Shown one piece after another: positions 1-64,000 of a DNA stretch of 64,000 nucleotides. The notes below the pieces were generated by a model. It worked only from the letters and a program-made list of their open reading frames with translations. It searched no databases and was not told where the DNA came from. A program made the position numbers and the translations under genes. Source of the DNA: Nocardioides conyzicola (GTDB lineage: Bacteria > Actinomycetota > Actinomycetes > Propionibacteriales > Nocardioidaceae); NCBI RefSeq assembly GCF_039543825.1, contig NZ_BAABKM010000002.1:962133-1026132 (forward strand). The letters run 5' to 3'. How positions within the stretch are numbered: the stretch's first letter is position 1; the number at the start of each line of letters is the position of its first letter.

Positions 1-561
1 GACGCACCACCGGGCGAAACGGGCAAGGCCCGTCGCCAGGCGGCGATGGCGATCACCGGCAAGGCGTCCTACGACACACATGAACGGGTCTGTGCGCTCA
101 TGGACTGGGCCTCGCGCAAGGCCACCCCTCCCGAGATCCGGGCCATGGCTAACGACGCGTTGCGCAGGATCGAGGCCGGCGAGCCGGTGAAGCCGCTGCA
201 CCGCGAGGTCAAGGACGCGTGGGACGAGGTCCAGGACCGTGAGGCCGAGACTGGGCTCGCTCGGCTGGCACGTGAGGCCCTCGAGCGCGTCAAGGGTGAG
301 AGCGGCAGCGCCGGGCCTAAGCGGACCGAGCTCGGTCGCAACCAACGCCCGACCAGCCACTACCGCAGCGTCCGGTCGTTCATCCTGACCTGGACCGAGC
401 TCGACGGGTGGACCGAGACGTACGACGTCGACGCTCTCGCCATCGAGCTCGCCGACGCGGACTGGGAGCGGTTCGACCGCGTCGTGACCGCCACCATCGC
501 GTTCCGCGACCAGCTCACCGCCGCGCGGCGCGACGCCCGAACGGCGGACCAGACGGGATAG
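1..561 (+). CDS. ICE hypothetical protein, 5' end outside window
   Basis: The reading frame is open from the first base, so the true start probably lies upstream; an internal ATG at 46 would give 171 residues. The product is hydrophilic, charged and mostly helical, with no signal peptide or membrane segment. I do not recognise a family. It is followed at 612 by the first membrane gene of the conjugation operon on the same strand, so it is probably an ICE gene that precedes the transfer genes. A replication- or transfer-associated role is only a guess from position. Confidence 0.6.
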   Translation, partial: DAPPGETGKARRQAAMAITGKASYDTHERVCALMDWASRKATPPEIRAMANDALRRIEAGEPVKPLHREVKDAWDEVQDREAETGLARLAREALERVKGESGSAGPKRTELGRNQRPTSHYRSVRSFILTWTELDGWTETYDVDALAIELADADWERFDRVVTATIAFRDQLTAARRDARTADQTG

Positions 562-611
562 GTCGCGCACCTCAAGGTCATCCCGACCCATCGTCATTCG
601 GAGTCCTCGCG

Positions 612-1307
612 ATGTCCCACCTGACCACCCACCCGTTCACCGGCCGCCAGCTCCTGCTGCTCCTCGCGGGCGCGCTCGCGCTGTCCGCCCTCGCTGCCGG
701 TCTCTACGGGTTAGCGCGAGGACCCGGCGGGGCGAGTCCATTACCGGCGAGAACGTCAGGCCCGGTTCACGATGCAGAGGCGGTGAAGATCCACGATCAA
801 CCAGTCGACGCGCACGTGGACCCTCAGGACCGGCCACTGCCCCATACCGGCGATCCGGTGACGTACGCCCGGGCGGTCGCGAGCTCGCTCTTTGACTGGG
901 ACACGACCACGGGGTTCCTCCCGGTCGACTACACAGCACCCGTCCTGGCCGACGCCGACCCGTCCGGTGAGGAGACACCCGGGTTGCTCATCGACGTCGC
1001 GACCTATCTGCCGACCCTCGAGCAGTGGCTTGACCTGGGGGCGATGGAGGTGGCGCAGTCCCTGGCGATCGACGAGGCATCCATCCCCGCGTCATGGGCG
1101 GTCGCCGACGAGCAGGCCCGCGGGCAGCTGCGACCCGGGACCACCGCGGTGACCATCAACGGCACCCGCCGTCGCAGCGGGACCTGGGACGGAACCGCGG
1201 CCGAGACATCGTCCCCGGTCTCCTTCACGGTTTTCGTTGCCTGCGCACCGTCGTTCGACCGCTGCCACGTCCTGCGCCTCTCTGAGCTCGACAACCCGTT
1301 GAGGTGA
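612..1307 (+). CDS. Single-pass membrane conjugation protein (VirB8-like position)
   Basis: This 231-residue protein has a short cytoplasmic N-terminus, one membrane helix at about residues 12-32 (Leu/Ala-rich) and an extracytoplasmic domain. That is the layout of VirB8/TcpC-type scaffold proteins in Gram-positive type IV secretion. I chose the ATG at 612; a longer frame opens at 408 but would overlap the upstream gene in another frame. The gene heads the transfer operon and lies 7 bp before the wall-hydrolase gene. Family assignment rests on topology and position, not on a clear motif. Confidence 0.6.
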   Translation: MSHLTTHPFTGRQLLLLLAGALALSALAAGLYGLARGPGGASPLPARTSGPVHDAEAVKIHDQPVDAHVDPQDRPLPHTGDPVTYARAVASSLFDWDTTTGFLPVDYTAPVLADADPSGEETPGLLIDVATYLPTLEQWLDLGAMEVAQSLAIDEASIPASWAVADEQARGQLRPGTTAVTINGTRRRSGTWDGTAAETSSPVSFTVFVACAPSFDRCHVLRLSELDNPLR

Positions 1308-1314
1308 CCCTTCG

Positions 1315-2466
1315 GTGGGGGTGAAGATCATCGCGTCTGCGGCGCTGTCGGTCCTGCTCGCACCCGGGGCGGCCATGCTCGGGGTCGCGGCGCTGGTCGG
1401 ACCCGCAGCGGCCGGATCCGCTGACTGTCTGTGGGACGACCTGGCAACGGAAAGCGTCGAGGTCGTCGGCGCGGTCCCGGCTGCCCTCACGGCGGCCAAC
1501 GGCAACGGCGCGTCCGTCACGCTCAACCATCGCCAGCTCACCCGTGCCGCGACAGTCATCGCGGTTGGCAGCAGCGAGCAGGTTCCCGCCCGTGGCCAGC
1601 TGATCGCGGTCATGACCGCGATCACCGAGTCCTCGCTCCGGGTTCTCTCGAACATCGGCGCCTACCCTCAGTCGGCTCAGCTGCCCAACGACGGTGACGG
1701 TGGGGATCACGACTCCGTCGGGATGTTCCAACAACGACCCGCCGCGGGGTGGGGCAGTGTCGAGAACCTGATGGACCCCGTGTGGTCAGCGCGTGCCTTC
1801 TACGGTGGACCGAGCGGCCCCAACCACGGCTCGCCACGTGGGCTCCTGGACATCGACGGCTGGCAGGACATGGACCCTGGGGCTGCGGCCCAAGCGGTGC
1901 AGGTCTCCGCCTATCCGGACCGGTACGCCATCAACCGGCCCGTCGCCGAGAAGGTACTGGCCGTGCTGAGCGGCGCCGGCGTCGTCAGCGGAACCCTCAG
2001 TCGAGGGAACAGGGGCTTCGACTGTGCGCAACTTGCCGAAGATCAGACTGGCAGCGTCCCTGGCGGACTTCCACCTGGCTTTCCGGGCGCTCTCATGGCA
2101 GCGGCCGCTGCGAAGATCGGCACCCCGTACGTGTGGGGCGGCGGCGATTTCAACGGCGCCACAGGTGGGGGCTTCGACTGCTCGGGCCTTGTGCTCTATG
2201 CCGCCTACCGGGCTTCCGATGGGCGGATCCGGCTGCCCCACTACAGCGGCTCGCAGATCCACGCCGGCCTGGCCGTCGGCTGGAGTGAGAAGCGGCCCGG
2301 CGACCTGATCTTCTTCAGCTACCCCGGAGCCGGCGGGCCGCACCACGTCGCCATCTACGTCGGCGGCGACCGGATTCTGCAGGCCCCACACACCGGCGAC
2401 GTCGTCCGCTACGGCACGATCGGCGAGTTCGCGGGCCAGATGATGACGATCCGACGTCTCGGCTGA
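1315..2466 (+). CDS. Bifunctional transglycosylase-like / NlpC-P60 peptidoglycan hydrolase
   Basis: A 383-residue exported wall hydrolase that would open peptidoglycan for the conjugation channel. It starts with GTG and has an N-terminal signal or anchor helix (about residues 3-28). The middle region (about 95-215) looks like a lytic transglycosylase fold, with a Glu in an ITESS motif and a later SVGMFQQRP segment. The C-terminal domain (about 262-383) is NlpC/P60: catalytic Cys in FDCSGLV near residue 289 and His in HHVAIYVGG near 344. Two-domain hydrolases of this kind are standard VirB1-like parts of actinobacterial and Firmicute ICEs. Confidence 0.88.
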   Translation: MGVKIIASAALSVLLAPGAAMLGVAALVGPAAAGSADCLWDDLATESVEVVGAVPAALTAANGNGASVTLNHRQLTRAATVIAVGSSEQVPARGQLIAVMTAITESSLRVLSNIGAYPQSAQLPNDGDGGDHDSVGMFQQRPAAGWGSVENLMDPVWSARAFYGGPSGPNHGSPRGLLDIDGWQDMDPGAAAQAVQVSAYPDRYAINRPVAEKVLAVLSGAGVVSGTLSRGNRGFDCAQLAEDQTGSVPGGLPPGFPGALMAAAAAKIGTPYVWGGGDFNGATGGGFDCSGLVLYAAYRASDGRIRLPHYSGSQIHAGLAVGWSEKRPGDLIFFSYPGAGGPHHVAIYVGGDRILQAPHTGDVVRYGTIGEFAGQMMTIRRLG

Positions 2467-2505
2467 ACCGGTACGTCGCTGGCGGACGAGTCGCACCTGG
2501 GCTGT

Positions 2506-2796
2506 ATGCGCAACCTTCCTAGCGCCGCGAGTGCGGTCGGTCCGAACTTCGGTGCTGTCGGCGGGTCCGGCCAGCTGCGCGTCATCGTCGGTGCCCTGCT
2601 GACCTACGGCCTGGTCGTCGCGGTCCTGATGCTCGTCGTGTCGGCCGCGACCTGGGCGATCGCGTCGGGATCCGGTTCCTGGCACGTCGCCCAGAAGGCG
2701 AGGGCCGGCTGCTTGGTGGCGATCGGCGGGGCCGTCCTCACCGGGTCCGCGCTGCCGTGGGCGAACTGGCTGCTGGGCCTCGGCGCACACCTCTGA
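2506..2796 (+). CDS. Small two-helix membrane protein, pilin-like (DUF6112-like)
   Basis: A 96-residue protein with two membrane helices at about residues 26-50 and 66-90, separated by a short basic loop. Size, topology and place between the wall hydrolase and the polytopic channel gene match VirB2-like subunits of actinobacterial conjugation operons, often called DUF6112. It is a paralogue of the next gene: both share the N-terminal pattern of an NFG/NSN turn, a hydrophilic stretch, VGA, then helix 1. A pilin function is inferred. Confidence 0.65.
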   Translation: MRNLPSAASAVGPNFGAVGGSGQLRVIVGALLTYGLVVAVLMLVVSAATWAIASGSGSWHVAQKARAGCLVAIGGAVLTGSALPWANWLLGLGAHL

Positions 2797-2842
2797 GACG
2801 CAAACACCGTTTCGACGTCCGACCATGACTTCTGGAGCCACC

Positions 2843-3148
2843 ATGAATCTGTCCGCAACGGCACTCCTGCTCCCGTTCGACATCAACATCAGTCCGAACT
2901 CCAACGGCTTGCCGGGGATCCAGCAGCTCCGCAGCGTCGTGGGCGCCTCGATGACCATAGGCCTGATCCTCGCCGTACTCGCCCTAATCATTTCGGCCGT
3001 CGTCTGGGCACTCGGCGCCAACTCCTCGAACCCGCACCTGGCCGGGCGAGGCAAGACCGGCGTCCTGGTAGCCCTGGGCTCGGCCATCGTCTGCGGCGCT
3101 TCGGTCACGCTGGTGAACTTCTTCTGGCACGTAGGCCAGCAGGTCTGA
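2843..3148 (+). CDS. Second small two-helix membrane protein, pilin-like (DUF6112-like)
   Basis: A 101-residue paralogue of the preceding gene. It has a short extracytoplasmic N-terminus containing a proline/asparagine turn, helix 1 at about 35-57, a basic loop, and helix 2 at about 72-95. I prefer the ATG at 2843 because a TGGAG sequence sits seven bases upstream; an in-frame ATG at 2825 would add six residues. Two adjacent copies suggest subunits with different roles, or a hetero-oligomeric pilus or channel. Confidence 0.65.
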   Translation: MNLSATALLLPFDINISPNSNGLPGIQQLRSVVGASMTIGLILAVLALIISAVVWALGANSSNPHLAGRGKTGVLVALGSAIVCGASVTLVNFFWHVGQQV

Positions 3149-3159
3149 GGCGGCCCGTC

Positions 3160-4488
3160 ATGGCTGTGTGCGACGTACCGGTCATCCATCAGGTCTGCAA
3201 CGAGGCCGGCGACGCCGCAGGTGCCGTGGTCACCGCCCCCTTCGACTGGCTCGCCCAATCGATGGCCGGCGCCGCGCAATGGATGTTCGCCGCCGTCTGG
3301 ACGGTCATCGACACCACAACGTTCGTCGACGTGACCAGCAAGCAGTACCGAGGCGTCTACAGCATCATGTTCGGCATCGCCGTCTTCGTGATGCTCGGCT
3401 TCTTCATGCTGCAAGTCATCGGTGCCATGATCCGCCGCGAGCCGGCCGCACTTCCGCGGGCCGCGCTCGGACTCGCGAAGTCGATCCTCGGCTCCTTCGT
3501 CGCACTCGCACTCGTCGGCACCGCACTCGAGGTCACCGACCAGCTCTGCGTCGGCATCGTCAACGCCGCCGGCACCAACATGGACGAGATGGGCGACAAG
3601 CTCGCCGTCCTCGCCGCAGGCCTAGGCGCCATCAGTCTCACCGCACCCGGCGCGGGTGCGATCGTGACGATCTTCCTCTCGAGCCTGGCCATCATCGGCG
3701 CGATCGTCGTATGGATGAGCCTGTTGATCCGCAAGGCCCTGCTGTTAATCGCGATCGTGTTCGCGCCGATCGCCCTGGCCGGGTCCAGCTGGGACCACAC
3801 CCGCTCCTGGGTCAGCCGGTGGGCGACATTCGTGGTCGCGATGATCCTGTCCAAAGTCGTCCTGGTCGTGATCTTCCTCCTGGCGACCGCCCAGGTCGCC
3901 GCTCCCATCGACGCGGACCTGGAGTCGGCCAGTCAACCGATCGCCGGCGTGGTGCTGATGCTGATGGCCGGGTTCGCGCCGTACCTGACCTACAAAGCCA
4001 TCGCCTTCATGGGCTTCGACATGTACCACGCGATGTCGGCCGAGCAGGAGGCCAAGAGCTCCCTCAACCGGCCGATGCCAATTCCGCTCAGTCATCGTGC
4101 CGGATCCGCCGCACCGACCAAGGTGCTCGGCGCGGGCGCACCCGGAGGCGGAGCCCCAGCCTCGGCTGCGTCCTCCCCCGGAGGCCCGACAGTCGGCGGC
4201 TCGGGTGCTGGGTCGGCGGGTGCTGGGTCGGGTGGCAGTGCTGCTAGCGGTGGCGGCGCCGCGGCCGGCGGGGCCGCAGGCGGTGCCGCCGCTGCGGCGG
4301 GACCGGTCGCCGCAGCCGCAGTGGTGGCCAAGGAGTCAGCGGCCGCAGGGCCTCGCCTGGGGAACTTCGTCGCTGCCCAAGCCAGTGGGCACAGCGAGGC
4401 AAGTCGCCCGTCCGAGCCGGCCACGACACCTCCGAGGGTCGCGGAGCCCGAACTCGCGGGACCCCGATCTGGGGCTGATCGCCGATGA
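3160..4488 (+). CDS. Polytopic VirB6/TrbL-like conjugation channel protein
   Basis: A 442-residue protein with a large membrane region (about residues 20-285, roughly six to seven helices) and a C-terminal tail (about 300-442) that is low-complexity Gly/Ala/Ser/Pro. This is the layout of SCO6881- and TrbL/VirB6-type proteins that form the inner-membrane channel of Gram-positive type IV secretion. The stop overlaps the next start by four bases (ATGA), so the two are translationally coupled. The tail has runs of GGT/GCC-type codons and could vary in length between copies of the element. Confidence 0.75.
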   Translation: MAVCDVPVIHQVCNEAGDAAGAVVTAPFDWLAQSMAGAAQWMFAAVWTVIDTTTFVDVTSKQYRGVYSIMFGIAVFVMLGFFMLQVIGAMIRREPAALPRAALGLAKSILGSFVALALVGTALEVTDQLCVGIVNAAGTNMDEMGDKLAVLAAGLGAISLTAPGAGAIVTIFLSSLAIIGAIVVWMSLLIRKALLLIAIVFAPIALAGSSWDHTRSWVSRWATFVVAMILSKVVLVVIFLLATAQVAAPIDADLESASQPIAGVVLMLMAGFAPYLTYKAIAFMGFDMYHAMSAEQEAKSSLNRPMPIPLSHRAGSAAPTKVLGAGAPGGGAPASAASSPGGPTVGGSGAGSAGAGSGGSAASGGGAAAGGAAGGAAAAAGPVAAAAVVAKESAAAGPRLGNFVAAQASGHSEASRPSEPATTPPRVAEPELAGPRSGADRR

Positions 4489-5969
4489 GCTCCAGCTCGA
4501 CGTCCCAGGAACAGGTGACGCCGGTGAAGTTCTCCCGACTCAGCCGCCGCGGCGTGATCCTCGGGCTCTCCGGCTCGCAACTGCTGGTGGCGAGCATCGG
4601 CGCCGCCTGCCTCTTGTTCGGCCTGTACGCCGGCGTCGTCTTGGTCGCTCTACCAGCCACCGCGACGTGCGCAGCGCTCGCGTTCCTCAGTCTCGGGGGA
4701 CGCAGGCTCATCGAGTGGGGCCCGATCGCCGCTCGCTGGGTGTGGCGCTCGGCCGGCGGCCAGCTCCAGTTCCGCCGACGCATCCTCAAGCCTCGACCCG
4801 CAGGGAGCCTGGCCCTTCCGGGCGATGCCGCGAGGTTGCGGCAGTGGGTTGATCCAGACACGGGCGCCGTGATGGTCCACGACCCGCATGCAGCGACCCT
4901 CACCGCGGTCGTCGGAGTCTCCCACCCAGCGTTCGTGCTGCTCGACCCCGCCGAACAGGAGCGCAAGGTCGTCGGCTGGGGCCGGGTCCTGGCTACGGCC
5001 TGTCGCTCCGGACGGCTGGCCTCGCTGCAGGTCACCGAACGAACCCTTCCCGACTCGGGCAAGGGACTTGCTGACTGGTGGGCTCAACACGGCCGCCCCA
5101 CGGCGAGCCGCGCCGGGACCCAGGATCGAATCCCAGGCGGGTGGGCTGCGACGACGTATGAGGAGCTCATCGAGCGTGCTGGACCCGCTGGGGAGCGCCA
5201 CGCCAGCACGATCTCGATCTCGCTGGACCTCAAAGCCGCGCGACGCGCGATCCGCGCGGCCGGGGGCGGCAACCGCGGCGCGGCCGCCGTGCTGCGCCAA
5301 GAGATGTCGACAACCACGGCCGCACTACGCTCAGCCGACCTGACCCCGTCGGACTGGCTGACCCCCGGCGACCTTGCGCTGATTCTCCGCGCGGCCTACG
5401 ACCCGGCCGTCGCCGGTGCACTGGAGCGCCACGGCGACCTCGGCCGCGACCTGGCGACCGCCGGGCCGGTCGCGGTGAGCGAGTCCTGGGACAGCCTGCG
5501 CAGCGACTCGGCACACCACTGCGTGCTCTGGATCAGCGAGTGGCCGAGATCGCTCGTCTTCCCCGGCTTTCTCGCTCCGCTCCTGCTGTCATCGGGAATC
5601 CGGCGCACCTTCACCCTCCTCTACACCCCGATGCGCACCGACCGGGCCGCACGCGACATCCGCAAGAAGAAGACCGAATACATCTCGGATGCCGCCCAAC
5701 GTCACAAGATCGGTCAGATCGAGGACGCCCAACAGACCGCCGAGTTCCACGACGTGCTCCAGCAAGAAGCCGACCTGACCGCCGGTCACGGCGTCTTACG
5801 GACGACGGGGCTGGTCGTGGTCAGCGCAAGCGACCCCGACGAGCTCGAGCGTGCCGTTGCGGCCGTCGAGCAGGCAGCGATCCAAGCCTCGTGCGAGACC
5901 CGCCGACTGTGGGGCCAGCAAGCCCAGGCGTTCGCGACGGCAGCGTTGCCACTCTGCCGCGCCCTGTGA
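4485..5969 (+). CDS. SCO6880-like conjugation protein
   Basis: A 494-residue protein with two adjacent N-terminal membrane helices (about residues 25-65) and a long cytoplasmic domain. This resembles the SCO6880 family (PrgI-like N-terminus) that accompanies VirB4 in actinobacterial conjugative elements. A basic segment around 380-395 contains an RKKKT motif. It probably forms part of the inner-membrane complex with the VirB4 ATPase two genes downstream. The assignment combines topology, length and operon order; no catalytic motif is expected. Confidence 0.75.
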   Translation: MSSSSTSQEQVTPVKFSRLSRRGVILGLSGSQLLVASIGAACLLFGLYAGVVLVALPATATCAALAFLSLGGRRLIEWGPIAARWVWRSAGGQLQFRRRILKPRPAGSLALPGDAARLRQWVDPDTGAVMVHDPHAATLTAVVGVSHPAFVLLDPAEQERKVVGWGRVLATACRSGRLASLQVTERTLPDSGKGLADWWAQHGRPTASRAGTQDRIPGGWAATTYEELIERAGPAGERHASTISISLDLKAARRAIRAAGGGNRGAAAVLRQEMSTTTAALRSADLTPSDWLTPGDLALILRAAYDPAVAGALERHGDLGRDLATAGPVAVSESWDSLRSDSAHHCVLWISEWPRSLVFPGFLAPLLLSSGIRRTFTLLYTPMRTDRAARDIRKKKTEYISDAAQRHKIGQIEDAQQTAEFHDVLQQEADLTAGHGVLRTTGLVVVSASDPDELERAVAAVEQAAIQASCETRRLWGQQAQAFATAALPLCRAL

Positions 5970-6077
5970 CCCCGCTCTGTGGCGCGGTCGATCTCGCAAA
6001 CGACGCGACCGCAGGCAGAGACGACGCACCTGTTTCACGAGTCCCCTTCCGGCCTCGTCCCTGCATTCCAGGAGCCA

Positions 6078-6500
6078 ATGATGCCGACCTTCCACGATCC
6101 CGTAGCTGACGCCACCGAAGTTCGCGAGGCGATCCGAGGCCTGGCCCACGCGACCCGCTCGGTCGACGACCCGACCGCGATCTGTCAGGTCCTCGGATCG
6201 ATCAGCTCCGCCCTCGCCTCACTGACACAGACCCTGCACCAGCTCGGCGACACCCACGATCGCCCAGCGATCCGCCGCGCCTGGATCAACAGTGACTCAC
6301 GGGCCGACTGTGCCTCCTCCTACCGGGTCTCGTGGGAGCTGCACCGCGCAGCCGAGATGACCCATCAGGTCGCCGCAGCGGTCGACCGAGCACACGAGAT
6401 CGAAGCCACGATCGCCTACGACCACCCACCGGTAAACCCCGCTCACGGGGTGCCCTCCGAGCGCACGGGTCCGATCCACGATCACGAGATGTCACGGTGA
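6078..6500 (+). CDS. ICE conserved hypothetical protein
   Basis: A 140-residue soluble helical protein of unknown function. The frame opens further upstream, but a GGAG at 6071 lies just before the ATG at 6078, so I take that start. Its stop overlaps the GTG of the VirB4 gene (GTGA), so the two are translationally coupled. Its place between the SCO6880-like and VirB4 genes suggests a small cytoplasmic partner or substrate-handling factor; that is inference only. Confidence 0.6.
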   Translation: MMPTFHDPVADATEVREAIRGLAHATRSVDDPTAICQVLGSISSALASLTQTLHQLGDTHDRPAIRRAWINSDSRADCASSYRVSWELHRAAEMTHQVAAAVDRAHEIEATIAYDHPPVNPAHGVPSERTGPIHDHEMSR

Positions 6501-8029
6501 CCACCCGAGACGCCGACAGGGGCGAGAAGCGGCTGCACGCAACAGTCCTGGTCTCCCCGAACCGCGAACGACGCCGGGACCGCAAGCTCCGCAAGGCTGC
6601 CGCCCGGGCGCGGATGGCGGAGGATCGCGACGCTCGCCGTGCCCAGGCTCGCCGCAAATCGGTCGGACTCGCGGCTGAGAAGCGGTCGACCGTGACGTTG
6701 CCCAGTGGCGGCGAGCCGGGTCCGGCAACGCTCCGCACACCCGGACGGTTGCGGCTGCCGCGCCATCAGGACACCTCCGCCACCCTGGCCGGCGCCTACC
6801 CGTTCCTCGCCGAGGGCGGGCTGGGCAGCGAGGGTGTCTTCGTTGGCCAGGACCTCTACTCCGGAAGCTCGTTCGTCTACGACCCCTGGATCCTCTACGC
6901 CCGAGGCGTCATCACCGCACCCAACGTCGTCCTCGCTGGCATCGTCGGCTCCGGGAAGTCCTGCCTCGCCAAGAGCCTCTACGCCCGATCGATCCCGTTC
7001 GGGCGCCGGGTCTACGTGCCCGGCGACCCCAAGGGCGAGCACACCGCGGTCGCCGAAGCAGTCGGCGGCCGCGCCATCGCCCTGGGCCACGGGATGGCGA
7101 ACCGGCTCAATCCCCTCGATGAGGGACACCGCCCCACCGGGCTCGACGACGCCCAGTGGGCCAGCCAGATCGCCTCACGGCGACGCGACCTGGTCGGCGC
7201 GCTGGCCGAGACCGTCCTCGACCGGCGCCTCACCCCCCTTGAGCACACAGCCGTCGACATCGCCATCGACCACACCGTCCGCACCGCGGACGTTCCCGTT
7301 CTGCCGATGGTGGTCGACCGCATCCTCTCCCCCGACCGCGGCGACAACCACGACGGGCGGCTCGCCGAGGACGGACGCCTCGTCGGGCACGCGCTACGGC
7401 GCCTCGTCGCCGGAGACCTCGCCGGGCTGTTCGACGGACCCTCGACCGTCACCTTCGACCCAACGTTGCCAATGATCTCCCTCGACCTGTCGCGCGTCAC
7501 CGAGAACGCAACCCTGATCTCGGTCCTGATGACCTGCGCCTCGGCCTGGATGGAGTCAGCCCTTCTCGACCCCACCGGCGGCCAACGCTGGGTGGTCTAC
7601 GACGAAGCCTGGCGACTGATGTCCCACCCCGCGCTGCTGCGGCGCATGGACGCCCACTGGCGGCTCGCCCGGCACTACGGCATCGCCAACATGCTGATCT
7701 TCCACAAGCTCACCGACCTCGACAACGTCGGCGACCACGGGTCCGCGATGCGTGCCCTCGCCTCCTCACTCCTCGCGAACGCCGAGACCCGAATCGTCTA
7801 CCGCCAAGAGTCCGACCAGCTCGGCGCAACCTCGGCCGCACTCGGCCTCACCGGCACCGAACAGTCCCTGATCCCCACCCTCGGCACCGGCCAGGGCCTG
7901 TGGCGGATCAAGCACCGCTCGTTCGTCGTCCAGCACCAGCTGCACCCCGCCGAGCTCGAGCTGTTCGACACCACCGGCCGCATGACCGGCCGGAGCAGCT
8001 CCGAACGCGACGGAGGGCCGTCGTCATGA
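6497..8029 (+). CDS. VirB4-type conjugation ATPase
   Basis: A 510-residue ATPase that would power assembly of the type IV secretion machine. Walker A (GIVGSGKS) is near residues 148-156 and the Walker B region VVYDEAW near 365-371, the typical VirB4/TraC signature. A basic N-terminal region (about 1-70) precedes the ATPase core. I take the GTG at 6497, overlapping the upstream stop; longer frames would run through the preceding gene. At 510 residues it is short for VirB4 proteins, and the SCO6880-like protein may supply the missing N-terminal function. Confidence 0.85.
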   Translation: MTTRDADRGEKRLHATVLVSPNRERRRDRKLRKAAARARMAEDRDARRAQARRKSVGLAAEKRSTVTLPSGGEPGPATLRTPGRLRLPRHQDTSATLAGAYPFLAEGGLGSEGVFVGQDLYSGSSFVYDPWILYARGVITAPNVVLAGIVGSGKSCLAKSLYARSIPFGRRVYVPGDPKGEHTAVAEAVGGRAIALGHGMANRLNPLDEGHRPTGLDDAQWASQIASRRRDLVGALAETVLDRRLTPLEHTAVDIAIDHTVRTADVPVLPMVVDRILSPDRGDNHDGRLAEDGRLVGHALRRLVAGDLAGLFDGPSTVTFDPTLPMISLDLSRVTENATLISVLMTCASAWMESALLDPTGGQRWVVYDEAWRLMSHPALLRRMDAHWRLARHYGIANMLIFHKLTDLDNVGDHGSAMRALASSLLANAETRIVYRQESDQLGATSAALGLTGTEQSLIPTLGTGQGLWRIKHRSFVVQHQLHPAELELFDTTGRMTGRSSSERDGGPSS

Positions 8030-9117
8030 ACACCTCGACCCGTGCGCACGCCTCGCGCGAAGCCAAGCTCGAGGCACTCCAGCAGCAGCTCACGGACTCC
8101 GTCGCTGCACTCGTCACAAGCGAGGACTGGACGCGGGCCCTGACGTTCGCTGCGCAGTTCCGCTCACGCAGCTTCAACAACACGATGCTGATCTACGCCC
8201 AGCACTACGCCGCCCACCAAGCCGGCCGCGTTCCCGAACCCAGTCCGACCTACGTCGCCGGCTTCCATCAGTGGCTCTCGCTCGGCCGTCACGTCGAGAA
8301 GGGCCAGCACGGGTACGGCATCCTCGCGCCCCTCACCGCACGATTCGCCTCCCGAACACCATCCGATCCAAGCTCGTGGCACCGCCTCGCGCGCGGCGAA
8401 AAGCCCGCCTCCGGAGAGAGCGTAAAGTCGAAGCTCGTCGGCCTCAAACCCATCCACGTGTGGGACGTCTCCCAGACCGCCGGCGCCCCTCTCCCCGACC
8501 GCCCGCGTCCCCACGTCCTGCAAGGCCAGGCACCCGCCGGGCTGTGGGACGGGCTCGCCGACCAGATCACCGCCCACGGGTTCGAGCTCCGACTCGTCTC
8601 GACCGCGGACGCGATCGGAGGAGCCAACGGACTCACCGACTTCCTCACCCACGAGGTCTCCATCCGGATGGACATGGACGACGCAGCACAGGTCAAGACG
8701 CTCGCCCACGAACTCGGTCACCTACTGCTACACGAGCCCCGCGAGAGCGGGCGCACCCCCGAGGTCACCGACGAGGTCGTCGCGGACGCAACACTGCATC
8801 GCGGGATCGCCGAGGTCGAAGCGGAGTCGGTCGCGTTGATGGTCGGCGCCGCCCACGGCCTCGACACGTCCGCCTACACCGTGCCCTACGTCTCGACCTG
8901 GGCATCAAGTGTCCCCGGGAGGACACCGGTCGAGGTCGTCGCCTCGACCGCCGAGCGGGTCCGAAACGCCGCGATCGGGATCCTCGAAAAGCTGGACACC
9001 CCGAAAGTCGGCGACGGCGATCCACCCGGACTGGACCGCGACGCGCCCACCCGATGGTCCCGAACCGCCCCGGTCGCCACCGGTACACAGCGCGACCAGG
9101 CAGCAATCACGCTATGA
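8026..9117 (+). CDS. ArdC-like N-terminal domain fused to ImmA/IrrE-type metallopeptidase
   Basis: A 363-residue protein with an ArdC-like N-terminal domain (about residues 1-140), which in known antirestriction proteins binds single-stranded DNA, and a C-terminal zinc metallopeptidase domain. The zinc motif HELGH is at about 228-232, with a downstream Glu in the EVEAES segment. Start ATG 8026 overlaps the VirB4 stop. Such proteins are common in conjugative elements, where they protect incoming DNA or regulate element activity; which applies here is unknown. It sits inside the transfer operon, so it would be made during transfer. Confidence 0.82.
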   Translation: MNTSTRAHASREAKLEALQQQLTDSVAALVTSEDWTRALTFAAQFRSRSFNNTMLIYAQHYAAHQAGRVPEPSPTYVAGFHQWLSLGRHVEKGQHGYGILAPLTARFASRTPSDPSSWHRLARGEKPASGESVKSKLVGLKPIHVWDVSQTAGAPLPDRPRPHVLQGQAPAGLWDGLADQITAHGFELRLVSTADAIGGANGLTDFLTHEVSIRMDMDDAAQVKTLAHELGHLLLHEPRESGRTPEVTDEVVADATLHRGIAEVEAESVALMVGAAHGLDTSAYTVPYVSTWASSVPGRTPVEVVASTAERVRNAAIGILEKLDTPKVGDGDPPGLDRDAPTRWSRTAPVATGTQRDQAAITL

Positions 9118-9593
9118 AGATCCCGGCTGTGCTCAGCACCGTCCACGCCACGATCGACGCCGACGGCCTCCTGCGGATCGACCTCGACGGAAAACCACAC
9201 CCCACCCCCGACGAGCGCCGTCGCAGCGACCTGCGATCGGTCCTCGACGAGATCACCGCCAAGATCGGGAACCCGGTCCGGGTCGAGGTCAGCGAACACG
9301 ACGGGACGACGTACTCCGACATCGTCACTCCCCCCGCGGACACACCGGGCAGCACACAACCGACCGGTATGGCGCACGCCGCGCCGCCTGCAGTACCAGC
9401 CGCCGGGCTCACCGGCTCGGGATTCCAGCCAGGAGAGAACGTCGCGGTCGCCTGTGTCCTCTGCATTCAGGCCGCTGGCGCAGATGGCCAAGCTGCCGTG
9501 CACCTCCCGCCTTCACTCCTGACCAGGCCGGGATTCACGATGCTCCTCATCGGGATGACGTCGGCAAACGTTGCGCAGATCGAGCCCACGTGA
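9114..9593 (+). CDS. ICE conserved hypothetical protein between ArdC-like and VirD4 genes
   Basis: A 159-residue protein. The N-terminal half is acidic with a DGLLRIDLDG motif and an ERRRSDL helix. The C-terminal half has a proline/alanine-rich linker and a domain containing CVLC, which could hold a metal or a disulfide. Start and stop both overlap neighbours by four bases (ATGA and GTGA). I do not recognise the family. Tight coupling to the coupling-protein gene suggests a role in substrate recognition or delivery. Confidence 0.6.
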   Translation: MKIPAVLSTVHATIDADGLLRIDLDGKPHPTPDERRRSDLRSVLDEITAKIGNPVRVEVSEHDGTTYSDIVTPPADTPGSTQPTGMAHAAPPAVPAAGLTGSGFQPGENVAVACVLCIQAAGADGQAAVHLPPSLLTRPGFTMLLIGMTSANVAQIEPT

Positions 9594-11320
9594 ACAGCCG
9601 CGGCCAGTCGGTCGACCACGAGCTCACCAACGCCGCTCTGCTCCTCATCTGCGGCGCGCTCGTCCTCGCAATCCTGCTTCGGGCGGCCGGGTCGGTCGCC
9701 GCGTTCGTGACCGGTGCCTCGCAGCCCTCCCGTGGTGCTGCGGCAGGGATGGGTGTGCTCTCCACCCCCAGTCGTCCAGGCACCGCGCTGGGGGTGAGCG
9801 GTCTCAACCCGACCGTCTATTGGGCGACCCTGCTCGTCCTCGTCGCAGCACTGGCAGCGGTCGTCTGGCTCGCCTGGGCGCTCATATCCCGGACCAGGCA
9901 TCGCACCGCTCGGGACCCGGCGCGCATCCACGGAACCGCCGACCGGAGGGACGTCGACACTTCCGCCTCACGCAAGGCGCTCCTACGCCGCGCAAGAACC
10001 CTGCGGCCCTCACTGAATCACCCCGATCCTGCAGACGTCGGATACCTGCTCGGCACCAGCCGCGGTCGCGAGATCTGGGCGTCGGTGGAGGACTCCATCC
10101 TCGTCATCGGCCCACCACGATCAGGCAAGGGACTCCACCTGGTCATCAACGCCATCCTCGACGCTCCCGGCGCCGTCGTCACCACCTCCACAAGACCCGA
10201 CAACATCGCGGCCACCATCGCGGCCCGCCAGGCCCACGGACCGGTCGCGGTCTTCGACCCCCAGCGGCTCACCGGCGGGCTCGCCGCAGTCGAGGGCGTC
10301 GGCGTCCGTTGGTCACCGATCCGCGGATGCGAAGACCCGCTCACCGCGATGATCCGAGCGGCCGGACTCGCTTCCTCAACTGGACTCTCGTCTGGGGGCA
10401 CCGACTCCGGCGGGTTCTGGGAAGGTCGGGCTCGAGCCGTCATCCAGGCGCTCCTCCACGCCGCCGCACTAGACCGACTCCCGACCCGCACCCTGTTCGA
10501 GTGGTCACTCTCAGCGACCGCCGCGATGGACGCCGTCAGCATCCTCGCCATCCATGCCGACGCCGCGCCCGGCTGGGCCGACTCGCTGCGCGGCATGATC
10601 GAGAGCGACCCAAGAACCCGCGACTCCATCTGGATGGCCGTCTCCCAAGCCATGGCCTCACTCGCGGACCCTCAGGTCCTCGACGCCGTCAGCCCTCCAC
10701 CGGGCGAAGAGTTCGACCCGGCCCACTTCCTGAGCGAAAACGGCACCCTCTACCTGCTCGCGACCGGAGCAGGCGCGAGCGCCGCATGGCCTCTCGTTGC
10801 CGCGTTCGTCGAAGACCTCACCGAGGCCGCCCGCCACCTGGCCGCCTCATCTCCTGGCACCCGACTAGACCCACCCCTGTTGCTAGCCCTCGACGAGATC
10901 GGCAACCTCGCGCCACTCCCCTCGCTGCCCGTGCTGATGGCCGAAGGCGGCGGCACCGGCATCACCCCCATGCCGGTCCTGCAATCGCTGTCCCAGGCAA
11001 GGAGCCGCTGGGGCGACCATGCGGCTAGCGCCATCTGGGACGCTTCCATCGTGAAGGTCATCCTCGGGGGCGCATCCGGCTCTAGAGACCTCCAAGACAT
11101 CTCCGTTCTCATCGGCGAACGCGACGAACGGTCGGAGTCCGTCAACATCGGCGACTACGGCTCTCGATCAGTCCAACGGTCCACTCGGCGGGTGCCGATC
11201 ATGCCTCCCGAACGCATCCGCACCTTGCCGTTTGGTACGGGCCTCGTTCTCCTTCGCTCGGCGCCGCCGATCATCGCCAAGCTCAGGCGTTGGTCCGAGC
11301 GGGAGACCATGAAGGACTGA
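9590..11320 (+). CDS. VirD4/TraG-type coupling protein (T4CP)
   Basis: A 576-residue coupling ATPase that would link the DNA-relaxosome to the channel. Two membrane helices lie at about residues 10-32 and 77-100. Walker A (GPPRSGKG) is near 174-181, and the Walker B/TraM-recognition segment ALDEIGNLAPL near 432-442. The GTG at 9590 overlaps the upstream stop. This is the last gene of the transfer block; about 260 bp follow before the defence cluster begins. No relaxase is visible in the window, so its partner presumably lies to the left. Confidence 0.88.
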   Translation: MNSRGQSVDHELTNAALLLICGALVLAILLRAAGSVAAFVTGASQPSRGAAAGMGVLSTPSRPGTALGVSGLNPTVYWATLLVLVAALAAVVWLAWALISRTRHRTARDPARIHGTADRRDVDTSASRKALLRRARTLRPSLNHPDPADVGYLLGTSRGREIWASVEDSILVIGPPRSGKGLHLVINAILDAPGAVVTTSTRPDNIAATIAARQAHGPVAVFDPQRLTGGLAAVEGVGVRWSPIRGCEDPLTAMIRAAGLASSTGLSSGGTDSGGFWEGRARAVIQALLHAAALDRLPTRTLFEWSLSATAAMDAVSILAIHADAAPGWADSLRGMIESDPRTRDSIWMAVSQAMASLADPQVLDAVSPPPGEEFDPAHFLSENGTLYLLATGAGASAAWPLVAAFVEDLTEAARHLAASSPGTRLDPPLLLALDEIGNLAPLPSLPVLMAEGGGTGITPMPVLQSLSQARSRWGDHAASAIWDASIVKVILGGASGSRDLQDISVLIGERDERSESVNIGDYGSRSVQRSTRRVPIMPPERIRTLPFGTGLVLLRSAPPIIAKLRRWSERETMKD

Positions 11321-11579
11321 GTCAACACGGAGGAAAGCGGCCCGCCGCCCCCGCAGAGGCACGTGCACCCCGCCCACTATGACGCGCCTCCGGAGACTCG
11401 TCCCTCACTCGTCCCAAGCAGACCGCACACGCAGGCGCCGCTACTTGTCGATGGCCGAGAACGTGGGGCAGCTTTGACGTGGTCTCTCAAACCCCACCGC
11501 ACCCGCGGGTCCATGCGTGATGATGCTCACGTGCCGCACTTGATGCGCGCGCGTCACGACTTGGAGTGAGGGATGTGCA
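11321..11579 (+). promoter_or_regulatory. Intergenic gap before the Qat operon
   Basis: 259 bp without a convincing gene. A 68-codon frame here has no ribosome site or recognisable product. The region separates the transfer operon from the defence island, so it should hold the qat promoter. A GGAG and a GAGGG lie just before the GTG at 11580. I could not fix a -10 element with confidence. Confidence 0.35.
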
Positions 11580-13583
11580 GTGTGGGCTGACAATGAGGCC
11601 GACTTCGATCTACTCGGGTTCGACTTTCTAGTCGACGGACTCGTCGTCGCGCTCACCGAGCCGCGGCTCCTTCCTCTCACCGTCGGCGTCCTCGGTGACT
11701 GGGGTTCCGGCAAAAGCAGTCTGATGCGCATTGCCGGGCGTGAGGTGGCCGCGCTAACCACCAGCGTCGAAAGCGAGGAGGGTCCGAAACCTAAACCGCG
11801 CTATCTCGTCGTCGAGTTCAGTCCCTGGCAGCACGAGGACTACGACGACGTCAAAACGGCGTTGATGACGTCAATCCTCGATGCACTACACGAAAACGCG
11901 CCGTCCCTGAAAGCCGAAATCAATAGGTTAAGGAAGATCGTCGATGGCTTGAAGAGGTTGGGGCGGCGCAGCGGCCGGGTCGGGGCTTCAGTGGCTGCTG
12001 GTGCGACACCGATCGTCCTCCAACTAACAAGCCCAGACCTGGACCCAGGCGTCGTGGACCTGGCCGCCGCGGGCGCAGGAGCCCTCGCAGGAGAAGTGAA
12101 TGCGGCGCTCGCTGACCCTCCCGCTAGCGCGGGCGAGAACGAGCGCGCAACGGTGTACCCAGAAGACATCAAGACCTTCCGGACCCTATTCGGCGACCTC
12201 GTCGCCGCCGCCCCCTACGAAGCAGTCATCGTTCTCATCGACGATCTTGACCGATGCCTTCCTGAGACCGTGGTGGATACCTTCGAGGCAATCCGATTGT
12301 TCCTTAACACCCCGCAGACGGCGTACGTCCTTGCGCTGAACCAGACAGTCGTCGAATCTGCGATCGATTCACGCTACCCGGACCTGAAGAAGCAAGACGG
12401 TGCCGGTATTGGCCGCGACTACCTCGAAAAGATGCTTCAACTTAAGGTGGCCATCCCTCCGCTCTCGGCGCCAGAAGCCGAGACGTACGTCAACCTGCTC
12501 TTTGCCGAACTCCACTTAGGCGAAGACGAATTCATCAAGGTTCGGGCTGCAGCCGACGCGATTCGCGCGGCAGGTGACCTCACCGTCGCGTTCAACACCG
12601 GCATAGCCGGCGAAGCTCTGGGTAACATCCCGAGCCAGTTAGCCATCGACCTGTCCTGGGCCGCGGAGATAACGCCCATCCTCAGCACGTCTCTTCGAGG
12701 TAACCCGCGCCAACTGAAGCGGTTTCTCAACAACCTGCTCCTTAAGTACCGAAGCGCGGCGCGCCGTAGTATCGACCTGAAGCTGCCGATCCTGGCCAAA
12801 CTCATGGTTCTCGAGGACCAACACCAAACCGACTTTCAAAGGCTTTTCGACTGGGCGATCGCCGCAGGTGGAAGCTGTCCTGAGATCGCTGAAGCCGAAG
12901 ACCGTGCGCGCGGCGTTGCACCAGCGTCCGTCGCACCGGTATCGCCTAGCAAGATTGTAGGGTCCAGGGCTGCGAAGAAGGCACCAGCAATCCCCGCAAA
13001 GACGCCAAGTGCGCCCGAGATGGTGTCTGAGGCCCAGACCTGGGCGGACAAGCCGCACATTGCCGCGTGGCTCCGGGCTGAGCCGCCATTCAAAGGCGTT
13101 GACCTCCGGAAGTACTTCACCTACTCCCGAGATAAGCTCTCGTTCGGAGTTTCGGCGTCACGCCTGACCCCAGTTCTTCAGCAACTCCTCTCCCGGGTTC
13201 AGAACGAGCTCAACGCGAGCCGCCGCAGCTACTACCAGCAGGTCAAGGACCTCGACAGTGCAGAGCAAGCACAGTTCATGGAGGCACTCCTCGAGCGGGT
13301 GCAGCGCGCGCCAGCTGGCACAGCTCTGACCGCGGCCCTCGAGCTGGCAGAACAGATCCCCGACATCGTTCAGCAGGTCTGTGACGTGCTGAAGCGAATC
13401 CCCGTGACGAGCATCCCGCCAGAAACCGCCTCAAAGGCTGTCAATCGTCTCCCCCAGGACAGCCCGGGCGTCCGCAGCCTCTTCGACGTGTGGGCAACCA
13501 GTGACAACAACGCGCTCAGAAGCGTCCTAGAAGCGTCACTAGCCGCGCAAGGAAGGACGGGAACCAGTGGGGACCTCGGCTGA
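11580..13583 (+). CDS. qatA: QatA: KAP-family P-loop NTPase of Qat anti-phage system
   Basis: A 667-residue KAP-type P-loop NTPase, the ATPase of the Qat defence system. Walker A GDWGSGKSS is at about residues 39-47 and Walker B VLIDDLDRC near 219-227. A hydrophobic Ala/Gly-rich stretch around 140-180 is the insertion typical of KAP proteins. The start is GTG 11580. It is followed by QatB with a 17-base overlap, then QatC and QatD in the established order. Identification of the system rests on all four genes together. Confidence 0.9.
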   Translation: MWADNEADFDLLGFDFLVDGLVVALTEPRLLPLTVGVLGDWGSGKSSLMRIAGREVAALTTSVESEEGPKPKPRYLVVEFSPWQHEDYDDVKTALMTSILDALHENAPSLKAEINRLRKIVDGLKRLGRRSGRVGASVAAGATPIVLQLTSPDLDPGVVDLAAAGAGALAGEVNAALADPPASAGENERATVYPEDIKTFRTLFGDLVAAAPYEAVIVLIDDLDRCLPETVVDTFEAIRLFLNTPQTAYVLALNQTVVESAIDSRYPDLKKQDGAGIGRDYLEKMLQLKVAIPPLSAPEAETYVNLLFAELHLGEDEFIKVRAAADAIRAAGDLTVAFNTGIAGEALGNIPSQLAIDLSWAAEITPILSTSLRGNPRQLKRFLNNLLLKYRSAARRSIDLKLPILAKLMVLEDQHQTDFQRLFDWAIAAGGSCPEIAEAEDRARGVAPASVAPVSPSKIVGSRAAKKAPAIPAKTPSAPEMVSEAQTWADKPHIAAWLRAEPPFKGVDLRKYFTYSRDKLSFGVSASRLTPVLQQLLSRVQNELNASRRSYYQQVKDLDSAEQAQFMEALLERVQRAPAGTALTAALELAEQIPDIVQQVCDVLKRIPVTSIPPETASKAVNRLPQDSPGVRSLFDVWATSDNNALRSVLEASLAAQGRTGTSGDLG

Positions 13584-14289
13584 CCGCACCGCCGGCAAAG
13601 GTGGCGACTGGACACCACTCAAGGTGGCAACAACCAGCTACGTGCGCGGGCTCGGCCGCACGGACTCCAGAGGAAGAGCCGAACGAGTCATTGCCCGCCA
13701 CGTCGCGGTTCTCGGCGGCGCTGCAGCGGCCGCATCAACTGGAGTCGCCGGCTCGCGAGGAATCAGCCGGCTCGGTGCACTCCTCTCCGGCTTTGCCACA
13801 GGAGGCGTCCAACAGACTCTCAACACCCTCGGGCTCGTACGGCTCGTCGGCCAAGACCGCTTTCTCGTCCTTGACGAGCTCGTCACCTTCATCGGCGGCA
13901 CTGGCGACGACCTCGACGCCCAGGCTGCCCGCGATGCCAGCTGCGACATCCTCGACGAACTTTTCGGCGATGCGGACTCCTGGCAAGAGCTCGCGGGTGT
14001 CGGAGTGACCGAAGTCGAGCTCAAGCACCTACTCGAACGCTTCCTCGCCTTGTACATCTACAACCGAATGCCAGTCGTTGCCGAGCGACTCAGCCGCCTC
14101 GATCCCGCGTCTCAACGTCAAGCCGACCAGCAGATGCGCGACATCATCGAGAATCTTGTCGGCATCGCGCTCCCTAACGACGTCGGCAATATTGACTGGG
14201 AAGGCGCGCAAGGCAAGACCATCGCGGAGAGTGCGATGAAGTCGGCATACGAAGCAATCAGCGCACTCGATGCAGAGGACCAGGCATGA
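13567..14289 (+). CDS. qatB: QatB: Qat system subunit of unknown activity
   Basis: A 240-residue protein. The basic N-terminus is followed by a Gly/Ala-rich segment (about residues 45-80), similar to QatB proteins, and then an all-helical C-terminal region. QatB has no assigned enzymatic activity. It starts with GTG inside the end of qatA, and its stop overlaps the qatC ATG (ATGA), so translation of the operon is coupled. Identification relies mainly on its place between the KAP ATPase and the QueC-like gene. Confidence 0.85.
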   Translation: MGTSADRTAGKGGDWTPLKVATTSYVRGLGRTDSRGRAERVIARHVAVLGGAAAAASTGVAGSRGISRLGALLSGFATGGVQQTLNTLGLVRLVGQDRFLVLDELVTFIGGTGDDLDAQAARDASCDILDELFGDADSWQELAGVGVTEVELKHLLERFLALYIYNRMPVVAERLSRLDPASQRQADQQMRDIIENLVGIALPNDVGNIDWEGAQGKTIAESAMKSAYEAISALDAEDQA

Positions 14290-15659
14290 CCGAGTACCGC
14301 GTCCGAACCGACCTCTCCGGGCAACTCCCTACCGACCCCCATGTACGAGTCCTCGACTGGGCGCCAGGCCGTCCCGAAGCGACGATTCAACTCGGCAAAC
14401 AAGCTGGCGGCAGGTTTCTCGACGGATGGCGCGCCCCACGCGAAGCCCTCGACCTTCTGCTTCTCGGCGCAACTGCCTACTGCGCGGACAAGACCGCGCT
14501 GCGTACCGAGACCGCCGACGGCTGGACTCGCAGCCTTGAGGTCAGCATTCCGGTCGTCGACCCCAAACGGTGGCAGGACAGTGGTGTCGGGTCCGTTCTC
14601 AACTTCCTGACTGGCGACCGATGGACCGTCAACACATATGAAGAACCGCTATCCCCGATCAAGGGACTGACACGGGTCCCTGAGGACGTGACCCCAGTCG
14701 GCCCCATCGACGCCGTCTGCCTGTTCTCCGGTGGCCTCGACTCCCTCACCGGAGTCATCGACCTTCTTGAGGAGGACCCCGACCGTCGCCTGTGCCTCGT
14801 CTCACACAACGAGGGCGGACAGGCATCGACCGCACAAGAGAAACTCGTCCGCGAACTCAAAGCCCACTATGGGCCAGATCGGTTCATTGCCAAGCAGCTA
14901 TTCCTTCGCCCGGCCCCAGAGAACAACTTGCAACAGCGTCCACTTCCGAGCCCTCGCGAGAACACCACGCGCGCCAGGTCACTCCTGTTCCTCACTACGG
15001 CGCTGGCGCTTGCAGCATCCGTCGGCCCCAGGACGCCCCTCTATATCCCCGAGAACGGGTTCATCGGGATCAACGTCCCGCTGACGCGAGCTAGGAGCGG
15101 GAGCTACAGCACGCGCACGACACATCCGCACTTCATCAAGGGCCTGCAGGAGGCGATCCATCAGTTGGGCGTCTCCAACCCAATCCTTAACCCCTATCGG
15201 TTGAAGACGAAGGGCGAGATCCTTGCTGAAACGCTCAACCCCGACCTCCTCCAGCGGCTGGCACCGTACAGCGTGTCCTGCTCCCATCCTGAGGCCGCAC
15301 GCTACGTGCAGAAGAGACAAGGGAACTGCGGCTATTGCTTCCCGTGCCTCATTCGCCGAGCCTCGATGGCACACGTCGGATGGGACACCGACCCCCAGTC
15401 GAACTACGCCTGGGACGCGCTGACTGGCAAAGAACTCCTTGACCGAAGCACGGCCCGCGCAGCCGATCTACGGGCTGTGATCAACGGCGCATTCAACGAC
15501 CGACCTGACCGCGACATCCTCCGTAACGGCCCTATCCCGGACGGCGAACACGAGGCCTTCATTCGCGTCTGGCGCGAGGGCCTGTCAGAACTGCAAGACT
15601 GGCTTCATAACGCGTCCGACCACACCAAAGCGCGCCTCGAGCGACACGGCCACATCTAA
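14286..15659 (+). CDS. qatC: QatC: QueC-like PP-loop enzyme of Qat system
   Basis: A 457-residue protein with a QueC-like domain (7-cyano-7-deazaguanine synthase fold). The PP-loop motif FSGGLDSLTG is near residues 147-156. A cysteine cluster near 333-356 (one Cys, then CGYCFPC) matches the QueC zinc site. It is about twice the length of housekeeping QueC, with an extra N-terminal domain, as in Qat proteins. No other deazapurine-pathway genes are nearby, so it is not part of queuosine synthesis. The substrate in Qat is not known to me. Confidence 0.9.
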   Translation: MTEYRVRTDLSGQLPTDPHVRVLDWAPGRPEATIQLGKQAGGRFLDGWRAPREALDLLLLGATAYCADKTALRTETADGWTRSLEVSIPVVDPKRWQDSGVGSVLNFLTGDRWTVNTYEEPLSPIKGLTRVPEDVTPVGPIDAVCLFSGGLDSLTGVIDLLEEDPDRRLCLVSHNEGGQASTAQEKLVRELKAHYGPDRFIAKQLFLRPAPENNLQQRPLPSPRENTTRARSLLFLTTALALAASVGPRTPLYIPENGFIGINVPLTRARSGSYSTRTTHPHFIKGLQEAIHQLGVSNPILNPYRLKTKGEILAETLNPDLLQRLAPYSVSCSHPEAARYVQKRQGNCGYCFPCLIRRASMAHVGWDTDPQSNYAWDALTGKELLDRSTARAADLRAVINGAFNDRPDRDILRNGPIPDGEHEAFIRVWREGLSELQDWLHNASDHTKARLERHGHI

Positions 15660-15670
15660 CTAGAACCGGG

Positions 15671-16432
15671 ATGATGAACCCCGCCCACCTCATCGACACC
15701 CACTGCCATATCAGCGCCTACAGCGACCCAGTCGCCATTGTTCGCGCCGCCGAGTCCAACACCTCCATTGTCGCAGTCACCGAGAGCCCCGAAGAGTACC
15801 GACGCCTACGCACCCGGCTCGGACGACGCGATCACATTCAAATTGCTCTCGGCCTCCACCCGCTCAGATCCCACACCTTCACTCCCAACGACCTTGCACG
15901 CTTCTTTCGACTCGTCCCCGAGACCACCTGGATAGGCGAAGTCGGCCTCGACTTCTCGCGACAAGGAGCCGCCACCAAGAAGGAGCAACTCCGGGTCTTC
16001 GACGCCGTCCTCACGGAAGCCCAGCCTGGACAGCACCCACTCACGGTTCATAGCCGTGGCGCAGAGGCTGACACCGTCGGCTTCCTAGCGCAGGCCAAAC
16101 TGTCCGCCGTACTGCATTGGTACACCGGACCGATTGGTCCAATAGACGCTGCGCTCGACGCCGGCCTTTACTTTTCATACAACATCGCCATGGTTCGCTC
16201 AAAGAAGTTCGCAACACTCCTACGAGCGATCCCGCGCGACCGGACCCTCCTCGAGACCGACGGTCCGTACGCGCGCGCAGCGCACGGGCCAGCCCAGCCC
16301 CACCAGATCAACGAGGTCGTTGCGGCTCTGGCCCGCGGCTGGGGCATCAGTCGCTCAGAAGCAACCGACGTGATCATTGGGAACCAGCGCCGGTTCATCG
16401 CCAACGCCTCAACGAGTCCGATTCGCGACTAG
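15671..16432 (+). CDS. qatD: QatD: TatD-like metal-dependent DNase of Qat system
   Basis: A 253-residue TatD-family hydrolase. The metal ligands DTHCH lie near residues 9-13, Glu in EVGLD near 89, and Asp in LETDGPY near 197, so the active site looks intact. It starts 11 bp after qatC with tandem ATG codons and closes the four-gene Qat operon. The amidohydrolase-fold nuclease presumably acts on DNA as the effector or processing part of the system. Confidence 0.9.
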   Translation: MMNPAHLIDTHCHISAYSDPVAIVRAAESNTSIVAVTESPEEYRRLRTRLGRRDHIQIALGLHPLRSHTFTPNDLARFFRLVPETTWIGEVGLDFSRQGAATKKEQLRVFDAVLTEAQPGQHPLTVHSRGAEADTVGFLAQAKLSAVLHWYTGPIGPIDAALDAGLYFSYNIAMVRSKKFATLLRAIPRDRTLLETDGPYARAAHGPAQPHQINEVVAALARGWGISRSEATDVIIGNQRRFIANASTSPIRD

Positions 16433-16584
16433 CGCCTACCTGCAACATGCGACCTTCTAGCGTTGGCGGCGCCAGGTCGTCATAACGCCGCCTGACGGAC
16501 TCACGGGTCTTGCCATCTTGGGCAATCAGATACCCAGGGTTGAGTACATGTAGCGGTGTCGGTGACTCCTGCAAGGATCGTCGT

Positions 16585-17841
16585 GTGTTTCACGCACCGC
16601 TCCCGCGCCTGACCACGATCCTCGCCACAACGTCCAAGTCGATGGTCGACAAACTCAAAAAGCTCGGAGTTCTGCAAGAGGGCTTCCGTCCGCGTCGCCA
16701 TCGCGAGGTGGAACCACCCCGGCTCAACCGCTTCGACTCCATCGCTCGAACCACGCTTGATCGCGTACTGAAAGAGCAAGCCGGTGCGGATCCAGAAGGC
16801 CACTATGAGCGACTGCACGAGCTGATCGAAGACGGTGCCTTCGAGCGGATCCTCTCCGACGCAGACGGCAAGGTCACCGACCTCATCTACACCTCTCTCC
16901 AGCAATCTGCTCCAAAGTTGGTCAGGTCCATTCGCGCCAATGAGAGACGGCTCGAAAAGACGATGCGCGAGGTCTGGGGACAGGCCGACGAGATCTTCCA
17001 GGCCTCCAATTACATCGGTTACGAGCTCGGCGCCGACATCGCGAGGAACAACCCGCACCCAAGTCCAAAGTTGCGGGCACTGCTGGGAGCTCATGGCCGT
17101 GCCCTGCGTACTGGTAGCGAAGTCCGCCAATTGGCCATGTCAGGGTTCCACGACGGCGCCGGCGCTAGGTGGCGCAGCCTGCACGAACTAGCCGTGCTTA
17201 TCGACGTTCTCGCCAAGTCTGACGTCGAGATATCAGAGCGGTACCTCGCATACGCGCGCATCGAGTCCTGGTGGGACGTCAAAACGTTTCAAGAGCACGC
17301 CGACGCACTCGGCCACCACCCGTTCTCAGACGAAGATGTCGATGCAGCGAAGACGGCCGCGAGGGAAGTGACTGAACGTTGGGGACTCGAAATGGACAAG
17401 CCCCACGGGTGGGCGTTCCCGTTGTTCCCCGGCCAGAAGGCTGTCAGGTTCACCGACCTCGAATCACTCGCGGGGTTGTCACATATGCGCCCCTACTACC
17501 GCCTGGGGAACCATCACATCCACTCCGGCCCACGTGCTGGTGAGCTCAACTACGGCGACGTCACACCGCGCGGAACGCCAGCCATCACCGTCGGCGCCAG
17601 CGTATTCGGCGACATCGCCGAGACTTGCCACGGCGCGATGATCAGCGTTCACCACGCAACAGCGAACCTCGTGGTTGCCCACCTGTCCGAACGAGATGGC
17701 AAGCGAGAAGGCATGGGGCTAGACCTGCTCGTCGGTCTGAAGGCCCAAGCACGATTCGTCGAGGACGCGGGTGACCTCTGGAGCAGCGCAGCCGACGAGG
17801 CACGCCTTAGGGGCTGGTTCACCCACAGGCCCAGCGACTAG
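16585..17841 (+). CDS. DUF5677-like protein downstream of Qat
   Basis: A 418-residue protein. The C-terminal two-thirds (about residues 170-390) resembles the DUF5677 family: a helical core with a RSLHELAVL motif, then a GWAFPLFP region and a segment rich in conserved His (GNHHIHSG). The start is uncertain. I take GTG 16585 because AAGGA lies seven bases upstream; the open frame extends to 16510 and an internal ATG is at 16642. It lies about 150 bp after qatD on the same strand. DUF5677 proteins often occur in defence islands, but a link to Qat is inferred. Confidence 0.65.
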   Translation: MFHAPLPRLTTILATTSKSMVDKLKKLGVLQEGFRPRRHREVEPPRLNRFDSIARTTLDRVLKEQAGADPEGHYERLHELIEDGAFERILSDADGKVTDLIYTSLQQSAPKLVRSIRANERRLEKTMREVWGQADEIFQASNYIGYELGADIARNNPHPSPKLRALLGAHGRALRTGSEVRQLAMSGFHDGAGARWRSLHELAVLIDVLAKSDVEISERYLAYARIESWWDVKTFQEHADALGHHPFSDEDVDAAKTAAREVTERWGLEMDKPHGWAFPLFPGQKAVRFTDLESLAGLSHMRPYYRLGNHHIHSGPRAGELNYGDVTPRGTPAITVGASVFGDIAETCHGAMISVHHATANLVVAHLSERDGKREGMGLDLLVGLKAQARFVEDAGDLWSSAADEARLRGWFTHRPSD

Positions 17842-17911
17842 CTGAGTGTCCGGGCGTACCGTCTGGCCGTCGTAATGCATGGGTCTTTTCGCGGCGACTC
17901 ACCCGAGTTCA

Positions 17912-19195
17912 TCATCGCCGGAGCAATTCCTCGGGTCGAGTGAACCCAGCGAGGTCGTCTTCGAAGTCCCTAACTCCGAGGTCGAGCATGAAGACGGTCA
18001 GCCAGTCTCGGATCATCTCGTCGAGATCGTCATCGGACGCCTCAGAGGACATCTGGGGCAGAACTGCCTCGACACTGTGACTGCTGCTGTCTCGTAGGTA
18101 CGGATCCAGATTCACTACCTGGGTGACTGCAAACCCATCTCCTGACTGAAGCCAGGCTCTCCAAGGCGTGGAGATGGCGGGTTCGGCTGCCCCCAGGGCT
18201 TCAGCAACTGCGCCGCAGACATCCCGAATAGCAGTCACATGGGCGAAGAGTGCGCAATAGAGGTCGTCAAAGGCCAACGGCACCAACGTACCCCCAGCGC
18301 TACGCAGACGCGTTCCAAGGAGACAGGACATCAATCTGCCCTCAAGCGCCAAGTGAGCCCCGCTGCTCAGTTCAATTTCGCTAGTGGTCGTAAGGGGTCC
18401 ACCGTCACTGGGCGAGAGCGCGGTGAGCCACGTTGATCGCCGGTCTCTCACCTTCCATCTAATCCTGGGAACATCACCACGCTCGGTGAGCCAGAGGCCG
18501 CGCGGGATGTGCGAACTCTCCAATGCCTCAATAGCTGCATTTCGTGCGGGTGACGTCAGCCATGGTCGACGCGTCACTCGCTCAGGAAGGCGGAGGCCAC
18601 CCATCACGCGGATACCAACATGCAGGGGATCGCCATCGTCGCCCCATAACGGGAGCCTCTGCGGGTCGTGAACGGCGGGAGCGAATCCAACAGTCGAAGC
18701 CCCAGCTGCGTGCCGGTCTCGGTCGACGAGCTCGACGACGCGACGTCGGTCTGCTGGGACCGTCGCACCGGGGACTCTATAGACAACGCGGCCAGAGATC
18801 AGGACCGGATGAGGGAAGGCATCCGCATCGACACGGAGCACGATGATGAGTCGATCTGTATCGGGTATGGCGACCGGAATGGTCTCCGGGAGCACCTCAA
18901 GGTGGCCGCGGAGATGCTCGACGAGTCCGTCAAGATCCGACCGAGGTATTCCAGGCAGACGGCCTTCGCGCGGCGACGAACCGCCGTCCACCCCCACGAG
19001 CACGATGCCGCCATCGGCGTTTGCAAGTCCCGCAACTGCTTCCGCGATGTTCGAACCGGAACGTTTCAGCTTGAGTTCGAGCGACATCGACTCGGCAAGC
19101 AGGTCGGCTGCCTCGGCGTCGGCAACGAATCGCTCCAGGACCGCGAACGTCAACCTCGACGCTTCAACTTCGTACAGGTTGTGGCTAAATATCAC
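17912..19195 (-). CDS. Schlafen/AlbA_2-domain protein
   Basis: A 427-residue protein with an AlbA_2 (Schlafen-type) nucleic-acid-related domain at about residues 30-140: SLELKLKRS, then ANADGGIVLVGVDG, the typical motif pair. The C-terminal part is unassigned and ends with an acidic helical segment. It starts with GTG; TAGAGT eight bases upstream on the minus strand could be a -10 for a nearly leaderless transcript. It stands alone on the minus strand between defence-like genes. Schlafen AlbA_2 proteins include regulators and nucleases; which this is cannot be read from the sequence. Confidence 0.78.
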   Translation of the reverse strand: MIFSHNLYEVEASRLTFAVLERFVADAEAADLLAESMSLELKLKRSGSNIAEAVAGLANADGGIVLVGVDGGSSPREGRLPGIPRSDLDGLVEHLRGHLEVLPETIPVAIPDTDRLIIVLRVDADAFPHPVLISGRVVYRVPGATVPADRRRVVELVDRDRHAAGASTVGFAPAVHDPQRLPLWGDDGDPLHVGIRVMGGLRLPERVTRRPWLTSPARNAAIEALESSHIPRGLWLTERGDVPRIRWKVRDRRSTWLTALSPSDGGPLTTTSEIELSSGAHLALEGRLMSCLLGTRLRSAGGTLVPLAFDDLYCALFAHVTAIRDVCGAVAEALGAAEPAISTPWRAWLQSGDGFAVTQVVNLDPYLRDSSSHSVEAVLPQMSSEASDDDLDEMIRDWLTVFMLDLGVRDFEDDLAGFTRPEELLRR

Positions 19196-19341
19196 ATCCT
19201 GACTCTATTGCGGTCGAACGTGCCCGCTTCGAAGGCGGCTGCCTGAGACACTTGGAGACGATGCCCCATCCGGCCGCGATTGTCGAAGCGTTGTCTCCCT
19301 AGTCGATGTGTCGGAGGCGGATCCAGCGCTGACCGGGCATC

Positions 19342-19809
19342 ATGGCGCCCATGAGCACGACGTCGAGTCCGGGTCTGGTCTCAATCGGCTACGAGGGACG
19401 CACGCTCCAAGATCTCCTCGAGGTCCTCGCCGCCGAGGGGGTCGCGGTCGTCGCCGACGTTCGACTCACACCCCTCTCGCGCAAGCCTGGCCTGTCGAAG
19501 ACGAAGCTCGCAGCGGCCCTCGCCGGGGCCGGCATCGAGTACGTACATCTGCGCTCACTGGGAAACCCGAAGGACAACCGAGCGCCGTTCTGGTCCGGCA
19601 GCCCTGCTGTCGGCGTGCGCCGCTTCCGTCGCATGCTCGCCGACCCTGAGAGGTCAGCATCGATCGACGAGCTCGCGGCGATCGCTAGCGAGCGTCGCGT
19701 CGCGGTGCTCTGCTTCGAGCGGGACCACGACCGGTGTCATCGCCAGGTCGTCCTCGATGCGACGACTGAGCGCCAGGGTGTCAGCTCGGCCCCAGTGGCC
19801 TACGCCTAG
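19342..19809 (+). CDS. DUF488 family protein
   Basis: A 155-residue DUF488 protein. The N-terminal signature SIGYEGRTLQDLLEVL is followed by VADVRLTPLSRKPGLSK. The C-terminal CFERDHDRCHRQVVLD holds the conserved Cys/His motif of the family. An ATG at 19351 is an alternative start. Its stop codon overlaps on the opposite strand with that of the next gene, so the pair is strictly tail to tail. DUF488 has no settled biochemical function; its Cys-x-x-x-x-H-x-x-C-H motif suggests a metal or thiol active site. Confidence 0.88.
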   Translation: MAPMSTTSSPGLVSIGYEGRTLQDLLEVLAAEGVAVVADVRLTPLSRKPGLSKTKLAAALAGAGIEYVHLRSLGNPKDNRAPFWSGSPAVGVRRFRRMLADPERSASIDELAAIASERRVAVLCFERDHDRCHRQVVLDATTERQGVSSAPVAYA

Positions 19810-20639
19810 AACAGACCTTCTTCCGCTAGCGGCGCTTTCTTGGGCCACCAGACTCCGAGCACCATGAACGTGCGCAGATGGAGTTTCTGGTTGCCGAGAT
19901 AGAAGTACGGGTCTCGCTGGTCGCCACACAGCTTGTCAAGAAACTTCTCGCGGATACGACCTGGGATCTCGCTGCGCTCGTAACGGCTCGACCAGTCGCG
20001 GCCGGCCTGGCCGACCTCCCAGTCGATGAGTGTCTGGGCGTGGGTCGGGCAGCCCGAGCTGAGGCATCGGTAGCGGTACTTCACGAGGTATGGCATGGGC
20101 TCGAGTTGGCTTGGTCGATCGTCCCCGAAGAGGTCGACCTCGGCGAGCATCTCGGCCAATGCGATCTGCTCAGCATCGAAGCCTGGGTTCACCTTGACCT
20201 CGACGTCGAGGACCTCGGCAGGTTTCACCAGCGCGAGCGACGGCGCTGGTCCACCGCCGACGTTGGCCTTGAGAATCTCGCATGCGGTCATGTCGCCCAA
20301 GAGATCCCCCAGCTTTGCGCGCCGAGCTGCCCAGAGGCCGTCCCGCCCGGACTCCAGCGACTCGACAACCTCGATCGACTCGAAGTCCGCATGATGACTC
20401 TCAGGTCTGGCATCGACGCCCCGACGTACGTCGACATCGACGATCTGGTACTTCCTGAACCTCGCCGCAGCTGGAAGATCCCTGAACGGAACCGGGAACA
20501 AGCGGATCCACTCCGGCTTCCCCCGGTCGAGGCGTACACCAGCCACGCACACGACCTCAGACCTGTTCCTCTTGCTCAGCTGGGGATACGCCTTCACGGT
20601 AATCAACACGCGGGCGCGGTCCTTGGCGGGCACTTGCAT
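19806..20639 (-). CDS. Unknown protein convergent with DUF488
   Basis: A 277-residue soluble protein. Its N-terminal region (about 8-75) has the pattern CVAG, then WIRLFPVPFRDL, then a KYQIVDVDV strand; this recalls dual-OB-like domains, but weakly. The C-terminal region has CLSSGCPTH, a possible metal site, and a YLGNQKLHLRTFMVLG end. ATG 20639 is supported by TACCGT six bases upstream on the minus strand, the layout of a leaderless transcript. I recall similar proteins next to DUF488 elsewhere, so the two may act together. No function is assigned. Confidence 0.65.
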   Translation of the reverse strand: MQVPAKDRARVLITVKAYPQLSKRNRSEVVCVAGVRLDRGKPEWIRLFPVPFRDLPAAARFRKYQIVDVDVRRGVDARPESHHADFESIEVVESLESGRDGLWAARRAKLGDLLGDMTACEILKANVGGGPAPSLALVKPAEVLDVEVKVNPGFDAEQIALAEMLAEVDLFGDDRPSQLEPMPYLVKYRYRCLSSGCPTHAQTLIDWEVGQAGRDWSSRYERSEIPGRIREKFLDKLCGDQRDPYFYLGNQKLHLRTFMVLGVWWPKKAPLAEEGLF

Positions 20640-20645
20640 CCCGGC

Positions 20646-20651
20646 ACGGTA
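20646..20651 (-). promoter_or_regulatory. Leaderless -10 element of gene ending at 19806
   Basis: On the minus strand TACCGT lies six bases before the ATG at 20639. TANNNT at 6-7 bases from the start codon is the standard actinobacterial -10 for leaderless mRNAs and occurs repeatedly in this window. Confidence 0.55.
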
Positions 20652-20705
20652 CGACTGAGTCAGGCTGTCCCGCAGGCGGTTGCGGTGATCCGCGGGACCG
20701 TGCCC

Positions 20706-21335
20706 CTACTTCTGCACCGCGTCCTTCGTCAGTCGAGTGATCCGACCGACGAAGGACCGCGCACGGTAAAACGCGACGTGGGCGGCAGAGCGGCGCGGAG
20801 CCGGCGGGCTGCTGGCTGGCAGCTTTGCGGTGTGCATGACGACTTCTACCAACTCGGTCAGCTCGCCGAGGTTCAGACAACACCACCGCGGGTTGATGTT
20901 GCCGTAGCGGATATTCACGCCGTCCTTAGTGATCCTTCGCAGATTGTTGATCTGCTCAGCCATCTCTATCCGTTGGTCAAGGGCAGTGTCGGCCCACCCA
21001 CCGAGCTTGTCGATCTCTCTCACGATGCGGCGCAGGTCATGGGTCTTCATGCGGTCGCCAACGTCGATCGGCGACGAGCGCACCCATCGGACCTTCAACG
21101 CGAGCTCGCAAGCATGGTGTGCGAGGAAGATCGCCGGCGCGGCGAAGGCCCACCCGGACGACACCCCGTCAGACGACACATACAAGGTCAGGAGCGCCAC
21201 GTTGTACTCCTCGGCGTATCGCTCCATTCTCTCGACATGGTCTTCGCCCTCGGGCGGCTGGATGCAAGCGCCGCCCGACGGGTGATCAGTTAGATCGCTG
21301 TGGTCGTAGAGCAAGGGCAGCTTGAACTCGGCCAT
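20706..21335 (-). CDS. HEPN-like helical protein
   Basis: A 209-residue protein whose central part reads like a HEPN four-helix domain: a helix with HHACELALKVRW, then THDLRRIVREID, then a RRITKDGVNIRY helix. A clear Rx4-6H ribonuclease motif is not evident, so it may be a substrate-binding HEPN rather than a nuclease. I take ATG 21335 because TACGGT lies seven bases upstream on the minus strand; the frame continues to 21455. The C-terminus is basic. Its neighbours are the DUF488 pair and ICE regulatory genes; no nucleotidyltransferase partner is adjacent. Confidence 0.55.
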   Translation of the reverse strand: MAEFKLPLLYDHSDLTDHPSGGACIQPPEGEDHVERMERYAEEYNVALLTLYVSSDGVSSGWAFAAPAIFLAHHACELALKVRWVRSSPIDVGDRMKTHDLRRIVREIDKLGGWADTALDQRIEMAEQINNLRRITKDGVNIRYGNINPRWCCLNLGELTELVEVVMHTAKLPASSPPAPRRSAAHVAFYRARSFVGRITRLTKDAVQK

Positions 21336-21342
21336 AAGTCGC

Positions 21343-21348
21343 ACCGTA
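21343..21348 (-). promoter_or_regulatory. Leaderless -10 element of HEPN-like gene
   Basis: Minus-strand TACGGT, seven bases before ATG 21335. It supports the shorter start for this gene. Confidence 0.5.
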
Positions 21349-21711
21349 CAGACCGTGACGGCACCACACTCACCGGTTTCCCGGCCCCGATTCACGGTGG
21401 AGAGGGGTGGGCGCCGGAACCACGCGACCTTCGCTGCAGAGATTCGCGGTCTCATCGCATGGGTGGGACCTTAGTCATCGCCTACATAGCCCGACACATG
21501 AACGGGAGTGCCCAGCCCCACCATCAGCATGAGGGCACCTCTACCAGCGTCTTCTCGCCGCGCATTGGGCTCTTGACTGGGCGGGGATGGAACGGAACGC
21601 GACCTTCAGAGCCAGTGCCTCCACTTAGGAGATGGTCAAGGGGCCTAGGGCTCACGCATTCGATCGCATGCGGGTCGGTCTCAACAGCGCCGCCCTGGTC
21701 GAACGGGCATC
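21349..21711. other. Gene-poor gap between accessory island and ICE core
   Basis: About 360 bp with no convincing gene on either strand. Short frames here lack ribosome sites and recognisable products. I see no clear repeat, tRNA or hairpin. It marks the junction between the accessory island and the regulatory/SSB/integrase end of the ICE and could contain remnants of earlier cargo. Confidence 0.4.
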
Positions 21712-21975
21712 TCAATCACGCACTGGGCCGTCGACCGCAGTGATTGGACAAGCACCCCGGGGCCGGCGCCGTACACCCGAGCAGTCGAGCGCCCGCCGCA
21801 CGGCGGTCTGAGTTCGGGCGGTCAGCTCCGCCAGCTCTCGCAAGGATCGGCCAGCCTGGTACTCCTTCGCGACATAGGCGACGAGTTCAGCCCGCTGATT
21901 CGCGGTCGGCCTGGTCGTGTTGGTGCCGACGAACTGAGGGAGCGGCTCAAGCACAGGCCGACTGGGATACGGCAT
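21712..21975 (-). CDS. Small helix-turn-helix regulator of the ICE
   Basis: An 87-residue DNA-binding protein. The HTH reads RAELVAYVAKEYQAGRSL, then RELAELTARTQTAVRRALD, the resolvase/transposase-type helix-turn-helix found in small actinobacterial regulators. A basic tail follows (RRRPRGA). It faces away from the ssb gene. An inverted repeat at 21978-22003 abuts its start and contains its -10, suggesting autoregulation and perhaps control of the divergent ssb operon. Confidence 0.75.
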   Translation of the reverse strand: MPYPSRPVLEPLPQFVGTNTTRPTANQRAELVAYVAKEYQAGRSLRELAELTARTQTAVRRALDCSGVRRRPRGACPITAVDGPVRD

Positions 21976-21977
21976 GA

Positions 21978-22003
21978 GACCACGTTACGACGGTCGCGTG
22001 GTC
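21978..22003. promoter_or_regulatory. Inverted repeat over leaderless promoter of the HTH gene
   Basis: Seven-base arms GACCACG (21978-21984) and CGTGGTC (21997-22003) with a 12-base spacer. On the minus strand TAACGT (21987-21982) lies six bases before ATG 21975, a leaderless -10. The repeat therefore covers the promoter and is a good candidate operator for the HTH protein. Confidence 0.55.
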
Positions 22004-22178
22004 AGGCGCTCGACGAAGCTGCAGGCCCATCCACTCCCTGGTCGGGCCTCGCCTGCGCGGACCCCGGCCTCCGGAAGCGGACAGGCTCTTAAACCTGACA
22101 TCAGCGGGCTGCCACGTCGCACGCACCTGGGTATCGAGAGCGGTGCCATAGGAGTGTCGCGCGAGATTGGGAGTCCTT

Positions 22179-22598
22179 ATGTCTATCCCTACGCAGATGA
22201 GCTTGGTCGGCTTCATCGCCGCAGACCCGGAGCTGCACTTCACGACAGGTGGCGCGGAGTACGTCCGTGTCCGCGTCGGTGTCGAGCAGTGGCGCAAGGA
22301 GGTCGACGGCGGCTTCACGAAGCTGGACCCCTCGTTCCACGACATGGTCGCGTTCGAGAGCTCTGCGCGTGAGTTGCACGCGCGGTTCCGCAGGGGTGAC
22401 TCGTTCGTGGCCAGCGGCTACGTCCATGAGTACGAGCTTGAGCGGGACGGCGGGAGCGTGATCAAGGAGGAGTTCGTGGCCCGCAAGATCGGGCACAACG
22501 TCAACAAGACTGCCTACGAGGTCCAACGACGACGCCCTGCGCCGTCGTCGGCGCCCGCGGCTCCGCAGCCATCGGCCGATCCCGCCATCGGATTCTGA
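22179..22598 (+). CDS. ssb: Single-stranded DNA-binding protein (ICE-encoded)
   Basis: A 139-residue SSB with an N-terminal OB fold (about residues 1-110: SLVGFIAADPEL start, FHDMVAFESSARE in the middle, ARKIGHNV near the end) and a short Pro/Ala-rich tail ending in GF. The tail lacks the usual acidic DDIPF-type tip. I take ATG 22179, with GGGAG five bases upstream; a TTG at 22167 is also in frame. ICEs use their own SSB to protect transferred single strands. The gene starts a same-strand block of four. Confidence 0.88.
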   Translation: MSIPTQMSLVGFIAADPELHFTTGGAEYVRVRVGVEQWRKEVDGGFTKLDPSFHDMVAFESSARELHARFRRGDSFVASGYVHEYELERDGGSVIKEEFVARKIGHNVNKTAYEVQRRRPAPSSAPAAPQPSADPAIGF

Positions 22599-22600
22599 CC

Positions 22601-23104
22601 GTGCCGATGATGTCCGCCGCAGCAATTCGCGACGAGCCACCGGGGCCGATCAACTGGAACCTCCTCGACGCCGAGGCGGCCGAGGCCGAATGGCGGGACC
22701 TGGATCGGTTCGTGCTGTGGCTCAAGACCGCGTTCGGGCTCTCGCCGGCGATCGTGCCGCCGTACTGGCACCGTCACGACGAGCTGATCTGGGAGCTCTC
22801 CGCTCTTCACCTGCACTTCCTGGCGTGCTTCGACGAGATCGCTTCACCCTCCGCGCCGATCGCTTGGATGCGCGACTTCTCCGATGCCCGGCATCGTCTA
22901 CGCGAGTGGGTGGCAACCTGCGGGACCCGGCTCGATGGTGACCGCCCGACCCGACAAAGCAGGTGGCCCGGCGAAACCGCCGAGACTCGTGGCGGCGAGG
23001 TCAAGATCGCCGATCGTGCCGCCGACTTCGAGGAGTTCGTCCGTACCGACGTGCTCCGACGCCGACGCACCCAGGCCATCGTCGACCGACAGCTCCTCGG
23101 CTGA
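22601..23104 (+). CDS. ICE hypothetical protein next to ssb
   Basis: A 167-residue helical protein with an aromatic central segment (PPYWHRHDELIWELSALH, then APIAWMRDF and RLREWV). This pattern resembles DUF4913-type proteins common beside ssb and transfer genes in actinobacterial plasmids and ICEs. It starts with GTG two bases after the ssb stop, with alternative ATGs at 22607 and 22610. The function is unknown; it is probably co-transcribed with ssb. Confidence 0.65.
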   Translation: MPMMSAAAIRDEPPGPINWNLLDAEAAEAEWRDLDRFVLWLKTAFGLSPAIVPPYWHRHDELIWELSALHLHFLACFDEIASPSAPIAWMRDFSDARHRLREWVATCGTRLDGDRPTRQSRWPGETAETRGGEVKIADRAADFEEFVRTDVLRRRRTQAIVDRQLLG

Positions 23105-23217
23105 ACCCAAACCGACCGCAGCCTTGCCGCAACGCGGTCTGTCCACAGAACGACGCCGGGTCGCGACGCGTTCTCACCGATCCGCTCGACCATTCAGGAG
23201 ACCTGTGGGAGGTTGCC

Positions 23218-23529
23218 ATGCGACTGGCACATGCGCACACTCTCGCCCTGGCCCGCACCTACGTGGTCGCGCTCGCCGACCACGCGGCGGCCGAGGACGT
23301 GGCTTCGGCGTACGAACGCGTACTGATCGAGCTGGATCGGCTGCACGACGACCAGGGCCCCGACATCGATCTCGAGACCGTCACCGGTGGCAGCGACCTG
23401 TGGTTCGAGCTCGCGATCGTGGCGATCGCGAACCTGATCCGCCACGGCGTCGATCCACTGAGCGTCGAGCTGATCTGCTGGATGCTCGTCGACGCCCACG
23501 CCGCTGACGCCGCCATGGGCCGCGGGTGA
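23218..23529 (+). CDS. Small ICE hypothetical protein
   Basis: A 103-residue acidic helical protein. ATG 23218 is chosen because GGGAGG precedes it by five bases; the frame is open upstream to 22963 in shadow of the previous gene. The stop overlaps the next GTG (GTGA), so the two are coupled. No family is recognised. Confidence 0.6.
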   Translation: MRLAHAHTLALARTYVVALADHAAAEDVASAYERVLIELDRLHDDQGPDIDLETVTGGSDLWFELAIVAIANLIRHGVDPLSVELICWMLVDAHAADAAMGRG

Positions 23530-24833
23530 TGTACGCCGAGACGGGCGCCGCGATGCGTGCTCCGCTCGCCGAGCTGCTGCGACAGCACCGTACGCAGCAT
23601 CGACTCGGCGACTCGCCCTCGCAGCGCGCTGAGGCCGGCTACGAGATCCGGCGGTACCGCCACACCATCCTTGCCTGGTGCAGCCAGGCACTGGACTCGG
23701 TCAGTCCCTTGACGTTCTCGAACCAACCGTCAGCGCGTGCTAATCCGTTCCACGTCGCTGGCGCTGGTCAGGGCACCTCGCCTGCCGGGGAGCTCGGCCG
23801 CTCTATCGACCTCGCCCTGACCCACGACCGGGCACCGCGGGCGACCATCGACCAGCTCACCACACCTACCGGACACCCGCATGTCGAGCTGTGGCGTCAG
23901 GTCGCTCGGGCCGCTGCCCTTGCCGAACACGACACGGCACCCGCGATCGCGTCGACCATGACTGCGCCCCAGGCTCAGGCGGTCGTGGCGGACGTTGCCG
24001 CGATCGTCCAGGCACTGGTCGTGCTCGACCAGCGCCACCACAACACCCCCGAATGGCAACACCTACCTCAGAGCGGCCATCTCGGCTGGGCCGCCCTCGC
24101 AGCGTCACTCGACGTGAACCTCGGGCAACCGGACTACACCGTGGACCGGCTGGGTTGGCACCCCCGAGTGAAGGCGATCCCCGGTCCGGCACGACCTGGG
24201 ATCCTCGGCGTGCTTCAGGCCCAGCACAACCTCGTCGTCAAACTAGGATCCGCGCTCCCCAGCACGGTCCACCTGCGCTACGTGATCGACTCCCAACGAC
24301 TGCTGTCACGCCACCTCACGCCGTTCGCATCACGCATCGACAACCGGCTCGCCGAACACTGGAACAATCGAGCCGACACCTATGCCGACCTACAACGACA
24401 GTTCCGCAGCATCAGCGGGCTCCTCGGCACCGGCGGCGGGGCCGCGGCCGCGGAAGGCGCCAACGCCGTCGCCCGCCTCCGGAGCCTGCCGGCCGACACG
24501 ATCGTGGAACCCCGGGTCCTGGGCGGCCTCCAACTGCTCTTCGGTCGACTCGATCAGCACATCGCCGACCTCGTCGAGGACGGCATCGCGAGCGGCGCCT
24601 TCGCCCAACGCATCCGACTCCCCCGACCTTCTGAGACAGACGACCTGGTTGCGCCCGACCGGGACCAACTGGCCCCGGTCGACGCCGTGGACAACCGTGG
24701 CCTGATCGACACCGTCCGCAGCCTCGCCGCCCCCGGCAGCAAGCCTCGGGCGACGCCCGGCGCAAGCCGTGCCGAACTCCACGCGGCACTCGTCCATCGG
24801 CCTGAGCGGCGTCCGAGCGGCCTGGCGCTGTGA
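23526..24833 (+). CDS. ICE hypothetical protein (435 aa) before the integrase
   Basis: A 435-residue, mostly helical, Ala-rich protein without membrane segments or recognised motifs. GTG 23526 overlaps the upstream stop. A Gly/Ala linker near residues 300-312 separates two helical parts. Large proteins of this type often sit between the ssb block and the integrase in actinobacterial ICEs. Its stop is 64 bp from the convergent integrase stop. The function is unknown. Confidence 0.6.
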   Translation: MMYAETGAAMRAPLAELLRQHRTQHRLGDSPSQRAEAGYEIRRYRHTILAWCSQALDSVSPLTFSNQPSARANPFHVAGAGQGTSPAGELGRSIDLALTHDRAPRATIDQLTTPTGHPHVELWRQVARAAALAEHDTAPAIASTMTAPQAQAVVADVAAIVQALVVLDQRHHNTPEWQHLPQSGHLGWAALAASLDVNLGQPDYTVDRLGWHPRVKAIPGPARPGILGVLQAQHNLVVKLGSALPSTVHLRYVIDSQRLLSRHLTPFASRIDNRLAEHWNNRADTYADLQRQFRSISGLLGTGGGAAAAEGANAVARLRSLPADTIVEPRVLGGLQLLFGRLDQHIADLVEDGIASGAFAQRIRLPRPSETDDLVAPDRDQLAPVDAVDNRGLIDTVRSLAAPGSKPRATPGASRAELHAALVHRPERRPSGLAL

Positions 24834-24897
24834 CTGCATGCGCACCCGACGAACTGAAGACCCGTGGCGACACCACCGGCCCACGATGGTTGCGTCG

Positions 24898-26226
24898 TCA
24901 AGCGGAGGCGTCAGTGCGACCCGATGACGCCCAGCCGAGCGCTTGCAGCGAGTCGGCGATGTCGTCCTTGGCTCCGGAGACGTAGCGAGCGATGGTGAAC
25001 TCGGCCGACTCATGACCGGCCAGCGTCGCGACCCGCGAGGCCGGCTGATCGAGGTCTTCCAGCTGCCAGGTCACGAAGGTGTGGCGCAGCGAGTGCCACG
25101 TCAGCGCCCACGATCGCTGCTTGCGGGTCCTGCCCTCACCCCAGGGCTTGACCTCGTCGATGTAGGGCCAGTCCGCGGCGAGCGCCGCGGGCTCGAAGAC
25201 GTCGCGATGGAAGTTGCCGCCCAGCAGCCAGGTGCCGCGTTCCGAGGGGAACAGCAGGCCCTTGGGATTGATGCCGGCAGCTCGCTCTGCCTCGATCTCC
25301 TCCAGGCGGAGGTCGATCGCCTCGGCGAGCGGGTATCCGGTTGGCGTGACGCGCGGATAGGTGGTCCACCGGCGCTTGTTTCCCTTCGGTGGCGCGAGGT
25401 GCGGTCCGCCGATCGTCTCGAGCCGCCACAGCACCCGGATCCGGCCGTCCCGGTGGACCGCGGTGTCATCGAGGACGGCGAGCTCACCGCGGCGCACCCC
25501 GGAGTACGCCGCGAGCTCGACCGCCAGCGCCCGCCAGCCCTTGTGTCCCCTGCGCCGACGCGTCGTCATCGATTCGCGGAGCGCGCCCACCTGGTCATGC
25601 GTGGGGCGCCGACTGCGGGGCACGAACTCAACCCGGCCGTCGCTCTGCTCGACAACCGTCACGACGCGAGCGCCGTGCCACCACACCGTCGCGAGGTCGA
25701 TGACCTGATTCTCGAGCAGGTAGTCGCCCTGGCGCAGAGCGCCGACCAACGAGCGGGCCGCCCTGCGGACGTTCCTGCCCTCCGACTCGGTGGGGGCCAG
25801 ATTGACGGCCTGCTGAACGTGGGACCGTCGCAGCTCGAGATGGCGGGTGGACCCGAACACCGGTCTGAAGTAGCGATCCGCGTAGTAGGTCATCGTCTTG
25901 GTGTGCGACTGACCCCAGGATCCGCGGGGCTTGGGGCGATCGGGCGAGAGCCAGTAGTCGATCCCCACCGATGTGCGCTGCTCAGTCCGTGGTGTGGAGC
26001 CGGCGAGGATGAGCTGCTCTCGAGCCAGGGCCTTCGCCCACGCCCGGTCGAAGTACCTGCCTGCCGTGGTGCCCTCCTGGGGGTTGCCCCACACGATCCG
26101 GTAGTACGGCACCGACGCGGTCGGTGCGTAGACCGCCACCAGGCCGACCGGGGTGTCCCACGCCGCCTGGTCGTCGTTCGGGCGCGTTGGGTCCTCGGTC
26201 GGGTCGTAGCTGCGTGGGCGTGCCAT
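24898..26226 (-). CDS. int: Tyrosine-type site-specific integrase
   Basis: A 442-residue tyrosine recombinase that would integrate and excise the element at tRNA-Arg. The catalytic set is visible: Arg245 in SGVRRGEL, a Lys in the PPKGNKRR region, HSLRH with His378 and Arg381, His405 in AGHES, and Tyr415 in ARYVSG. The N-terminal 200 residues hold arm- and core-binding domains. The excisionase-like gene ends three bases upstream on the same strand, so the two form an xis-int operon. The tRNA fragment lies about 500 bp beyond the start of int. Confidence 0.93.
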   Translation of the reverse strand: MARPRSYDPTEDPTRPNDDQAAWDTPVGLVAVYAPTASVPYYRIVWGNPQEGTTAGRYFDRAWAKALAREQLILAGSTPRTEQRTSVGIDYWLSPDRPKPRGSWGQSHTKTMTYYADRYFRPVFGSTRHLELRRSHVQQAVNLAPTESEGRNVRRAARSLVGALRQGDYLLENQVIDLATVWWHGARVVTVVEQSDGRVEFVPRSRRPTHDQVGALRESMTTRRRRGHKGWRALAVELAAYSGVRRGELAVLDDTAVHRDGRIRVLWRLETIGGPHLAPPKGNKRRWTTYPRVTPTGYPLAEAIDLRLEEIEAERAAGINPKGLLFPSERGTWLLGGNFHRDVFEPAALAADWPYIDEVKPWGEGRTRKQRSWALTWHSLRHTFVTWQLEDLDQPASRVATLAGHESAEFTIARYVSGAKDDIADSLQALGWASSGRTDASA

Positions 26227-26229
26227 GGA

Positions 26230-26592
26230 TCAGCTCTCAGCGTGGCCGACGGCATCGGTGCGAGACGGCGCGGCAGCGGGGGTGCGCCGCACGCGTCGCA
26301 GTGCTCGTGGTCGCGGTGCGGCCGTCCGGCTCACCGGCGGGACCGTTCCCTGGACGGCGGAGGGAGCGCGCCGTTCATAAACCTTCTTCGGTGCGCGGTG
26401 GGCGTCGATGTAGGCGAGCACCTCGTGGGCGTACCAGCGGTAGCAGGAGTCGGACATGACCAACGGGTCGGGGAAGTCGGGATCCCGGGTGCGGGCGTAG
26501 GCCGCCGTGCGCCGGAGCTGGAGCAGGGCGGCGATGTCGTGGATGGTCAGGAGGGCCGGTAGCTCGTCCCGGAGATCGGATGAGGTACTCAC
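26230..26592 (-). CDS. Excisionase-like HTH protein
   Basis: A 120-residue protein with an N-terminal MerR/Xis-type winged helix (LLTIHDIAALLQL, then RRTAAYARTRDPDFP, then YRWYAHEVLAYID) and a basic disordered tail. It would direct integrase toward excision. I take GTG 26592. The frame is open to 26787, but that extension is simply translation of the tRNA fragment and is not credible. Its stop is three bases before the integrase ATG. Confidence 0.78.
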   Translation of the reverse strand: MSTSSDLRDELPALLTIHDIAALLQLRRTAAYARTRDPDFPDPLVMSDSCYRWYAHEVLAYIDAHRAPKKVYERRAPSAVQGTVPPVSRTAAPRPRALRRVRRTPAAAPSRTDAVGHAES

Positions 26593-26741
26593 ATCACGCA
26601 GGTGCTCGGACCGTGCCAGCGTGTGCCGGGCCGTCGCGCGCACCCGGCTCGCGTGCCGCGGGGCCGGTCGGCCGTATGGGAACCGTATGTGAACTACCCG
26701 TCCGCCGCGGCTCCTTCGCAGGTCAGCGGCATTTGTGCAGC

Positions 26742-26789
26742 CGCCTCCTAAGCGAAAGGTCGCAAGTTCGACTCTTGCCTGGGGCACCG
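26742..26789 (+). repeat. ICE attachment site: 3' fragment of tRNA-Arg(CCT)
   Basis: The sequence contains the anticodon loop CTCCTAA (anticodon CCT), a five-base variable region, a perfect T-arm (GCAAG, loop TTCGACT, CTTGC) and the acceptor 3' strand CTGGGGC followed by ACC. The 5' side does not fold: only three of five anticodon-stem pairs form and there is no D arm or 5' acceptor strand. This is the usual product of tRNA-targeted integration. The intact tRNA should lie at the other end of the ICE, left of the window. The exact core boundaries are uncertain. Confidence 0.85.
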
Positions 26790-26795
26790 ATGCGG

Positions 26796-26832
26796 AGCGT
26801 CAGACCATCCGGTCGACGACGTGCTCCGCGAT
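26796..26832. repeat. 37-bp direct repeat, proximal copy (lhgO 3'-end duplicate)
   Basis: Identical over 37 bases to 28420-28456. It reproduces the last ten codons of lhgO with the stop codon (minus strand) and a few bases beyond; weaker similarity continues for about ten bases. It starts seven bases after the tRNA fragment. No lhgO coding sequence follows it, so this copy is a duplicate, not a gene. Confidence 0.93.
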
Positions 26833-26890
26833 CGCCATGCTGAGGACACAGCCCTTTACAGATAACCACCGGAAGCGGCAATATTCTGTT

Positions 26891-27577
26891 GTGGCCAACA
26901 GGGGCGACTTCCTGACGACCCACGAGGTGTCCGACCTCCTGGGCGTCGAGGCACGCCAGGTCCGCGTCCTCGCCGAGACGGGATCCATCACCCGCGTCGC
27001 CCGCGGCATCTTCGACCGCACATCGGTCGAGCGCTACCGCGCCGAGCGCGGCTCAGGCCGGACCCGAACCTGGGCAGAGCACACCGCCTGGGGGGCTATC
27101 GCAGAGCTCTCGGGCGCGGCGCCGTTGGGCCTGGGAGACACCCAGAGGTACCGAGTTCGCGCCACCCTGCTCGAGATCACCGACCCGACCGAGCTCGTCA
27201 CCCGGTTGCGCGACCGCGCGACCGTCACGACGTGGTCAGGTCACCGTTCCGTCATCGCGCGCGTCCGCGATGAGCTGGTCATCCCCGGCCGTCGGCGGCT
27301 CGGGCTGGCGGAGGACGACACCGTCGTCGACGGCTACGTCCACGCAGAGCGAATCGCGGACCTAGTGCGTCGCTGCCGGCTGGTCGAGGACACCACCGGA
27401 TCCATCACCCTGCGCCACACCTCAATGGACATCGACTTCGTCGCGTACCTGGCAACGTTGAACCGGACGCTCTCCGCCGTGGACGCCGCCACCTCCCTCG
27501 ACCCGCGCGAACGCGGCGTAGGGGAACAAACCCTCATCGGCCGGTTGGAGCTGTTCCGCGAGAATGCCCGACGGTAA
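26891..27577 (+). CDS. AbiEi-like antitoxin / HTH regulator
   Basis: A 228-residue protein immediately before the nucleotidyltransferase, in the antitoxin position. The N-terminus (about residues 4-50) is a MerR/excisionase-like HTH: FLTTHEVSDLLGVEARQVRV, then VARGIFDRTSVERY. The rest is a mixed domain plausible for toxin binding. GTG 26891 is chosen because the HTH begins right after it; the frame opens earlier through the att region. It overlaps the toxin gene by 14 bases. Typical AbiEi antitoxins have a different winged helix, so the family name is tentative. Confidence 0.65.
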   Translation: MANRGDFLTTHEVSDLLGVEARQVRVLAETGSITRVARGIFDRTSVERYRAERGSGRTRTWAEHTAWGAIAELSGAAPLGLGDTQRYRVRATLLEITDPTELVTRLRDRATVTTWSGHRSVIARVRDELVIPGRRRLGLAEDDTVVDGYVHAERIADLVRRCRLVEDTTGSITLRHTSMDIDFVAYLATLNRTLSAVDAATSLDPRERGVGEQTLIGRLELFRENARR

Positions 27578-28379
27578 GCATCAGGGCGGCGAGCGCCCCA
27601 CCATCGACGTCGCCGCCGCCGTCGGCGGCTGGCCCGACCCGTGGCCGAACGTCGCCGAGATCGCCGCGGTGCTGCCGACCGACAAGTGGACCCTGGTCGG
27701 CGGCCTGATGACCCAGCTGCACTCCATCCACCACGGCATCGGCATCGTGCGTCCGACCAACGATGTCGACATCGTGCTTCACATCGAGACCTCTCGCGGC
27801 GTCGCCTCCGAGACCGCAACTGCACTGCGCTCCCTCGGCTACGACCTGCGCCCGGCCGTCGATCCCCGCGACAACACCGCACACCGCTTCTACCGCGGCA
27901 CGAGCAAGGTCGACCTGGTCACCAACCGTCCTGACGACGACCTGGAGGAGGTGGTCGACGTCGTGGTCGCCGACCACCACGCTCCGAAGGTCACCGAAAC
28001 GCTCGCCGGGCGCGACATGGTGCGCATCGAAGGCGGGACGCAGGCTTTGCGACGCACCATCAACGCGCGTTTGGAGATCGAGCCCGGAACGACCACCACC
28101 GTCTCGGTGCCCGGCCCGTTCGGCGCACTCATCTTGAAGGCCGCTGCGTACAAGACAGACTCGCGCGACCCCGACCGCCACCTGCGCGACGCCGTGGCCC
28201 TGCTTGCCTGCATCGACGACCCGTTCGCCGAGCGGGAGGGATTCACCGGCTCCGACCGCTCTCGGCTCCAGGCCCTGCGTACCCGGCTCACCCCCGACGA
28301 CATCTCGTGGACGACGCTGACCGGTCAGCGCCGTATCGACGCCGAGACGGCCCTGGCGATCCTCACCGACGGCGACTGA
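27564..28379 (+). CDS. AbiEii-type nucleotidyltransferase toxin
   Basis: A 271-residue protein with the DNA-polymerase-beta-like fold of AbiEii/AbiGii toxins. The fold signature LVGGLMTQLH is followed by RPTNDVDIVLHI with the two active-site Asp residues (about residues 66-68). A later AYKTDSRDPDRHLRDAVALL helix resembles the conserved Lys/Arg/Asp segment of the family. Known members modify tRNA or other targets and stop growth until countered by the antitoxin. It is coupled to the upstream gene. The pair lies between the two 37-bp repeats. Confidence 0.82.
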   Translation: MPDGKHQGGERPTIDVAAAVGGWPDPWPNVAEIAAVLPTDKWTLVGGLMTQLHSIHHGIGIVRPTNDVDIVLHIETSRGVASETATALRSLGYDLRPAVDPRDNTAHRFYRGTSKVDLVTNRPDDDLEEVVDVVVADHHAPKVTETLAGRDMVRIEGGTQALRRTINARLEIEPGTTTTVSVPGPFGALILKAAAYKTDSRDPDRHLRDAVALLACIDDPFAEREGFTGSDRSRLQALRTRLTPDDISWTTLTGQRRIDAETALAILTDGD

Positions 28380-28419
28380 CCGGGACCGAGGCGCTCTTCT
28401 ACCCGGGCACCCGACGCCT

Positions 28420-28456
28420 AGCGTCAGACCATCCGGTCGACGACGTGCTCCGCGAT
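28420..28456. repeat. 37-bp direct repeat, distal copy (authentic lhgO 3' end)
   Basis: Second copy of the repeat at 26796-26832. Here it is part of the intact lhgO gene: the TGA stop (minus strand) is at 28424-28426. The 25 bases just before it (CTTC, then GGGCACC and GACGC) loosely resemble the tRNA acceptor end that precedes the first copy, suggesting the repeated block may once have included the tRNA 3' end. Confidence 0.9.
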
Positions 28457-29614
28457 GGCGAGGCCGGACGTCGCCGCGGGCGACGGGGCGTTGCGGACCA
28501 CCGTGATGCCGTCCTCCTGCTGCACGACGAAGTCGTCGACCAGGGAGCCGTCCCGCTCGACGGCCTGTGCCCGGATGCCGAGGCGGGTGCGGGTCACGTC
28601 GGCGACGCCGATCGCGGGGACGTACCGCTGCGCGGCGCGCAGGTAGGCGCGCGTCGAGACGACGCCGCCGAGCTCGGTGAGGCCCGTGCGCCAGTGCTCG
28701 CTGGCAAAGCGCCAGAAGCCGGGCCAGGCGAGGGTGTCGGCCAGGTCGCGAGGCGACAGCGACAGCCGGCTGTAGCCCCGTCGGCTGAGGGCCAGGAAGG
28801 CGTTGGGCCCGACCTCGAGCGACCCGTCGACGCGACGGGTGAAGTGCACCCCGAGGAAGGGGTAGCGGGGGTCCGGGACCGGGTAGATCATGCCGCGGAC
28901 GAGGTCACGCTTCGCGGCATCGACCGCCAGGTACTCCCCGCGGAACGGCACGATCCGAGGAGCCGCCGGACCGCCGACCAGGCCGGCGAGCCGGTCGGAC
29001 TCGAGGCCGCCGCAGACGACGAGTCGGTCCACGGCGTACCGCTCCGAGCCGCACGTCACCTCGATCCGGCCGTCACGCCGGTCCACGGCGGTCACGGTCG
29101 TGGACAGCAGGACCCGGCCACCCGCGTCCGTGATCTCCCGGCCGATCCGCTCGGCGACCGCGACGTAGTCGGTGATGGCGGTGCACGGCGAGTGCAGCGC
29201 CACGAGCCCGGCGGCGTGGGGCTCGATGTCGGTGATCCCGGCGCCGTCGACCCGCTGCAGCGCGGGTACGCCGTTGCGGCGTGCGGTCTGCTCCAGCGCG
29301 TCGAAGCGGCCCAGCTCGGACCGGTCGACGGCCACGACGAGCTTGCCGCACTCGTCGTACGGCAGCGCGTGCTCGGCGCAGTAGTCCTGCAGCAGCGAGC
29401 GCCCGCGCGTGCAGAGCTCGGCCTTGAGGCTGCCGGGTCGGTAGTAGAGGCCGGCGTGGACGACGCCGGAGTTGTGGCCGGTCTGGTGGGCGGCCAGCCG
29501 GTCCTCCTTCTCGATGAGGAGGATGCGTACGCCGGGCCGACGGCGGGTCAGCTCGCGGCCGATGGCCAGACCGAGGATGCCGCCGCCGACGACCCCGATC
29601 GTCTCCTCGGTCAT
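28424..29614 (-). CDS. lhgO: L-2-hydroxyglutarate oxidase
   Basis: A 396-residue FAD-dependent oxidoreductase that converts L-2-hydroxyglutarate to 2-oxoglutarate. The N-terminal dinucleotide-binding motif GVVGGGILGLAIGRELTRR is followed by IEKEDRLAAHQTGHNSGVVH and AGLYYRPGSLKAELC, a strong LhgO signature; the length is typical. It sits 10 bp after the enoyl-reductase-like gene on the same strand. Its last ten codons and stop are duplicated beyond the AbiE module. Confidence 0.9.
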   Translation of the reverse strand: MTEETIGVVGGGILGLAIGRELTRRRPGVRILLIEKEDRLAAHQTGHNSGVVHAGLYYRPGSLKAELCTRGRSLLQDYCAEHALPYDECGKLVVAVDRSELGRFDALEQTARRNGVPALQRVDGAGITDIEPHAAGLVALHSPCTAITDYVAVAERIGREITDAGGRVLLSTTVTAVDRRDGRIEVTCGSERYAVDRLVVCGGLESDRLAGLVGGPAAPRIVPFRGEYLAVDAAKRDLVRGMIYPVPDPRYPFLGVHFTRRVDGSLEVGPNAFLALSRRGYSRLSLSPRDLADTLAWPGFWRFASEHWRTGLTELGGVVSTRAYLRAAQRYVPAIGVADVTRTRLGIRAQAVERDGSLVDDFVVQQEDGITVVRNAPSPAATSGLAIAEHVVDRMV

Positions 29615-29624
29615 CGGGCGCCCA

Positions 29625-30800
29625 TCAACCGAGGACGACCTCGAACCGCAGCCCCGCCGCCTGGAGACGGGCCAGCAGCGGCTCGCCCATGGCCTGCGCG
29701 GTGGTGACCTGCCCGGCGGTCTCCGGGTTGTCGTCGAAGGCCAGGCAGAGCGCGGACTCGGCGAGCATCTTGGCGGTCTCGTCGTAGCCGGGGTCGCCGC
29801 CCGAGACCCGGGTGTGCAGGGTGCGCCCGTCGCCCTCGGCGACGAAGTCGACGGTGAACCACGACTTCGCCCGCCGCGCCTCGTCAGGCCCCTCGCCCGG
29901 CTTGACCCGGTCGAGCGCGAAGCGCCGCAGCGGCGGCACCTGGGCGGTCAGGAACATGGAGGTCACGGCGGCCGCGCCACCCGCGGCGTACCGGAGCGTC
30001 TTGGTGCCGGCGTAGTGCGAGTAGCGGAAGTCCGGGCCGTACGACGCGAGCGCGGCGCCGCTGCGGGCGACCACGAGCGGGTCGATCGTCGGCATCGGGA
30101 GCAGCCAGTAGCCGAGCAGGCCGTCCTTGTGCGGCTTGCCCGCGACGGCGCGCGACTTCCGGCCCTCGGGTCGCGGCTCGACCCGACGGCGCTGCTGGAC
30201 GACCGCTTTGGTCTGGCGCGCCCGCGAGAACGCCGTCATCGCGGAGTGGAAGGTGCCGCCGGAGAACATCGCCCCCGCGCGCACCACCCCGCGGACCGTG
30301 ACCGGACCGCGGCCCTGGAACTGCTGCAGGGTGTAGAGGACGCCGAGGTCGTGCGGGATCGAGTCGAAGCCGCAGGCGTGCACGATCCGGGCGCCGGTGC
30401 GGACGGCCGTCTCGTGGTGGGCGAGGTACATCTGGTCGACGAACTCGGGCTCCCCGGTCAGGTCGACGTAGTCGGTGCCCGCCTCGGCGCAGGCCGCGAC
30501 CAGCGGCTCGCCGTACGCGACGTAGGGGCCGACGGTGGTGATGACGACCCCGGCCCGGCGGGCCACGTCGGCCAGCGACGCGGGGTCCTCGACGTCGGCG
30601 TGCAGCAGCGGGAGCTCGGCGAGCGCCGGGTCGACCTCGGCCAGCTGGCGGCGTACGTCCTCGAGCTTGGCCTGGTTGCGACCCGCGAGGCCCCACCGCA
30701 GCCCGTCCGGGGCATGCCGGGCGAGGTAGTCGGCGGTCAGTCCGCCGGTGAATCCGGTGGCGCCGAAGAGGACCAGGTCGAGCTCGCGGGAGTCGGGCAT
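29625..30800 (-). CDS. Saccharopine dehydrogenase-like / trans-acting enoyl reductase family protein
   Basis: A 391-residue NAD(P)-dependent reductase. The N-terminal Rossmann motif VLFGATGFTGGLTADYL is followed by GLAGRNQAKL, VVITTVGPY and YVDLTGE, typical of the saccharopine dehydrogenase-like/trans-acting enoyl reductase family of actinobacteria. The C-terminal domain is larger and less conserved. The start is ATG 30800; ATG 30809 in frame is possible. An open frame continues far upstream but only as shadow of other genes. The lipid or polyketide substrate is unknown. Confidence 0.8.
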   Translation of the reverse strand: MPDSRELDLVLFGATGFTGGLTADYLARHAPDGLRWGLAGRNQAKLEDVRRQLAEVDPALAELPLLHADVEDPASLADVARRAGVVITTVGPYVAYGEPLVAACAEAGTDYVDLTGEPEFVDQMYLAHHETAVRTGARIVHACGFDSIPHDLGVLYTLQQFQGRGPVTVRGVVRAGAMFSGGTFHSAMTAFSRARQTKAVVQQRRRVEPRPEGRKSRAVAGKPHKDGLLGYWLLPMPTIDPLVVARSGAALASYGPDFRYSHYAGTKTLRYAAGGAAAVTSMFLTAQVPPLRRFALDRVKPGEGPDEARRAKSWFTVDFVAEGDGRTLHTRVSGGDPGYDETAKMLAESALCLAFDDNPETAGQVTTAQAMGEPLLARLQAAGLRFEVVLG

Positions 30801-30810
30801 GCGACCCATG

Positions 30811-30837
30811 TTGACAGGTGCGTGAGCGACGTATTCT
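30811..30837 (+). promoter_or_regulatory. Promoter of DUF2277 gene
   Basis: TTGACA (30811-30816) and TATTCT (30832-30837) with a 15-base spacer. The -10 ends six bases before ATG 30844, giving a leaderless transcript. The spacer is slightly short, but both hexamers are close to consensus. Confidence 0.6.
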
Positions 30838-30843
30838 CGAGGC

Positions 30844-31113
30844 ATGTGCCGCAACATCCGACCCTTGAACAACTTCGAGCCGCCGGCCACCTCCGACGAG
30901 GTCTCCGCTGCCGCACTGCAGTACGTGCGCAAGGTGAGCGGCACGACCAAGCCGTCGCAGGCCAACCAGGCGATCTTCGACCAGGCCGTGCGCGAGATCG
31001 CGCACATCACCGAGCACCTGCTCGAGGACCTGGTCACCACCGCGCCGCCGAAGAACCGCGACGTCGAGGCCGCCAAGGCACGGGCCCGCGCCGAGCTCCG
31101 GTACGCCCGTTGA
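30844..31113 (+). CDS. DUF2277 family protein
   Basis: An 89-residue protein that begins MCRNIRPLNNFEPPATSDEV, the characteristic DUF2277 opening, with QYVRKVSGTTKPS following. The function is unknown. Expression is probably from the leaderless promoter just upstream. Its stop overlaps the TTG start of the sirtuin gene (TTGA), so the two are likely co-translated. Confidence 0.9.
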   Translation: MCRNIRPLNNFEPPATSDEVSAAALQYVRKVSGTTKPSQANQAIFDQAVREIAHITEHLLEDLVTTAPPKNRDVEAAKARARAELRYAR

Positions 31114-31925
31114 CCGTCGCCGCGACCTCGGCCCACGCCGAGGCGCTCGCCCTGCTGCGCGATCGACCGCTGGTCGTGCTCACCGGTGCCGGGCTCTCCA
31201 CCGACTCGGGCATCCCGGACTACCGCGGGCCGGGAGCGCCGACGCGGATGCCGATGACCTACCAGGAGTTCGTGTCCGGGCCGGCCGCTCGCCAGCGCTA
31301 CTGGGCGCGCAGCCACCTGGGCTGGGGCCGGATGCGGCGGGCGGAGCCCAACGCCGGGCACCACGCGCTGGCGCGGCTCGCGCCCGAGCTGCTGATCACC
31401 CAGAACGTCGACGGCCTGCACGAGCAGGTCGGGACCCCGCGGCTCGTGGCGCTGCACGGCCGGATCGCCGAGGTCGTCTGCCTGGACTGCCGGTCGACCT
31501 CGCCGCGGACCGCGCTCCAGCAGCGGTTGACGGAGCTCAACCCGGGGTTCGCGGAGCGGCACGCGGACGTCGTCTCCCGCCCCGACGGCGACGTCGACCT
31601 GGACGAGACCGCCGACTTCGTCGTACCCGACTGTGGGTGCGGCGGAGTGCTCAAGCCCGACGTGGTCTTCTTCGGCGAGAACGTGCCGCCTCCCCGCGTG
31701 GCCCGGTGCTACGAGGCGGTCGACGCGCTGGTCGACTCCGACGGAGCGCTGCTCGTCGCCGGCTCGAGCCTGACCGTGATGTCCGGGCTGCGCTTCGTCC
31801 GCCGGGCGGCGAAGGCCGGCACGCCGGTCGTGATCGTCAACAGGGGCGAGACGCGCGGCGACCCGCTGGCCACCTGCCGGGTCGACGTCGGCTGCAGCGA
31901 GTTCCTGACGGAGCTCGCGGGCTAG
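31110..31925 (+). CDS. Sir2-family NAD-dependent protein deacylase
   Basis: A 271-residue sirtuin that would remove acyl groups from lysine using NAD. Motifs: GAGLSTDSGIPDYRGPG near residues 27-43, TQNVDGLH near 108-115, the catalytic His in ALHGRI, and zinc cysteines in VCLDC and PDCGCGGVLKPDVVFFGE. I take TTG 31110 because it overlaps the DUF2277 stop and fits the family's N-terminus. Its 3' end overlaps the convergent ideR by four bases. Confidence 0.88.
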   Translation: MTVAATSAHAEALALLRDRPLVVLTGAGLSTDSGIPDYRGPGAPTRMPMTYQEFVSGPAARQRYWARSHLGWGRMRRAEPNAGHHALARLAPELLITQNVDGLHEQVGTPRLVALHGRIAEVVCLDCRSTSPRTALQQRLTELNPGFAERHADVVSRPDGDVDLDETADFVVPDCGCGGVLKPDVVFFGENVPPPRVARCYEAVDALVDSDGALLVAGSSLTVMSGLRFVRRAAKAGTPVVIVNRGETRGDPLATCRVDVGCSEFLTELAG

Positions 31926-32617
31926 AGCTTGCGCACGAAGATGTGGTCGGCCGCCTCGGGCACGATCTCGGCGGTCTCGCCGCCGGAGCCCACGAGTACG
32001 CCGGCCTCGGTCGTCACGACCGTGACGGTCTTGTCGGGCAGCGCGCCCACGCGGCGCATCGCGCTCATCAGGATCTCGTCCTTCTGCATCTCTTCGGAGA
32101 TGCGGCGGACCAGCACCCGCCCCTCGGTCGCCTCGGCCGCCTGCGACAGCGGCTCGACGCCGTCCATGAAGGACTCCCCCACCTCGAGCTCGCCGAGCTC
32201 GTCGAGGCCAGGGATCGGGTTGCCGTACGGCGACTCCGTGGGGTGGTCGAGCAGCTTGAGCAGCCGGCGCTCGACGGTCTCCGACATCACGTGCTCCCAG
32301 CGGCAGGCCTCCTCGTGCACGAGCTCCCACTCGAGCCCGATGACGTCGGTGAGCAGGCGCTCGGCGAGCCGGTGCTTGCGCATCACCCGCACCGCCAGCC
32401 GCAGGCCCTCGTCGGTCAGCTCGAGGTGCCGGTCGCCCTCGACGGTCAGCAGCCCGTCGCGCTCCATCCGCGCCACGGTCTGCGACACGGTCGGCCCGGA
32501 CTGGTGCAGCCGCTCCGCGATCCGCGCACGCAACGGGACGATCCCCTCCTCGACCAGCTCGTAGATGGTCCGGAGGTACATCTCGGTGGTGTCGATCAGA
32601 TCGCTCACGCGGGCCAT
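31922..32617 (-). CDS. ideR: DtxR/IdeR-type metal-dependent repressor
   Basis: A 231-residue iron-dependent regulator. The N-terminal winged helix is DLIDTTEMYLRTIYELVEEG, then SGPTVSQTVARMERDGLL. The dimerisation/metal domain has LLTDVIGLEW, then VHEEACRWEHVMS with the Cys/Glu/His ligands. A C-terminal SH3-like domain ends in DHIFVRKL. All three IdeR domains are present, so this is likely the main iron regulator rather than a short MntR type. Confidence 0.88.
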   Translation of the reverse strand: MARVSDLIDTTEMYLRTIYELVEEGIVPLRARIAERLHQSGPTVSQTVARMERDGLLTVEGDRHLELTDEGLRLAVRVMRKHRLAERLLTDVIGLEWELVHEEACRWEHVMSETVERRLLKLLDHPTESPYGNPIPGLDELGELEVGESFMDGVEPLSQAAEATEGRVLVRRISEEMQKDEILMSAMRRVGALPDKTVTVVTTEAGVLVGSGGETAEIVPEAADHIFVRKL

Positions 32618-32655
32618 TCTGTCTCATCGACCATAGGGCTGGCAGGCTGGCGTCG

Positions 32656-33996
32656 ATGGCTTCCGTGATGTGGTTCCGCCGCGACCTCCGTCTCGCGGAC
32701 AATCCAGCCTTGGTCGCGGCCGCCGCCGACGGCCCCGTGCTGCCCCTCTTCGTGCTCGACCCGGTGCTGTGGGGCGCCGCCGGGCCGAGCAGGCGGGCCT
32801 ACCTGGGCGCGTCGCTGCGCAGCCTCGACGCGTCCCTGCGCCAGCGCGGGTCCCGGCTCTCGGTCGTGCGTGGCGACCCGGTACGCCGGGTGGCGCTCGC
32901 CGCCCGGGAGGTCGGGGCGTCCCGGGTGCACCTCGCCGCCGACTACGGTCCCTATGGGCACGCCCGCGACGCCGCCGTCGAGGCGGCACTGGCCGAGCAC
33001 GAGATCGAGCTCGTCCGCACCGGCTCGCCGTACGCCGTGGCGCCGGGGCGGGTCACCAACGGCAGTGGCGAGCCCTACAAGGTCTACACGCCCTTCTCCC
33101 GGGCCTGGGCCGACCACGGCTGGCGCGCTCCGGTCGAGCCGCCCCGCGACGGCGGCTGGCTGGAGCTCGACGAGGACACCACGGAGATCCCGGACCCGGC
33201 GGTCCCGGCCGGTCTGGAGCTGCCCGAGGCGGGCGAGGCCGCGGCGCGACGCCGGTGGCAGGAGTTCCTCGACGACGTCGCGGCGTACGACGAGGAGCGC
33301 GACCGCCCCGACCTCGACACGACCTCGCGGATGTCGACGCACCTGAAGTGGGGCGAGATCCACCCCCGCACCCTGCTCGCCGACCTCGGCCGGCTGCGCA
33401 GCTCGGGGGCGGCGACCTACCGCAAGGAGCTCGCCTGGCGGGAGTTCTTCGCCGACGTGCTCTTCGCCCGCCCGGAGACCGCCCGCGACTACCTGCGCCC
33501 CGAGTACTCCCGGATGCGCTACGACGAGCCCGGCGACCACCTCGTGGCGTGGCAGGAGGGCCGCACCGGCTATCCCGTCGTCGACGCGGGCATGCGCCAG
33601 CTGCGGGCGACCGGGTGGATGCACAACCGGGTCCGGATGATCGTGGCCAGCTTCCTCGTCAAGGACCTGCACCTGGAGTGGCAGCACGGCGCGCAGCACT
33701 TCATGCACTGGCTCGTCGACGGCGACCTCGCGTCCAACCAGCAGAACTGGCAGTGGGCCGCGGGCAGCGGCGTCGACGCCGCGCCGTACTTCCGGGTCTT
33801 CAACCCGACGACGCAGGGCAAGAAGTTCGATGCCGCCGGGGAGTACGTCCGCCGGTGGGTCCCGGAGCTGGCCGATGTCGCCGACCCCCACGACCCGTCG
33901 GCCGACGACCGCGACCGGGTCGGCTACCCGCTGCCGGTCGTCGACCACGCCGCCGAGCGCCGCGAGGCCCTCGACCGGTGGGAGGAGATCCGCTGA
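32656..33996 (+). CDS. phrB: Deoxyribodipyrimidine photolyase
   Basis: A 446-residue class I photolyase that repairs UV dimers with FAD and an antenna cofactor. The N-terminus MWFRRDLRLADNPAL is the antenna-domain signature. FAD and DNA contacts appear in the C-terminal half: ELAWREFFADVLF, GYPVVDAGMRQL, TGWMHNRVRMIVASFLVKDL, and NQQNWQWAAGSG with ASYFRV-like APYFRVFNP. Length and motif set are typical, so the enzyme should be functional. It is divergent from ideR, with 38 bp between. Confidence 0.93.
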   Translation: MASVMWFRRDLRLADNPALVAAAADGPVLPLFVLDPVLWGAAGPSRRAYLGASLRSLDASLRQRGSRLSVVRGDPVRRVALAAREVGASRVHLAADYGPYGHARDAAVEAALAEHEIELVRTGSPYAVAPGRVTNGSGEPYKVYTPFSRAWADHGWRAPVEPPRDGGWLELDEDTTEIPDPAVPAGLELPEAGEAAARRRWQEFLDDVAAYDEERDRPDLDTTSRMSTHLKWGEIHPRTLLADLGRLRSSGAATYRKELAWREFFADVLFARPETARDYLRPEYSRMRYDEPGDHLVAWQEGRTGYPVVDAGMRQLRATGWMHNRVRMIVASFLVKDLHLEWQHGAQHFMHWLVDGDLASNQQNWQWAAGSGVDAAPYFRVFNPTTQGKKFDAAGEYVRRWVPELADVADPHDPSADDRDRVGYPLPVVDHAAERREALDRWEEIR

Positions 33997-34051
33997 CTTA
34001 GGTCGGGGGCGGTCGCGACCTGGGGCGCTTCCGGCGCCGGTGGCCGGACCC

Positions 34052-34057
34052 TAGCGT
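34052..34057 (+). promoter_or_regulatory. Leaderless -10 element of the 34065 gene
   Basis: TAGCGT ends seven bases before ATG 34065. It supports that start and a leaderless transcript. Confidence 0.5.
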
Positions 34058-34064
34058 CGAACGC

Positions 34065-35051
34065 ATGCGCACCGCCTGGCTCCCCGCCCTCGGACTCCTC
34101 GTCCTGGCACCGGTCTGCGCCGAGTACCTCTGGGGCTACGACGACAGCACCGGTCACCCCGGCACGCTGATCGGCAACCTCATCGTCTTCTCCCCGCTGT
34201 ACGGCGCGCCCGCGCTGCTGATCCGTGAGCTCGCCCGGCGTCATGGGCTGGGCTGGCCGGGGATCCTGCTGCTGGCGGGGGCCTTCGGGGTCGTGCAGGC
34301 CGCCATCGTCGACCAGTCGATGTGGAGCACCGACTACCGCGAGATCCCGTACTGGCAGGACATGGCGGCGCCGACGTACCTCGCCCCGATCGGGCTCAGC
34401 CTCTACCTCGCCCTGTCCTTCGTCGGCGGGCACGTGATCCTCAGCATCGGCTCGCCGATCGCGCTGGTCGAGACGCTGACGCCCGGGCGCCGCCACGACC
34501 CCTGGCTCGGGTCCGTCGTGCTGTGGGTGGTCGCGTTCCTGTACGCCGCCGCGTGCGCGCTGGTGATGAAGGACGCCTACGACACGGGTGAGGCGACCGC
34601 TACCTGGGGCCAGCTGGTCGCGTCCGCGGTGGCGGCAGTGGGACTCGTGGCGGCGGCGTACGTCGTCGGCCGGCGGCCGGCCCTGATCGTCCCGGGCGCC
34701 GTGCCCCGGGCGCTGCTGGTGTGGGGGGCCGCCTTCCTCGCGATGGTCGGCTGGGTCGCGATCCCGCCGACCCGGATCGGCACCGCCCTGGTCGCGCTGC
34801 TCGCCCTGTGGGTGGCGGTGGCCTTCTGGCAGTGGTCGCGCCGGGGCGACTGGGGCCAGCCGCACGTCCTCGGCCTCGCGAGCGGGGCCGTCGTCGCCGC
34901 GGGGTGCTTCGCGTTCCTGACGACCCCGATCGGCTCGGTGAGCGATGCCGAGAAGTACGGCCACAACATCGCGCTGCTGGCGCTGATGGTGACGCTGAGC
35001 CTCTGGGCCGCCCGTCGGGCAGGGCCCGGGTACCGTCAGGCGCGTGCCTGA
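34065..35051 (+). CDS. Polytopic membrane protein of unknown function
   Basis: A 328-residue protein with about eight predicted membrane helices along its whole length, beginning with a helix at residues 4-22. An EYLWGYDDSTG loop follows helix 1. It could be a permease or CPBP-like membrane enzyme, but the paired Glu/His motifs of CPBP proteases are not clear. Its stop overlaps the GTG of the next gene by eight bases. Confidence 0.7.
   Translation: MRTAWLPALGLLVLAPVCAEYLWGYDDSTGHPGTLIGNLIVFSPLYGAPALLIRELARRHGLGWPGILLLAGAFGVVQAAIVDQSMWSTDYREIPYWQDMAAPTYLAPIGLSLYLALSFVGGHVILSIGSPIALVETLTPGRRHDPWLGSVVLWVVAFLYAAACALVMKDAYDTGEATATWGQLVASAVAAVGLVAAAYVVGRRPALIVPGAVPRALLVWGAAFLAMVGWVAIPPTRIGTALVALLALWVAVAFWQWSRRGDWGQPHVLGLASGAVVAAGCFAFLTTPIGSVSDAEKYGHNIALLALMVTLSLWAARRAGPGYRQARA
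35031..35036 (+). promoter_or_regulatory. Leaderless -10 element inside preceding gene
   Basis: TACCGT ends seven bases before GTG 35044 and lies within the last codons of the membrane-protein gene. The downstream gene may therefore have its own promoter besides read-through. Confidence 0.4.
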
Positions 35052-35745
35052 CCTGCTCGTGACCCGCCGCTTCTGCGGTCCCCCGTCCTCGGGCAACGGC
35101 GGCTACACCGCCGGCGCGCTCGCCTCGCAGGTCGACGCGGCCGTGGTCTCGGTCTCGCTGCTCGCGCCACCTCCGCTGGACACCCCGATGTCCGTGGCGG
35201 TCGTCGACGGCTCCACGGTCGCGAGCGCCGACGGCGCCCCGGTCGCACGGGCCGAGGTCGGCACGATCGACCAGCCCACGGTCGCCGCCGTGCCGGTCGA
35301 GGAGGCGCGCGCCGCGGAGCGGGCCTTCGTCGGCCTTGGCTCCCACCCGTTCCCGACCTGCTTCGTGTGCGGTCCGGATCGGACCGACGGCCTGCGGATC
35401 TTCCCAGGGCCGGTCGCCGGCCCGGACGGGCCGACCCACCTGGCGGCGACGTGGACGCCGGATCCCTCCGTCGCCGACGACCTGACGGCGGTGACCTGGG
35501 GCGCGCTGGACTGCATCGGCGGCTGGGCCGGCGGCCTCGCCGACCGGACGATGGTGCTGGCCCGGATGACCGCCCGGCTCGACGTACTGCCCCGGGTCGG
35601 GGACGAGCACGTGGTCGTCGGGCTCGCCCGTCGTACCGAGGGCCGGAAGACCTTCACGGCCGCCGCCCTCTACGGCCCGGACGGCCGCCTGCGCGGCCGC
35701 GCAGAGCACCTCTGGATCGCGGTCGACCCCGCCGCCTTCGCCTGA
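35044..35745 (+). CDS. Hotdog-fold, thioesterase-like protein
   Basis: A 233-residue protein with the strand pattern of a double-hotdog acyl-CoA thioesterase: NGGYTAGALA near residues 18-27, and a central PFPTCFVCGPDRTDGLRIFPG motif seen in this actinobacterial family. No catalytic residues can be named with certainty. It starts with GTG inside the end of the upstream gene. The substrate is presumably an acyl-CoA, by fold only. Confidence 0.65.
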   Translation: MPDLLVTRRFCGPPSSGNGGYTAGALASQVDAAVVSVSLLAPPPLDTPMSVAVVDGSTVASADGAPVARAEVGTIDQPTVAAVPVEEARAAERAFVGLGSHPFPTCFVCGPDRTDGLRIFPGPVAGPDGPTHLAATWTPDPSVADDLTAVTWGALDCIGGWAGGLADRTMVLARMTARLDVLPRVGDEHVVVGLARRTEGRKTFTAAALYGPDGRLRGRAEHLWIAVDPAAFA

Positions 35746-35758
35746 CCGACGCGCTCCC

Positions 35759-35764
35759 TAGGAT
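35759..35764 (+). promoter_or_regulatory. Leaderless -10 element of alpha-glucosidase gene
   Basis: TAGGAT ends seven bases before ATG 35772. This favours ATG 35772 over the in-frame ATG at 35763. Confidence 0.6.
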
Positions 35765-35771
35765 GGAACCC

Positions 35772-37373
35772 ATGGGCTTGACCGATAAAGACAGCGGCCA
35801 CGAGTGGTGGCGGCACGCCGTCACCTACCAGATCTACCCGCGCAGCTTCGCGGACGCGAACGGCGACGGTGTCGGCGACATGCTGGGCATCACCACGCGC
35901 CTGCCCTACCTGCGCGACCTCGGCGTGGACGCGATCTGGCTCTCGCCCTTCTACACCTCGCCCCAGCACGACCACGGGTACGACGTCGCGAACTACTGCG
36001 ACGTGGACCCGCTCTTCGGCACGCTCGGTGACGCCGACGCGATGATCTCGAAGGCGCACGCGCTGGGCCTCAAGGTGATCGTCGACCTGGTGCCCAACCA
36101 CAGCTCCACCGAGCACGTGTGGTTCCAGGCCGCCCTCGCCGCCGGCCCGGGCAGCCCCGAGCGGGCGCGCTACCTCTTCCGCGACAGCCCCGAGGGCGCC
36201 CCGGAGGGCACGCCGCCCAACAACTGGCGTTCGGTCTTCGGTGGCCTCGCGTGGACGCAGGTGCCCGACGGCCAGTGGTACCTCCACCTCTTCGACTCCA
36301 GCCAGCCCGACTTCGACTGGCGCAACCCGGAGGTCGGCGACATGTTCGTCGACGTGCTGCGCTTCTGGCTCGACCGCGGCGCCGACGGCTTCCGCGTCGA
36401 CGTCGCGCACGGCCTCTTCAAGGAGGAGAGCCTCCGCGACCAGGTGGTCGAGGCGGGCGAGGAGCCCGACAGCGGCGCGCAGACCGACACCTCGATGGTC
36501 GAGCGCACGCTGCGCGACGAGCCGATGTGGGACCAGCCCGAGGTGCACGACGTCTACCGCCGCTGGCACCGCGTGCTGGCGGAGTACGACGGCGACCGCA
36601 TGTTCGTCGCCGAGGCGTGGACCCAGTCCCCCGAGTCGATGGCGCGCTACATCCGGCACGACGAGTTCAGCCAGGCGTTCAACTTCGCGTGGCTGCTGGC
36701 CTCGTGGTCGGCGGCCGAGTTCAGCGACGTCATCACCGGCACGATGGACGCCCTCCGGCCGGTCAACGGCTCCCCGACGTGGGTGCTGAGCAACCACGAC
36801 GTCGTCCGCCACGTGACCCGGTACGGCGGCGGCGCGATCGGCCTGGCCCGGGCGAAGGCGGCCACGATGACGATGCTCGCGCTCCCCGGCTCGGCGTACG
36901 TCTACCAGGGCGAGGAGCTCGGGCTGCCCGAGGTCGAGGTCGCTCCGGAGCACCGCCAGGACCCGCTCTTCATCCGGACCGGCGAGGGCGGTCGCGACGG
37001 CTGCCGGGTACCGATCCCGTGGAGCGGCACGGCCGCGCCGTACGGCTTCGGTCCGGGCAGCGGCCAGCCGTGGCTCCCGCAGCCGGCGGACTGGGCCGAC
37101 CTGACGGTCGAGGCCGAGGAGGCCGACGACGACTCGACCCTCGAGTTCTACCGAGCAGCGCTGAAGGCGCGCCGTACGTTCGCGACGACGGCGGGCGACG
37201 AGGTGGAGATGCTCGACCTCGGTGCCGACGTGCTCGCGTTCCGGCGCGGCCCGGTGACCGTGGTCCTCAACTGTGGGACCGAACCGGTCGCCCTGCCCGA
37301 CGGCGAGGCGTTCCTGGCCAGCGGCCCGGTCGACGGCAAGCTGCCGGCCGACACCGCCGTCTGGCTGCGCTGA
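35772..37373 (+). CDS. GH13 alpha-glucosidase
   Basis: A 533-residue GH13 enzyme (oligo-1,6-glucosidase/alpha-glucosidase group) acting on alpha-glucosides. Family regions: YQIYPRSFADANGDGVGDM, then DAIWLSPFYTSP; VDLVPNHSS; GFRVDVAHG with the nucleophile Asp; VAEAW with the acid/base Glu; and LSNHDVVRH with the third Asp. There is no signal peptide, so it should act in the cytoplasm on imported sugars. The start follows from the leaderless -10. It ends one base before the convergent marR gene. Confidence 0.93.
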   Translation: MGLTDKDSGHEWWRHAVTYQIYPRSFADANGDGVGDMLGITTRLPYLRDLGVDAIWLSPFYTSPQHDHGYDVANYCDVDPLFGTLGDADAMISKAHALGLKVIVDLVPNHSSTEHVWFQAALAAGPGSPERARYLFRDSPEGAPEGTPPNNWRSVFGGLAWTQVPDGQWYLHLFDSSQPDFDWRNPEVGDMFVDVLRFWLDRGADGFRVDVAHGLFKEESLRDQVVEAGEEPDSGAQTDTSMVERTLRDEPMWDQPEVHDVYRRWHRVLAEYDGDRMFVAEAWTQSPESMARYIRHDEFSQAFNFAWLLASWSAAEFSDVITGTMDALRPVNGSPTWVLSNHDVVRHVTRYGGGAIGLARAKAATMTMLALPGSAYVYQGEELGLPEVEVAPEHRQDPLFIRTGEGGRDGCRVPIPWSGTAAPYGFGPGSGQPWLPQPADWADLTVEAEEADDDSTLEFYRAALKARRTFATTAGDEVEMLDLGADVLAFRRGPVTVVLNCGTEPVALPDGEAFLASGPVDGKLPADTAVWLR

Positions 37374-37838
37374 CTAGGCGTCCAGCGCCGCGTTGTAGCT
37401 GGCGAGCATCCGGACGAACTCCGACAGGTCGCTGTCCGGCCAGTCGCCGAGCCGGTCGTCCAGCCAGCGCCGGCGGTCGTCCCTCACCTCGTTGATCCGG
37501 GCGGCGGCGGCGCCGCTGATCGAGATCAGCGTGGCGCGGCCATCGTCGGGGTCCGGCGTCCGGTCGACCAGGCCCAGGTCCAGGAGGTGCTGGACCTGGC
37601 GGCTGATCGCGCCCTTGTCGATCCCGAAGGCCTCGACCATCGCCGACGCGCGCTGCGCGCCGTGCTGGTTGAGCCAGGTGAGCATCAGGTACGACGAGGA
37701 CTGCAGGTCCGGGTGCACCGACCGGGCCCGCTCGCCGATGACCCGCCGGATCCGGCGGATCATCACGCCGACCTCCTGCTCGAGGCCGCCGAGCAGGTCG
37801 GCCCGCGCCGTCGTACCTCGTTGCGTCATGGAGCTCAT
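37374..37838 (-). CDS. MarR-family transcriptional regulator
   Basis: A 154-residue winged-helix regulator: YLMLTWLNQHGAQRASAMVE, then GIDKGAISRQVQHLLDLGLV with DPDDGRATLISIS as the wing, the MarR layout. Its ATG overlaps the stop of the upstream MFS gene, so exporter and regulator form an operon. The likely operator is the palindrome at 39473-39487 before the MFS gene, giving autoregulation. Confidence 0.9.
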   Translation of the reverse strand: MSSMTQRGTTARADLLGGLEQEVGVMIRRIRRVIGERARSVHPDLQSSSYLMLTWLNQHGAQRASAMVEAFGIDKGAISRQVQHLLDLGLVDRTPDPDDGRATLISISGAAAARINEVRDDRRRWLDDRLGDWPDSDLSEFVRMLASYNAALDA

Positions 37839-39460
37839 CGTGCCGCTTCCTCGCTGACGACGGCGTGGTGCAGCTCGGCGGCGACCAGCGGGTCGGCCTC
37901 GACCTGGGCCTCGAGGTTCGTCGTGCGCAGCGGCACCTCCTTGATGAGGAGGACGCAGATCAGCGCGATCACCGCGAACGGCGTGGCGACCAGGAAGATG
38001 TGGCCGAACGACTCACCGAAGGCGTGCTCCACGAAGGTCAGCGCCTGGCCGGACAGGGTGCTCAGGTCGGGTACGTCGTGGCTCTGGTGGTCGACGCTGC
38101 CACCGGTCTCGGCCGCGAGGTTGGCCGCGACCTCGTGGGTCAGCAGCGCGCCGAGGACGGAGACGCCGATCGAGCCGCCCATCGAGCGGAAGAACGCGAC
38201 GACCGCGCTGGCGGAGCCCATGTCGGCCATCTTGACGTTGTTCTGCACCGAGAGCACGAGGTTCTGCATGGTGGCACCCAGCCCGATGCCGAGGATCGCC
38301 ATGAAGACGCCGATCGCGACGAGGCTGGTGGTCTCGTCGATGGTGCCGAGCAGGGCGAGCCCGATGACCACCAGGACCATGCCCCCGACCAGGAACCGCT
38401 TCCACCGCCCGGTGTTGCTGATGATCCGACCCGACACGACGCTCGAGATCGACAGGCCGCCGACCATCGCGATCGACATCAGGCCGGCCTCGGTCGGGCT
38501 CATGCCGCGGGCCGTCTGGAAGTACTGGCTGAGGTAGACGGTGGAGCCGAACATCGCGATGCCGATCGCCACCGACGCCACGGTCGCGAGCGCGATGGTG
38601 CGGTCCTTGAAGAGACGCAGCGGGATGATCGGCTCGACGGCGACCCGGGCCTCGACGTAGATCGCGGCCGCGATGACGGCGATGCCGGCGACCACCAGGA
38701 GCGCGGTCATGCCGGACTCCCACGCGAACTGGTTGCCCGCGAGGCTGACCCACACGAGCAGGATCGAGACGCCGGCGACGATCAGCGTGGCGCCCAGGTA
38801 GTCGATGTGGACCTCGCGCTTGATCACCGGCAGGTGCAGCGTCTTCTGGAGCAGGAAGAACGCGACCACCGCGAAGGGGAGGCCGACGAAGAAGCAGCCG
38901 CGCCAGCCGAGGGCCGAGTCGACGATGACGCCGCCGATGAGCGGGCCGCTCACGGTCGCGAGGGCGAAGACGGCGCCCATGTAGCCGGAGTACCGGCCGC
39001 GCTCCCGCGGCGACACCATGGTCGCGATGACGACCTGCACCAGGGCGGTGAGGCCACCGACACCGAGACCCTGGACGACGCGGGCGCCGATCAGCACCTC
39101 CATGCTCGGGGCGAGCGCGGCGATCAGCGAGCCGACCGTGTAGATCACCAGGGCGAGCTGCACCAGCAGCTTCTTGCTGAAGAGGTCGGACAGCTTGCCC
39201 CAGATGGGCGTGGTCGCGGTCATGGCGAGCAGGGTGGCGACGACGACCCAGGTGTACCCGGTCTGGCTGCCGTGCAGTTCGCTGACGATGCGGGGCAGCG
39301 CGTTGGTCACCACGGTGCTCGACAGCATCGCGACGAACATGGCCAGCAGCAGGCCGCTGAGGGCCTCCAGGATCTGGCGGTGGGTCATCTGGCCGTCCTC
39401 ACCGGAGGACGGGGCAGCGACGGGTGCGGGTGACGCCTGGGACACGGAAGCTCGATTCAC
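37835..39460 (-). CDS. MFS multidrug exporter, DHA2 (EmrB/QacA) family
   Basis: A 541-residue drug:proton antiporter with about 14 membrane helices. The DHA2 signatures ALPRIVSELHGSQTGYTWVV and GAKLSDLF-like GKLSDLFSKK occur in the first half, with RVVQGLGVGGLTALVQVV as motif C region. It starts with GTG 39460. It is co-transcribed with the downstream marR. Substrates are unknown. The 5' region carries a MarR-type operator and further hairpins. Confidence 0.9.
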   Translation of the reverse strand: MNRASVSQASPAPVAAPSSGEDGQMTHRQILEALSGLLLAMFVAMLSSTVVTNALPRIVSELHGSQTGYTWVVVATLLAMTATTPIWGKLSDLFSKKLLVQLALVIYTVGSLIAALAPSMEVLIGARVVQGLGVGGLTALVQVVIATMVSPRERGRYSGYMGAVFALATVSGPLIGGVIVDSALGWRGCFFVGLPFAVVAFFLLQKTLHLPVIKREVHIDYLGATLIVAGVSILLVWVSLAGNQFAWESGMTALLVVAGIAVIAAAIYVEARVAVEPIIPLRLFKDRTIALATVASVAIGIAMFGSTVYLSQYFQTARGMSPTEAGLMSIAMVGGLSISSVVSGRIISNTGRWKRFLVGGMVLVVIGLALLGTIDETTSLVAIGVFMAILGIGLGATMQNLVLSVQNNVKMADMGSASAVVAFFRSMGGSIGVSVLGALLTHEVAANLAAETGGSVDHQSHDVPDLSTLSGQALTFVEHAFGESFGHIFLVATPFAVIALICVLLIKEVPLRTTNLEAQVEADPLVAAELHHAVVSEEAAR

Positions 39461-39472
39461 GATGACTAGAAG

Positions 39473-39491
39473 GTTGTCGACGACAACTATA
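39473..39491 (-). promoter_or_regulatory. MarR-type operator and -10 of the MFS-marR operon
   Basis: Arms GTTGTC (39473-39478) and GACAAC (39482-39487) flank a 3-base centre. On the minus strand TATAGT (39491-39486) overlaps the outer arm and is a good -10 for the MFS gene starting at 39460. MarR binding would block the promoter. No convincing -35 is seen. Confidence 0.6.
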
Positions 39492-39510
39492 TTCCCGCAA
39501 GGGGCTGAGT

Positions 39511-39579
39511 CGTGACTTCTGACGGTCGATTCCGGAGATTCGACCGTCAGAACTCCCGACTCAACGGTCAGAAGTCACG
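39511..39579. repeat. Overlapping alternative inverted repeats
   Basis: Two perfect 13-base stems share the segment TTCTGAC. Stem A pairs 39517-39529 with 39540-39552 (10-base loop). Stem B pairs 39511-39523 with 39567-39579. They cannot form together. The structure lies in the leader of the MFS operon on the minus strand, between the small-ORF unit and the MarR operator. Confidence 0.7.
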
Positions 39580-39599
39580 AATCAACCCGGGAAATGCAG

Positions 39600-39670
39600 C
39601 GACCCGCAGGCGTTCGGGCCCTGGTGGGCCCGGCTCCGGTGGACGTGATGACCGGATCGCCTGCGGGTCG
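39600..39670 (-). ncRNA. Long hairpin in structured leader
   Basis: CGACCCGCAGGCG (39600-39612) pairs perfectly with 39658-39670 across a 45-base loop that contains a further GGCCC/GGGCC pairing. It follows the 12-codon ORF on the minus strand. A second, shorter hairpin (AGCAGCC with GGCTGCT) covers the ORF stop. No U-tract follows, so it is not a typical terminator. Confidence 0.5.
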
Positions 39671-39714
39671 GGTGACTGCTTGGGATTCACCAGCAGCCTG
39701 TTGCTGATGGGCTG

Positions 39715-39753
39715 CTAGCGGGCAGCCACCTCACGCGTCCTTGAAGAATTCAT
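39715..39753 (-). CDS. 12-codon leader ORF with extended Shine-Dalgarno
   Basis: The minus strand reads M-N-S-S-R-T-R-E-V-A-A-R-stop. It is preceded by GGGAAAGGAGGTGGTCC (39775-39759), which is complementary to nearly the whole 16S rRNA 3' tail, far beyond a normal ribosome site. A promoter lies just upstream at 39786-39814. The ORF stop lies inside a hairpin. It sits between the ABC exporter and the MFS exporter, both on the same strand. It could be a leader peptide, an sRNA start or a ribosome-sensing element. Confidence 0.55.
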   Translation of the reverse strand: MNSSRTREVAAR

Positions 39754-39785
39754 TCTTCGGACCACCTCCTTTCCCGTGTACGAGA

Positions 39786-39814
39786 ACGGTAGGTCGCGGC
39801 TCCGGCGCTTTCAA
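39786..39814 (-). promoter_or_regulatory. Promoter of the 12-codon leader ORF
   Basis: Minus-strand TTGAAA (39814-39809) and TACCGT (39791-39786) with exactly 17 bases between. This is among the best -35/-10 pairs in the window and shows that the leader is its own transcription unit. Confidence 0.65.
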
Positions 39815-39837
39815 CCGCATTTCCGCAACCGTCGCCC

Positions 39838-41829
39838 TCAGATCACCTCGGTGGCCGCAGCAGCGAACTGCGCGTGGTAGAGCCGCGAGTAGGCACCCTC
39901 GGCGACGAGCAGCTCCTCGTGGGTGCCCTGCTCGACGATCGCGCCGTCCTCCATCACCAGGATCAGGTCGGCGTCGCGGATCGTCGAGAGCCGGTGCGCG
40001 ATCACGAACGACGTGCGGTCGGTCCGCAGCGCGGCCATGGCCTGCTGCAGCAGCAGCTCGGTGCGGGTGTCCACCGACGAGGTGGCCTCGTCGAGGATCA
40101 GCAGCGCCGGGTTGGTGAGGAACGCCCGCGCGATGGTGACGAGCTGGCGCTCGCCCGCGGACAGGTTGGAGCCCTCCTCGTCGATCACCGTGTCGTAGCC
40201 GTCGGGCAGCGAGTGCACGAAGCGGTCCACGAACGTCGCCCGCGCAGCCTCGAGCACCTGCTCCTCGGTCGCGTCGGGCCGTCCGTACGCGATGTTGTCG
40301 CGGATCGTCCCGCCGAAGAGCCAGGTGTCCTGGAGGACCATCCCGATCTGACCGCGCAGCGTCGAGCGCGGCATGGCCGTGATGTCGACGTCGTCGATCG
40401 TGATCCGGCCGGCGTCGAGGTCGTAGAACCGCATCACCAGGTTGACCAGGGTGGTCTTCCCAGCGCCGGTCGGGCCGACGATGGCGACCGTCTGGCCCGG
40501 GCGCGCGACCAGCGACAGGTCGGTGATCAGCGGGCGGTCCTCGTCGTAGCGGAACGACACGTGCTCGAAGGCGACCTCGCCACGGCGTACGGCGGGGGTG
40601 GTCAGCGCGGCGGCGTCCTCGGTCTCCTCGTCGGCGTCGAGCAGCTCGAAGACCCGCTCCGCCGACGCGACGCCGGACTGCAGCAGGTTGGCCATCGACG
40701 CCACCGTGGTGAGCGGCTGCGTGAACTGGCGGCTGTACTGCACGAACGCCTGCACGTCGCCCAACGACAGCGACCCGCTCGCGACCCGGAGGCCGCCGAT
40801 GACGGCGATCACGACGTAGTTGAGGTTCCCGATGAACATGATGGACGGCATGATCAGACCGCTCACGAACTGGGCGCCGAAGCTGACCTGGTAGAGCTCC
40901 TCGTTCTCGGCGGCGAAGCGCTCCTCGACCTCGTGCTGCCGGCCGAAGACCTTGACCAGCGCGTGGCCGGAGTAGGCCTCCTCGATCTGCGCGTTGAGCT
41001 TGCCCGTACGCCGCCACTGGGCGACGAACTGGCCCTGCGAGCGCTTCATGATCGTGCGGGTGACGACCAGCGACATCGGGACGGCGATCAGCGCCACCAG
41101 CGCGAGCAGCGGCGAGATCCAGAACATCATGCCCAGCACGGCCAGCACGGTCATCAGCGAGGTGAGCAGCTGGCTCATCGTCTGCTGCAGGGTCTGGCTG
41201 ACGTTGTCGATGTCGTTGGTGACCCGGCTCAGCAGCTCGCCGCGAGGCGAGCGGTCGAAGTAGCCCAGCGGCAGCCGGTTGATCTTCTCCTCGACGTCCG
41301 AGCGCATCCGGTAGATCGTGTTCTGGACGACCCCGTTGAGGATGTAGCCCTGCAGCCAGGCCAGCAGCGAGGCGCCGGCGTAGATCGCGAGCACGACCAT
41401 CAGCACGTGCCCGAGGGCCGTGAAGTCCACGCCCTGGCCGGGGACGACGTGGTCCATCGACGCGAGCATGTCGGCCTGCCGGTCGTTGCCCTGCGCCCGG
41501 AGGTTGTCGACGGCCTGGTCCTGGCTGACCCCGGCGGGGATCCCGCGGCTGATCAGCCCGGAGAAGATCAGGTCGGTGCCGTGCCCGAGGATGCGGGGCC
41601 CGACCGACATCAGCCCGACGCTGACGACGCCGAGCACGACGACCGCGATCGCCTGGACCCGGTCGGGCCGCATCTGGCCGACGAGCCGCTTGGCGGAGGG
41701 GCCGAAGGTCATCGCCTTCTGGGCGACCATGCCGCCGCCCATCGGGCCCCGGCCGGGGCCGCCCATGGGGGCCTCGATCCGCTCGGTGGCCTCGAACTCC
41801 TGCTTCTTGGGCTTCTCGGTGGTGCTCAT
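39838..41829 (-). CDS. ABC exporter half-transporter (permease + ATPase), second subunit
   Basis: A 663-residue ABC exporter. The N-terminal membrane domain (about residues 50-390, six helices) is followed by an ATPase domain with Walker A GPTGAGKTT near 448-456, signature LSAGERQL and Walker B LLILDEATSS, all intact. An N-terminal Gly/Met-rich extension precedes helix 1. It overlaps the upstream ABC gene by four bases (ATGA) and forms a heterodimeric exporter with it. It is probably a multidrug or lipid exporter under the TetR regulator. Confidence 0.9.
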   Translation of the reverse strand: MSTTEKPKKQEFEATERIEAPMGGPGRGPMGGGMVAQKAMTFGPSAKRLVGQMRPDRVQAIAVVVLGVVSVGLMSVGPRILGHGTDLIFSGLISRGIPAGVSQDQAVDNLRAQGNDRQADMLASMDHVVPGQGVDFTALGHVLMVVLAIYAGASLLAWLQGYILNGVVQNTIYRMRSDVEEKINRLPLGYFDRSPRGELLSRVTNDIDNVSQTLQQTMSQLLTSLMTVLAVLGMMFWISPLLALVALIAVPMSLVVTRTIMKRSQGQFVAQWRRTGKLNAQIEEAYSGHALVKVFGRQHEVEERFAAENEELYQVSFGAQFVSGLIMPSIMFIGNLNYVVIAVIGGLRVASGSLSLGDVQAFVQYSRQFTQPLTTVASMANLLQSGVASAERVFELLDADEETEDAAALTTPAVRRGEVAFEHVSFRYDEDRPLITDLSLVARPGQTVAIVGPTGAGKTTLVNLVMRFYDLDAGRITIDDVDITAMPRSTLRGQIGMVLQDTWLFGGTIRDNIAYGRPDATEEQVLEAARATFVDRFVHSLPDGYDTVIDEEGSNLSAGERQLVTIARAFLTNPALLILDEATSSVDTRTELLLQQAMAALRTDRTSFVIAHRLSTIRDADLILVMEDGAIVEQGTHEELLVAEGAYSRLYHAQFAAAATEVI

Positions 41830-43562
41830 GCCGCCTCCTCGGCCGTCATCTGGGAGGAGACGATCTCCTGGTAGGTCTCACAGGTGGCGAGCAGCTCCCG
41901 ATGGGTGCCGCGGCCGACCACCCGGCCGTCCTCGAGCACGAGGATCAGGTCGGCGTCGATGATCGTGGTCACCCGCTGCGCGACGATCACGACCGTGGCG
42001 TCCCGGGTCTCGGGCCGCAGGGCAGCCCGCAGCCGGGCGTCGGTCGCGAGGTCGAGCGCCGAGAAGGAGTCGTCGAAGAGGTAGATGCCGGGCCGTCGGA
42101 TCAGGGCCCGCGCGATCGCGAGCCGCTGCCGCTGGCCGCCGGAGAAGTTGGTGCCGCCCTGGACGACGGGCGAGTCGAGCCCGTCGGGCATCGCCTCGAC
42201 GAAGTCACGGCCCTGCGCCACCTCCAGCGCGTGCCACATCTCGTCCTCGGTCGCGTCCGGCTTGCCGTACTCGAGATTGCTCCGGACGGTGCCGCTGAAG
42301 AGGTAGGCCCTCTGCGGGACGAGCCCGATCTGGTCCCAGAGCAGGTCCGGGTCGACGCGCCGTACGTCGTGGCCGCCGACGCGCACCTCACCCTCGGTGG
42401 CGTCGAAGAGCCGTGGCACCAGGTTGACCAGGGTCGACTTGCCGGCACCGGTCGACCCGATCACCGCGATGGTCTGGCCGGGCCGGGCGGAGAAGGTGAC
42501 GTCGCTGAGCACCGGCGCCTCGGCACCCGGGTAGGCGAAGGTCACGCGCTCGACGTCCAGGTGTCCCCGCAGCTCGAGGTCGGGGGCGATCGGGAGCTCC
42601 GGCGAGGGGACGGAGGTGTCGGTGTCGAGCACCTCGGCGATGCGGTGACCGCAGACCGAGGCCCGCGGGATCATCATCAGCATGAACGTCGCCATCATCA
42701 CCGACATCAGGATCTGCATCAGGTAGGACAGGAACGCCGTGAGCGCTCCCGGCAGCATCTGGCCGCTGTCGACGCGGTGGCCGCCGAACCAGATGACGGC
42801 GACGCTGGAGACGTTCACGACCAGCATCACCAGCGGGAACATCGTGGCCAGCCACCGGCCGGCCCGCACGGACACGTCGGTGAGGTCGGCGTTGGCCTCC
42901 CCGAAGCGCTTGGTCTCGTAGGGCTCGCGGACGAAGGCCCGGACCACCCGGATGCCGGTGATCTGCTCACGCAGCACCCGGTTGATCTCGTCGATGCGCG
43001 CCTGCATCTTGCGGAAGTTCGGGACCATCCGGCTGACCACGAGACCGACGCTGACGAAGAGCGCCGGCACGACGATCGCCAGGATCCAGCCGAGGCCCAC
43101 GTCCTCGCGCAGCGCCATGATCACGCCGCCGACCATCATGATCGGCGAGGACACCGCGATGGTGCAGGCCATCAGCACCAGCATCTGCACCTGCTGCACG
43201 TCGTTGGTCGTGCGGGTGATCAGCGACGGGGCGCCGAACTGCTGGACCTCCTTCGTCGAGAAGCTCCCCACGCGGTGGAAGAGCGCGGCGCGGACGTCAC
43301 GGCCGAAGCTCATCGCCGTGCGCGCGCCGAACCACACGGCCGTCACGGAGCACACGATCTGGACCAGCGAGACGCCGAGCATGATCGCGCCGATCCGCAG
43401 GATGTAGCCGGTGTCGCCCGTGATCACGCCGTTGTCGATGATGTCGGCGTTGAGCGTCGGCAGGTAGAGCATCGCGACGACGCCGATGAACTGGAGGACG
43501 ACGACGATCGTCAGCCAGAGCTTGTACGGCGCGAGACGGGCGCGCAGCAGGCGGAGCAGCAT
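41826..43562 (-). CDS. ABC exporter half-transporter (permease + ATPase), first subunit
   Basis: A 578-residue ABC exporter with six membrane helices (about residues 15-310). The ATPase domain has Walker A GSTGAGKST, signature FSGGQRQRL and Walker B, where YLFDDSFSALD replaces the usual catalytic Glu by Asp. A degenerate catalytic site in one half is typical of heterodimeric exporters such as TM287/288-type. Its ATG overlaps the tetR stop and its stop overlaps the next ABC gene, so the three form one operon. Confidence 0.9.
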   Translation of the reverse strand: MLLRLLRARLAPYKLWLTIVVVLQFIGVVAMLYLPTLNADIIDNGVITGDTGYILRIGAIMLGVSLVQIVCSVTAVWFGARTAMSFGRDVRAALFHRVGSFSTKEVQQFGAPSLITRTTNDVQQVQMLVLMACTIAVSSPIMMVGGVIMALREDVGLGWILAIVVPALFVSVGLVVSRMVPNFRKMQARIDEINRVLREQITGIRVVRAFVREPYETKRFGEANADLTDVSVRAGRWLATMFPLVMLVVNVSSVAVIWFGGHRVDSGQMLPGALTAFLSYLMQILMSVMMATFMLMMIPRASVCGHRIAEVLDTDTSVPSPELPIAPDLELRGHLDVERVTFAYPGAEAPVLSDVTFSARPGQTIAVIGSTGAGKSTLVNLVPRLFDATEGEVRVGGHDVRRVDPDLLWDQIGLVPQRAYLFSGTVRSNLEYGKPDATEDEMWHALEVAQGRDFVEAMPDGLDSPVVQGGTNFSGGQRQRLAIARALIRRPGIYLFDDSFSALDLATDARLRAALRPETRDATVVIVAQRVTTIIDADLILVLEDGRVVGRGTHRELLATCETYQEIVSSQMTAEEAA

Positions 43563-44152
43563 CAGTTTCTCCTCTGGAGGCCGAACAGGATCGTGTCCAC
43601 GATCTGCTCGGGGGTCATGAGTCGCCCGTCGGCGATCTTGTCGTGGCTGCCGGCGAAGGTGAGCAGCCGGAGCACGTGGATGAACTCCTCGACCGGCACC
43701 GTCAGCTGGTCGGCGTCGGCGCCCACCACGTCGGCGAGGAGGGCGCCGAGGTAGGCGCGCCAGTCGTTGGCGGCGTCGGAGTCGTGCAGGTGGGTCGGCG
43801 GGCCGACCAGCTCCATCTTCTGCATCAGCCCGAACGTCGCCCGGAACCGCTGCTGGAGGATCGAGACGACCTTGAGGAGCCGGGCGCCCAGCGGCTGGTC
43901 GCGGTCGATCTCCTCGATCCGGGCGACCAGGTCCCCGGGCTCGAACGCCCGCGCGATGGCCGCGTCGATCAGCTCGTCCTTGGTGGCGAAGGCCCGGAAC
44001 ACGGTGCCCTCGGCGATCCCGGCGGCCTCGGCGATGTGCTTGGTGGTGACGGCACGGCCGTGCACCCGCAACAGCTTGAGCGTCACGTCGGTCAGCTCGG
44101 ATCGGCGCTCCTCCGGCGACATCGGCCGGGCGCGCTCACGCTTGGTGTCCAC
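43562..44152 (-). CDS. TetR-family repressor of ABC exporter operon
   Basis: A 196-residue TetR regulator. The HTH is TLKLLRVHGRAVTTKHIAEA, then AGIAEGTVFRAFATKDEL. The C-terminal ligand domain is helical. I take GTG 44152; the frame extends to 44179 but would begin inside the operator. TATGCT eight bases upstream is a likely -10. It is the first gene of the tetR-ABC-ABC operon and presumably controls itself through the palindrome at 44168-44187. Confidence 0.87.
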   Translation of the reverse strand: MDTKRERARPMSPEERRSELTDVTLKLLRVHGRAVTTKHIAEAAGIAEGTVFRAFATKDELIDAAIARAFEPGDLVARIEEIDRDQPLGARLLKVVSILQQRFRATFGLMQKMELVGPPTHLHDSDAANDWRAYLGALLADVVGADADQLTVPVEEFIHVLRLLTFAGSHDKIADGRLMTPEQIVDTILFGLQRRN

Positions 44153-44160
44153 GACGGAGG

Positions 44161-44166
44161 AGCATA
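44161..44166 (-). promoter_or_regulatory. -10 element of tetR-ABC operon
   Basis: Minus-strand TATGCT, eight bases from GTG 44152. The adjacent palindrome would cover the spacer and -35 region. Confidence 0.45.
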
Positions 44167-44167
44167 A

Positions 44168-44187
44168 GTGAGTGAGCACTCACTCAC
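44168..44187. promoter_or_regulatory. TetR operator between divergent genes
   Basis: Perfect arms GTGAGTGAG (44168-44176) and CTCACTCAC (44179-44187) around a CA centre. It lies between tetR and the 44222 gene and would block the tetR promoter. It is also close enough to the -35 of the divergent gene to affect it. Confidence 0.75.
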
Positions 44188-44209
44188 AACTGCTTTCCGG
44201 GAAAGTCCC

Positions 44210-44215
44210 TAGAGT
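44210..44215 (+). promoter_or_regulatory. Leaderless -10 element of the 44222 gene
   Basis: TAGAGT ends six bases before GTG 44222. The expected -35 falls against the edge of the TetR palindrome, so the gene may be co-regulated with the exporter. Confidence 0.5.
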
Positions 44216-44221
44216 GCGGCC

Positions 44222-47143
44222 GTGCGCGTACGTCGGGCGGCCCAGGTCGTCGTCACCCTCCTGGTGCTCGGGCTGCTGGGCGGGGTGGTCGCCGCCGGCA
44301 TCTCCGCGTCGCTGGGCATCCGGACCGAGGCCAAGGAGGTGCCGGCCGAGACGCTCGCCGCCGCTCCCCCACGGGCCGCCGTGCCACCGCCCGAGCTGGC
44401 CGGCATCGACGCGGCCGACACCCTGCGCACCAAGACCGCCGTCGCCGAGCTGCGCGACGCGGTGGCCGACGCCGACGGGACGCGCGGGCGCGCCAGCCTC
44501 GTCGTACGCCATCGGGACGGCGACGAGGACGACGACTCCTACCGGTTGAGCGGTACGCCGCAGGCGCTCCGGATCACGGCACCCAGCGAGACCGGCGCGG
44601 TGCGCGGCATCTACGACCTGGCCCTCGCCGCCCGGGAGGGCCAGCCGCTGACCGAGCACCTCGGCGAGGAGGTCACCTCGCGGCTGCCCTTCCGGATGGT
44701 CGACCTCGGCGCCGCCGGCGTCGTCCCCGACCCTGAGGAGTGGAGCAAGGGCGACGACTACTCCCACAACTCCCGGGCGTTCGAGGACGTGATCCTCCCG
44801 GGCCCGCCGTACGTCGACCGGACCGCGCTGGCCACGGCCCGCGCCAGCGTGCTGGCGTACGCCGAGCACGCGGTCGCGGAGGGCTACAACGCGATCGCGG
44901 TCCCGGGCTTCCTGGAGTACGTCACCTTCGACGACCTCGACGTGTACGGCGACGGCGACGACCACGTGGCCCGGGCTCAGGCGATGCGCGCCGCGTTCGG
45001 CCCGATCTGGCAGCGCGTGCACGACCTCGGCCTGGAGGTCTACCTGCGCACGGACATGCTCGCGCTGACGACACCTCTCGAGAAGTACCTGCGCCAGCAC
45101 TTCGACCTCGACGCCGAGGACCCCGGGCTCTGGGACGTCTATGCCACCGGGCTCGACGAGGTCTACCGCGAGATGCCGTACGTCGAGGGCGTCCTCATCC
45201 GGATCGGCGAGGCCGGGAAGGTCTACGACCTCGACGGCTGGGACTACTACTCCGACCTCGGCGTCACCACGGTGCCGGCCGTCCGGGCGATGCTGACGGC
45301 CTTCACCGACGAGGCGGAGCGCGCGGACCGGACGGTCATCTTCCGGACCTGGAGCGTGGGCGTCGGCGCGGTCGGCGACTTGCACACCGACCCCTCGTCG
45401 TACGACGAGGTCCTCGACGGCATCGACAGCCCGCACCTGGTCGTGTCGACCAAGTACACCCTCGGCGACTTCTACTCGCACCTGCCGCTCAACGACACCC
45501 TCGAGACCGGCGACCAGCGCCGCATCGTCGAGCTCCAGAGCCGGCGCGAGTTCGAGTCGTACGGCGCCCTGCCCAACGACCTCGGCACCCTCTACCAACA
45601 GGCCCTCCAGCACTTCCTCGCCGCGAACCCGCACGTCGAGGGCATCTGGACGTGGACCCAGGACGGTGGCCCGTGGCGCGCCGGTCCGATGACGCTCGAG
45701 CTGAGCAGCGGCTTCTGGCAGCTCTACGAGCTCAACACCGTGCTCGCCGCCCGGCTCGCCCGCGATCCCGACGCGGACCCGGCGGAGATCACGAGCGACT
45801 GGGTGCGGCGCTGGTTCTCGACCGACCCCGCCACCGTGCGGGCGATCACCGACGCGATGGCGCTGTCCCGCGACGCGGTCACCCACGGGCTCTACATCGG
45901 CCCGTACGCCGACAGGCGGGTCTTCGCGATCGGGCTCGAGCCGCCGCCGATGATGTGGATCTTCGAGTGGGACATCCTCACCGGCGACAGCGCGGTGCTC
46001 GACGTCATCTACTCGGTCTCGAAGGACCGGCTCGACGAGGCGATCGACGAGGGCGACGCGGCCGTCGCGACCGCCGAGCAGATGCGCCGGCTCGTGATGG
46101 GCACCGACCCGACGACCTGGCGGGACCCCGCGCTGCGCCAGCACTTCGTCGACACCCTCGACTACCAGGTCAGCCTCTTCGACCTGCTCGCGGCGTACCG
46201 CGCGATGGTGCTCCGCCACGCCCAGTGGCTCGACACCGGCGACGGCGAGGCCCGGGACGCGTGGGCGGTGGCCCGCGACCGCTTCGACGTCGCCGCCGCC
46301 GACCACGAGAAGAGGTACGCCGGTGACGTCGACCTCCCGGCGTACAACCTGACCGCCGCCCGCCTCGGCGAGGAGCGGGCCGGGCGCGACCTGCCGATGG
46401 CCTGGCTGGCCCGCGCAGGCCTGCTGGTGCTGCTGCTGGTGCTTGCTCTCACCCGCACCGGTCGCACGCTCGTGCGCGCGGCAGTGACGCCCTGGCGCGA
46501 GCCCGGTCCGGCCAACCGCTGGCTCGTCGTGGCGATCCCGGTGGTGGCCGTGGCGTGGAGCCGGCTCGTGCTCACCTGGTTCCTCGCCCCCGCCCACCTG
46601 CTGCTGGTCGGGCTCGGCTGGGCCGTCCTGGCCGCCGTCGTCGCGGCGACCCGCTCCTGGCGGGTCGCGGCTGCCGTCGGCGGCGCCGTCACCCTGCGGG
46701 CGCTGCTGCTCCTGGCGGTGCTCGCGGTCCGAGGACCGGGCGGCTACTGGTTCGCGTTCTGGGCCGAGCCCGGCCGGCGCACGGCGTACGTCGTCGTGTC
46801 GTTCGTGCTCGTCGGCTGGGTGCTCGCGTGCCTGGTGTGGTCGCTGGCCGCCTCGGTCGGCCGGCGCCGCGCGGCCGCGGTCTGCGTCGGCGTCGTCGGC
46901 GCGACCCTGCTGGCCGTCGGCGCCCTGCTCGCCGCGGTCGGCCTCGAGGACGCGATGACGACCTGGAACGACCAGCTCGCGCTGCTGCCCTGGGGTCTGT
47001 CCCGGATCCTCGGGATCACGGTCTACCTCGGGATCCCGACGTCGCTGCCCTGGTACGTCCTCAGCGTCGGCGCCGTGCTCGCCGTCGCTGCACTCGCCCT
47101 CGGGCTGCCGAGGCGGCGGGCTACGGCGCCAACCGCTCCGTGA
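44222..47143 (+). CDS. Membrane-anchored glycosidase-like barrel with polytopic C-terminus
   Basis: A 973-residue protein starting with GTG. It has a signal/anchor helix (about residues 8-30), a small N-terminal domain (50-150), a large extracytoplasmic domain (about 160-720) and about seven membrane helices at the C-terminus (about 725-965). The large domain has the look of a TIM-barrel glycosidase, closest in feel to GH67 alpha-glucuronidase-like proteins: RMVDLGAAG, VEGVLIRIGEAG, IWTWTQDGG. Catalytic residues cannot be assigned. The fusion to a polytopic domain is unusual. A leaderless promoter and TetR operator precede it. Confidence 0.6.
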   Translation: MRVRRAAQVVVTLLVLGLLGGVVAAGISASLGIRTEAKEVPAETLAAAPPRAAVPPPELAGIDAADTLRTKTAVAELRDAVADADGTRGRASLVVRHRDGDEDDDSYRLSGTPQALRITAPSETGAVRGIYDLALAAREGQPLTEHLGEEVTSRLPFRMVDLGAAGVVPDPEEWSKGDDYSHNSRAFEDVILPGPPYVDRTALATARASVLAYAEHAVAEGYNAIAVPGFLEYVTFDDLDVYGDGDDHVARAQAMRAAFGPIWQRVHDLGLEVYLRTDMLALTTPLEKYLRQHFDLDAEDPGLWDVYATGLDEVYREMPYVEGVLIRIGEAGKVYDLDGWDYYSDLGVTTVPAVRAMLTAFTDEAERADRTVIFRTWSVGVGAVGDLHTDPSSYDEVLDGIDSPHLVVSTKYTLGDFYSHLPLNDTLETGDQRRIVELQSRREFESYGALPNDLGTLYQQALQHFLAANPHVEGIWTWTQDGGPWRAGPMTLELSSGFWQLYELNTVLAARLARDPDADPAEITSDWVRRWFSTDPATVRAITDAMALSRDAVTHGLYIGPYADRRVFAIGLEPPPMMWIFEWDILTGDSAVLDVIYSVSKDRLDEAIDEGDAAVATAEQMRRLVMGTDPTTWRDPALRQHFVDTLDYQVSLFDLLAAYRAMVLRHAQWLDTGDGEARDAWAVARDRFDVAAADHEKRYAGDVDLPAYNLTAARLGEERAGRDLPMAWLARAGLLVLLLVLALTRTGRTLVRAAVTPWREPGPANRWLVVAIPVVAVAWSRLVLTWFLAPAHLLLVGLGWAVLAAVVAATRSWRVAAAVGGAVTLRALLLLAVLAVRGPGGYWFAFWAEPGRRTAYVVVSFVLVGWVLACLVWSLAASVGRRRAAAVCVGVVGATLLAVGALLAAVGLEDAMTTWNDQLALLPWGLSRILGITVYLGIPTSLPWYVLSVGAVLAVAALALGLPRRRATAPTAP

Positions 47144-47762
47144 CCCAGCCCGACGTCGTACGCCGGTAGACGAGCCGGTCGTGCAGCCGCGACGTACGTC
47201 CCTGCCAGAACTCCACGACCTCGGGGCGGACGACGTAGCCGCCCCACTCCTCGGGCGTCGGCACGTCGTCGGGGTGGCGCGCCTCCGCGTCGGCGTACGC
47301 CGCCTCGAGCTCGGCGCGGCCGGACACGACCTGCGACTGGTGCGAGGCCACGGCCCCGAGCTGGGAGCCGTGCGGCCGGCTGGAGAAGTAGGCCTCGACC
47401 TCGTCGCGAGGCAGCGGAGACGCCACGCCCTCCACCCGGACCTGGCGCTCGAGGAGGTGCCACGGGAAGAGCAGCGCGCAGCGCGGGTTGGCGGCGAGCT
47501 CGGCGCCCTTGCGGGAGCCGGTGTTGGTGAAGAAGACGAAGCCGTCGTCGGACACGCCCTTGAGCAGCACCATCCGTGAGGACGGCGCGCCGTCCGGGCC
47601 GACGGTGCTGACCACCATCGCGTTGGCGTCGTGCTGGAGCGCCTCGTGCGCCTCGCTCATCCAGCGGTCGAACATCGCGATCGGGTCGGCGGCCAGGTCG
47701 GTCTCGTCGAGCCCGGCGCGCGCGTAGTCCTCGCGGAGGCCGGAGAGGTCCAGAGGGGGCAT
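47121..47762 (-). CDS. pdxH: Pyridoxamine 5'-phosphate oxidase
   Basis: A 213-residue FMN enzyme that makes pyridoxal phosphate. The family blocks are PDGAPSSRMVLLKGV, then FFTNTGSRKGAELAANPRCALLFPW, then RPHGSQLGAVASHQS. The C-terminal PEVVEFWQGRTSRLHDRLVY signature is intact and complete to the usual ERLAP end. It overlaps the convergent 44222 gene by 23 bases. Confidence 0.94.
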   Translation of the reverse strand: MPPLDLSGLREDYARAGLDETDLAADPIAMFDRWMSEAHEALQHDANAMVVSTVGPDGAPSSRMVLLKGVSDDGFVFFTNTGSRKGAELAANPRCALLFPWHLLERQVRVEGVASPLPRDEVEAYFSSRPHGSQLGAVASHQSQVVSGRAELEAAYADAEARHPDDVPTPEEWGGYVVRPEVVEFWQGRTSRLHDRLVYRRTTSGWVTERLAP

Positions 47763-47839
47763 GCCTCGACCCTAGTCCGGGGCAGGTGCAGAATGCGGGG
47801 CGGTGCTTGACACCCGTCAACTTCGACCTGAGGAGCCCG

Positions 47840-48946
47840 ATGACCGAGGTACACCACGGACTGGAGGGCGTCGTCGCCTTCGAGACCCAGATCGCGGAGC
47901 CGGACAAGGAGGGCTCGGCGCTGCGCTACCGCGGCGTGGACATCGAGGACATCGTCGGTCGGGTCCCGTTCGAGAACGTCTGGGGGCTGCTCATCGACGG
48001 CAGCTACACCCCGGGCCTCGCCCCCGCCGAGCCCTACAACCTGCCGGTCCACACCGGCGACGTGCGCGTGGACGTGCAGGCCGCGGTCGCGATGCTGGCG
48101 CCGGCCTTCGGCTTCGGGCAGACCTACGACATCAGCGACGAGCAGGCGCGCGAGGACATCGGCCGGCTGGCCGTGATGGTCCTGTCGTACGCCGCGCAGT
48201 CCGCCCGCGGGCTCAACCAGGCCGTGGTGCCGCAGCGGGTCGTCGACGAGGGCAAGACGCTCGCCGAGAAGTTCCTGATCCGCTGGAAGGGCGAGGCGGA
48301 CCCCAAGCACGTCAAGGCGATCGACGCCTACTGGAGCTCGGCGGCCGAGCACGGCATGAACGCCTCGACCTTCACCGCGCGCGTCATCACCTCCACCGGC
48401 GCCGACGTCGCGGCCGCCTTCTCCGGCGCCATCGGCGCGATGAGCGGCCCGCTGCACGGCGGCGCTCCCTCGCGGGTGCTCGGCATGATCGAGGAGGTCG
48501 AGAAGCGCGACGGCGACGCCACGTCGTACGTCAAGGAGCTGCTCGACAGCGGCGAGCGACTGATGGGCTTCGGCCACCGCGTCTACCGCGCGGAGGACCC
48601 GCGGGCCCGCGTGCTGCGGCGTACGGCGAAGGAGCTGGACGCCCCGCGCTACGCGGTCGCCGAGGCGCTGGAGCAGGCCGCGCTCGCCGAGCTGCGCGAG
48701 CGACGCCCGGACCGGGTGCTCGAGACCAACGTGGAGTTCTGGGCCGCGATCGTGCTCGACTTCGCGGAGGTGCCGGCGCACATGTTCACCTCGATGTTCA
48801 CCTGTGCGCGGACCGGCGGCTGGTCGGCCCACATCCTCGAGCAGAAGACGACCGGCCGGCTGATCCGGCCGTCCGCGATCTACACCGGCCCGGCGGCGCG
48901 CCCGGCCTCCGCCGTCGACGGGTGGCGGTCCGAGTGGGACGTGTGA
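47840..48946 (+). CDS. Citrate synthase (short actinobacterial type)
   Basis: A 368-residue citrate or methylcitrate synthase. Catalytic residues: His in GPLHGGAPSRV, His in GFGHRVY, and Asp in IVLDFAEVP. ATG 47840 follows GAGGAG; the frame is open upstream to 47786. This is the short form, often the second citrate synthase in actinobacteria, and it starts a block with the SDR and GNAT genes. Whether it works in the TCA cycle or on propionyl-CoA is not shown by the sequence. Confidence 0.92.
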   Translation: MTEVHHGLEGVVAFETQIAEPDKEGSALRYRGVDIEDIVGRVPFENVWGLLIDGSYTPGLAPAEPYNLPVHTGDVRVDVQAAVAMLAPAFGFGQTYDISDEQAREDIGRLAVMVLSYAAQSARGLNQAVVPQRVVDEGKTLAEKFLIRWKGEADPKHVKAIDAYWSSAAEHGMNASTFTARVITSTGADVAAAFSGAIGAMSGPLHGGAPSRVLGMIEEVEKRDGDATSYVKELLDSGERLMGFGHRVYRAEDPRARVLRRTAKELDAPRYAVAEALEQAALAELRERRPDRVLETNVEFWAAIVLDFAEVPAHMFTSMFTCARTGGWSAHILEQKTTGRLIRPSAIYTGPAARPASAVDGWRSEWDV

Positions 48947-49794
48947 CGGTCGACGTCGACGCCCACTTCGGCGGCAAGACCGCGATCGTGACGGGCGCCG
49001 GGTCCGGGATCGGCGTCGCGCTCTCGCGGGCCCTGGTCGGCGCGGGCGCGCACGTGGTCTGCGCCGACCTCGACGAGATGGCCGCCTCCCGCACCGCCGC
49101 GTCGATCACCGGGCCGGGCTCGGCCCGGGCCGCCCGGCTCGACGTCACCGACGCCGCAGCCGTGCAGGCGCTGGTCGACTCGGTGCAGCCGGACCTGCTC
49201 TTCAACAACGCCGGCATCACCTTCGGCGGCGAGACCGAGGACCTGACGCTCGCGCAGTGGGACGCGATCATCGACGTCAACATCCGCGGCGTCGTGCACG
49301 GCGTCGCGGCGGCGTACCCGCTGATGGTGCGCCGCGGCTCCGGCCAGATCGTCAACACGGCGTCGATGGGTGGGCTGATGGCGGCCGGCCTGATCACGTC
49401 GTACGTCATGACGAAGCACGCCGTCGTCGGGCTCTCGCTCGCGCTGCGCACGGAGGCGGCCGCCAAGGGCGTCGGCGTCACCGTCGTCTGCCCGGCCGCG
49501 GTGGACACGCCGATCCTCGACAAGGGCTACATCGGCAGGTTCCACGGCCGCGACTTCTACCTCAAGGGGCAGGGCGTCCGGCACCCGCTCGACCCCGCCG
49601 TCTTCGCCGAGCAGGTCCTCGAGACCGTGGCGGCGGACAAGGCCATGCTCGTCACGCCGCGGCCGGCGCGGATCGCGTGGCGGCTCGGCCGGTTCTTCCC
49701 CGGCTTCGTGCAGAAGCAGGCGATCGGCTTCGTCGCCAAGCAGCGCAAGCTGCAGGACAAGCGAGCGAAGAAGGAGCTGAGGTCGGCGGCGTGA
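48943..49794 (+). CDS. Short-chain dehydrogenase/reductase
   Basis: A 283-residue classical SDR. The cofactor motif TGAGSGIG lies near residues 16-23, with NNAG near 90 and catalytic Tyr-x-x-x-Lys in SYVMTKHA near 150-155. GTG 48943 overlaps the citrate synthase stop. The C-terminal extension is basic (KQRKLQDKRAKKEL). The substrate is unknown. Confidence 0.88.
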   Translation: MTVDVDAHFGGKTAIVTGAGSGIGVALSRALVGAGAHVVCADLDEMAASRTAASITGPGSARAARLDVTDAAAVQALVDSVQPDLLFNNAGITFGGETEDLTLAQWDAIIDVNIRGVVHGVAAAYPLMVRRGSGQIVNTASMGGLMAAGLITSYVMTKHAVVGLSLALRTEAAAKGVGVTVVCPAAVDTPILDKGYIGRFHGRDFYLKGQGVRHPLDPAVFAEQVLETVAADKAMLVTPRPARIAWRLGRFFPGFVQKQAIGFVAKQRKLQDKRAKKELRSAA

Positions 49795-50210
49795 GCCTCA
49801 CCTTCCGTACGGCGACGGCGCGCGACGCGGCCGACGTCCTCGCGTTCTGGGCCGGCTCGGCCGAGGACGCGCACCGCCCGAGCGACAGCACCGCGGCCGT
49901 CGAGCGACTGGTCGACCGCGACCGCGACGCCCTCCTGCTCGCGCTCGACGGCGAGCGGATCGTGGGCACGGTGGTCGCCGGGTGGGACGGCTGGCGCTGC
50001 CACCTCTACCGGCTTGCGGTCGACCCCGCCCGACGGCGCGAGGGCATCGGCCGCGAGCTGGTGGCCCGGGCCGAGGCCAGGTTCACGTCGTACGGCGGGA
50101 CGCGGGCGGACGCGATGGTCCTCGATGACAACGAGCCCGCCCATGCCGCGTGGGCGGCGGCCGGCTACACCCGTCAGGCCGAGTGGTCGCGCTGGGTCAA
50201 GCCGTTGTGA
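49791..50210 (+). CDS. GNAT-family N-acetyltransferase
   Basis: A 139-residue GNAT enzyme using acetyl-CoA. The CoA-binding motif is VDPARRREGIGRELVARAE, with LDDNEPAHAAWAAAGY as the C-terminal motif B. GTG 49791 overlaps the SDR stop. Its end overlaps the convergent reductase gene by 14 bases. Confidence 0.88.
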   Translation: MSLTFRTATARDAADVLAFWAGSAEDAHRPSDSTAAVERLVDRDRDALLLALDGERIVGTVVAGWDGWRCHLYRLAVDPARRREGIGRELVARAEARFTSYGGTRADAMVLDDNEPAHAAWAAAGYTRQAEWSRWVKPL

Positions 50211-51300
50211 CAGCTGACGGGTCGCTCGGCGCGACGTACGTCCCGCGACCCGTCGGCAACGGCAGGTCGAGCGTGGTGCGGATGCCGGGCGCAGCGGCCC
50301 GGACGTCCGGGATCGCGTTCACGATCCGGCCGCAGGCGGCGACGATCGCGGCGTGGTTGTGGTCACCGTGCTCGCTGCTCGGCACCACGTCCACAACGTA
50401 CGACGGCTCGCCGGTGATCTCGATCCGGTAGGCGCCACCGCCGGACGAGGGCCGCGCCCAGTCGGGACGGAGGTCGTCGCGGGTCCGGGTGACGTGCTCG
50501 ACCACGATCGCGGGATGCCCGTCGACCAGGCCGCTGATGGAGAAGTGCAGGGCGGCGATGGTGCCCTTCTCGATCCGGCCGGCGGCGATGTCGTAGCTCT
50601 CCGGCGCCGGCTCCGCCTCCCAGAACTCGACGACCTCGTCGACCTCGATGCCGAGGCCGGCGGCCATCATCCGGATCGCGGTGCCCCAGGCCAGCGCGAG
50701 CACGCCGGGCAGGAAGAGCAGCGGGGTGGAGTCCACCGGGCTGCCGAAGCCCATCAGGTCGAACATCACCTCGGTGCCGTCGTACGTCGCGTAGTCGGCG
50801 AGCTCGTAGCACCTGATCTGCTCGACCCGCTGGCAGGTGCTGGCGAGCGCGAGCGGCACCAGGTCGCTGGCGAAGCCCGGGTCGACGCCGGTGATGTAGA
50901 CGGACGCGCCGCCGGCCTGGGCGGAGGCCTCGACCTTGTCGATCACGGCCTGCGGCATGGTGCCCCACGGGTACTGCAGGGTCCCGGGCGCCGAGCCGAC
51001 GACATCGATGCCCGCCTCGAGCAGCCGGCGTACGTCGTTGGTCGCCTCGCGCGGCCGGGTGTCGCCCATCGCGCAGTAGACGACGCACTCGGGGCCGGCG
51101 GCGATGAGCGCGTCCAGGTCGCCGACGGCGCTGATCCCGGTGACCGTGTCGACCCCCGCGAGCTCGCCGGCGTCCGTGCCGACCTTCTCCGGCGTCGAGG
51201 TGGAGACGGCCACCAGCTCGAACCGGTCGTCGGCGATGAGCTGGCGCAGGGTGAGCCTGCCGGCGTTGCCGGTGCTGACCTGAGCGACGCGGATGGCCAT
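50197..51300 (-). CDS. Dihydrodipicolinate reductase-like NAD(P)-dependent oxidoreductase
   Basis: A 367-residue protein of the actinobacterial reductase-like family related to 2,4-diaminopentanoate dehydrogenase. The Rossmann start is RVAQVSTGNAGRLTLRQL; AMGDTRPREATNDV and a long C-terminal domain follow. ATG 51300 has AGGGAGA upstream. It is divergent from an SDR gene with a KstR-type operator between, which suggests steroid or lipid catabolism. The substrate is inferred from regulation only. Confidence 0.8.
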   Translation of the reverse strand: MAIRVAQVSTGNAGRLTLRQLIADDRFELVAVSTSTPEKVGTDAGELAGVDTVTGISAVGDLDALIAAGPECVVYCAMGDTRPREATNDVRRLLEAGIDVVGSAPGTLQYPWGTMPQAVIDKVEASAQAGGASVYITGVDPGFASDLVPLALASTCQRVEQIRCYELADYATYDGTEVMFDLMGFGSPVDSTPLLFLPGVLALAWGTAIRMMAAGLGIEVDEVVEFWEAEPAPESYDIAAGRIEKGTIAALHFSISGLVDGHPAIVVEHVTRTRDDLRPDWARPSSGGGAYRIEITGEPSYVVDVVPSSEHGDHNHAAIVAACGRIVNAIPDVRAAAPGIRTTLDLPLPTGRGTYVAPSDPSAVTTA

Positions 51301-51327
51301 GAAGTCTCCCTGAGCTCTGCCCGAAAT

Positions 51328-51341
51328 TGGAACGTGTTCTA
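51328..51341. promoter_or_regulatory. KstR-type operator
   Basis: TGGAACGTGTTCTA matches the known KstR consensus TNNAACNNGTTNNA at every fixed position. It sits between divergent reductase and SDR genes, with its right edge over the expected -35 of the SDR. KstR represses cholesterol-degradation genes in actinobacteria. Confidence 0.75.
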
Positions 51342-51359
51342 CCTGCCGAAAAACTAGGT

Positions 51360-51365
51360 TATCGT
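51360..51365 (+). promoter_or_regulatory. Leaderless -10 element of the SDR gene
   Basis: TATCGT ends seven bases before ATG 51373. The KstR-type site lies 18-32 bases upstream of it. Confidence 0.55.
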
Positions 51366-51372
51366 CCCGCGC

Positions 51373-52110
51373 ATGGGACGTGTAGACGGCAAGGTCGTGC
51401 TCATCAGCGGCGGCGCGCGCAACATCGGCGGGGCCAGCGCCCGGATGCTGGTCGCCGAGGGCGCGAAGGTCGTGATCGGCGACCTCCTCGACGAGGAGGG
51501 TGCCGCGCTCGCGGAGGAGCTCGGCGACAACGCCCGCTACGTCCACCTCGACGTGACCAGCGACGCGGACTGGAAGAGCGCGGTCGCGCTCACGGTCGCG
51601 GAGTTCGGCAAGCTCGACACCCTCTTCAACAACGCCGGCATCTTCAACGGCGGCCAGCTGCAGCGCTACAAGCAGGAGCTCTGGCAGCAGATGCTCGACG
51701 TCAACCTGACCGGCGCCTTCCTCGGCATCCGCGCATCCGCCGACGCGATCATCGCCGCCGGCGGTGGCTCGATCATCAACACGTCCTCCATCGAGGGGCT
51801 GCGCGGGACACCGTGGGCGCACGGGTACGTCGCCTCCAAGTGGGGCCTGACCGGCCTGACCAAGTCCGTCGCCATGGAGCTAGCTCCGCACGGCGTCCGG
51901 GTCAACTCCCTGCACCCCGGGCGGATCAGCACCCCGGCCACCGACCAGATGCCCGCCGACCTGATCCCGATCCCGCTCGGCCGCCCGGGTCGGCCGGAGG
52001 AGGTGGCGGCGTTCGTGGTGTTCCTCGCCAGCGACGAGTCCAGCTTCACGACCGGGTCCGAGTTCGTCGTCGACGGCGGGACCGTCATGCACATCCCGAC
52101 CAACGTCTAG
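51373..52110 (+). CDS. Short-chain dehydrogenase, hydroxysteroid-dehydrogenase-like
   Basis: A 245-residue classical SDR. The cofactor motif is SGGARNIGGASA near residues 12-23, with NNAG near 86, Ser in INTSSIEG and Tyr/Lys in GYVASKWGL near 156-161. The sequence resembles 3-alpha/20-beta-hydroxysteroid dehydrogenases of actinobacteria, and the KstR-type operator upstream agrees with that. Leaderless start at ATG 51373. It overlaps the convergent next gene by four bases. Confidence 0.85.
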   Translation: MGRVDGKVVLISGGARNIGGASARMLVAEGAKVVIGDLLDEEGAALAEELGDNARYVHLDVTSDADWKSAVALTVAEFGKLDTLFNNAGIFNGGQLQRYKQELWQQMLDVNLTGAFLGIRASADAIIAAGGGSIINTSSIEGLRGTPWAHGYVASKWGLTGLTKSVAMELAPHGVRVNSLHPGRISTPATDQMPADLIPIPLGRPGRPEEVAAFVVFLASDESSFTTGSEFVVDGGTVMHIPTNV

Positions 52111-52703
52111 CGCTGGACCGGTCGCCTGGTCGTCCGGTCGAGGTACGCCGCCCCGCGCGGTGAGATCTCGTAGCCGACGTCGAAGCTGCGGGTGAGGCCG
52201 AGGGCCTTCAGCTTGCGGACGTCGATCTTGAACGGGTCGCGCTCGCGGCCCATCTCGGCCGCCAGGTCCGGCGCCCGCGTGTGCGGACGCCGCCGGATCA
52301 CGTCGAGGGTCGCCATCGTCCACGCACCGTGGCTGCTGGCCCGGTCGAGCCGCTCCAGCCTGGCGTCGATCGCGGCGACGTCCGCCTCCGTCAGGTCGGC
52401 GCTCTCCCGCAGCGCGATCCGCGGGTCGGGGCCGACCCACCCCAGCGCCACGCGGTAGGTGTCGCCCTCGGTGACCTTGTCGAGCTGCCTGCGAAGCCGG
52501 TCGGCGTCGGGCCACCCGGCGGCGACGGCCTCCTCGTCGGTGATCGCGCCCGGGTCGACGACCGCGACCGCGTCGACGCGGACCACCCCGCCGACCGTGA
52601 CGAACTGCGACCCGACCACCACGTCCTGCCGGCGCCAGCGTCGGAAGGCCAGGCTCACCGAGCCGTCGGCGACCCCGTGCGCGACCTTGGGTGGCAGCAA
52701 CAT
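52107..52703 (-). CDS. Hypothetical protein with ASCH/PUA-like N-terminus
   Basis: A 198-residue protein. The N-terminus (about 1-95: LAFRRWRRQDVVVGSQFVT, then VDAVAVVDPGAITDEEA) resembles an ASCH/PUA-type small barrel. The C-terminal part (about 120-198) is helical with a winged-helix feel (VRKLKALGLTRS, then YEISPRGAAYL). This could be an RNA- or DNA-binding protein. The family is conserved in appearance, but I cannot name it. Confidence 0.6.
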   Translation of the reverse strand: MLLPPKVAHGVADGSVSLAFRRWRRQDVVVGSQFVTVGGVVRVDAVAVVDPGAITDEEAVAAGWPDADRLRRQLDKVTEGDTYRVALGWVGPDPRIALRESADLTEADVAAIDARLERLDRASSHGAWTMATLDVIRRRPHTRAPDLAAEMGRERDPFKIDVRKLKALGLTRSFDVGYEISPRGAAYLDRTTRRPVQR

Positions 52704-52712
52704 GCGGCCACC

Positions 52713-53183
52713 CTAGAGACGCTTGCCGTAGCAGCGCGAGATCGGCTCGTCCTTGTAGTGACCGAAGGCCGGGACCTCCACGTAGCCGCTCGACAGGTAG
52801 AGCGCGATCGCCTCGGGCTGCCGGGTGCCGGTCTCGAGGACCATCGCCTCGGCGCCGTGCGCCTGGGCGTCCGCCTCGAGGTGGGCCAGCATCTGCCGGG
52901 CCAGCCCGCGGCCGCGGGCCGGGGCGGCGACGTACATCCGCTTGATCTCGGCCGAGCTCGTGGTGCCGAACGCCTCGACGCCGGTACGCCGCCACGCACC
53001 GGTCGCCACCGCCTCGCCGTCGAGGTACCCGACGAAGAAGCTGCCGCTCGGCGGCTCGAACATCAGCGGGTCGAGCGGCGTCTCGTCCGGGCCGCCGTAC
53101 CGGACCACGTACTCGGCCTGGACCTCGTCGATCAGCCGCAGCGCGTCGGCGTGGCCGTAGCCGACGCGGTGGATGTTCATCAT
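52713..53183 (-). CDS. GNAT-family N-acetyltransferase
   Basis: A 156-residue GNAT enzyme. The CoA motif is KRMYVAAPARGRGLARQML, preceded by GSFFVGYLDGEAVATGAW; LETGTRQPEAIALY and the C-terminal ISRCYGKRL complete the fold. Tandem ATGs at 53183 and 53180 follow AGGACAG. It lies 48 bp from the divergent serC. Confidence 0.87.
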   Translation of the reverse strand: MMNIHRVGYGHADALRLIDEVQAEYVVRYGGPDETPLDPLMFEPPSGSFFVGYLDGEAVATGAWRRTGVEAFGTTSSAEIKRMYVAAPARGRGLARQMLAHLEADAQAHGAEAMVLETGTRQPEAIALYLSSGYVEVPAFGHYKDEPISRCYGKRL

Positions 53184-53225
53184 CTGTCCTGTCCCGGGGG
53201 TTCGCTGGATCGGCTGACAGAATAG

Positions 53226-54353
<1,128 letters not shown>

Positions 54354-54362
54354 ACCCGACCG

Positions 54363-55067
54363 CTAGCGTCGCGGCTGGGTGAGCGGCGGCTGGAGCTGCT
54401 CGGCCGGGCCCCTCCGATAGAGGAGGGCGGGACGACCGCCGTCCCGGGTCGTGGTCTCCCCGGTCGGCTCGAGGAAGCCAGCGGTCTTGGTCGCCTTCCG
54501 GTGGAAGTTGCGGGCGTCGATCTCGGTGCCCCACACGATCTCGTAGACGCGACGCAGCTCGGCGACCGTGAACTCGGCCGGGCAGAACGCCGCGGCCAGG
54601 GACGAGTACTCGAGCTTCGCGCGGGCCCGCTCCACCCCGTCGCGCAGGATCTCCGCGTGGTCGAAGGCGAGGCGTACGTCGGCGCCCTCGAGCTCACTGA
54701 CCGGCATCCAGGTCGCAGCCTCGGCGTCCGTGCCGGGCAGCGGGACCGGCAGGTCGGGCGCGAGCCCCAGGTAGGCGACGCTCACGACGCGCATCCGGGG
54801 GTCCCGGCGCGGTGAGCCGTAGGTGCGGAGCTGTTCGACGTGCACCTGAGCCGGCGTCAGACCGGTCTCCTCGGCGAGCTCCCGAGCGGCCGCCGCGTCG
54901 AGCTCCTCGGTCGGCCGCACGAACCCGCCCGGCAACGCCCACCGGCCCCGGAACGGACGCTCACCCCGGCGTACGGCGAGCGCGCACAACCGGTCGTCGC
55001 GGATCGTGAGCACGACCAGGTCGACGGTCACCGCGACGGCGGGGTACGCAGTCGGGTCGTAGGCCAT
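54363..55067 (-). CDS. NUDIX-HTH regulator, NrtR-like
   Basis: A 234-residue protein with an N-terminal NUDIX domain (box [18 protein letters not shown], then AEETGL, near residues 48-71) and a C-terminal winged helix ([17 protein letters not shown], then [16 protein letters not shown]). This two-domain layout is that of NrtR, which senses ADP-ribose-type metabolites and controls NAD genes. Here the divergent operon includes an NAD-kinase-like gene, and two palindromes separate the genes. ATG 55067 is used; ATG 55085 would touch the first operator. The NUDIX box keeps the catalytic Glu pair. Confidence 0.85.
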
Positions 55068-55085
55068 GCCCGACACACTACTCAT

Positions 55086-55106
55086 TTATCGTCACCTTGA
55101 CGAGAA
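55086..55106. promoter_or_regulatory. NrtR-type operator 1
   Basis: TTATCGTC (55086-55093), five-base centre, then GACGAGAA (55099-55106), one mismatch from a perfect palindrome. It is next to the NUDIX regulator start, so it probably mediates autoregulation. Confidence 0.65.
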
Positions 55107-55118
55107 CCGAGCGGCGGG

Positions 55119-55139
55119 TTATCGTCACAACGACGATAA
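55119..55139. promoter_or_regulatory. NrtR-type operator 2
   Basis: TTATCGTC (55119-55126), centre ACAAC, then GACGATAA (55132-55139): perfect 8-base arms. Its centre is 33 bases from that of operator 1, about three helical turns, so dimers would bind the same face of the DNA. It lies before the SPFH gene. Confidence 0.72.
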
Positions 55140-55161
55140 ACATCGACTCGAGGCGGTCCCC

Positions 55162-56169
55162 ATGGCTGACATTGCTCGCTATCCCTTCGCCCGACACCTG
55201 CGCGGGACGCCGACCACCCACGTCCAGCACGTGCGCAACGGCAAGACGGTGCACTCCGGCGTCGGTGCTGCGTTCTGGTTCCGCCCGTTGAGCGCCGTGA
55301 TCTCGGAGGTCCCGGTCGACGACCGCGAGCTCCCGCTGCTGTTCCACGCGCGGACGTCCGACTTCCAGGACGTCACCGTGCAGGCGACCGTCACCTTCCG
55401 GGTCACCGACCCGGTGACGGCCGCGGGCCGCATCGACTTCTCCATCGACCCCGAGCACGGCCAGTGGCGCGGCACCCCGCTCGACCAGGTGGCCGGGCTG
55501 CTCACCGAGACGGCCCAGCAGTACGCGCTCGACCTGATCGCCGGCGCCGACCTGACCAGCACGCTGACCGGCGGGGTGACGCCGGTGCGCGAGGCCATCG
55601 CCGCCGGGCTCCAGAGCGACGGCCGCCTCTCCGAGACGGGGATCGCCGTCATCGGCGTCCGCGTGGTCGCCATCCGCCCGGAGCCCGAGGTCGAGAAGGC
55701 ACTGCGGACGCCGACCCGCGAGCAGGTGCAGCAGGACGCCGACGCGGCGACCTTCGAGCGCCGGGCCGTGGCGGTCGAGCGGGAGCGGGCCATCGGCGAG
55801 AACGAGCTCCAGACCCGGATCGAGCTCGCCCGCCGCGAGGAGCAGCTGGTCACCCAGCGCGGCGCCAACGCGCGTCGCGAGGCCGAGGAGGCGGCCGCCG
55901 CCGGCACGATCGCCACCGACGCGGAGGCCCGTCGGGCCGAGCGGCTCGCCGAGGCCAACGCCGCCGCCACCCGGGTCAACGGCCAGGCCGAGGGCGAGGC
56001 CGAGGCGGCCCGGCTCGCGGCGTACAAGGACCTGTCGGAGACGGTGCTGCTCGGCCTGGCGGTCAAGGAGCTCGCTGCCAACCTGCCCCACATCCAGAGC
56101 CTCGTGCTGACCCCCGACCTGCTGGCACCCGTGCTCGCCCGGCTCGGCAGCAGCACCCAGGAGACGTGA
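55162..56169 (+). CDS. SPFH/Band-7 domain protein
   Basis: A 335-residue protein with an SPFH/Band-7 domain (about residues 15-180) and a long charged, Ala/Glu/Arg-rich coiled coil (about 195-290). No clear membrane helix is visible, unlike most flotillins, so it may be peripheral. ATG 55162 follows GAGGCGG. It is the first gene of an operon under the NrtR-type operators and overlaps the NAD-kinase-like gene by one base. Confidence 0.8.
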
Positions 56170-57047
56170 TGGCGCTGGCACCTCGGGTCGTCGTGGTGCA
56201 CCGGCGCACGGAGCTCGAGGAGCTCACGGCGCGCCACGGCACCCGCGGCCAGGTCGCGTTCTTCCTGACCAGCCGGGGGCTCGACCTCGACGAGCTCGAG
56301 GAGCGGCACCGGGCCAACCAGGCCGCCATCGACGAGGTGACCCGCGCCGTGCCGCTGGACTGGCGCCGCGGGACCGTCGAGCGCGGCGACCTCGACCGCT
56401 TCCTCTTCGCCCCCGAGGACCTGGTCGTCATCGTCGGCCAGGACGGGCTGGTCGCCAACGTGGCGAAGTACCTGGACGGACAGCCGGTCATCGGGATCAA
56501 CCCCGATCCACGTCGCAACCCCGGCGTGCTGGTGCGGCACGCGCCCGCCGCGGCCGGAGCCCTGCTCCGCGGCAGCGGCACGATCGAGCAGCGGACGATG
56601 GTCGAGGCGAGCACCGACGACGGCCAGCACCTGCTCGCCCTGAACGAGATCTACCTCGGCCACTCGAGCCACCAGACCGCGCGCTACCTGCTGACGGCCC
56701 CCGGGTCCCCCGCCGAGCACCAGGCCTCATCGGGCCTGATCGTCGCGTCCGGCACCGGCTCGACCGGCTGGTGCCGCTCCACCTGGCAGGAGCGCCGCAG
56801 CCCCCTGGTGCTGCCCCTCCCGACCGAGCGGCGCCTCCTCTGGTTCGTCCGCGAGGCCTGGCCGTCGCCGTCGACCGGGGTCGGCGCGACCGAGGGTGAG
56901 CTCAACGACGTCTCGCTGGAGATCGAGGTCGAGACGGACGGGCTGGTGGCGTTCGGCGACGGCATCGAGAGCGACCGGCTCGCGCTCGACTGGGGACAGA
57001 CCGTCCGGATCGGCGCGGCCGCCCGGCAGCTCCGGCTCGTCGTCTAG
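56169..57047 (+). CDS. NAD-kinase-like protein
   Basis: A 292-residue protein that resembles NAD kinases. [15 protein letters not shown] corresponds to the GGDGT region, but the second Gly is Gln. [21 protein letters not shown] and [10 protein letters not shown] follow in family order. It lacks a clean GGDG motif, so activity or substrate may differ from housekeeping NadK. Its place in an NrtR-type operon supports a role in NAD(P) or related nucleotide metabolism. It overlaps the convergent next gene by four bases. Confidence 0.72.
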
Positions 57048-57889
57048 CTGAGCAGCAGGTCGCCCACGGTGCGCGGTGCTCGGCCGAGAACGGTCTCGAG
57101 GGTCGTGTCCTCGTTGGCGAAGAGGCCTGCGTGCGCGGCCTGGTAGATGCCGAGCGTGAAGCGCGCCATGAACTCCGCGGTCCCTCCTGCGACCTGGGCG
57201 GCGAGCCACGCGTCCTCGCCGACGACCACCCGCTCGACGTCCCTCCCCGCCAGCTGGGCAGCGAGCGCGGCCACGTCCTCGAACGTCGGCGACTCACTGG
57301 CGGCGATCGTGACCGGTCCGTCGTACGCACCGTCGGAGAGCAGGACAGCCGCGGCCGCCTCGGCCGCGTCGGCGCGCGCCGTCCAGGAGACCGGCCCGTC
57401 GACCGGGACGGTGACGACCCCGGTCTCGCGCCACGGACCGATCAGCCACGACAGGCTGTGGGCGTAGAACCCGTTGCGCAGCGAGGTCCAGGCGACACCG
57501 CTGTCCGCGAGGACCTGCTCGGTGGCGGCATGGTCGCGGGCCGGACGGAACGGGCTGTCGGGCGAGGCGCCCTGGTGGCTCGTGTAGAGGATGCGCCCGA
57601 CCCCGGCAGCGACCGCCGCCTCGATCGCCGAGCGGTGCAGGCTCACCGCATCGGCGGCGGGGTCGCTCGACGACACCAGCAACAGCTGGTCGGCTCCGTC
57701 GAACGCACCCGGCAGCGACTGCGGCTCGGCGTAGTCACCGCGTCGTACGGCGACCCCCCTGTCCGCGAAGCGCTCGGCTCGCGACGGGTCGCGGGCCACG
57801 ACGACCAGCTCGCTGGCCGGCACCCGCTCCAGCAGGTGGTCGACGGTCGCGCCGTTGAGTGGTCCGGTGGCACCGGTGACGATGATCAT
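57044..57889 (-). CDS. NmrA-like NAD(P)-binding protein
   Basis: A 281-residue atypical SDR of the NmrA/QOR2 type. The N-terminal motif is [19 protein letters not shown], followed by [17 protein letters not shown] and ILYTSHQGA. Such proteins act as quinone reductases or redox sensors. ATG 57889 is chosen because GGAGGG lies six bases upstream; a TTG at 57895 is in frame. It is divergent from a TetR gene, with operator-like repeats between. Confidence 0.83.
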
Positions 57890-57905
57890 GGTCAACCCTC
57901 CGTGT

Positions 57906-57916
57906 TATCAGTGATA
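57906..57916. promoter_or_regulatory. Operator-like palindrome near NmrA-like gene
   Basis: TATCA-G-TGATA, a perfect 11-base palindrome, 17 bases from the NmrA-like start. It shares the TTATCA/TGATAA half-sites of the second element and may be a related TetR site. Confidence 0.45.
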
Positions 57917-57945
57917 TCGATCTGACCGTACCTTTGGAAACCAGT

Positions 57946-57967
57946 GATAACAAGTCGCTGTTATCGT
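57946..57967. promoter_or_regulatory. TetR operator and leaderless -10 of tetR
   Basis: GATAACA (57946-57952) and TGTTATC (57959-57965) with a six-base spacer. TATCGT (57962-57967) ends six bases before ATG 57974, so the palindrome overlaps the -10. This fits direct autorepression by the TetR protein. Confidence 0.65.
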
Positions 57968-57973
57968 TGAAAC

Positions 57974-58690
57974 ATGCCCGACGCGTCCGCCACCTCGACC
58001 GACCACCGGGCGCGGATCGTCGACGTCGCCGCCCAGCTCCTCCGTGAGCACGGCGCGGCCGCGGTGACCACGCGGGCGGTCGCCGAGGGCGCCGGCGTCC
58101 AGGCGCCGACGATCTACCGGCTCTTCGGCGACAAGGACGGGCTCATGGAGGCCGTGGCCGAGCACGTGCTGGCCACCTACGTCTCCGCGAAGGCCGCCGT
58201 CGTCGAGGCCGCCGAGGCAGACGACGTCGACCCGCTGGACGACCTGCGCGCAGGCTGGGACTCGCAGATCGACTTCGGGGTCGCGAACCCCACTCTCTTC
58301 GGCTTCCTCAGCGACCCTGCCCGGGGGCTCTCCTCCCCCGCGGCCCGGGCCGGCGCCGACGTCCTCCGCGCCCGCGTGCACCGAGTCGCGCTCACCGGCC
58401 GACTCCGGGTCGGCGAGGACCGGGCCGTCGACATCATCCGGGCGGCCGGGACCGGCACCGTCACCACGATCCTGTCGACTCCGCCGGAGCGCCGGGACCA
58501 CGGTCTCGCCGACGCGATGTACCAGGCCGTGCTCGGCCAGATCCTCGTCGACGCGCCGGCAGCCGCGCCGGGCGAGCCCGCGGCGGCGGCCGTCGCGTTC
58601 CGCGCCCTCACGCCGGACCTCGACATGCTCACCGACGCCGAACGAGCACTCCTCGGCGAGTGGGTCGACCGCGTCATCGACACTCTCTGA
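57974..58690 (+). CDS. TetR/AcrR-family transcriptional regulator
   Basis: A 238-residue TetR protein. The HTH is [20 protein letters not shown], then [19 protein letters not shown] and [14 protein letters not shown]. The C-terminal ligand domain is long and helical. Start at ATG 57974 by the leaderless -10. Likely targets are the divergent NmrA-like gene and itself; the downstream MFS gene may also be controlled. Confidence 0.9.
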
Positions 58691-58767
58691 GGGACGCCTC
58701 GGCGAATCGGCACTCCTCGCGCGGTCGCAGTAGGCTGGGCGGAGCACAGGGTTTCACGCGTCTTGGA

Positions 58768-58810
58768 GGTGGGTTCGGCGCGTCGTTCAGACGCACCCGA
58801 AAGGCCCACC
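58768..58810 (+). promoter_or_regulatory. Nested hairpin in the MFS gene leader
   Basis: GGTGGG (58768-58773) pairs with CCCACC (58805-58810), TCGG with CCGA, and GCGTC with GACGC around a GTTCA loop. The 3' arm ends two bases before the GTG at 58813, where a ribosome site would be expected and none is seen. TAGGCT near 58731 could be the -10. It resembles a translational control hairpin. Confidence 0.45.
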
Positions 58811-58812
58811 CC

Positions 58813-60075
58813 GTGTCACCGCTCGCCTCCTACCGGCGGCTCTTCGAGCTCGCCGGGCCGACGTACGTCGTCGTCGCGTTCCTCGCCCGGCTGCCGCTCG
58901 CCATGAGCCAGCTCGGCACCCTCCTCCTCGTCTCCGAGGCCACCGGCAGCTACGGGCTCGGCGGACTGTCGGCCGGCGCCCTCGCCGTTGCCAACGCCGT
59001 CGGGGCGCCCTTCGCCGGTGCGCTCGCCGACCGGGTCGGCCAGCGCCACGTCGTGCTGGTCCAGTCGCTGGCGGGCGCCGCGGCGCTCGGCCTGCTGGTC
59101 CTCCTCGTGCACGTCGGTGCGTCGGACCTCGCCGTGGTCGCCACCGCCGCCCTCGCCGGACTCTCGATGCCGCAGGTCGGGCCGCTCGCCCGGGTGCGGT
59201 GGCGGCCGATCACCGCACGGACCGGCGCCCAGCAGCGCCGGCTGGTCGACGTGGCGTTCTCCTACGAGGGTGCGGCCGACGAGGCGTCCTTCGCGATCGG
59301 CCCGGCCCTGGTCGGGATCGGGGTCGTCGCCCTCTCCCCCGGCGGAGCGCTGCTGCTCGCGGCGGCGCTGCTGGCGACCTTCGGCACGGCGTTCGCGCTG
59401 CACGGCTCGGCCCGCATCGTGCGGGGCTCCGGCGCCGCGCTGCCGACCGGGCGGCTGGTGACACCGGTGCTGCTCGTGCTCATCGGCGCGCAGGTCCTGA
59501 TCGGCACCCTCTTCGGCGCCACCCAGACCGGCACGACCGTGCTCGCCACCGAGGCGGGTCACCCCGGCGTCGCGGGTCTGGTGCACGCGACCCTCGGCCT
59601 CGGCAGCGCGATCGCCGGCATCGCCACCGCCTTCATCCCGGCCCGCATCGGCCCGGAGCGCCGGATCCGGTACGCCGCGAGCGCGCTCCTCGTCCTCTCC
59701 CTTCCGCTCCTCCTCGTCGACTCCCTGCCGACGCTGACCATCGCGGTCGCGCTGCTCGGCTGCGCCGTCGCGCCGTTCATGATCGGCGTCTTCACGCTCG
59801 CCGAGCGGGTCGTCAGCCCAGCCAAGGTCGCCACCGCGATGACCGTGCTCGCCAGTGCGACCGGCATCGGCTACGCCCTCGGCTCGACCGTGGGGGGTCG
59901 GCTCGCGGACCAGCACGGCTACACCGCGGCGTTCGCGGTGACGGTGACCGCCATGGCCGGCGCGCTCGCCCTGGTCGGTCTCGCGCAGCGCGCGTTGCAC
60001 GACGCGCTCGAGGTCGCTCAGTCGCCGACCAGCACGCCCGCGACCAGCCCGGGGTTGGCCAGCGCGACCAGGTGA
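58813..60075 (+). CDS. MFS transporter
   Basis: A 420-residue major-facilitator protein with about 12 helices. GALADRVGQRHVVLVQS is the loop 2-3 motif A. The N-terminal half ends near residue 200, with a long central loop. It starts with GTG directly after the hairpin at 58768-58810. Its last 58 bases overlap the convergent hydrolase gene. The substrate is unknown; the position after a tetR gene suggests efflux. Confidence 0.87.
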   Translation: MSPLASYRRLFELAGPTYVVVAFLARLPLAMSQLGTLLLVSEATGSYGLGGLSAGALAVANAVGAPFAGALADRVGQRHVVLVQSLAGAAALGLLVLLVHVGASDLAVVATAALAGLSMPQVGPLARVRWRPITARTGAQQRRLVDVAFSYEGAADEASFAIGPALVGIGVVALSPGGALLLAAALLATFGTAFALHGSARIVRGSGAALPTGRLVTPVLLVLIGAQVLIGTLFGATQTGTTVLATEAGHPGVAGLVHATLGLGSAIAGIATAFIPARIGPERRIRYAASALLVLSLPLLLVDSLPTLTIAVALLGCAVAPFMIGVFTLAERVVSPAKVATAMTVLASATGIGYALGSTVGGRLADQHGYTAAFAVTVTAMAGALALVGLAQRALHDALEVAQSPTSTPATSPGLASATR

Positions 60076-60689
60076 CCGCCCGGCACGACGGTCAGGTCGA
60101 TGCCCAGCCGCTCCCGGGCGACCCGCTGCTGCAGGTCGGGCGGGAACAGCCGGTCGTCCGCGCCCGCGATGCCGCTCGTCGGCACGTCGGGCCACCGGTC
60201 GAGCGGCCACGGCTCGGTGAAGGAGCGCTCCGACTCGTCGGAGCCGCCGCCGGCGAGGATCTCCTCCGTGACGTCGGGCGGTACGTCGTGGAAGAAGTCC
60301 TCGACCATGTCGAACTCCTCCGGCCGACCGTCCCGTCGGGCCGCGGCGCGGGCCGCCTGGCCCTGCCCGACGTTGCTCCACCACTCGCCGGCGGTCTCGC
60401 CGGGCGCCGGGACCATGGCGTTGAGCAGCACCAGCCGCTCGACGTCGAGGCGGTCGACGGCCAGCGGTGCACTGAAGCCGCCCAGCGACTGGGCGACCAG
60501 CACGAGAGGTCCGGCGTCGCGTGCGACGGCGACGATCTCGTCGGCGTACGCCGCGAGCCCGGCGGACTCGTCCGCCGCCGGCAGCTGGACGGGGATGCCG
60601 CGGTGGCCACGGGCCTCGAGCTCGGCGACGAGGCGGTCCCAGAAGCGGGCGTCGCCGCCGGCACCCGGGACGAGGAGGAAGGTCGTCAT
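60018..60689 (-). CDS. Alpha/beta hydrolase
   Basis: A 223-residue alpha/beta hydrolase. TTFLLVPGAGGDARFWDRL gives the oxyanion strand, LVAQSLGGFSAPL the nucleophile elbow with Ser near residue 68, GADDRLFPPDLQ the Asp region, and VPGGHLVALANP the catalytic His. The triad is complete. Its 3' end overlaps the convergent MFS gene by 58 bases. The substrate is unknown. Confidence 0.88.
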   Translation of the reverse strand: MTTFLLVPGAGGDARFWDRLVAELEARGHRGIPVQLPAADESAGLAAYADEIVAVARDAGPLVLVAQSLGGFSAPLAVDRLDVERLVLLNAMVPAPGETAGEWWSNVGQGQAARAAARRDGRPEEFDMVEDFFHDVPPDVTEEILAGGGSDESERSFTEPWPLDRWPDVPTSGIAGADDRLFPPDLQQRVARERLGIDLTVVPGGHLVALANPGLVAGVLVGD

Positions 60690-60736
60690 GGAGGTCCCGA
60701 CCGGGGTCGGGAGTGGAACTCATCGGCGCGGAGCGG

Positions 60737-61123
60737 TCAGTCCACCCGGTGCCAGCCGGCTGGGAGGGGCAGGTGGTCGTTGAGGCAGTCCTGCTGGTCG
60801 CCCCCGTCCTGCTCGATGAGCGTCCAGCCGTCCTTGTCGCAGTTGTAGGACATCGGCCGGTTGCCGAGCGGATCCCACCGCACGCCGGCGGGGAGCGGCT
60901 CGTCGACCGGGTAGCAGTCGTTGCCGGCGGGGGCCTCGCCGTCGGAGCACTGCCACTCGTCGCCCATCGGGTCGAACGCGCGGAGGAGGCCGAGACCGAG
61001 GGCGGCGACGGTCGCGATGCCAGCGAGGGCCAGCACGGGGACGAGGAGGAGGCCGGCCCAGCGACGCCAGCCCGTGGGCTCCGGTCGCCCCTCGGGGCCG
61101 GGACGCGGGTAGGGCGTCGTCAC
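60737..61123 (-). CDS. Single-pass membrane protein of unknown function
   Basis: A 128-residue protein with a proline-rich N-terminus, one membrane helix (about residues 22-46) and an extracytoplasmic domain with four Cys that could form two disulfides (CSDG, NDCYP, NCDKDG, DCLND). GTG 61123 has GGAGG five bases upstream and overlaps the preceding gene's stop. No family is recognised. Confidence 0.7.
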   Translation of the reverse strand: MTTPYPRPGPEGRPEPTGWRRWAGLLLVPVLALAGIATVAALGLGLLRAFDPMGDEWQCSDGEAPAGNDCYPVDEPLPAGVRWDPLGNRPMSYNCDKDGWTLIEQDGGDQQDCLNDHLPLPAGWHRVD

Positions 61124-61410
61124 GCGACCTCCTTCCACGGATCGTGCTCGGCGAGGATCCGGTCGACGCGTGCCTGGTCGAGCCGGGAGACGACGTACTG
61201 CGTCTCCTGGGCGTCGCGGACGCACTTGGCGAGGGAGAAGGACGAGGTGGTCAGGAAGAGGGTCCCGAGAGCCAGGAAGGCCTTGGGCCACGGATCGGCC
61301 GGCAGGTAGAAGATCGCGACCATCATGGTGAGCAGTGCGATGCCGAAGGCGAGGGCGGACTGCGCGAAGAAGGCGGTGGTGTTCTTGCTGGAGGGCGTGT
61401 GGTTGTCCAT
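61120..61410 (-). CDS. YiaA/YiaB-type two-helix membrane protein
   Basis: A 96-residue protein with two adjacent membrane helices (about 12-32 and 36-56): TTAFFAQSALAFGIALLTM, then a FYLPADPWPKAFLALGTLFL segment, the YiaA/YiaB pattern. ATG 61410 is preferred; the frame opens to 61446. It is coupled to the next gene by a GTGA overlap. The function is unknown. Confidence 0.82.
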   Translation of the reverse strand: MDNHTPSSKNTTAFFAQSALAFGIALLTMMVAIFYLPADPWPKAFLALGTLFLTTSSFSLAKCVRDAQETQYVVSRLDQARVDRILAEHDPWKEVA

Positions 61411-61482
61411 GCCCCGAGTCTCGGCGGGGCGCAGGCAGCCGGTCATCGGTACGGATACTCAACTGGTGCGACACTGCGGCGT

Positions 61483-62622
61483 GTGAGCTCGTGGACGTCG
61501 CCGGCGTCGATCGCCATCAAGGACCAGATGTTCCGCGCGCTCGCGGTCCTGCGGGTCGTCCTGCTCGTCAACGCCGTGGTCCTGAACCTCTATCGGGCCG
61601 ACAACTTCCAGCGGCCGGTCGCGGGCGCGGTCTGCATCGTGGTGATGGTGGCGTGGACCGCCTTCGCCGTCTGGGCGTACGACGAGGCGCGCCGCCGTAC
61701 CTGGCTGCTCCTGGGTGCCGACCTGGCGATCGCCATCGGCCTGCTGCTCGCGACGCCGCTGGTCAAGGGGCCCGGCTTCAGCGCCAGCGTGCCCGGCTTC
61801 TGGGTCGTCGGGGCGCTGGTCGCGTGCGCGATCCACTACCGGGTCGTCGGCGGCCTGGTCGCCGGTGTGCTCCTGGCCACCGCCGACCTCGCCACGCGGG
61901 AGCACATGGGCCAGTCGGACTACGGCAACGCCTTCCTGCTCGTCATCGGCGGGGCGATCGTCGGCTACCTGTGTGACTCGCTGCAACGGATGGCCACCGA
62001 GCGCGACGTCGCCGAGCGCGAGGCCGCGATGGCCGCCGAGCGCGCCCGTCTGGCGCGAGCGGTGCACGACGGGGTGCTCCAGGTGCTCGCCCTGGTCCAG
62101 CGACGCGGGCGCGAGCTGGGTGGCGAGGCCGGCGAGCTCGGCCGACTGGCCGGCGAGCAGGAGCGCGAGCTGCGCGGGCTGATCCGGGCCCAGGAGGCCG
62201 TCAGCACCCTCGGCCAGGACGCGACGGTGGACCTGGCCGCCGAGCTGGCGCGGCTCGAGCACGGCCAGGACGTCACCGTGTCGGGTCCGGGCACGCCGGT
62301 GGAGCTGCCCGCCGCCACCGCCCGTGAGCTGGTCGCGGTGGTGCGGGCGTGCCTCGACAACGTCCGGGTCCACGTCGGCGAAGACGCGCCCGCGTGGGTG
62401 CTCCTGCAGGCGTTCCCGGACCGCGTGGAGGTGTCGGTCCGCGACGACGGGCCGGGCATCCCGGCCGGCCGGCTCGAGGAGGCCGCCGCACAGGGTCGGC
62501 TCGGCGTCGCCGAGTCCGTCCGCGGCCGGATCGCCGACCTCGGGGGCACCGCGGAGCTGTCCACCGGCTCGTTCGGCACCGAGTGGGAGCTCGTCGTACC
62601 CCGACTAGGCTCGACGCCGTGA
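61483..62622 (+). CDS. Sensor histidine kinase, MacS/NarL-type
   Basis: A 379-residue kinase with about five to six N-terminal membrane helices (about residues 20-165), a short coiled coil, and a HisKA_3-like dimerisation segment with the phospho-acceptor His in RAVHDGVLQVLALVQRRGRE near residue 196. An HATPase domain follows with DNVRVH as the N box region and VRDDGPGIP as the G1 box. It starts with GTG. Its stop overlaps the response-regulator GTG, so the pair is a coupled two-component system. The signal is unknown. Confidence 0.9.
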   Translation: MSSWTSPASIAIKDQMFRALAVLRVVLLVNAVVLNLYRADNFQRPVAGAVCIVVMVAWTAFAVWAYDEARRRTWLLLGADLAIAIGLLLATPLVKGPGFSASVPGFWVVGALVACAIHYRVVGGLVAGVLLATADLATREHMGQSDYGNAFLLVIGGAIVGYLCDSLQRMATERDVAEREAAMAAERARLARAVHDGVLQVLALVQRRGRELGGEAGELGRLAGEQERELRGLIRAQEAVSTLGQDATVDLAAELARLEHGQDVTVSGPGTPVELPAATARELVAVVRACLDNVRVHVGEDAPAWVLLQAFPDRVEVSVRDDGPGIPAGRLEEAAAQGRLGVAESVRGRIADLGGTAELSTGSFGTEWELVVPRLGSTP

Positions 62623-63275
62623 GCGAGGACCCGATCCGCGTGATGGTCGTCGACGACCACCCGCTGTGGCGTGACGCCGTGGAGCGTGACCTCGCGGCCG
62701 CGGGGCTCGACGTGGTCGCCGTCGCGGCCGACGGGCGCGAGGCGCTGGCCCGCTTCCCCGCGGCCCGGCCGCAGGTGGTGGTCCTCGACCTGCAGATCCC
62801 GGCCCCGGACGGGGTCGAGGTGACGACGGAGATCGTGCGCCAGGACCCGTCGGTGCGGGTGCTGATCCTGTCCGCGTCGGGCGAGCACGCCGACGTGCTC
62901 GCGGCGGTGAAGGCGGGTGCGACCGGCTACCTGGTGAAGTCGGCCTCGCGCGAGGAGCTGCTGACCGCCGTACGACGGGTCGCCGACGGGGACCCGGTCT
63001 TCACCGCCGGGCTGGCGGGCCTGGTGCTCGGCGAGTTCCAGCGGATCTCGGACGCGCCGACGCCCGACCCGTCGGAGCCACGGCTGACCGAGCGCGAGAC
63101 GGAGGTCCTCAAGATGGTCGCCAAGGGCCTCTCCTACCGCCAGATCGCCGACCGCCTGGTGCTGTCGCACCGGACCGTGCAGAACCACGTCCAGAACACG
63201 CTCACCAAGCTGCAGATGCACAACCGCGTCGAGCTCACCCGCTACGCCATCGAGCGCGGACTCGACGCCGAGTAG
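62619..63275 (+). CDS. Response regulator, NarL/LuxR family
   Basis: A 218-residue regulator with a receiver domain (acidic DDH near residue 12, phospho-Asp in VVVLDLQIPAPDG near 56, Lys in YLVKSAS near 106) and a LuxR-type HTH (LTERETEVLKMVAKGLSYRQ, then IADRLVLSHRTVQNHVQNTL). GTG 62619 overlaps the kinase stop. A possible target is the CHAP-like gene 200 bp downstream, by position only. Confidence 0.93.
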   Translation: MSEDPIRVMVVDDHPLWRDAVERDLAAAGLDVVAVAADGREALARFPAARPQVVVLDLQIPAPDGVEVTTEIVRQDPSVRVLILSASGEHADVLAAVKAGATGYLVKSASREELLTAVRRVADGDPVFTAGLAGLVLGEFQRISDAPTPDPSEPRLTERETEVLKMVAKGLSYRQIADRLVLSHRTVQNHVQNTLTKLQMHNRVELTRYAIERGLDAE

Positions 63276-63485
63276 CCGCTCTGTGTGGCCGAGGCCACGC
63301 CTCTGCACGCCCGATCATGGGACAGATCACGTCCGGATGGGGATCACCGTGGGGTCGGTCGGGCGTTCTACCAGGTGCGCCCGGTGGGTCATCTTTCGCC
63401 TGCGCCGTCCTGCCAGGACCTCACCTCCGGGTGGGTCACGCCGCCGTTCCGGCCGCCACTGGCTCGCCTACGAAGGATCTTCGGT
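63276..63485 (+). promoter_or_regulatory. Leader region of the CHAP-like gene
   Basis: 210 bp between the response regulator and the CHAP-like gene. Several GC-rich hairpins are possible (for example GGCCGAGGCC just after the stop). I looked for a c-di-AMP riboswitch, common before such genes, and did not find its conserved motifs. Confidence 0.3.
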
Positions 63486-64000
63486 TTGTCCGCATCACCC
63501 TCGTCCCTGTTCGACCGCGCCGCTACGGCCCCCGCCCGGGTGCTCGTCGCACTGGCCCTCGTCGCCGTGACCGCCACCACCGTGGTGGCCGGCCACCGGC
63601 ACGGAGCATCCGCGCCCGCGGCATCCGTCGCCGACGCGGCGGCCGAGGTGCCGCCCGCCCACGAGCCCGCCGTACGCCGTGACGTCGTCTCCCGCTCCGG
63701 CGACCGCCGGCACGGGGCCACGACGGCGGCCGTGCGGCGCGCGGCGCCCCTGGTCCGCAAGCCCATCCCAACAATGCCGGAGGCGCGCAGCGACGCCGCC
63801 GAGACGGTCGCGGCGGCCGAGGCCTCGGCGTACAACATCCCCGGCCACTGCCTGGGCTGGGCGCGCGAGCAGGCGGACATCCCGTCGCGGTACGCCGACG
63901 CCGCCACCGCGTGGGAGCACGCGCGCGGCCGCCACCCCGGCGACCTGACCCCGCCGGAGGGTGCTGCGGTCTACTGGCTGGGCGGCAGCGGCGGCCACGG
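63486..64000 (+). CDS. Secreted CHAP-like protein, 3' end outside window
   Basis: A partial protein (171 residues visible) that starts with TTG 63486, has a signal helix (about residues 18-36), an Ala-rich linker and then the start of a CHAP/NlpC-like domain: GHCLGWAREQADI with a candidate catalytic Cys, DAATAWEHARG, and PPEGAAVYWLGGSGGHG at the window end. The expected His and the rest of the domain lie beyond 64000. The start is uncertain because no good ATG or GTG lies in frame nearby. It is a probable wall-associated protein. Confidence 0.65.
   Translation, partial: MSASPSSLFDRAATAPARVLVALALVAVTATTVVAGHRHGASAPAASVADAAAEVPPAHEPAVRRDVVSRSGDRRHGATTAAVRRAAPLVRKPIPTMPEARSDAAETVAAAEASAYNIPGHCLGWAREQADIPSRYADAATAWEHARGRHPGDLTPPEGAAVYWLGGSGGH

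Follow-up and report, generated by a model that had tools for sequence, protein, structure and literature searches.

Introduction

The closest described counterpart of the locus reported here is the cis-mobilizable element (CIME), for which we follow the definition in PMC5704250. Like a CIME, the module described below appears to keep att-like ends, is devoid of integration and transfer genes and adjoins an ICE at the same locus; it differs in consisting of one operon and in having a 37-bp core in lhgO, whereas the core of the ICE is 52 bp of tRNA-Arg. The module is not a textbook CIME, because the core of the ICE is not common to it. In Streptococcus suis, according to the account in PMC11062541, AbiE stabilises an ICE, and the AbiEi component binds a palindrome in promoter DNA. 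The pair in our locus resembles this type IV toxin-antitoxin (TA) system in its putative AbiEi-like regulator, its putative AbiEii-like nucleotidyltransferase (NTase), its overlapping operon and a palindrome at the operon start, but it represents a divergent actinobacterial family below the Pfam cut-offs and lies outside the ICE. For actinomycetes, PMC3218068 describes ICEs with att sites at tRNA 3' ends and mentions remnants and tandem arrays; att sites at tRNA 3' ends recur here, whereas the module carries no replication, transfer or integrase genes. A literature search at the level of titles and abstract openings returned no published equivalent of the module that we recognised as the same.

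Results

An AbiE-type operon with an lhgO 3' end on either side

The window, by which we mean the whole 64,000-nt stretch of DNA analysed, contains the following features at and around the module.

24898..26226, minus strand: tyrosine integrase of the ICE, 442 aa (PF00589 at 28.8 bits, E 1.2e-6; cut-off 27.1)
26737..26788, plus strand: att copy of the ICE, a 52-bp 3' fragment of tRNA-Arg(CCT) identical to G000:C2:882831-882882
26796..26832, minus strand: displaced (host-side) lhgO 3' end, att-like core, exact repeat, placed by comparison with an empty site (G264)
26833..26845, minus strand: lhgO-like arm past the core, matching the alleles of L005, L295 and G264 and not the resident lhgO
26855..26889, plus strand: putative operon promoter/operator with a TTTACAG motif, start codon immediately after
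26891..27577, plus strand: AbiEi-like antitoxin/regulator (PF13338 at 23.5 bits, just below the cut-off of 25; PADLOC AbiEi, E 1e-4)
27564..28379, plus strand: AbiEii-like NTase, predicted toxin, assigned through a relative (P0084) and a GG...RPTNDVDIV motif
28390..28419, no strand: arm weakly resembling the spacer and the tRNA-Arg 3' end
28420..28456, minus strand: other copy of the 37-bp core, at the 3' end of the resident lhgO, exact repeat
28424..29614, minus strand: lhgO, FAD-dependent oxidoreductase (PF01266, E 5.6e-57), stop codon at 28424-28426

The two cores form a direct repeat that is identical at 37 of 37 bp, as the initial annotation stated. The agreement is far beyond chance: base composition predicts 2e-11 exact pairs of this length, and no other exact direct repeat of at least 22 bp occurs in the window. 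The annotation's reading of the distal copy as the lhgO 3' end also holds, since that copy contains the stop codon (the gene name itself is the label given there), as does its description of an antitoxin/nucleotidyltransferase pair as the sole content between the repeats: two genes lie inside, neither with a match to a recombinase family in Pfam or PADLOC. The promoter motif begins 23 bp past one core, and the AbiEii stop is 40 bp from the other.

For the NTase, no convincing Pfam match was obtained with the 27564-28379 product itself; its relative P0084, which is 69% identical, carries PF08843, and we take the GG...RPTNDVDIV motif to mark an AbiEii-like nucleotidyltransferase. A PDB profile search gave no match, and the AF2 model of the NTase (pLDDT 54) was too poor for use. 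The palindrome ACAGATA-TATTCTGT occupies 26858-26889 at the start of the operon. The operon is probably autoregulated and retained through addiction or phage defence.

Repeats with exact 22-bp seeds 300-8000 bp apart were found in the window and in L008, L042, L048, L054, L178, L180, L185, L190 and L193 among 110 loci (2.2 Mb), a set that is not a random sample because most of its members were chosen for lhgO (80) or AbiE (23). Repeats of at least 30 bp in these loci are confined to the window, L008, L180, L190 and L193. The apparent 45-bp repeat beside AbiE in L180 reflects two similar genes; in L190 and L193 the pattern of the repeats points to genes of similar sequence or to repetition within a gene.

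The neighbouring ICE

The 106-kb neighbour of the module is an ICE in tRNA-Arg(CCT). An intact tRNA-Arg(CCT) lies at G000:C2:882831, 106 kb upstream of its 52-bp 3' copy. Ten ICE proteins from this interval were scanned and include a TrwC relaxase, a coupling protein of the TraG/TrwB type, an NlpC/P60 protein and a TrbL-like protein at 25.2 bits, just under its cut-off of 25.9. Seven bases separate the end of the tRNA fragment (26788) from the proximal 37-bp copy. The 52-bp core is absent at the distal end of the module, where its last few bases alone match, and joint excision of the module with this ICE is therefore not predicted.

The ICE integrase scores barely above the PF00589 cut-off, and a profile seeded from it found, among the loci searched, only itself and the overlapping own locus L001. 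The cargo of the ICE includes a KAP P-loop NTPase and a QueC-like protein (11580-13583 and 14286-15659), possibly a defence island.

The empty site and the arms beside the repeat

One relative (G264) has neither the ICE nor the module and shows a single base between the end of lhgO and tRNA-Arg(CCT), with 77-81% identity to the genome of the window (G000) across about 10 kb on each flank of the junction. Since lhgO abuts the tRNA in this empty site, the tRNA-side 37-bp copy sits where the lhgO end lay ancestrally. That the proximal copy duplicates the present lhgO end, as earlier proposed, is less likely than that it represents the former lhgO end, which stayed next to the tRNA. The broader claim, that a gene 3' end has been re-supplied and displaced around a module stacked against an ICE att site, is supported, with the 52-bp tRNA-Arg copy adjoining the displaced end.

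At another locus with shared synteny (L004), lhgO and tRNA-Arg(CCT) lie 9.4 kb apart (11200-20653), with formate-dehydrogenase-like genes, read by eye, between them; set against the one base in G264, this distance means that the junction has varied more than once. No tRNA-Arg was found near lhgO in any of the other 28 non-own loci in L278-L306, which have 1.5-kb flanks. Elsewhere, in L376 (G046:C1:115600-116700) and L377 (G008:C15:224000-224900), tRNA-Arg(CCT) is followed by a tandem array whose units measure about 69 or 81 bp. Each unit closes with the tRNA 3' end, and the units resemble stacked att scars with nothing between.

Immediately past the core, the displaced copy continues with the codons S-M-A, as in L005, L295 and G264, whereas the resident lhgO has G-L-A. 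The best allele match of the displaced arm has p 0.0003 against 56 unique alleles and p 0.00025-0.004 against a larger allele set at five arm lengths, while its likeness to the resident arm is at chance level (p 0.26). Statistically, the displaced copy carries a second lhgO lineage. Replacement of lhgO through long-range recombination was considered and set aside, as affinity along the gene shows no clear change. Before the distal repeat, the resemblance of the arm to the tRNA end is suggestive (anchored p 0.006-0.08 over five lengths; local p 0.077). A composite lhgO/tRNA-Arg junction, as had been proposed, was perhaps involved, given the abutting genes of G264.

Integrases, carriers and further displaced ends

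A home-made integrase profile (20 domains) that recovered the integrases of L184, L195 and the window was applied together with a presumed serine-recombinase motif; with this profile, whose sensitivity is unproven, no integrase was found near lhgO in any of 109 non-own loci (80 with flanks of up to 10 kb, 29 with 1.5 kb). Among the PF00589 matches listed, G000 has only three, and none adjoining lhgO was recognised. Common use of the lhgO 3' end by integrases is thus supported neither by the home-made profile nor by the PF00589 matches listed.

Across 215 genomes of the genus, with four candidates scored per genome, no further displaced lhgO end was recognised among the matches listed. G508:C35 proved to be a short match within long open frames, G179 an lhgO paralogue, and L341, the sole lhgO-like viral match, a chance match. 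None of the viral contigs carried the promoter string or a confirmed NTase; in the phage collection the NTase is represented by a single record, the unverified faecal scaffold MT835669.1.

The same operon in other genomes

Close relatives of the NTase occur in 23 of 391 genomes of the order (own genome included) and in 9 of 394 of the class, five of which were already in the first set. The TTTACAG motif stands at the operon start in 13 of 25 AbiE loci, and most of the close ones add the ACAGATA/TATTCTGT palindrome. Neighbouring genes are shared only by L178 and L179 among the 12 loci whose flanks were inspected. Bracketing repeats at E<1e-4 were found in two of 29 AbiE loci, the window (1.5e-16) and L177 (5.5e-5); in this test the operon edge was estimated in a few loci, and flanks were shorter for L342-L345. 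The L177 repeat (26 nt, 92%), which by eye ends a gene for a liv-type ATPase, is of a kind that the random control can also yield, and an empty site for L177 was not found among 20 genomes of the genus. A gene-end repeat is accordingly no constant trait of the AbiE family, being absent at this threshold from the other 27 loci.

In Aeromicrobium (L178), the operon replaces about 100 bp of intergenic DNA of the empty site L198 with no duplication; at the equivalent site of L199 and L202 the intergenic DNA is shorter still, likewise with no duplication. Entry of the operon there looks like illegitimate recombination, as far as the compared sites allow it to be read. With unrelated flanks in 27 of 29 AbiE loci (E<1e-4), the kind of case that the initial annotation had itself named as speaking against a link, and no duplication at L178, the suggestion that the repeat is tied to movement of the AbiE module is not supported.

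L184 has tRNA-Ala, an integrase and a close AbiE pair in a row (6986-10041), its NTase match ending near residue 200. Fragments of tRNA 3' ends near the operon in L175, L176 and L084 rest on reading by eye, because Rfam gave no match in these loci. Distant NTase relatives, all below 60% identity, are present on 38 PLSDB records of actinobacterial plasmids, mostly from Rhodococcus.

Parallels at putative RHH-type TA modules

In Saccharomonospora (L008), two lhgO ends (110 nt, 94% alike) enclose a ribbon-helix-helix (RHH) protein (PF01402), which we interpret as an antitoxin, together with its partner. The layout is similarly compact, and decayed versions of the arrangement occur in L009 and L339. 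The partner has no family match above cut-off, and the TA label for the pair is for that reason putative; the partner is present in 29 of 200 genomes of the family, own genome included. The lhgO 3' end is unlike between the resident and displaced copies in L008 (11041-12040), L009 and L339, and insertion therefore probably altered the C-terminus of the enzyme in Saccharomonospora.

Bracketing repeats at E<1e-4 surround five of 30 RHH-TA modules: L346 (the same as L008), L369 (46 nt, 98%), L360 (53 nt, 91%), L374 (30 nt, 90%) and L355 (19 nt, 100%). L366 has a weaker repeat (18 nt, E 0.003) with one copy within an intact tRNA-Gly, and on comparison with this tRNA-Gly the repeats of L369 and L374 look like tRNA-Gly 3' ends, L374 having three pieces; the repeat of L360 is, by eye, a tRNA 3' half. 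In these repeat loci Rfam matched two tRNAs, both intact and both in L366, and otherwise only 17 nt of L374, weakly, as tmRNA.

Taken together, bracketing repeats at E<1e-4 amount to 7 of 59 module loci (29 AbiE, 30 RHH-TA), compared with 8 of the 288 random placements made in lhgO loci as a control (Fisher p 0.006). At identities of at least 90% the counts are 7 of 59 against 2 of 288 (p 8e-5), and at E<1e-6 they are 5 of 59 against 3 of 288 (p 0.005), or 3 of 57 against 3 of 288 (p 0.06) once the two prompting cases are removed. Enrichment of bracketing repeats around TA modules is likely, as a post hoc result.

Discussion

The exact identity of the bracketing repeats, the two-gene content between them, the att pair of the adjacent ICE and the empty site provide a framework for asking how an AbiE-type operon came to lie at the end of lhgO. 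We lean towards reading the segment 26796-28456 as a CIME-like remnant or minimal element that lacks an integrase, is bracketed by att sites and is stacked against the ICE. An element with its own lhgO 3' end would have recombined site-specifically with the chromosomal lhgO end abutting tRNA-Arg(CCT), passing its 3' end to the resident lhgO and pushing the original end beside the tRNA. Loss of an integrase would then have left the AbiE-type TA operon as the remaining content, and integration of the ICE, also in the adjacent tRNA-Arg, would have produced the stacked order, a sequence of events that we infer from the arrangement. The small size of the module may be original or may be an end state of decay. 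To judge from the flanking bases, the pattern of the arms fits attL and attR with an element-borne lhgO end better than it fits plain target duplication, which is disfavoured because the displaced copy continues as an lhgO allele unlike the resident one. The conjugation genes of the ICE, the parallels around RHH-type TA pairs with their likely enrichment of bracketing repeats, and the AbiE pair next to an integrase and tRNA-Ala in L184 speak for this reading. Against it stand the failure to find an integrase for the lhgO end in the 109 non-own loci, the scarcity of bracketing repeats among AbiE loci, the drop of the enrichment to p 0.06 without the prompting cases and the weakness of the tRNA-like arm. 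It is odd under this reading, and counts against it, that a foreign att arm should differ directly beside 37 bp that are exact; this exact stretch, covering variable C-terminal codons and post-stop bases, would also fit a recent local duplication.

One rival account is that an AbiE fragment was captured at a staggered double-strand break, fill-in and end joining yielding 37 bp of duplicated target. The exactness of the repeat and the lack of a recombinase speak for this route, and L178 shows an operon that seemingly entered by illegitimate recombination; that event, however, was a replacement with no duplication, repeats at several parallel loci correspond to the 3' ends of tRNAs or genes, and past the 37 bp the displaced arm is similar to lhgO alleles other than the resident one (p 0.0003-0.004), so that we regard break capture as unlikely. 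If a small circle or a plasmid bore the AbiE operon together with roughly 50 bp of lhgO end, its integration through a single homologous crossover would yield the identical two-allele arrangement; a 37-bp exact core could suffice for rare RecA-type recombination, and distant relatives of the NTase are found on plasmids. This crossover would nevertheless leave unexplained the repeats at other TA modules that resemble tRNA 3' ends, the usual integrase targets, and we consider it very unlikely. Least probable of all is a currently mobile mini-satellite, a reading in line with the small satellite of the initial annotation, in which the integrase of a co-resident element would act in trans on an att site and its TA operon. 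The tight packing here and in L008 would be apt for this reading, but it sits poorly with the failure to find a helper integrase, the rarity of the repeat among AbiE relatives and the single displaced lhgO end recognised in the genus among the matches listed.

Returning to the att-bracketed remnant or minimal element, the locus suggests that what remains between att scars can in the end be a TA operon alone. The wider proposition that actinomycetes carry operon-sized mobile units, each consisting solely of a TA operon and an att site derived from a gene or tRNA 3' end, served by integrases in trans and retained through the toxin, appears quite unlikely at this stage. The empty, full and decayed sites now on offer allow one to ask whether addiction preserves TA operons in such places or whether they still move, and, if mobile, units of this kind would be among the smallest integrative elements.
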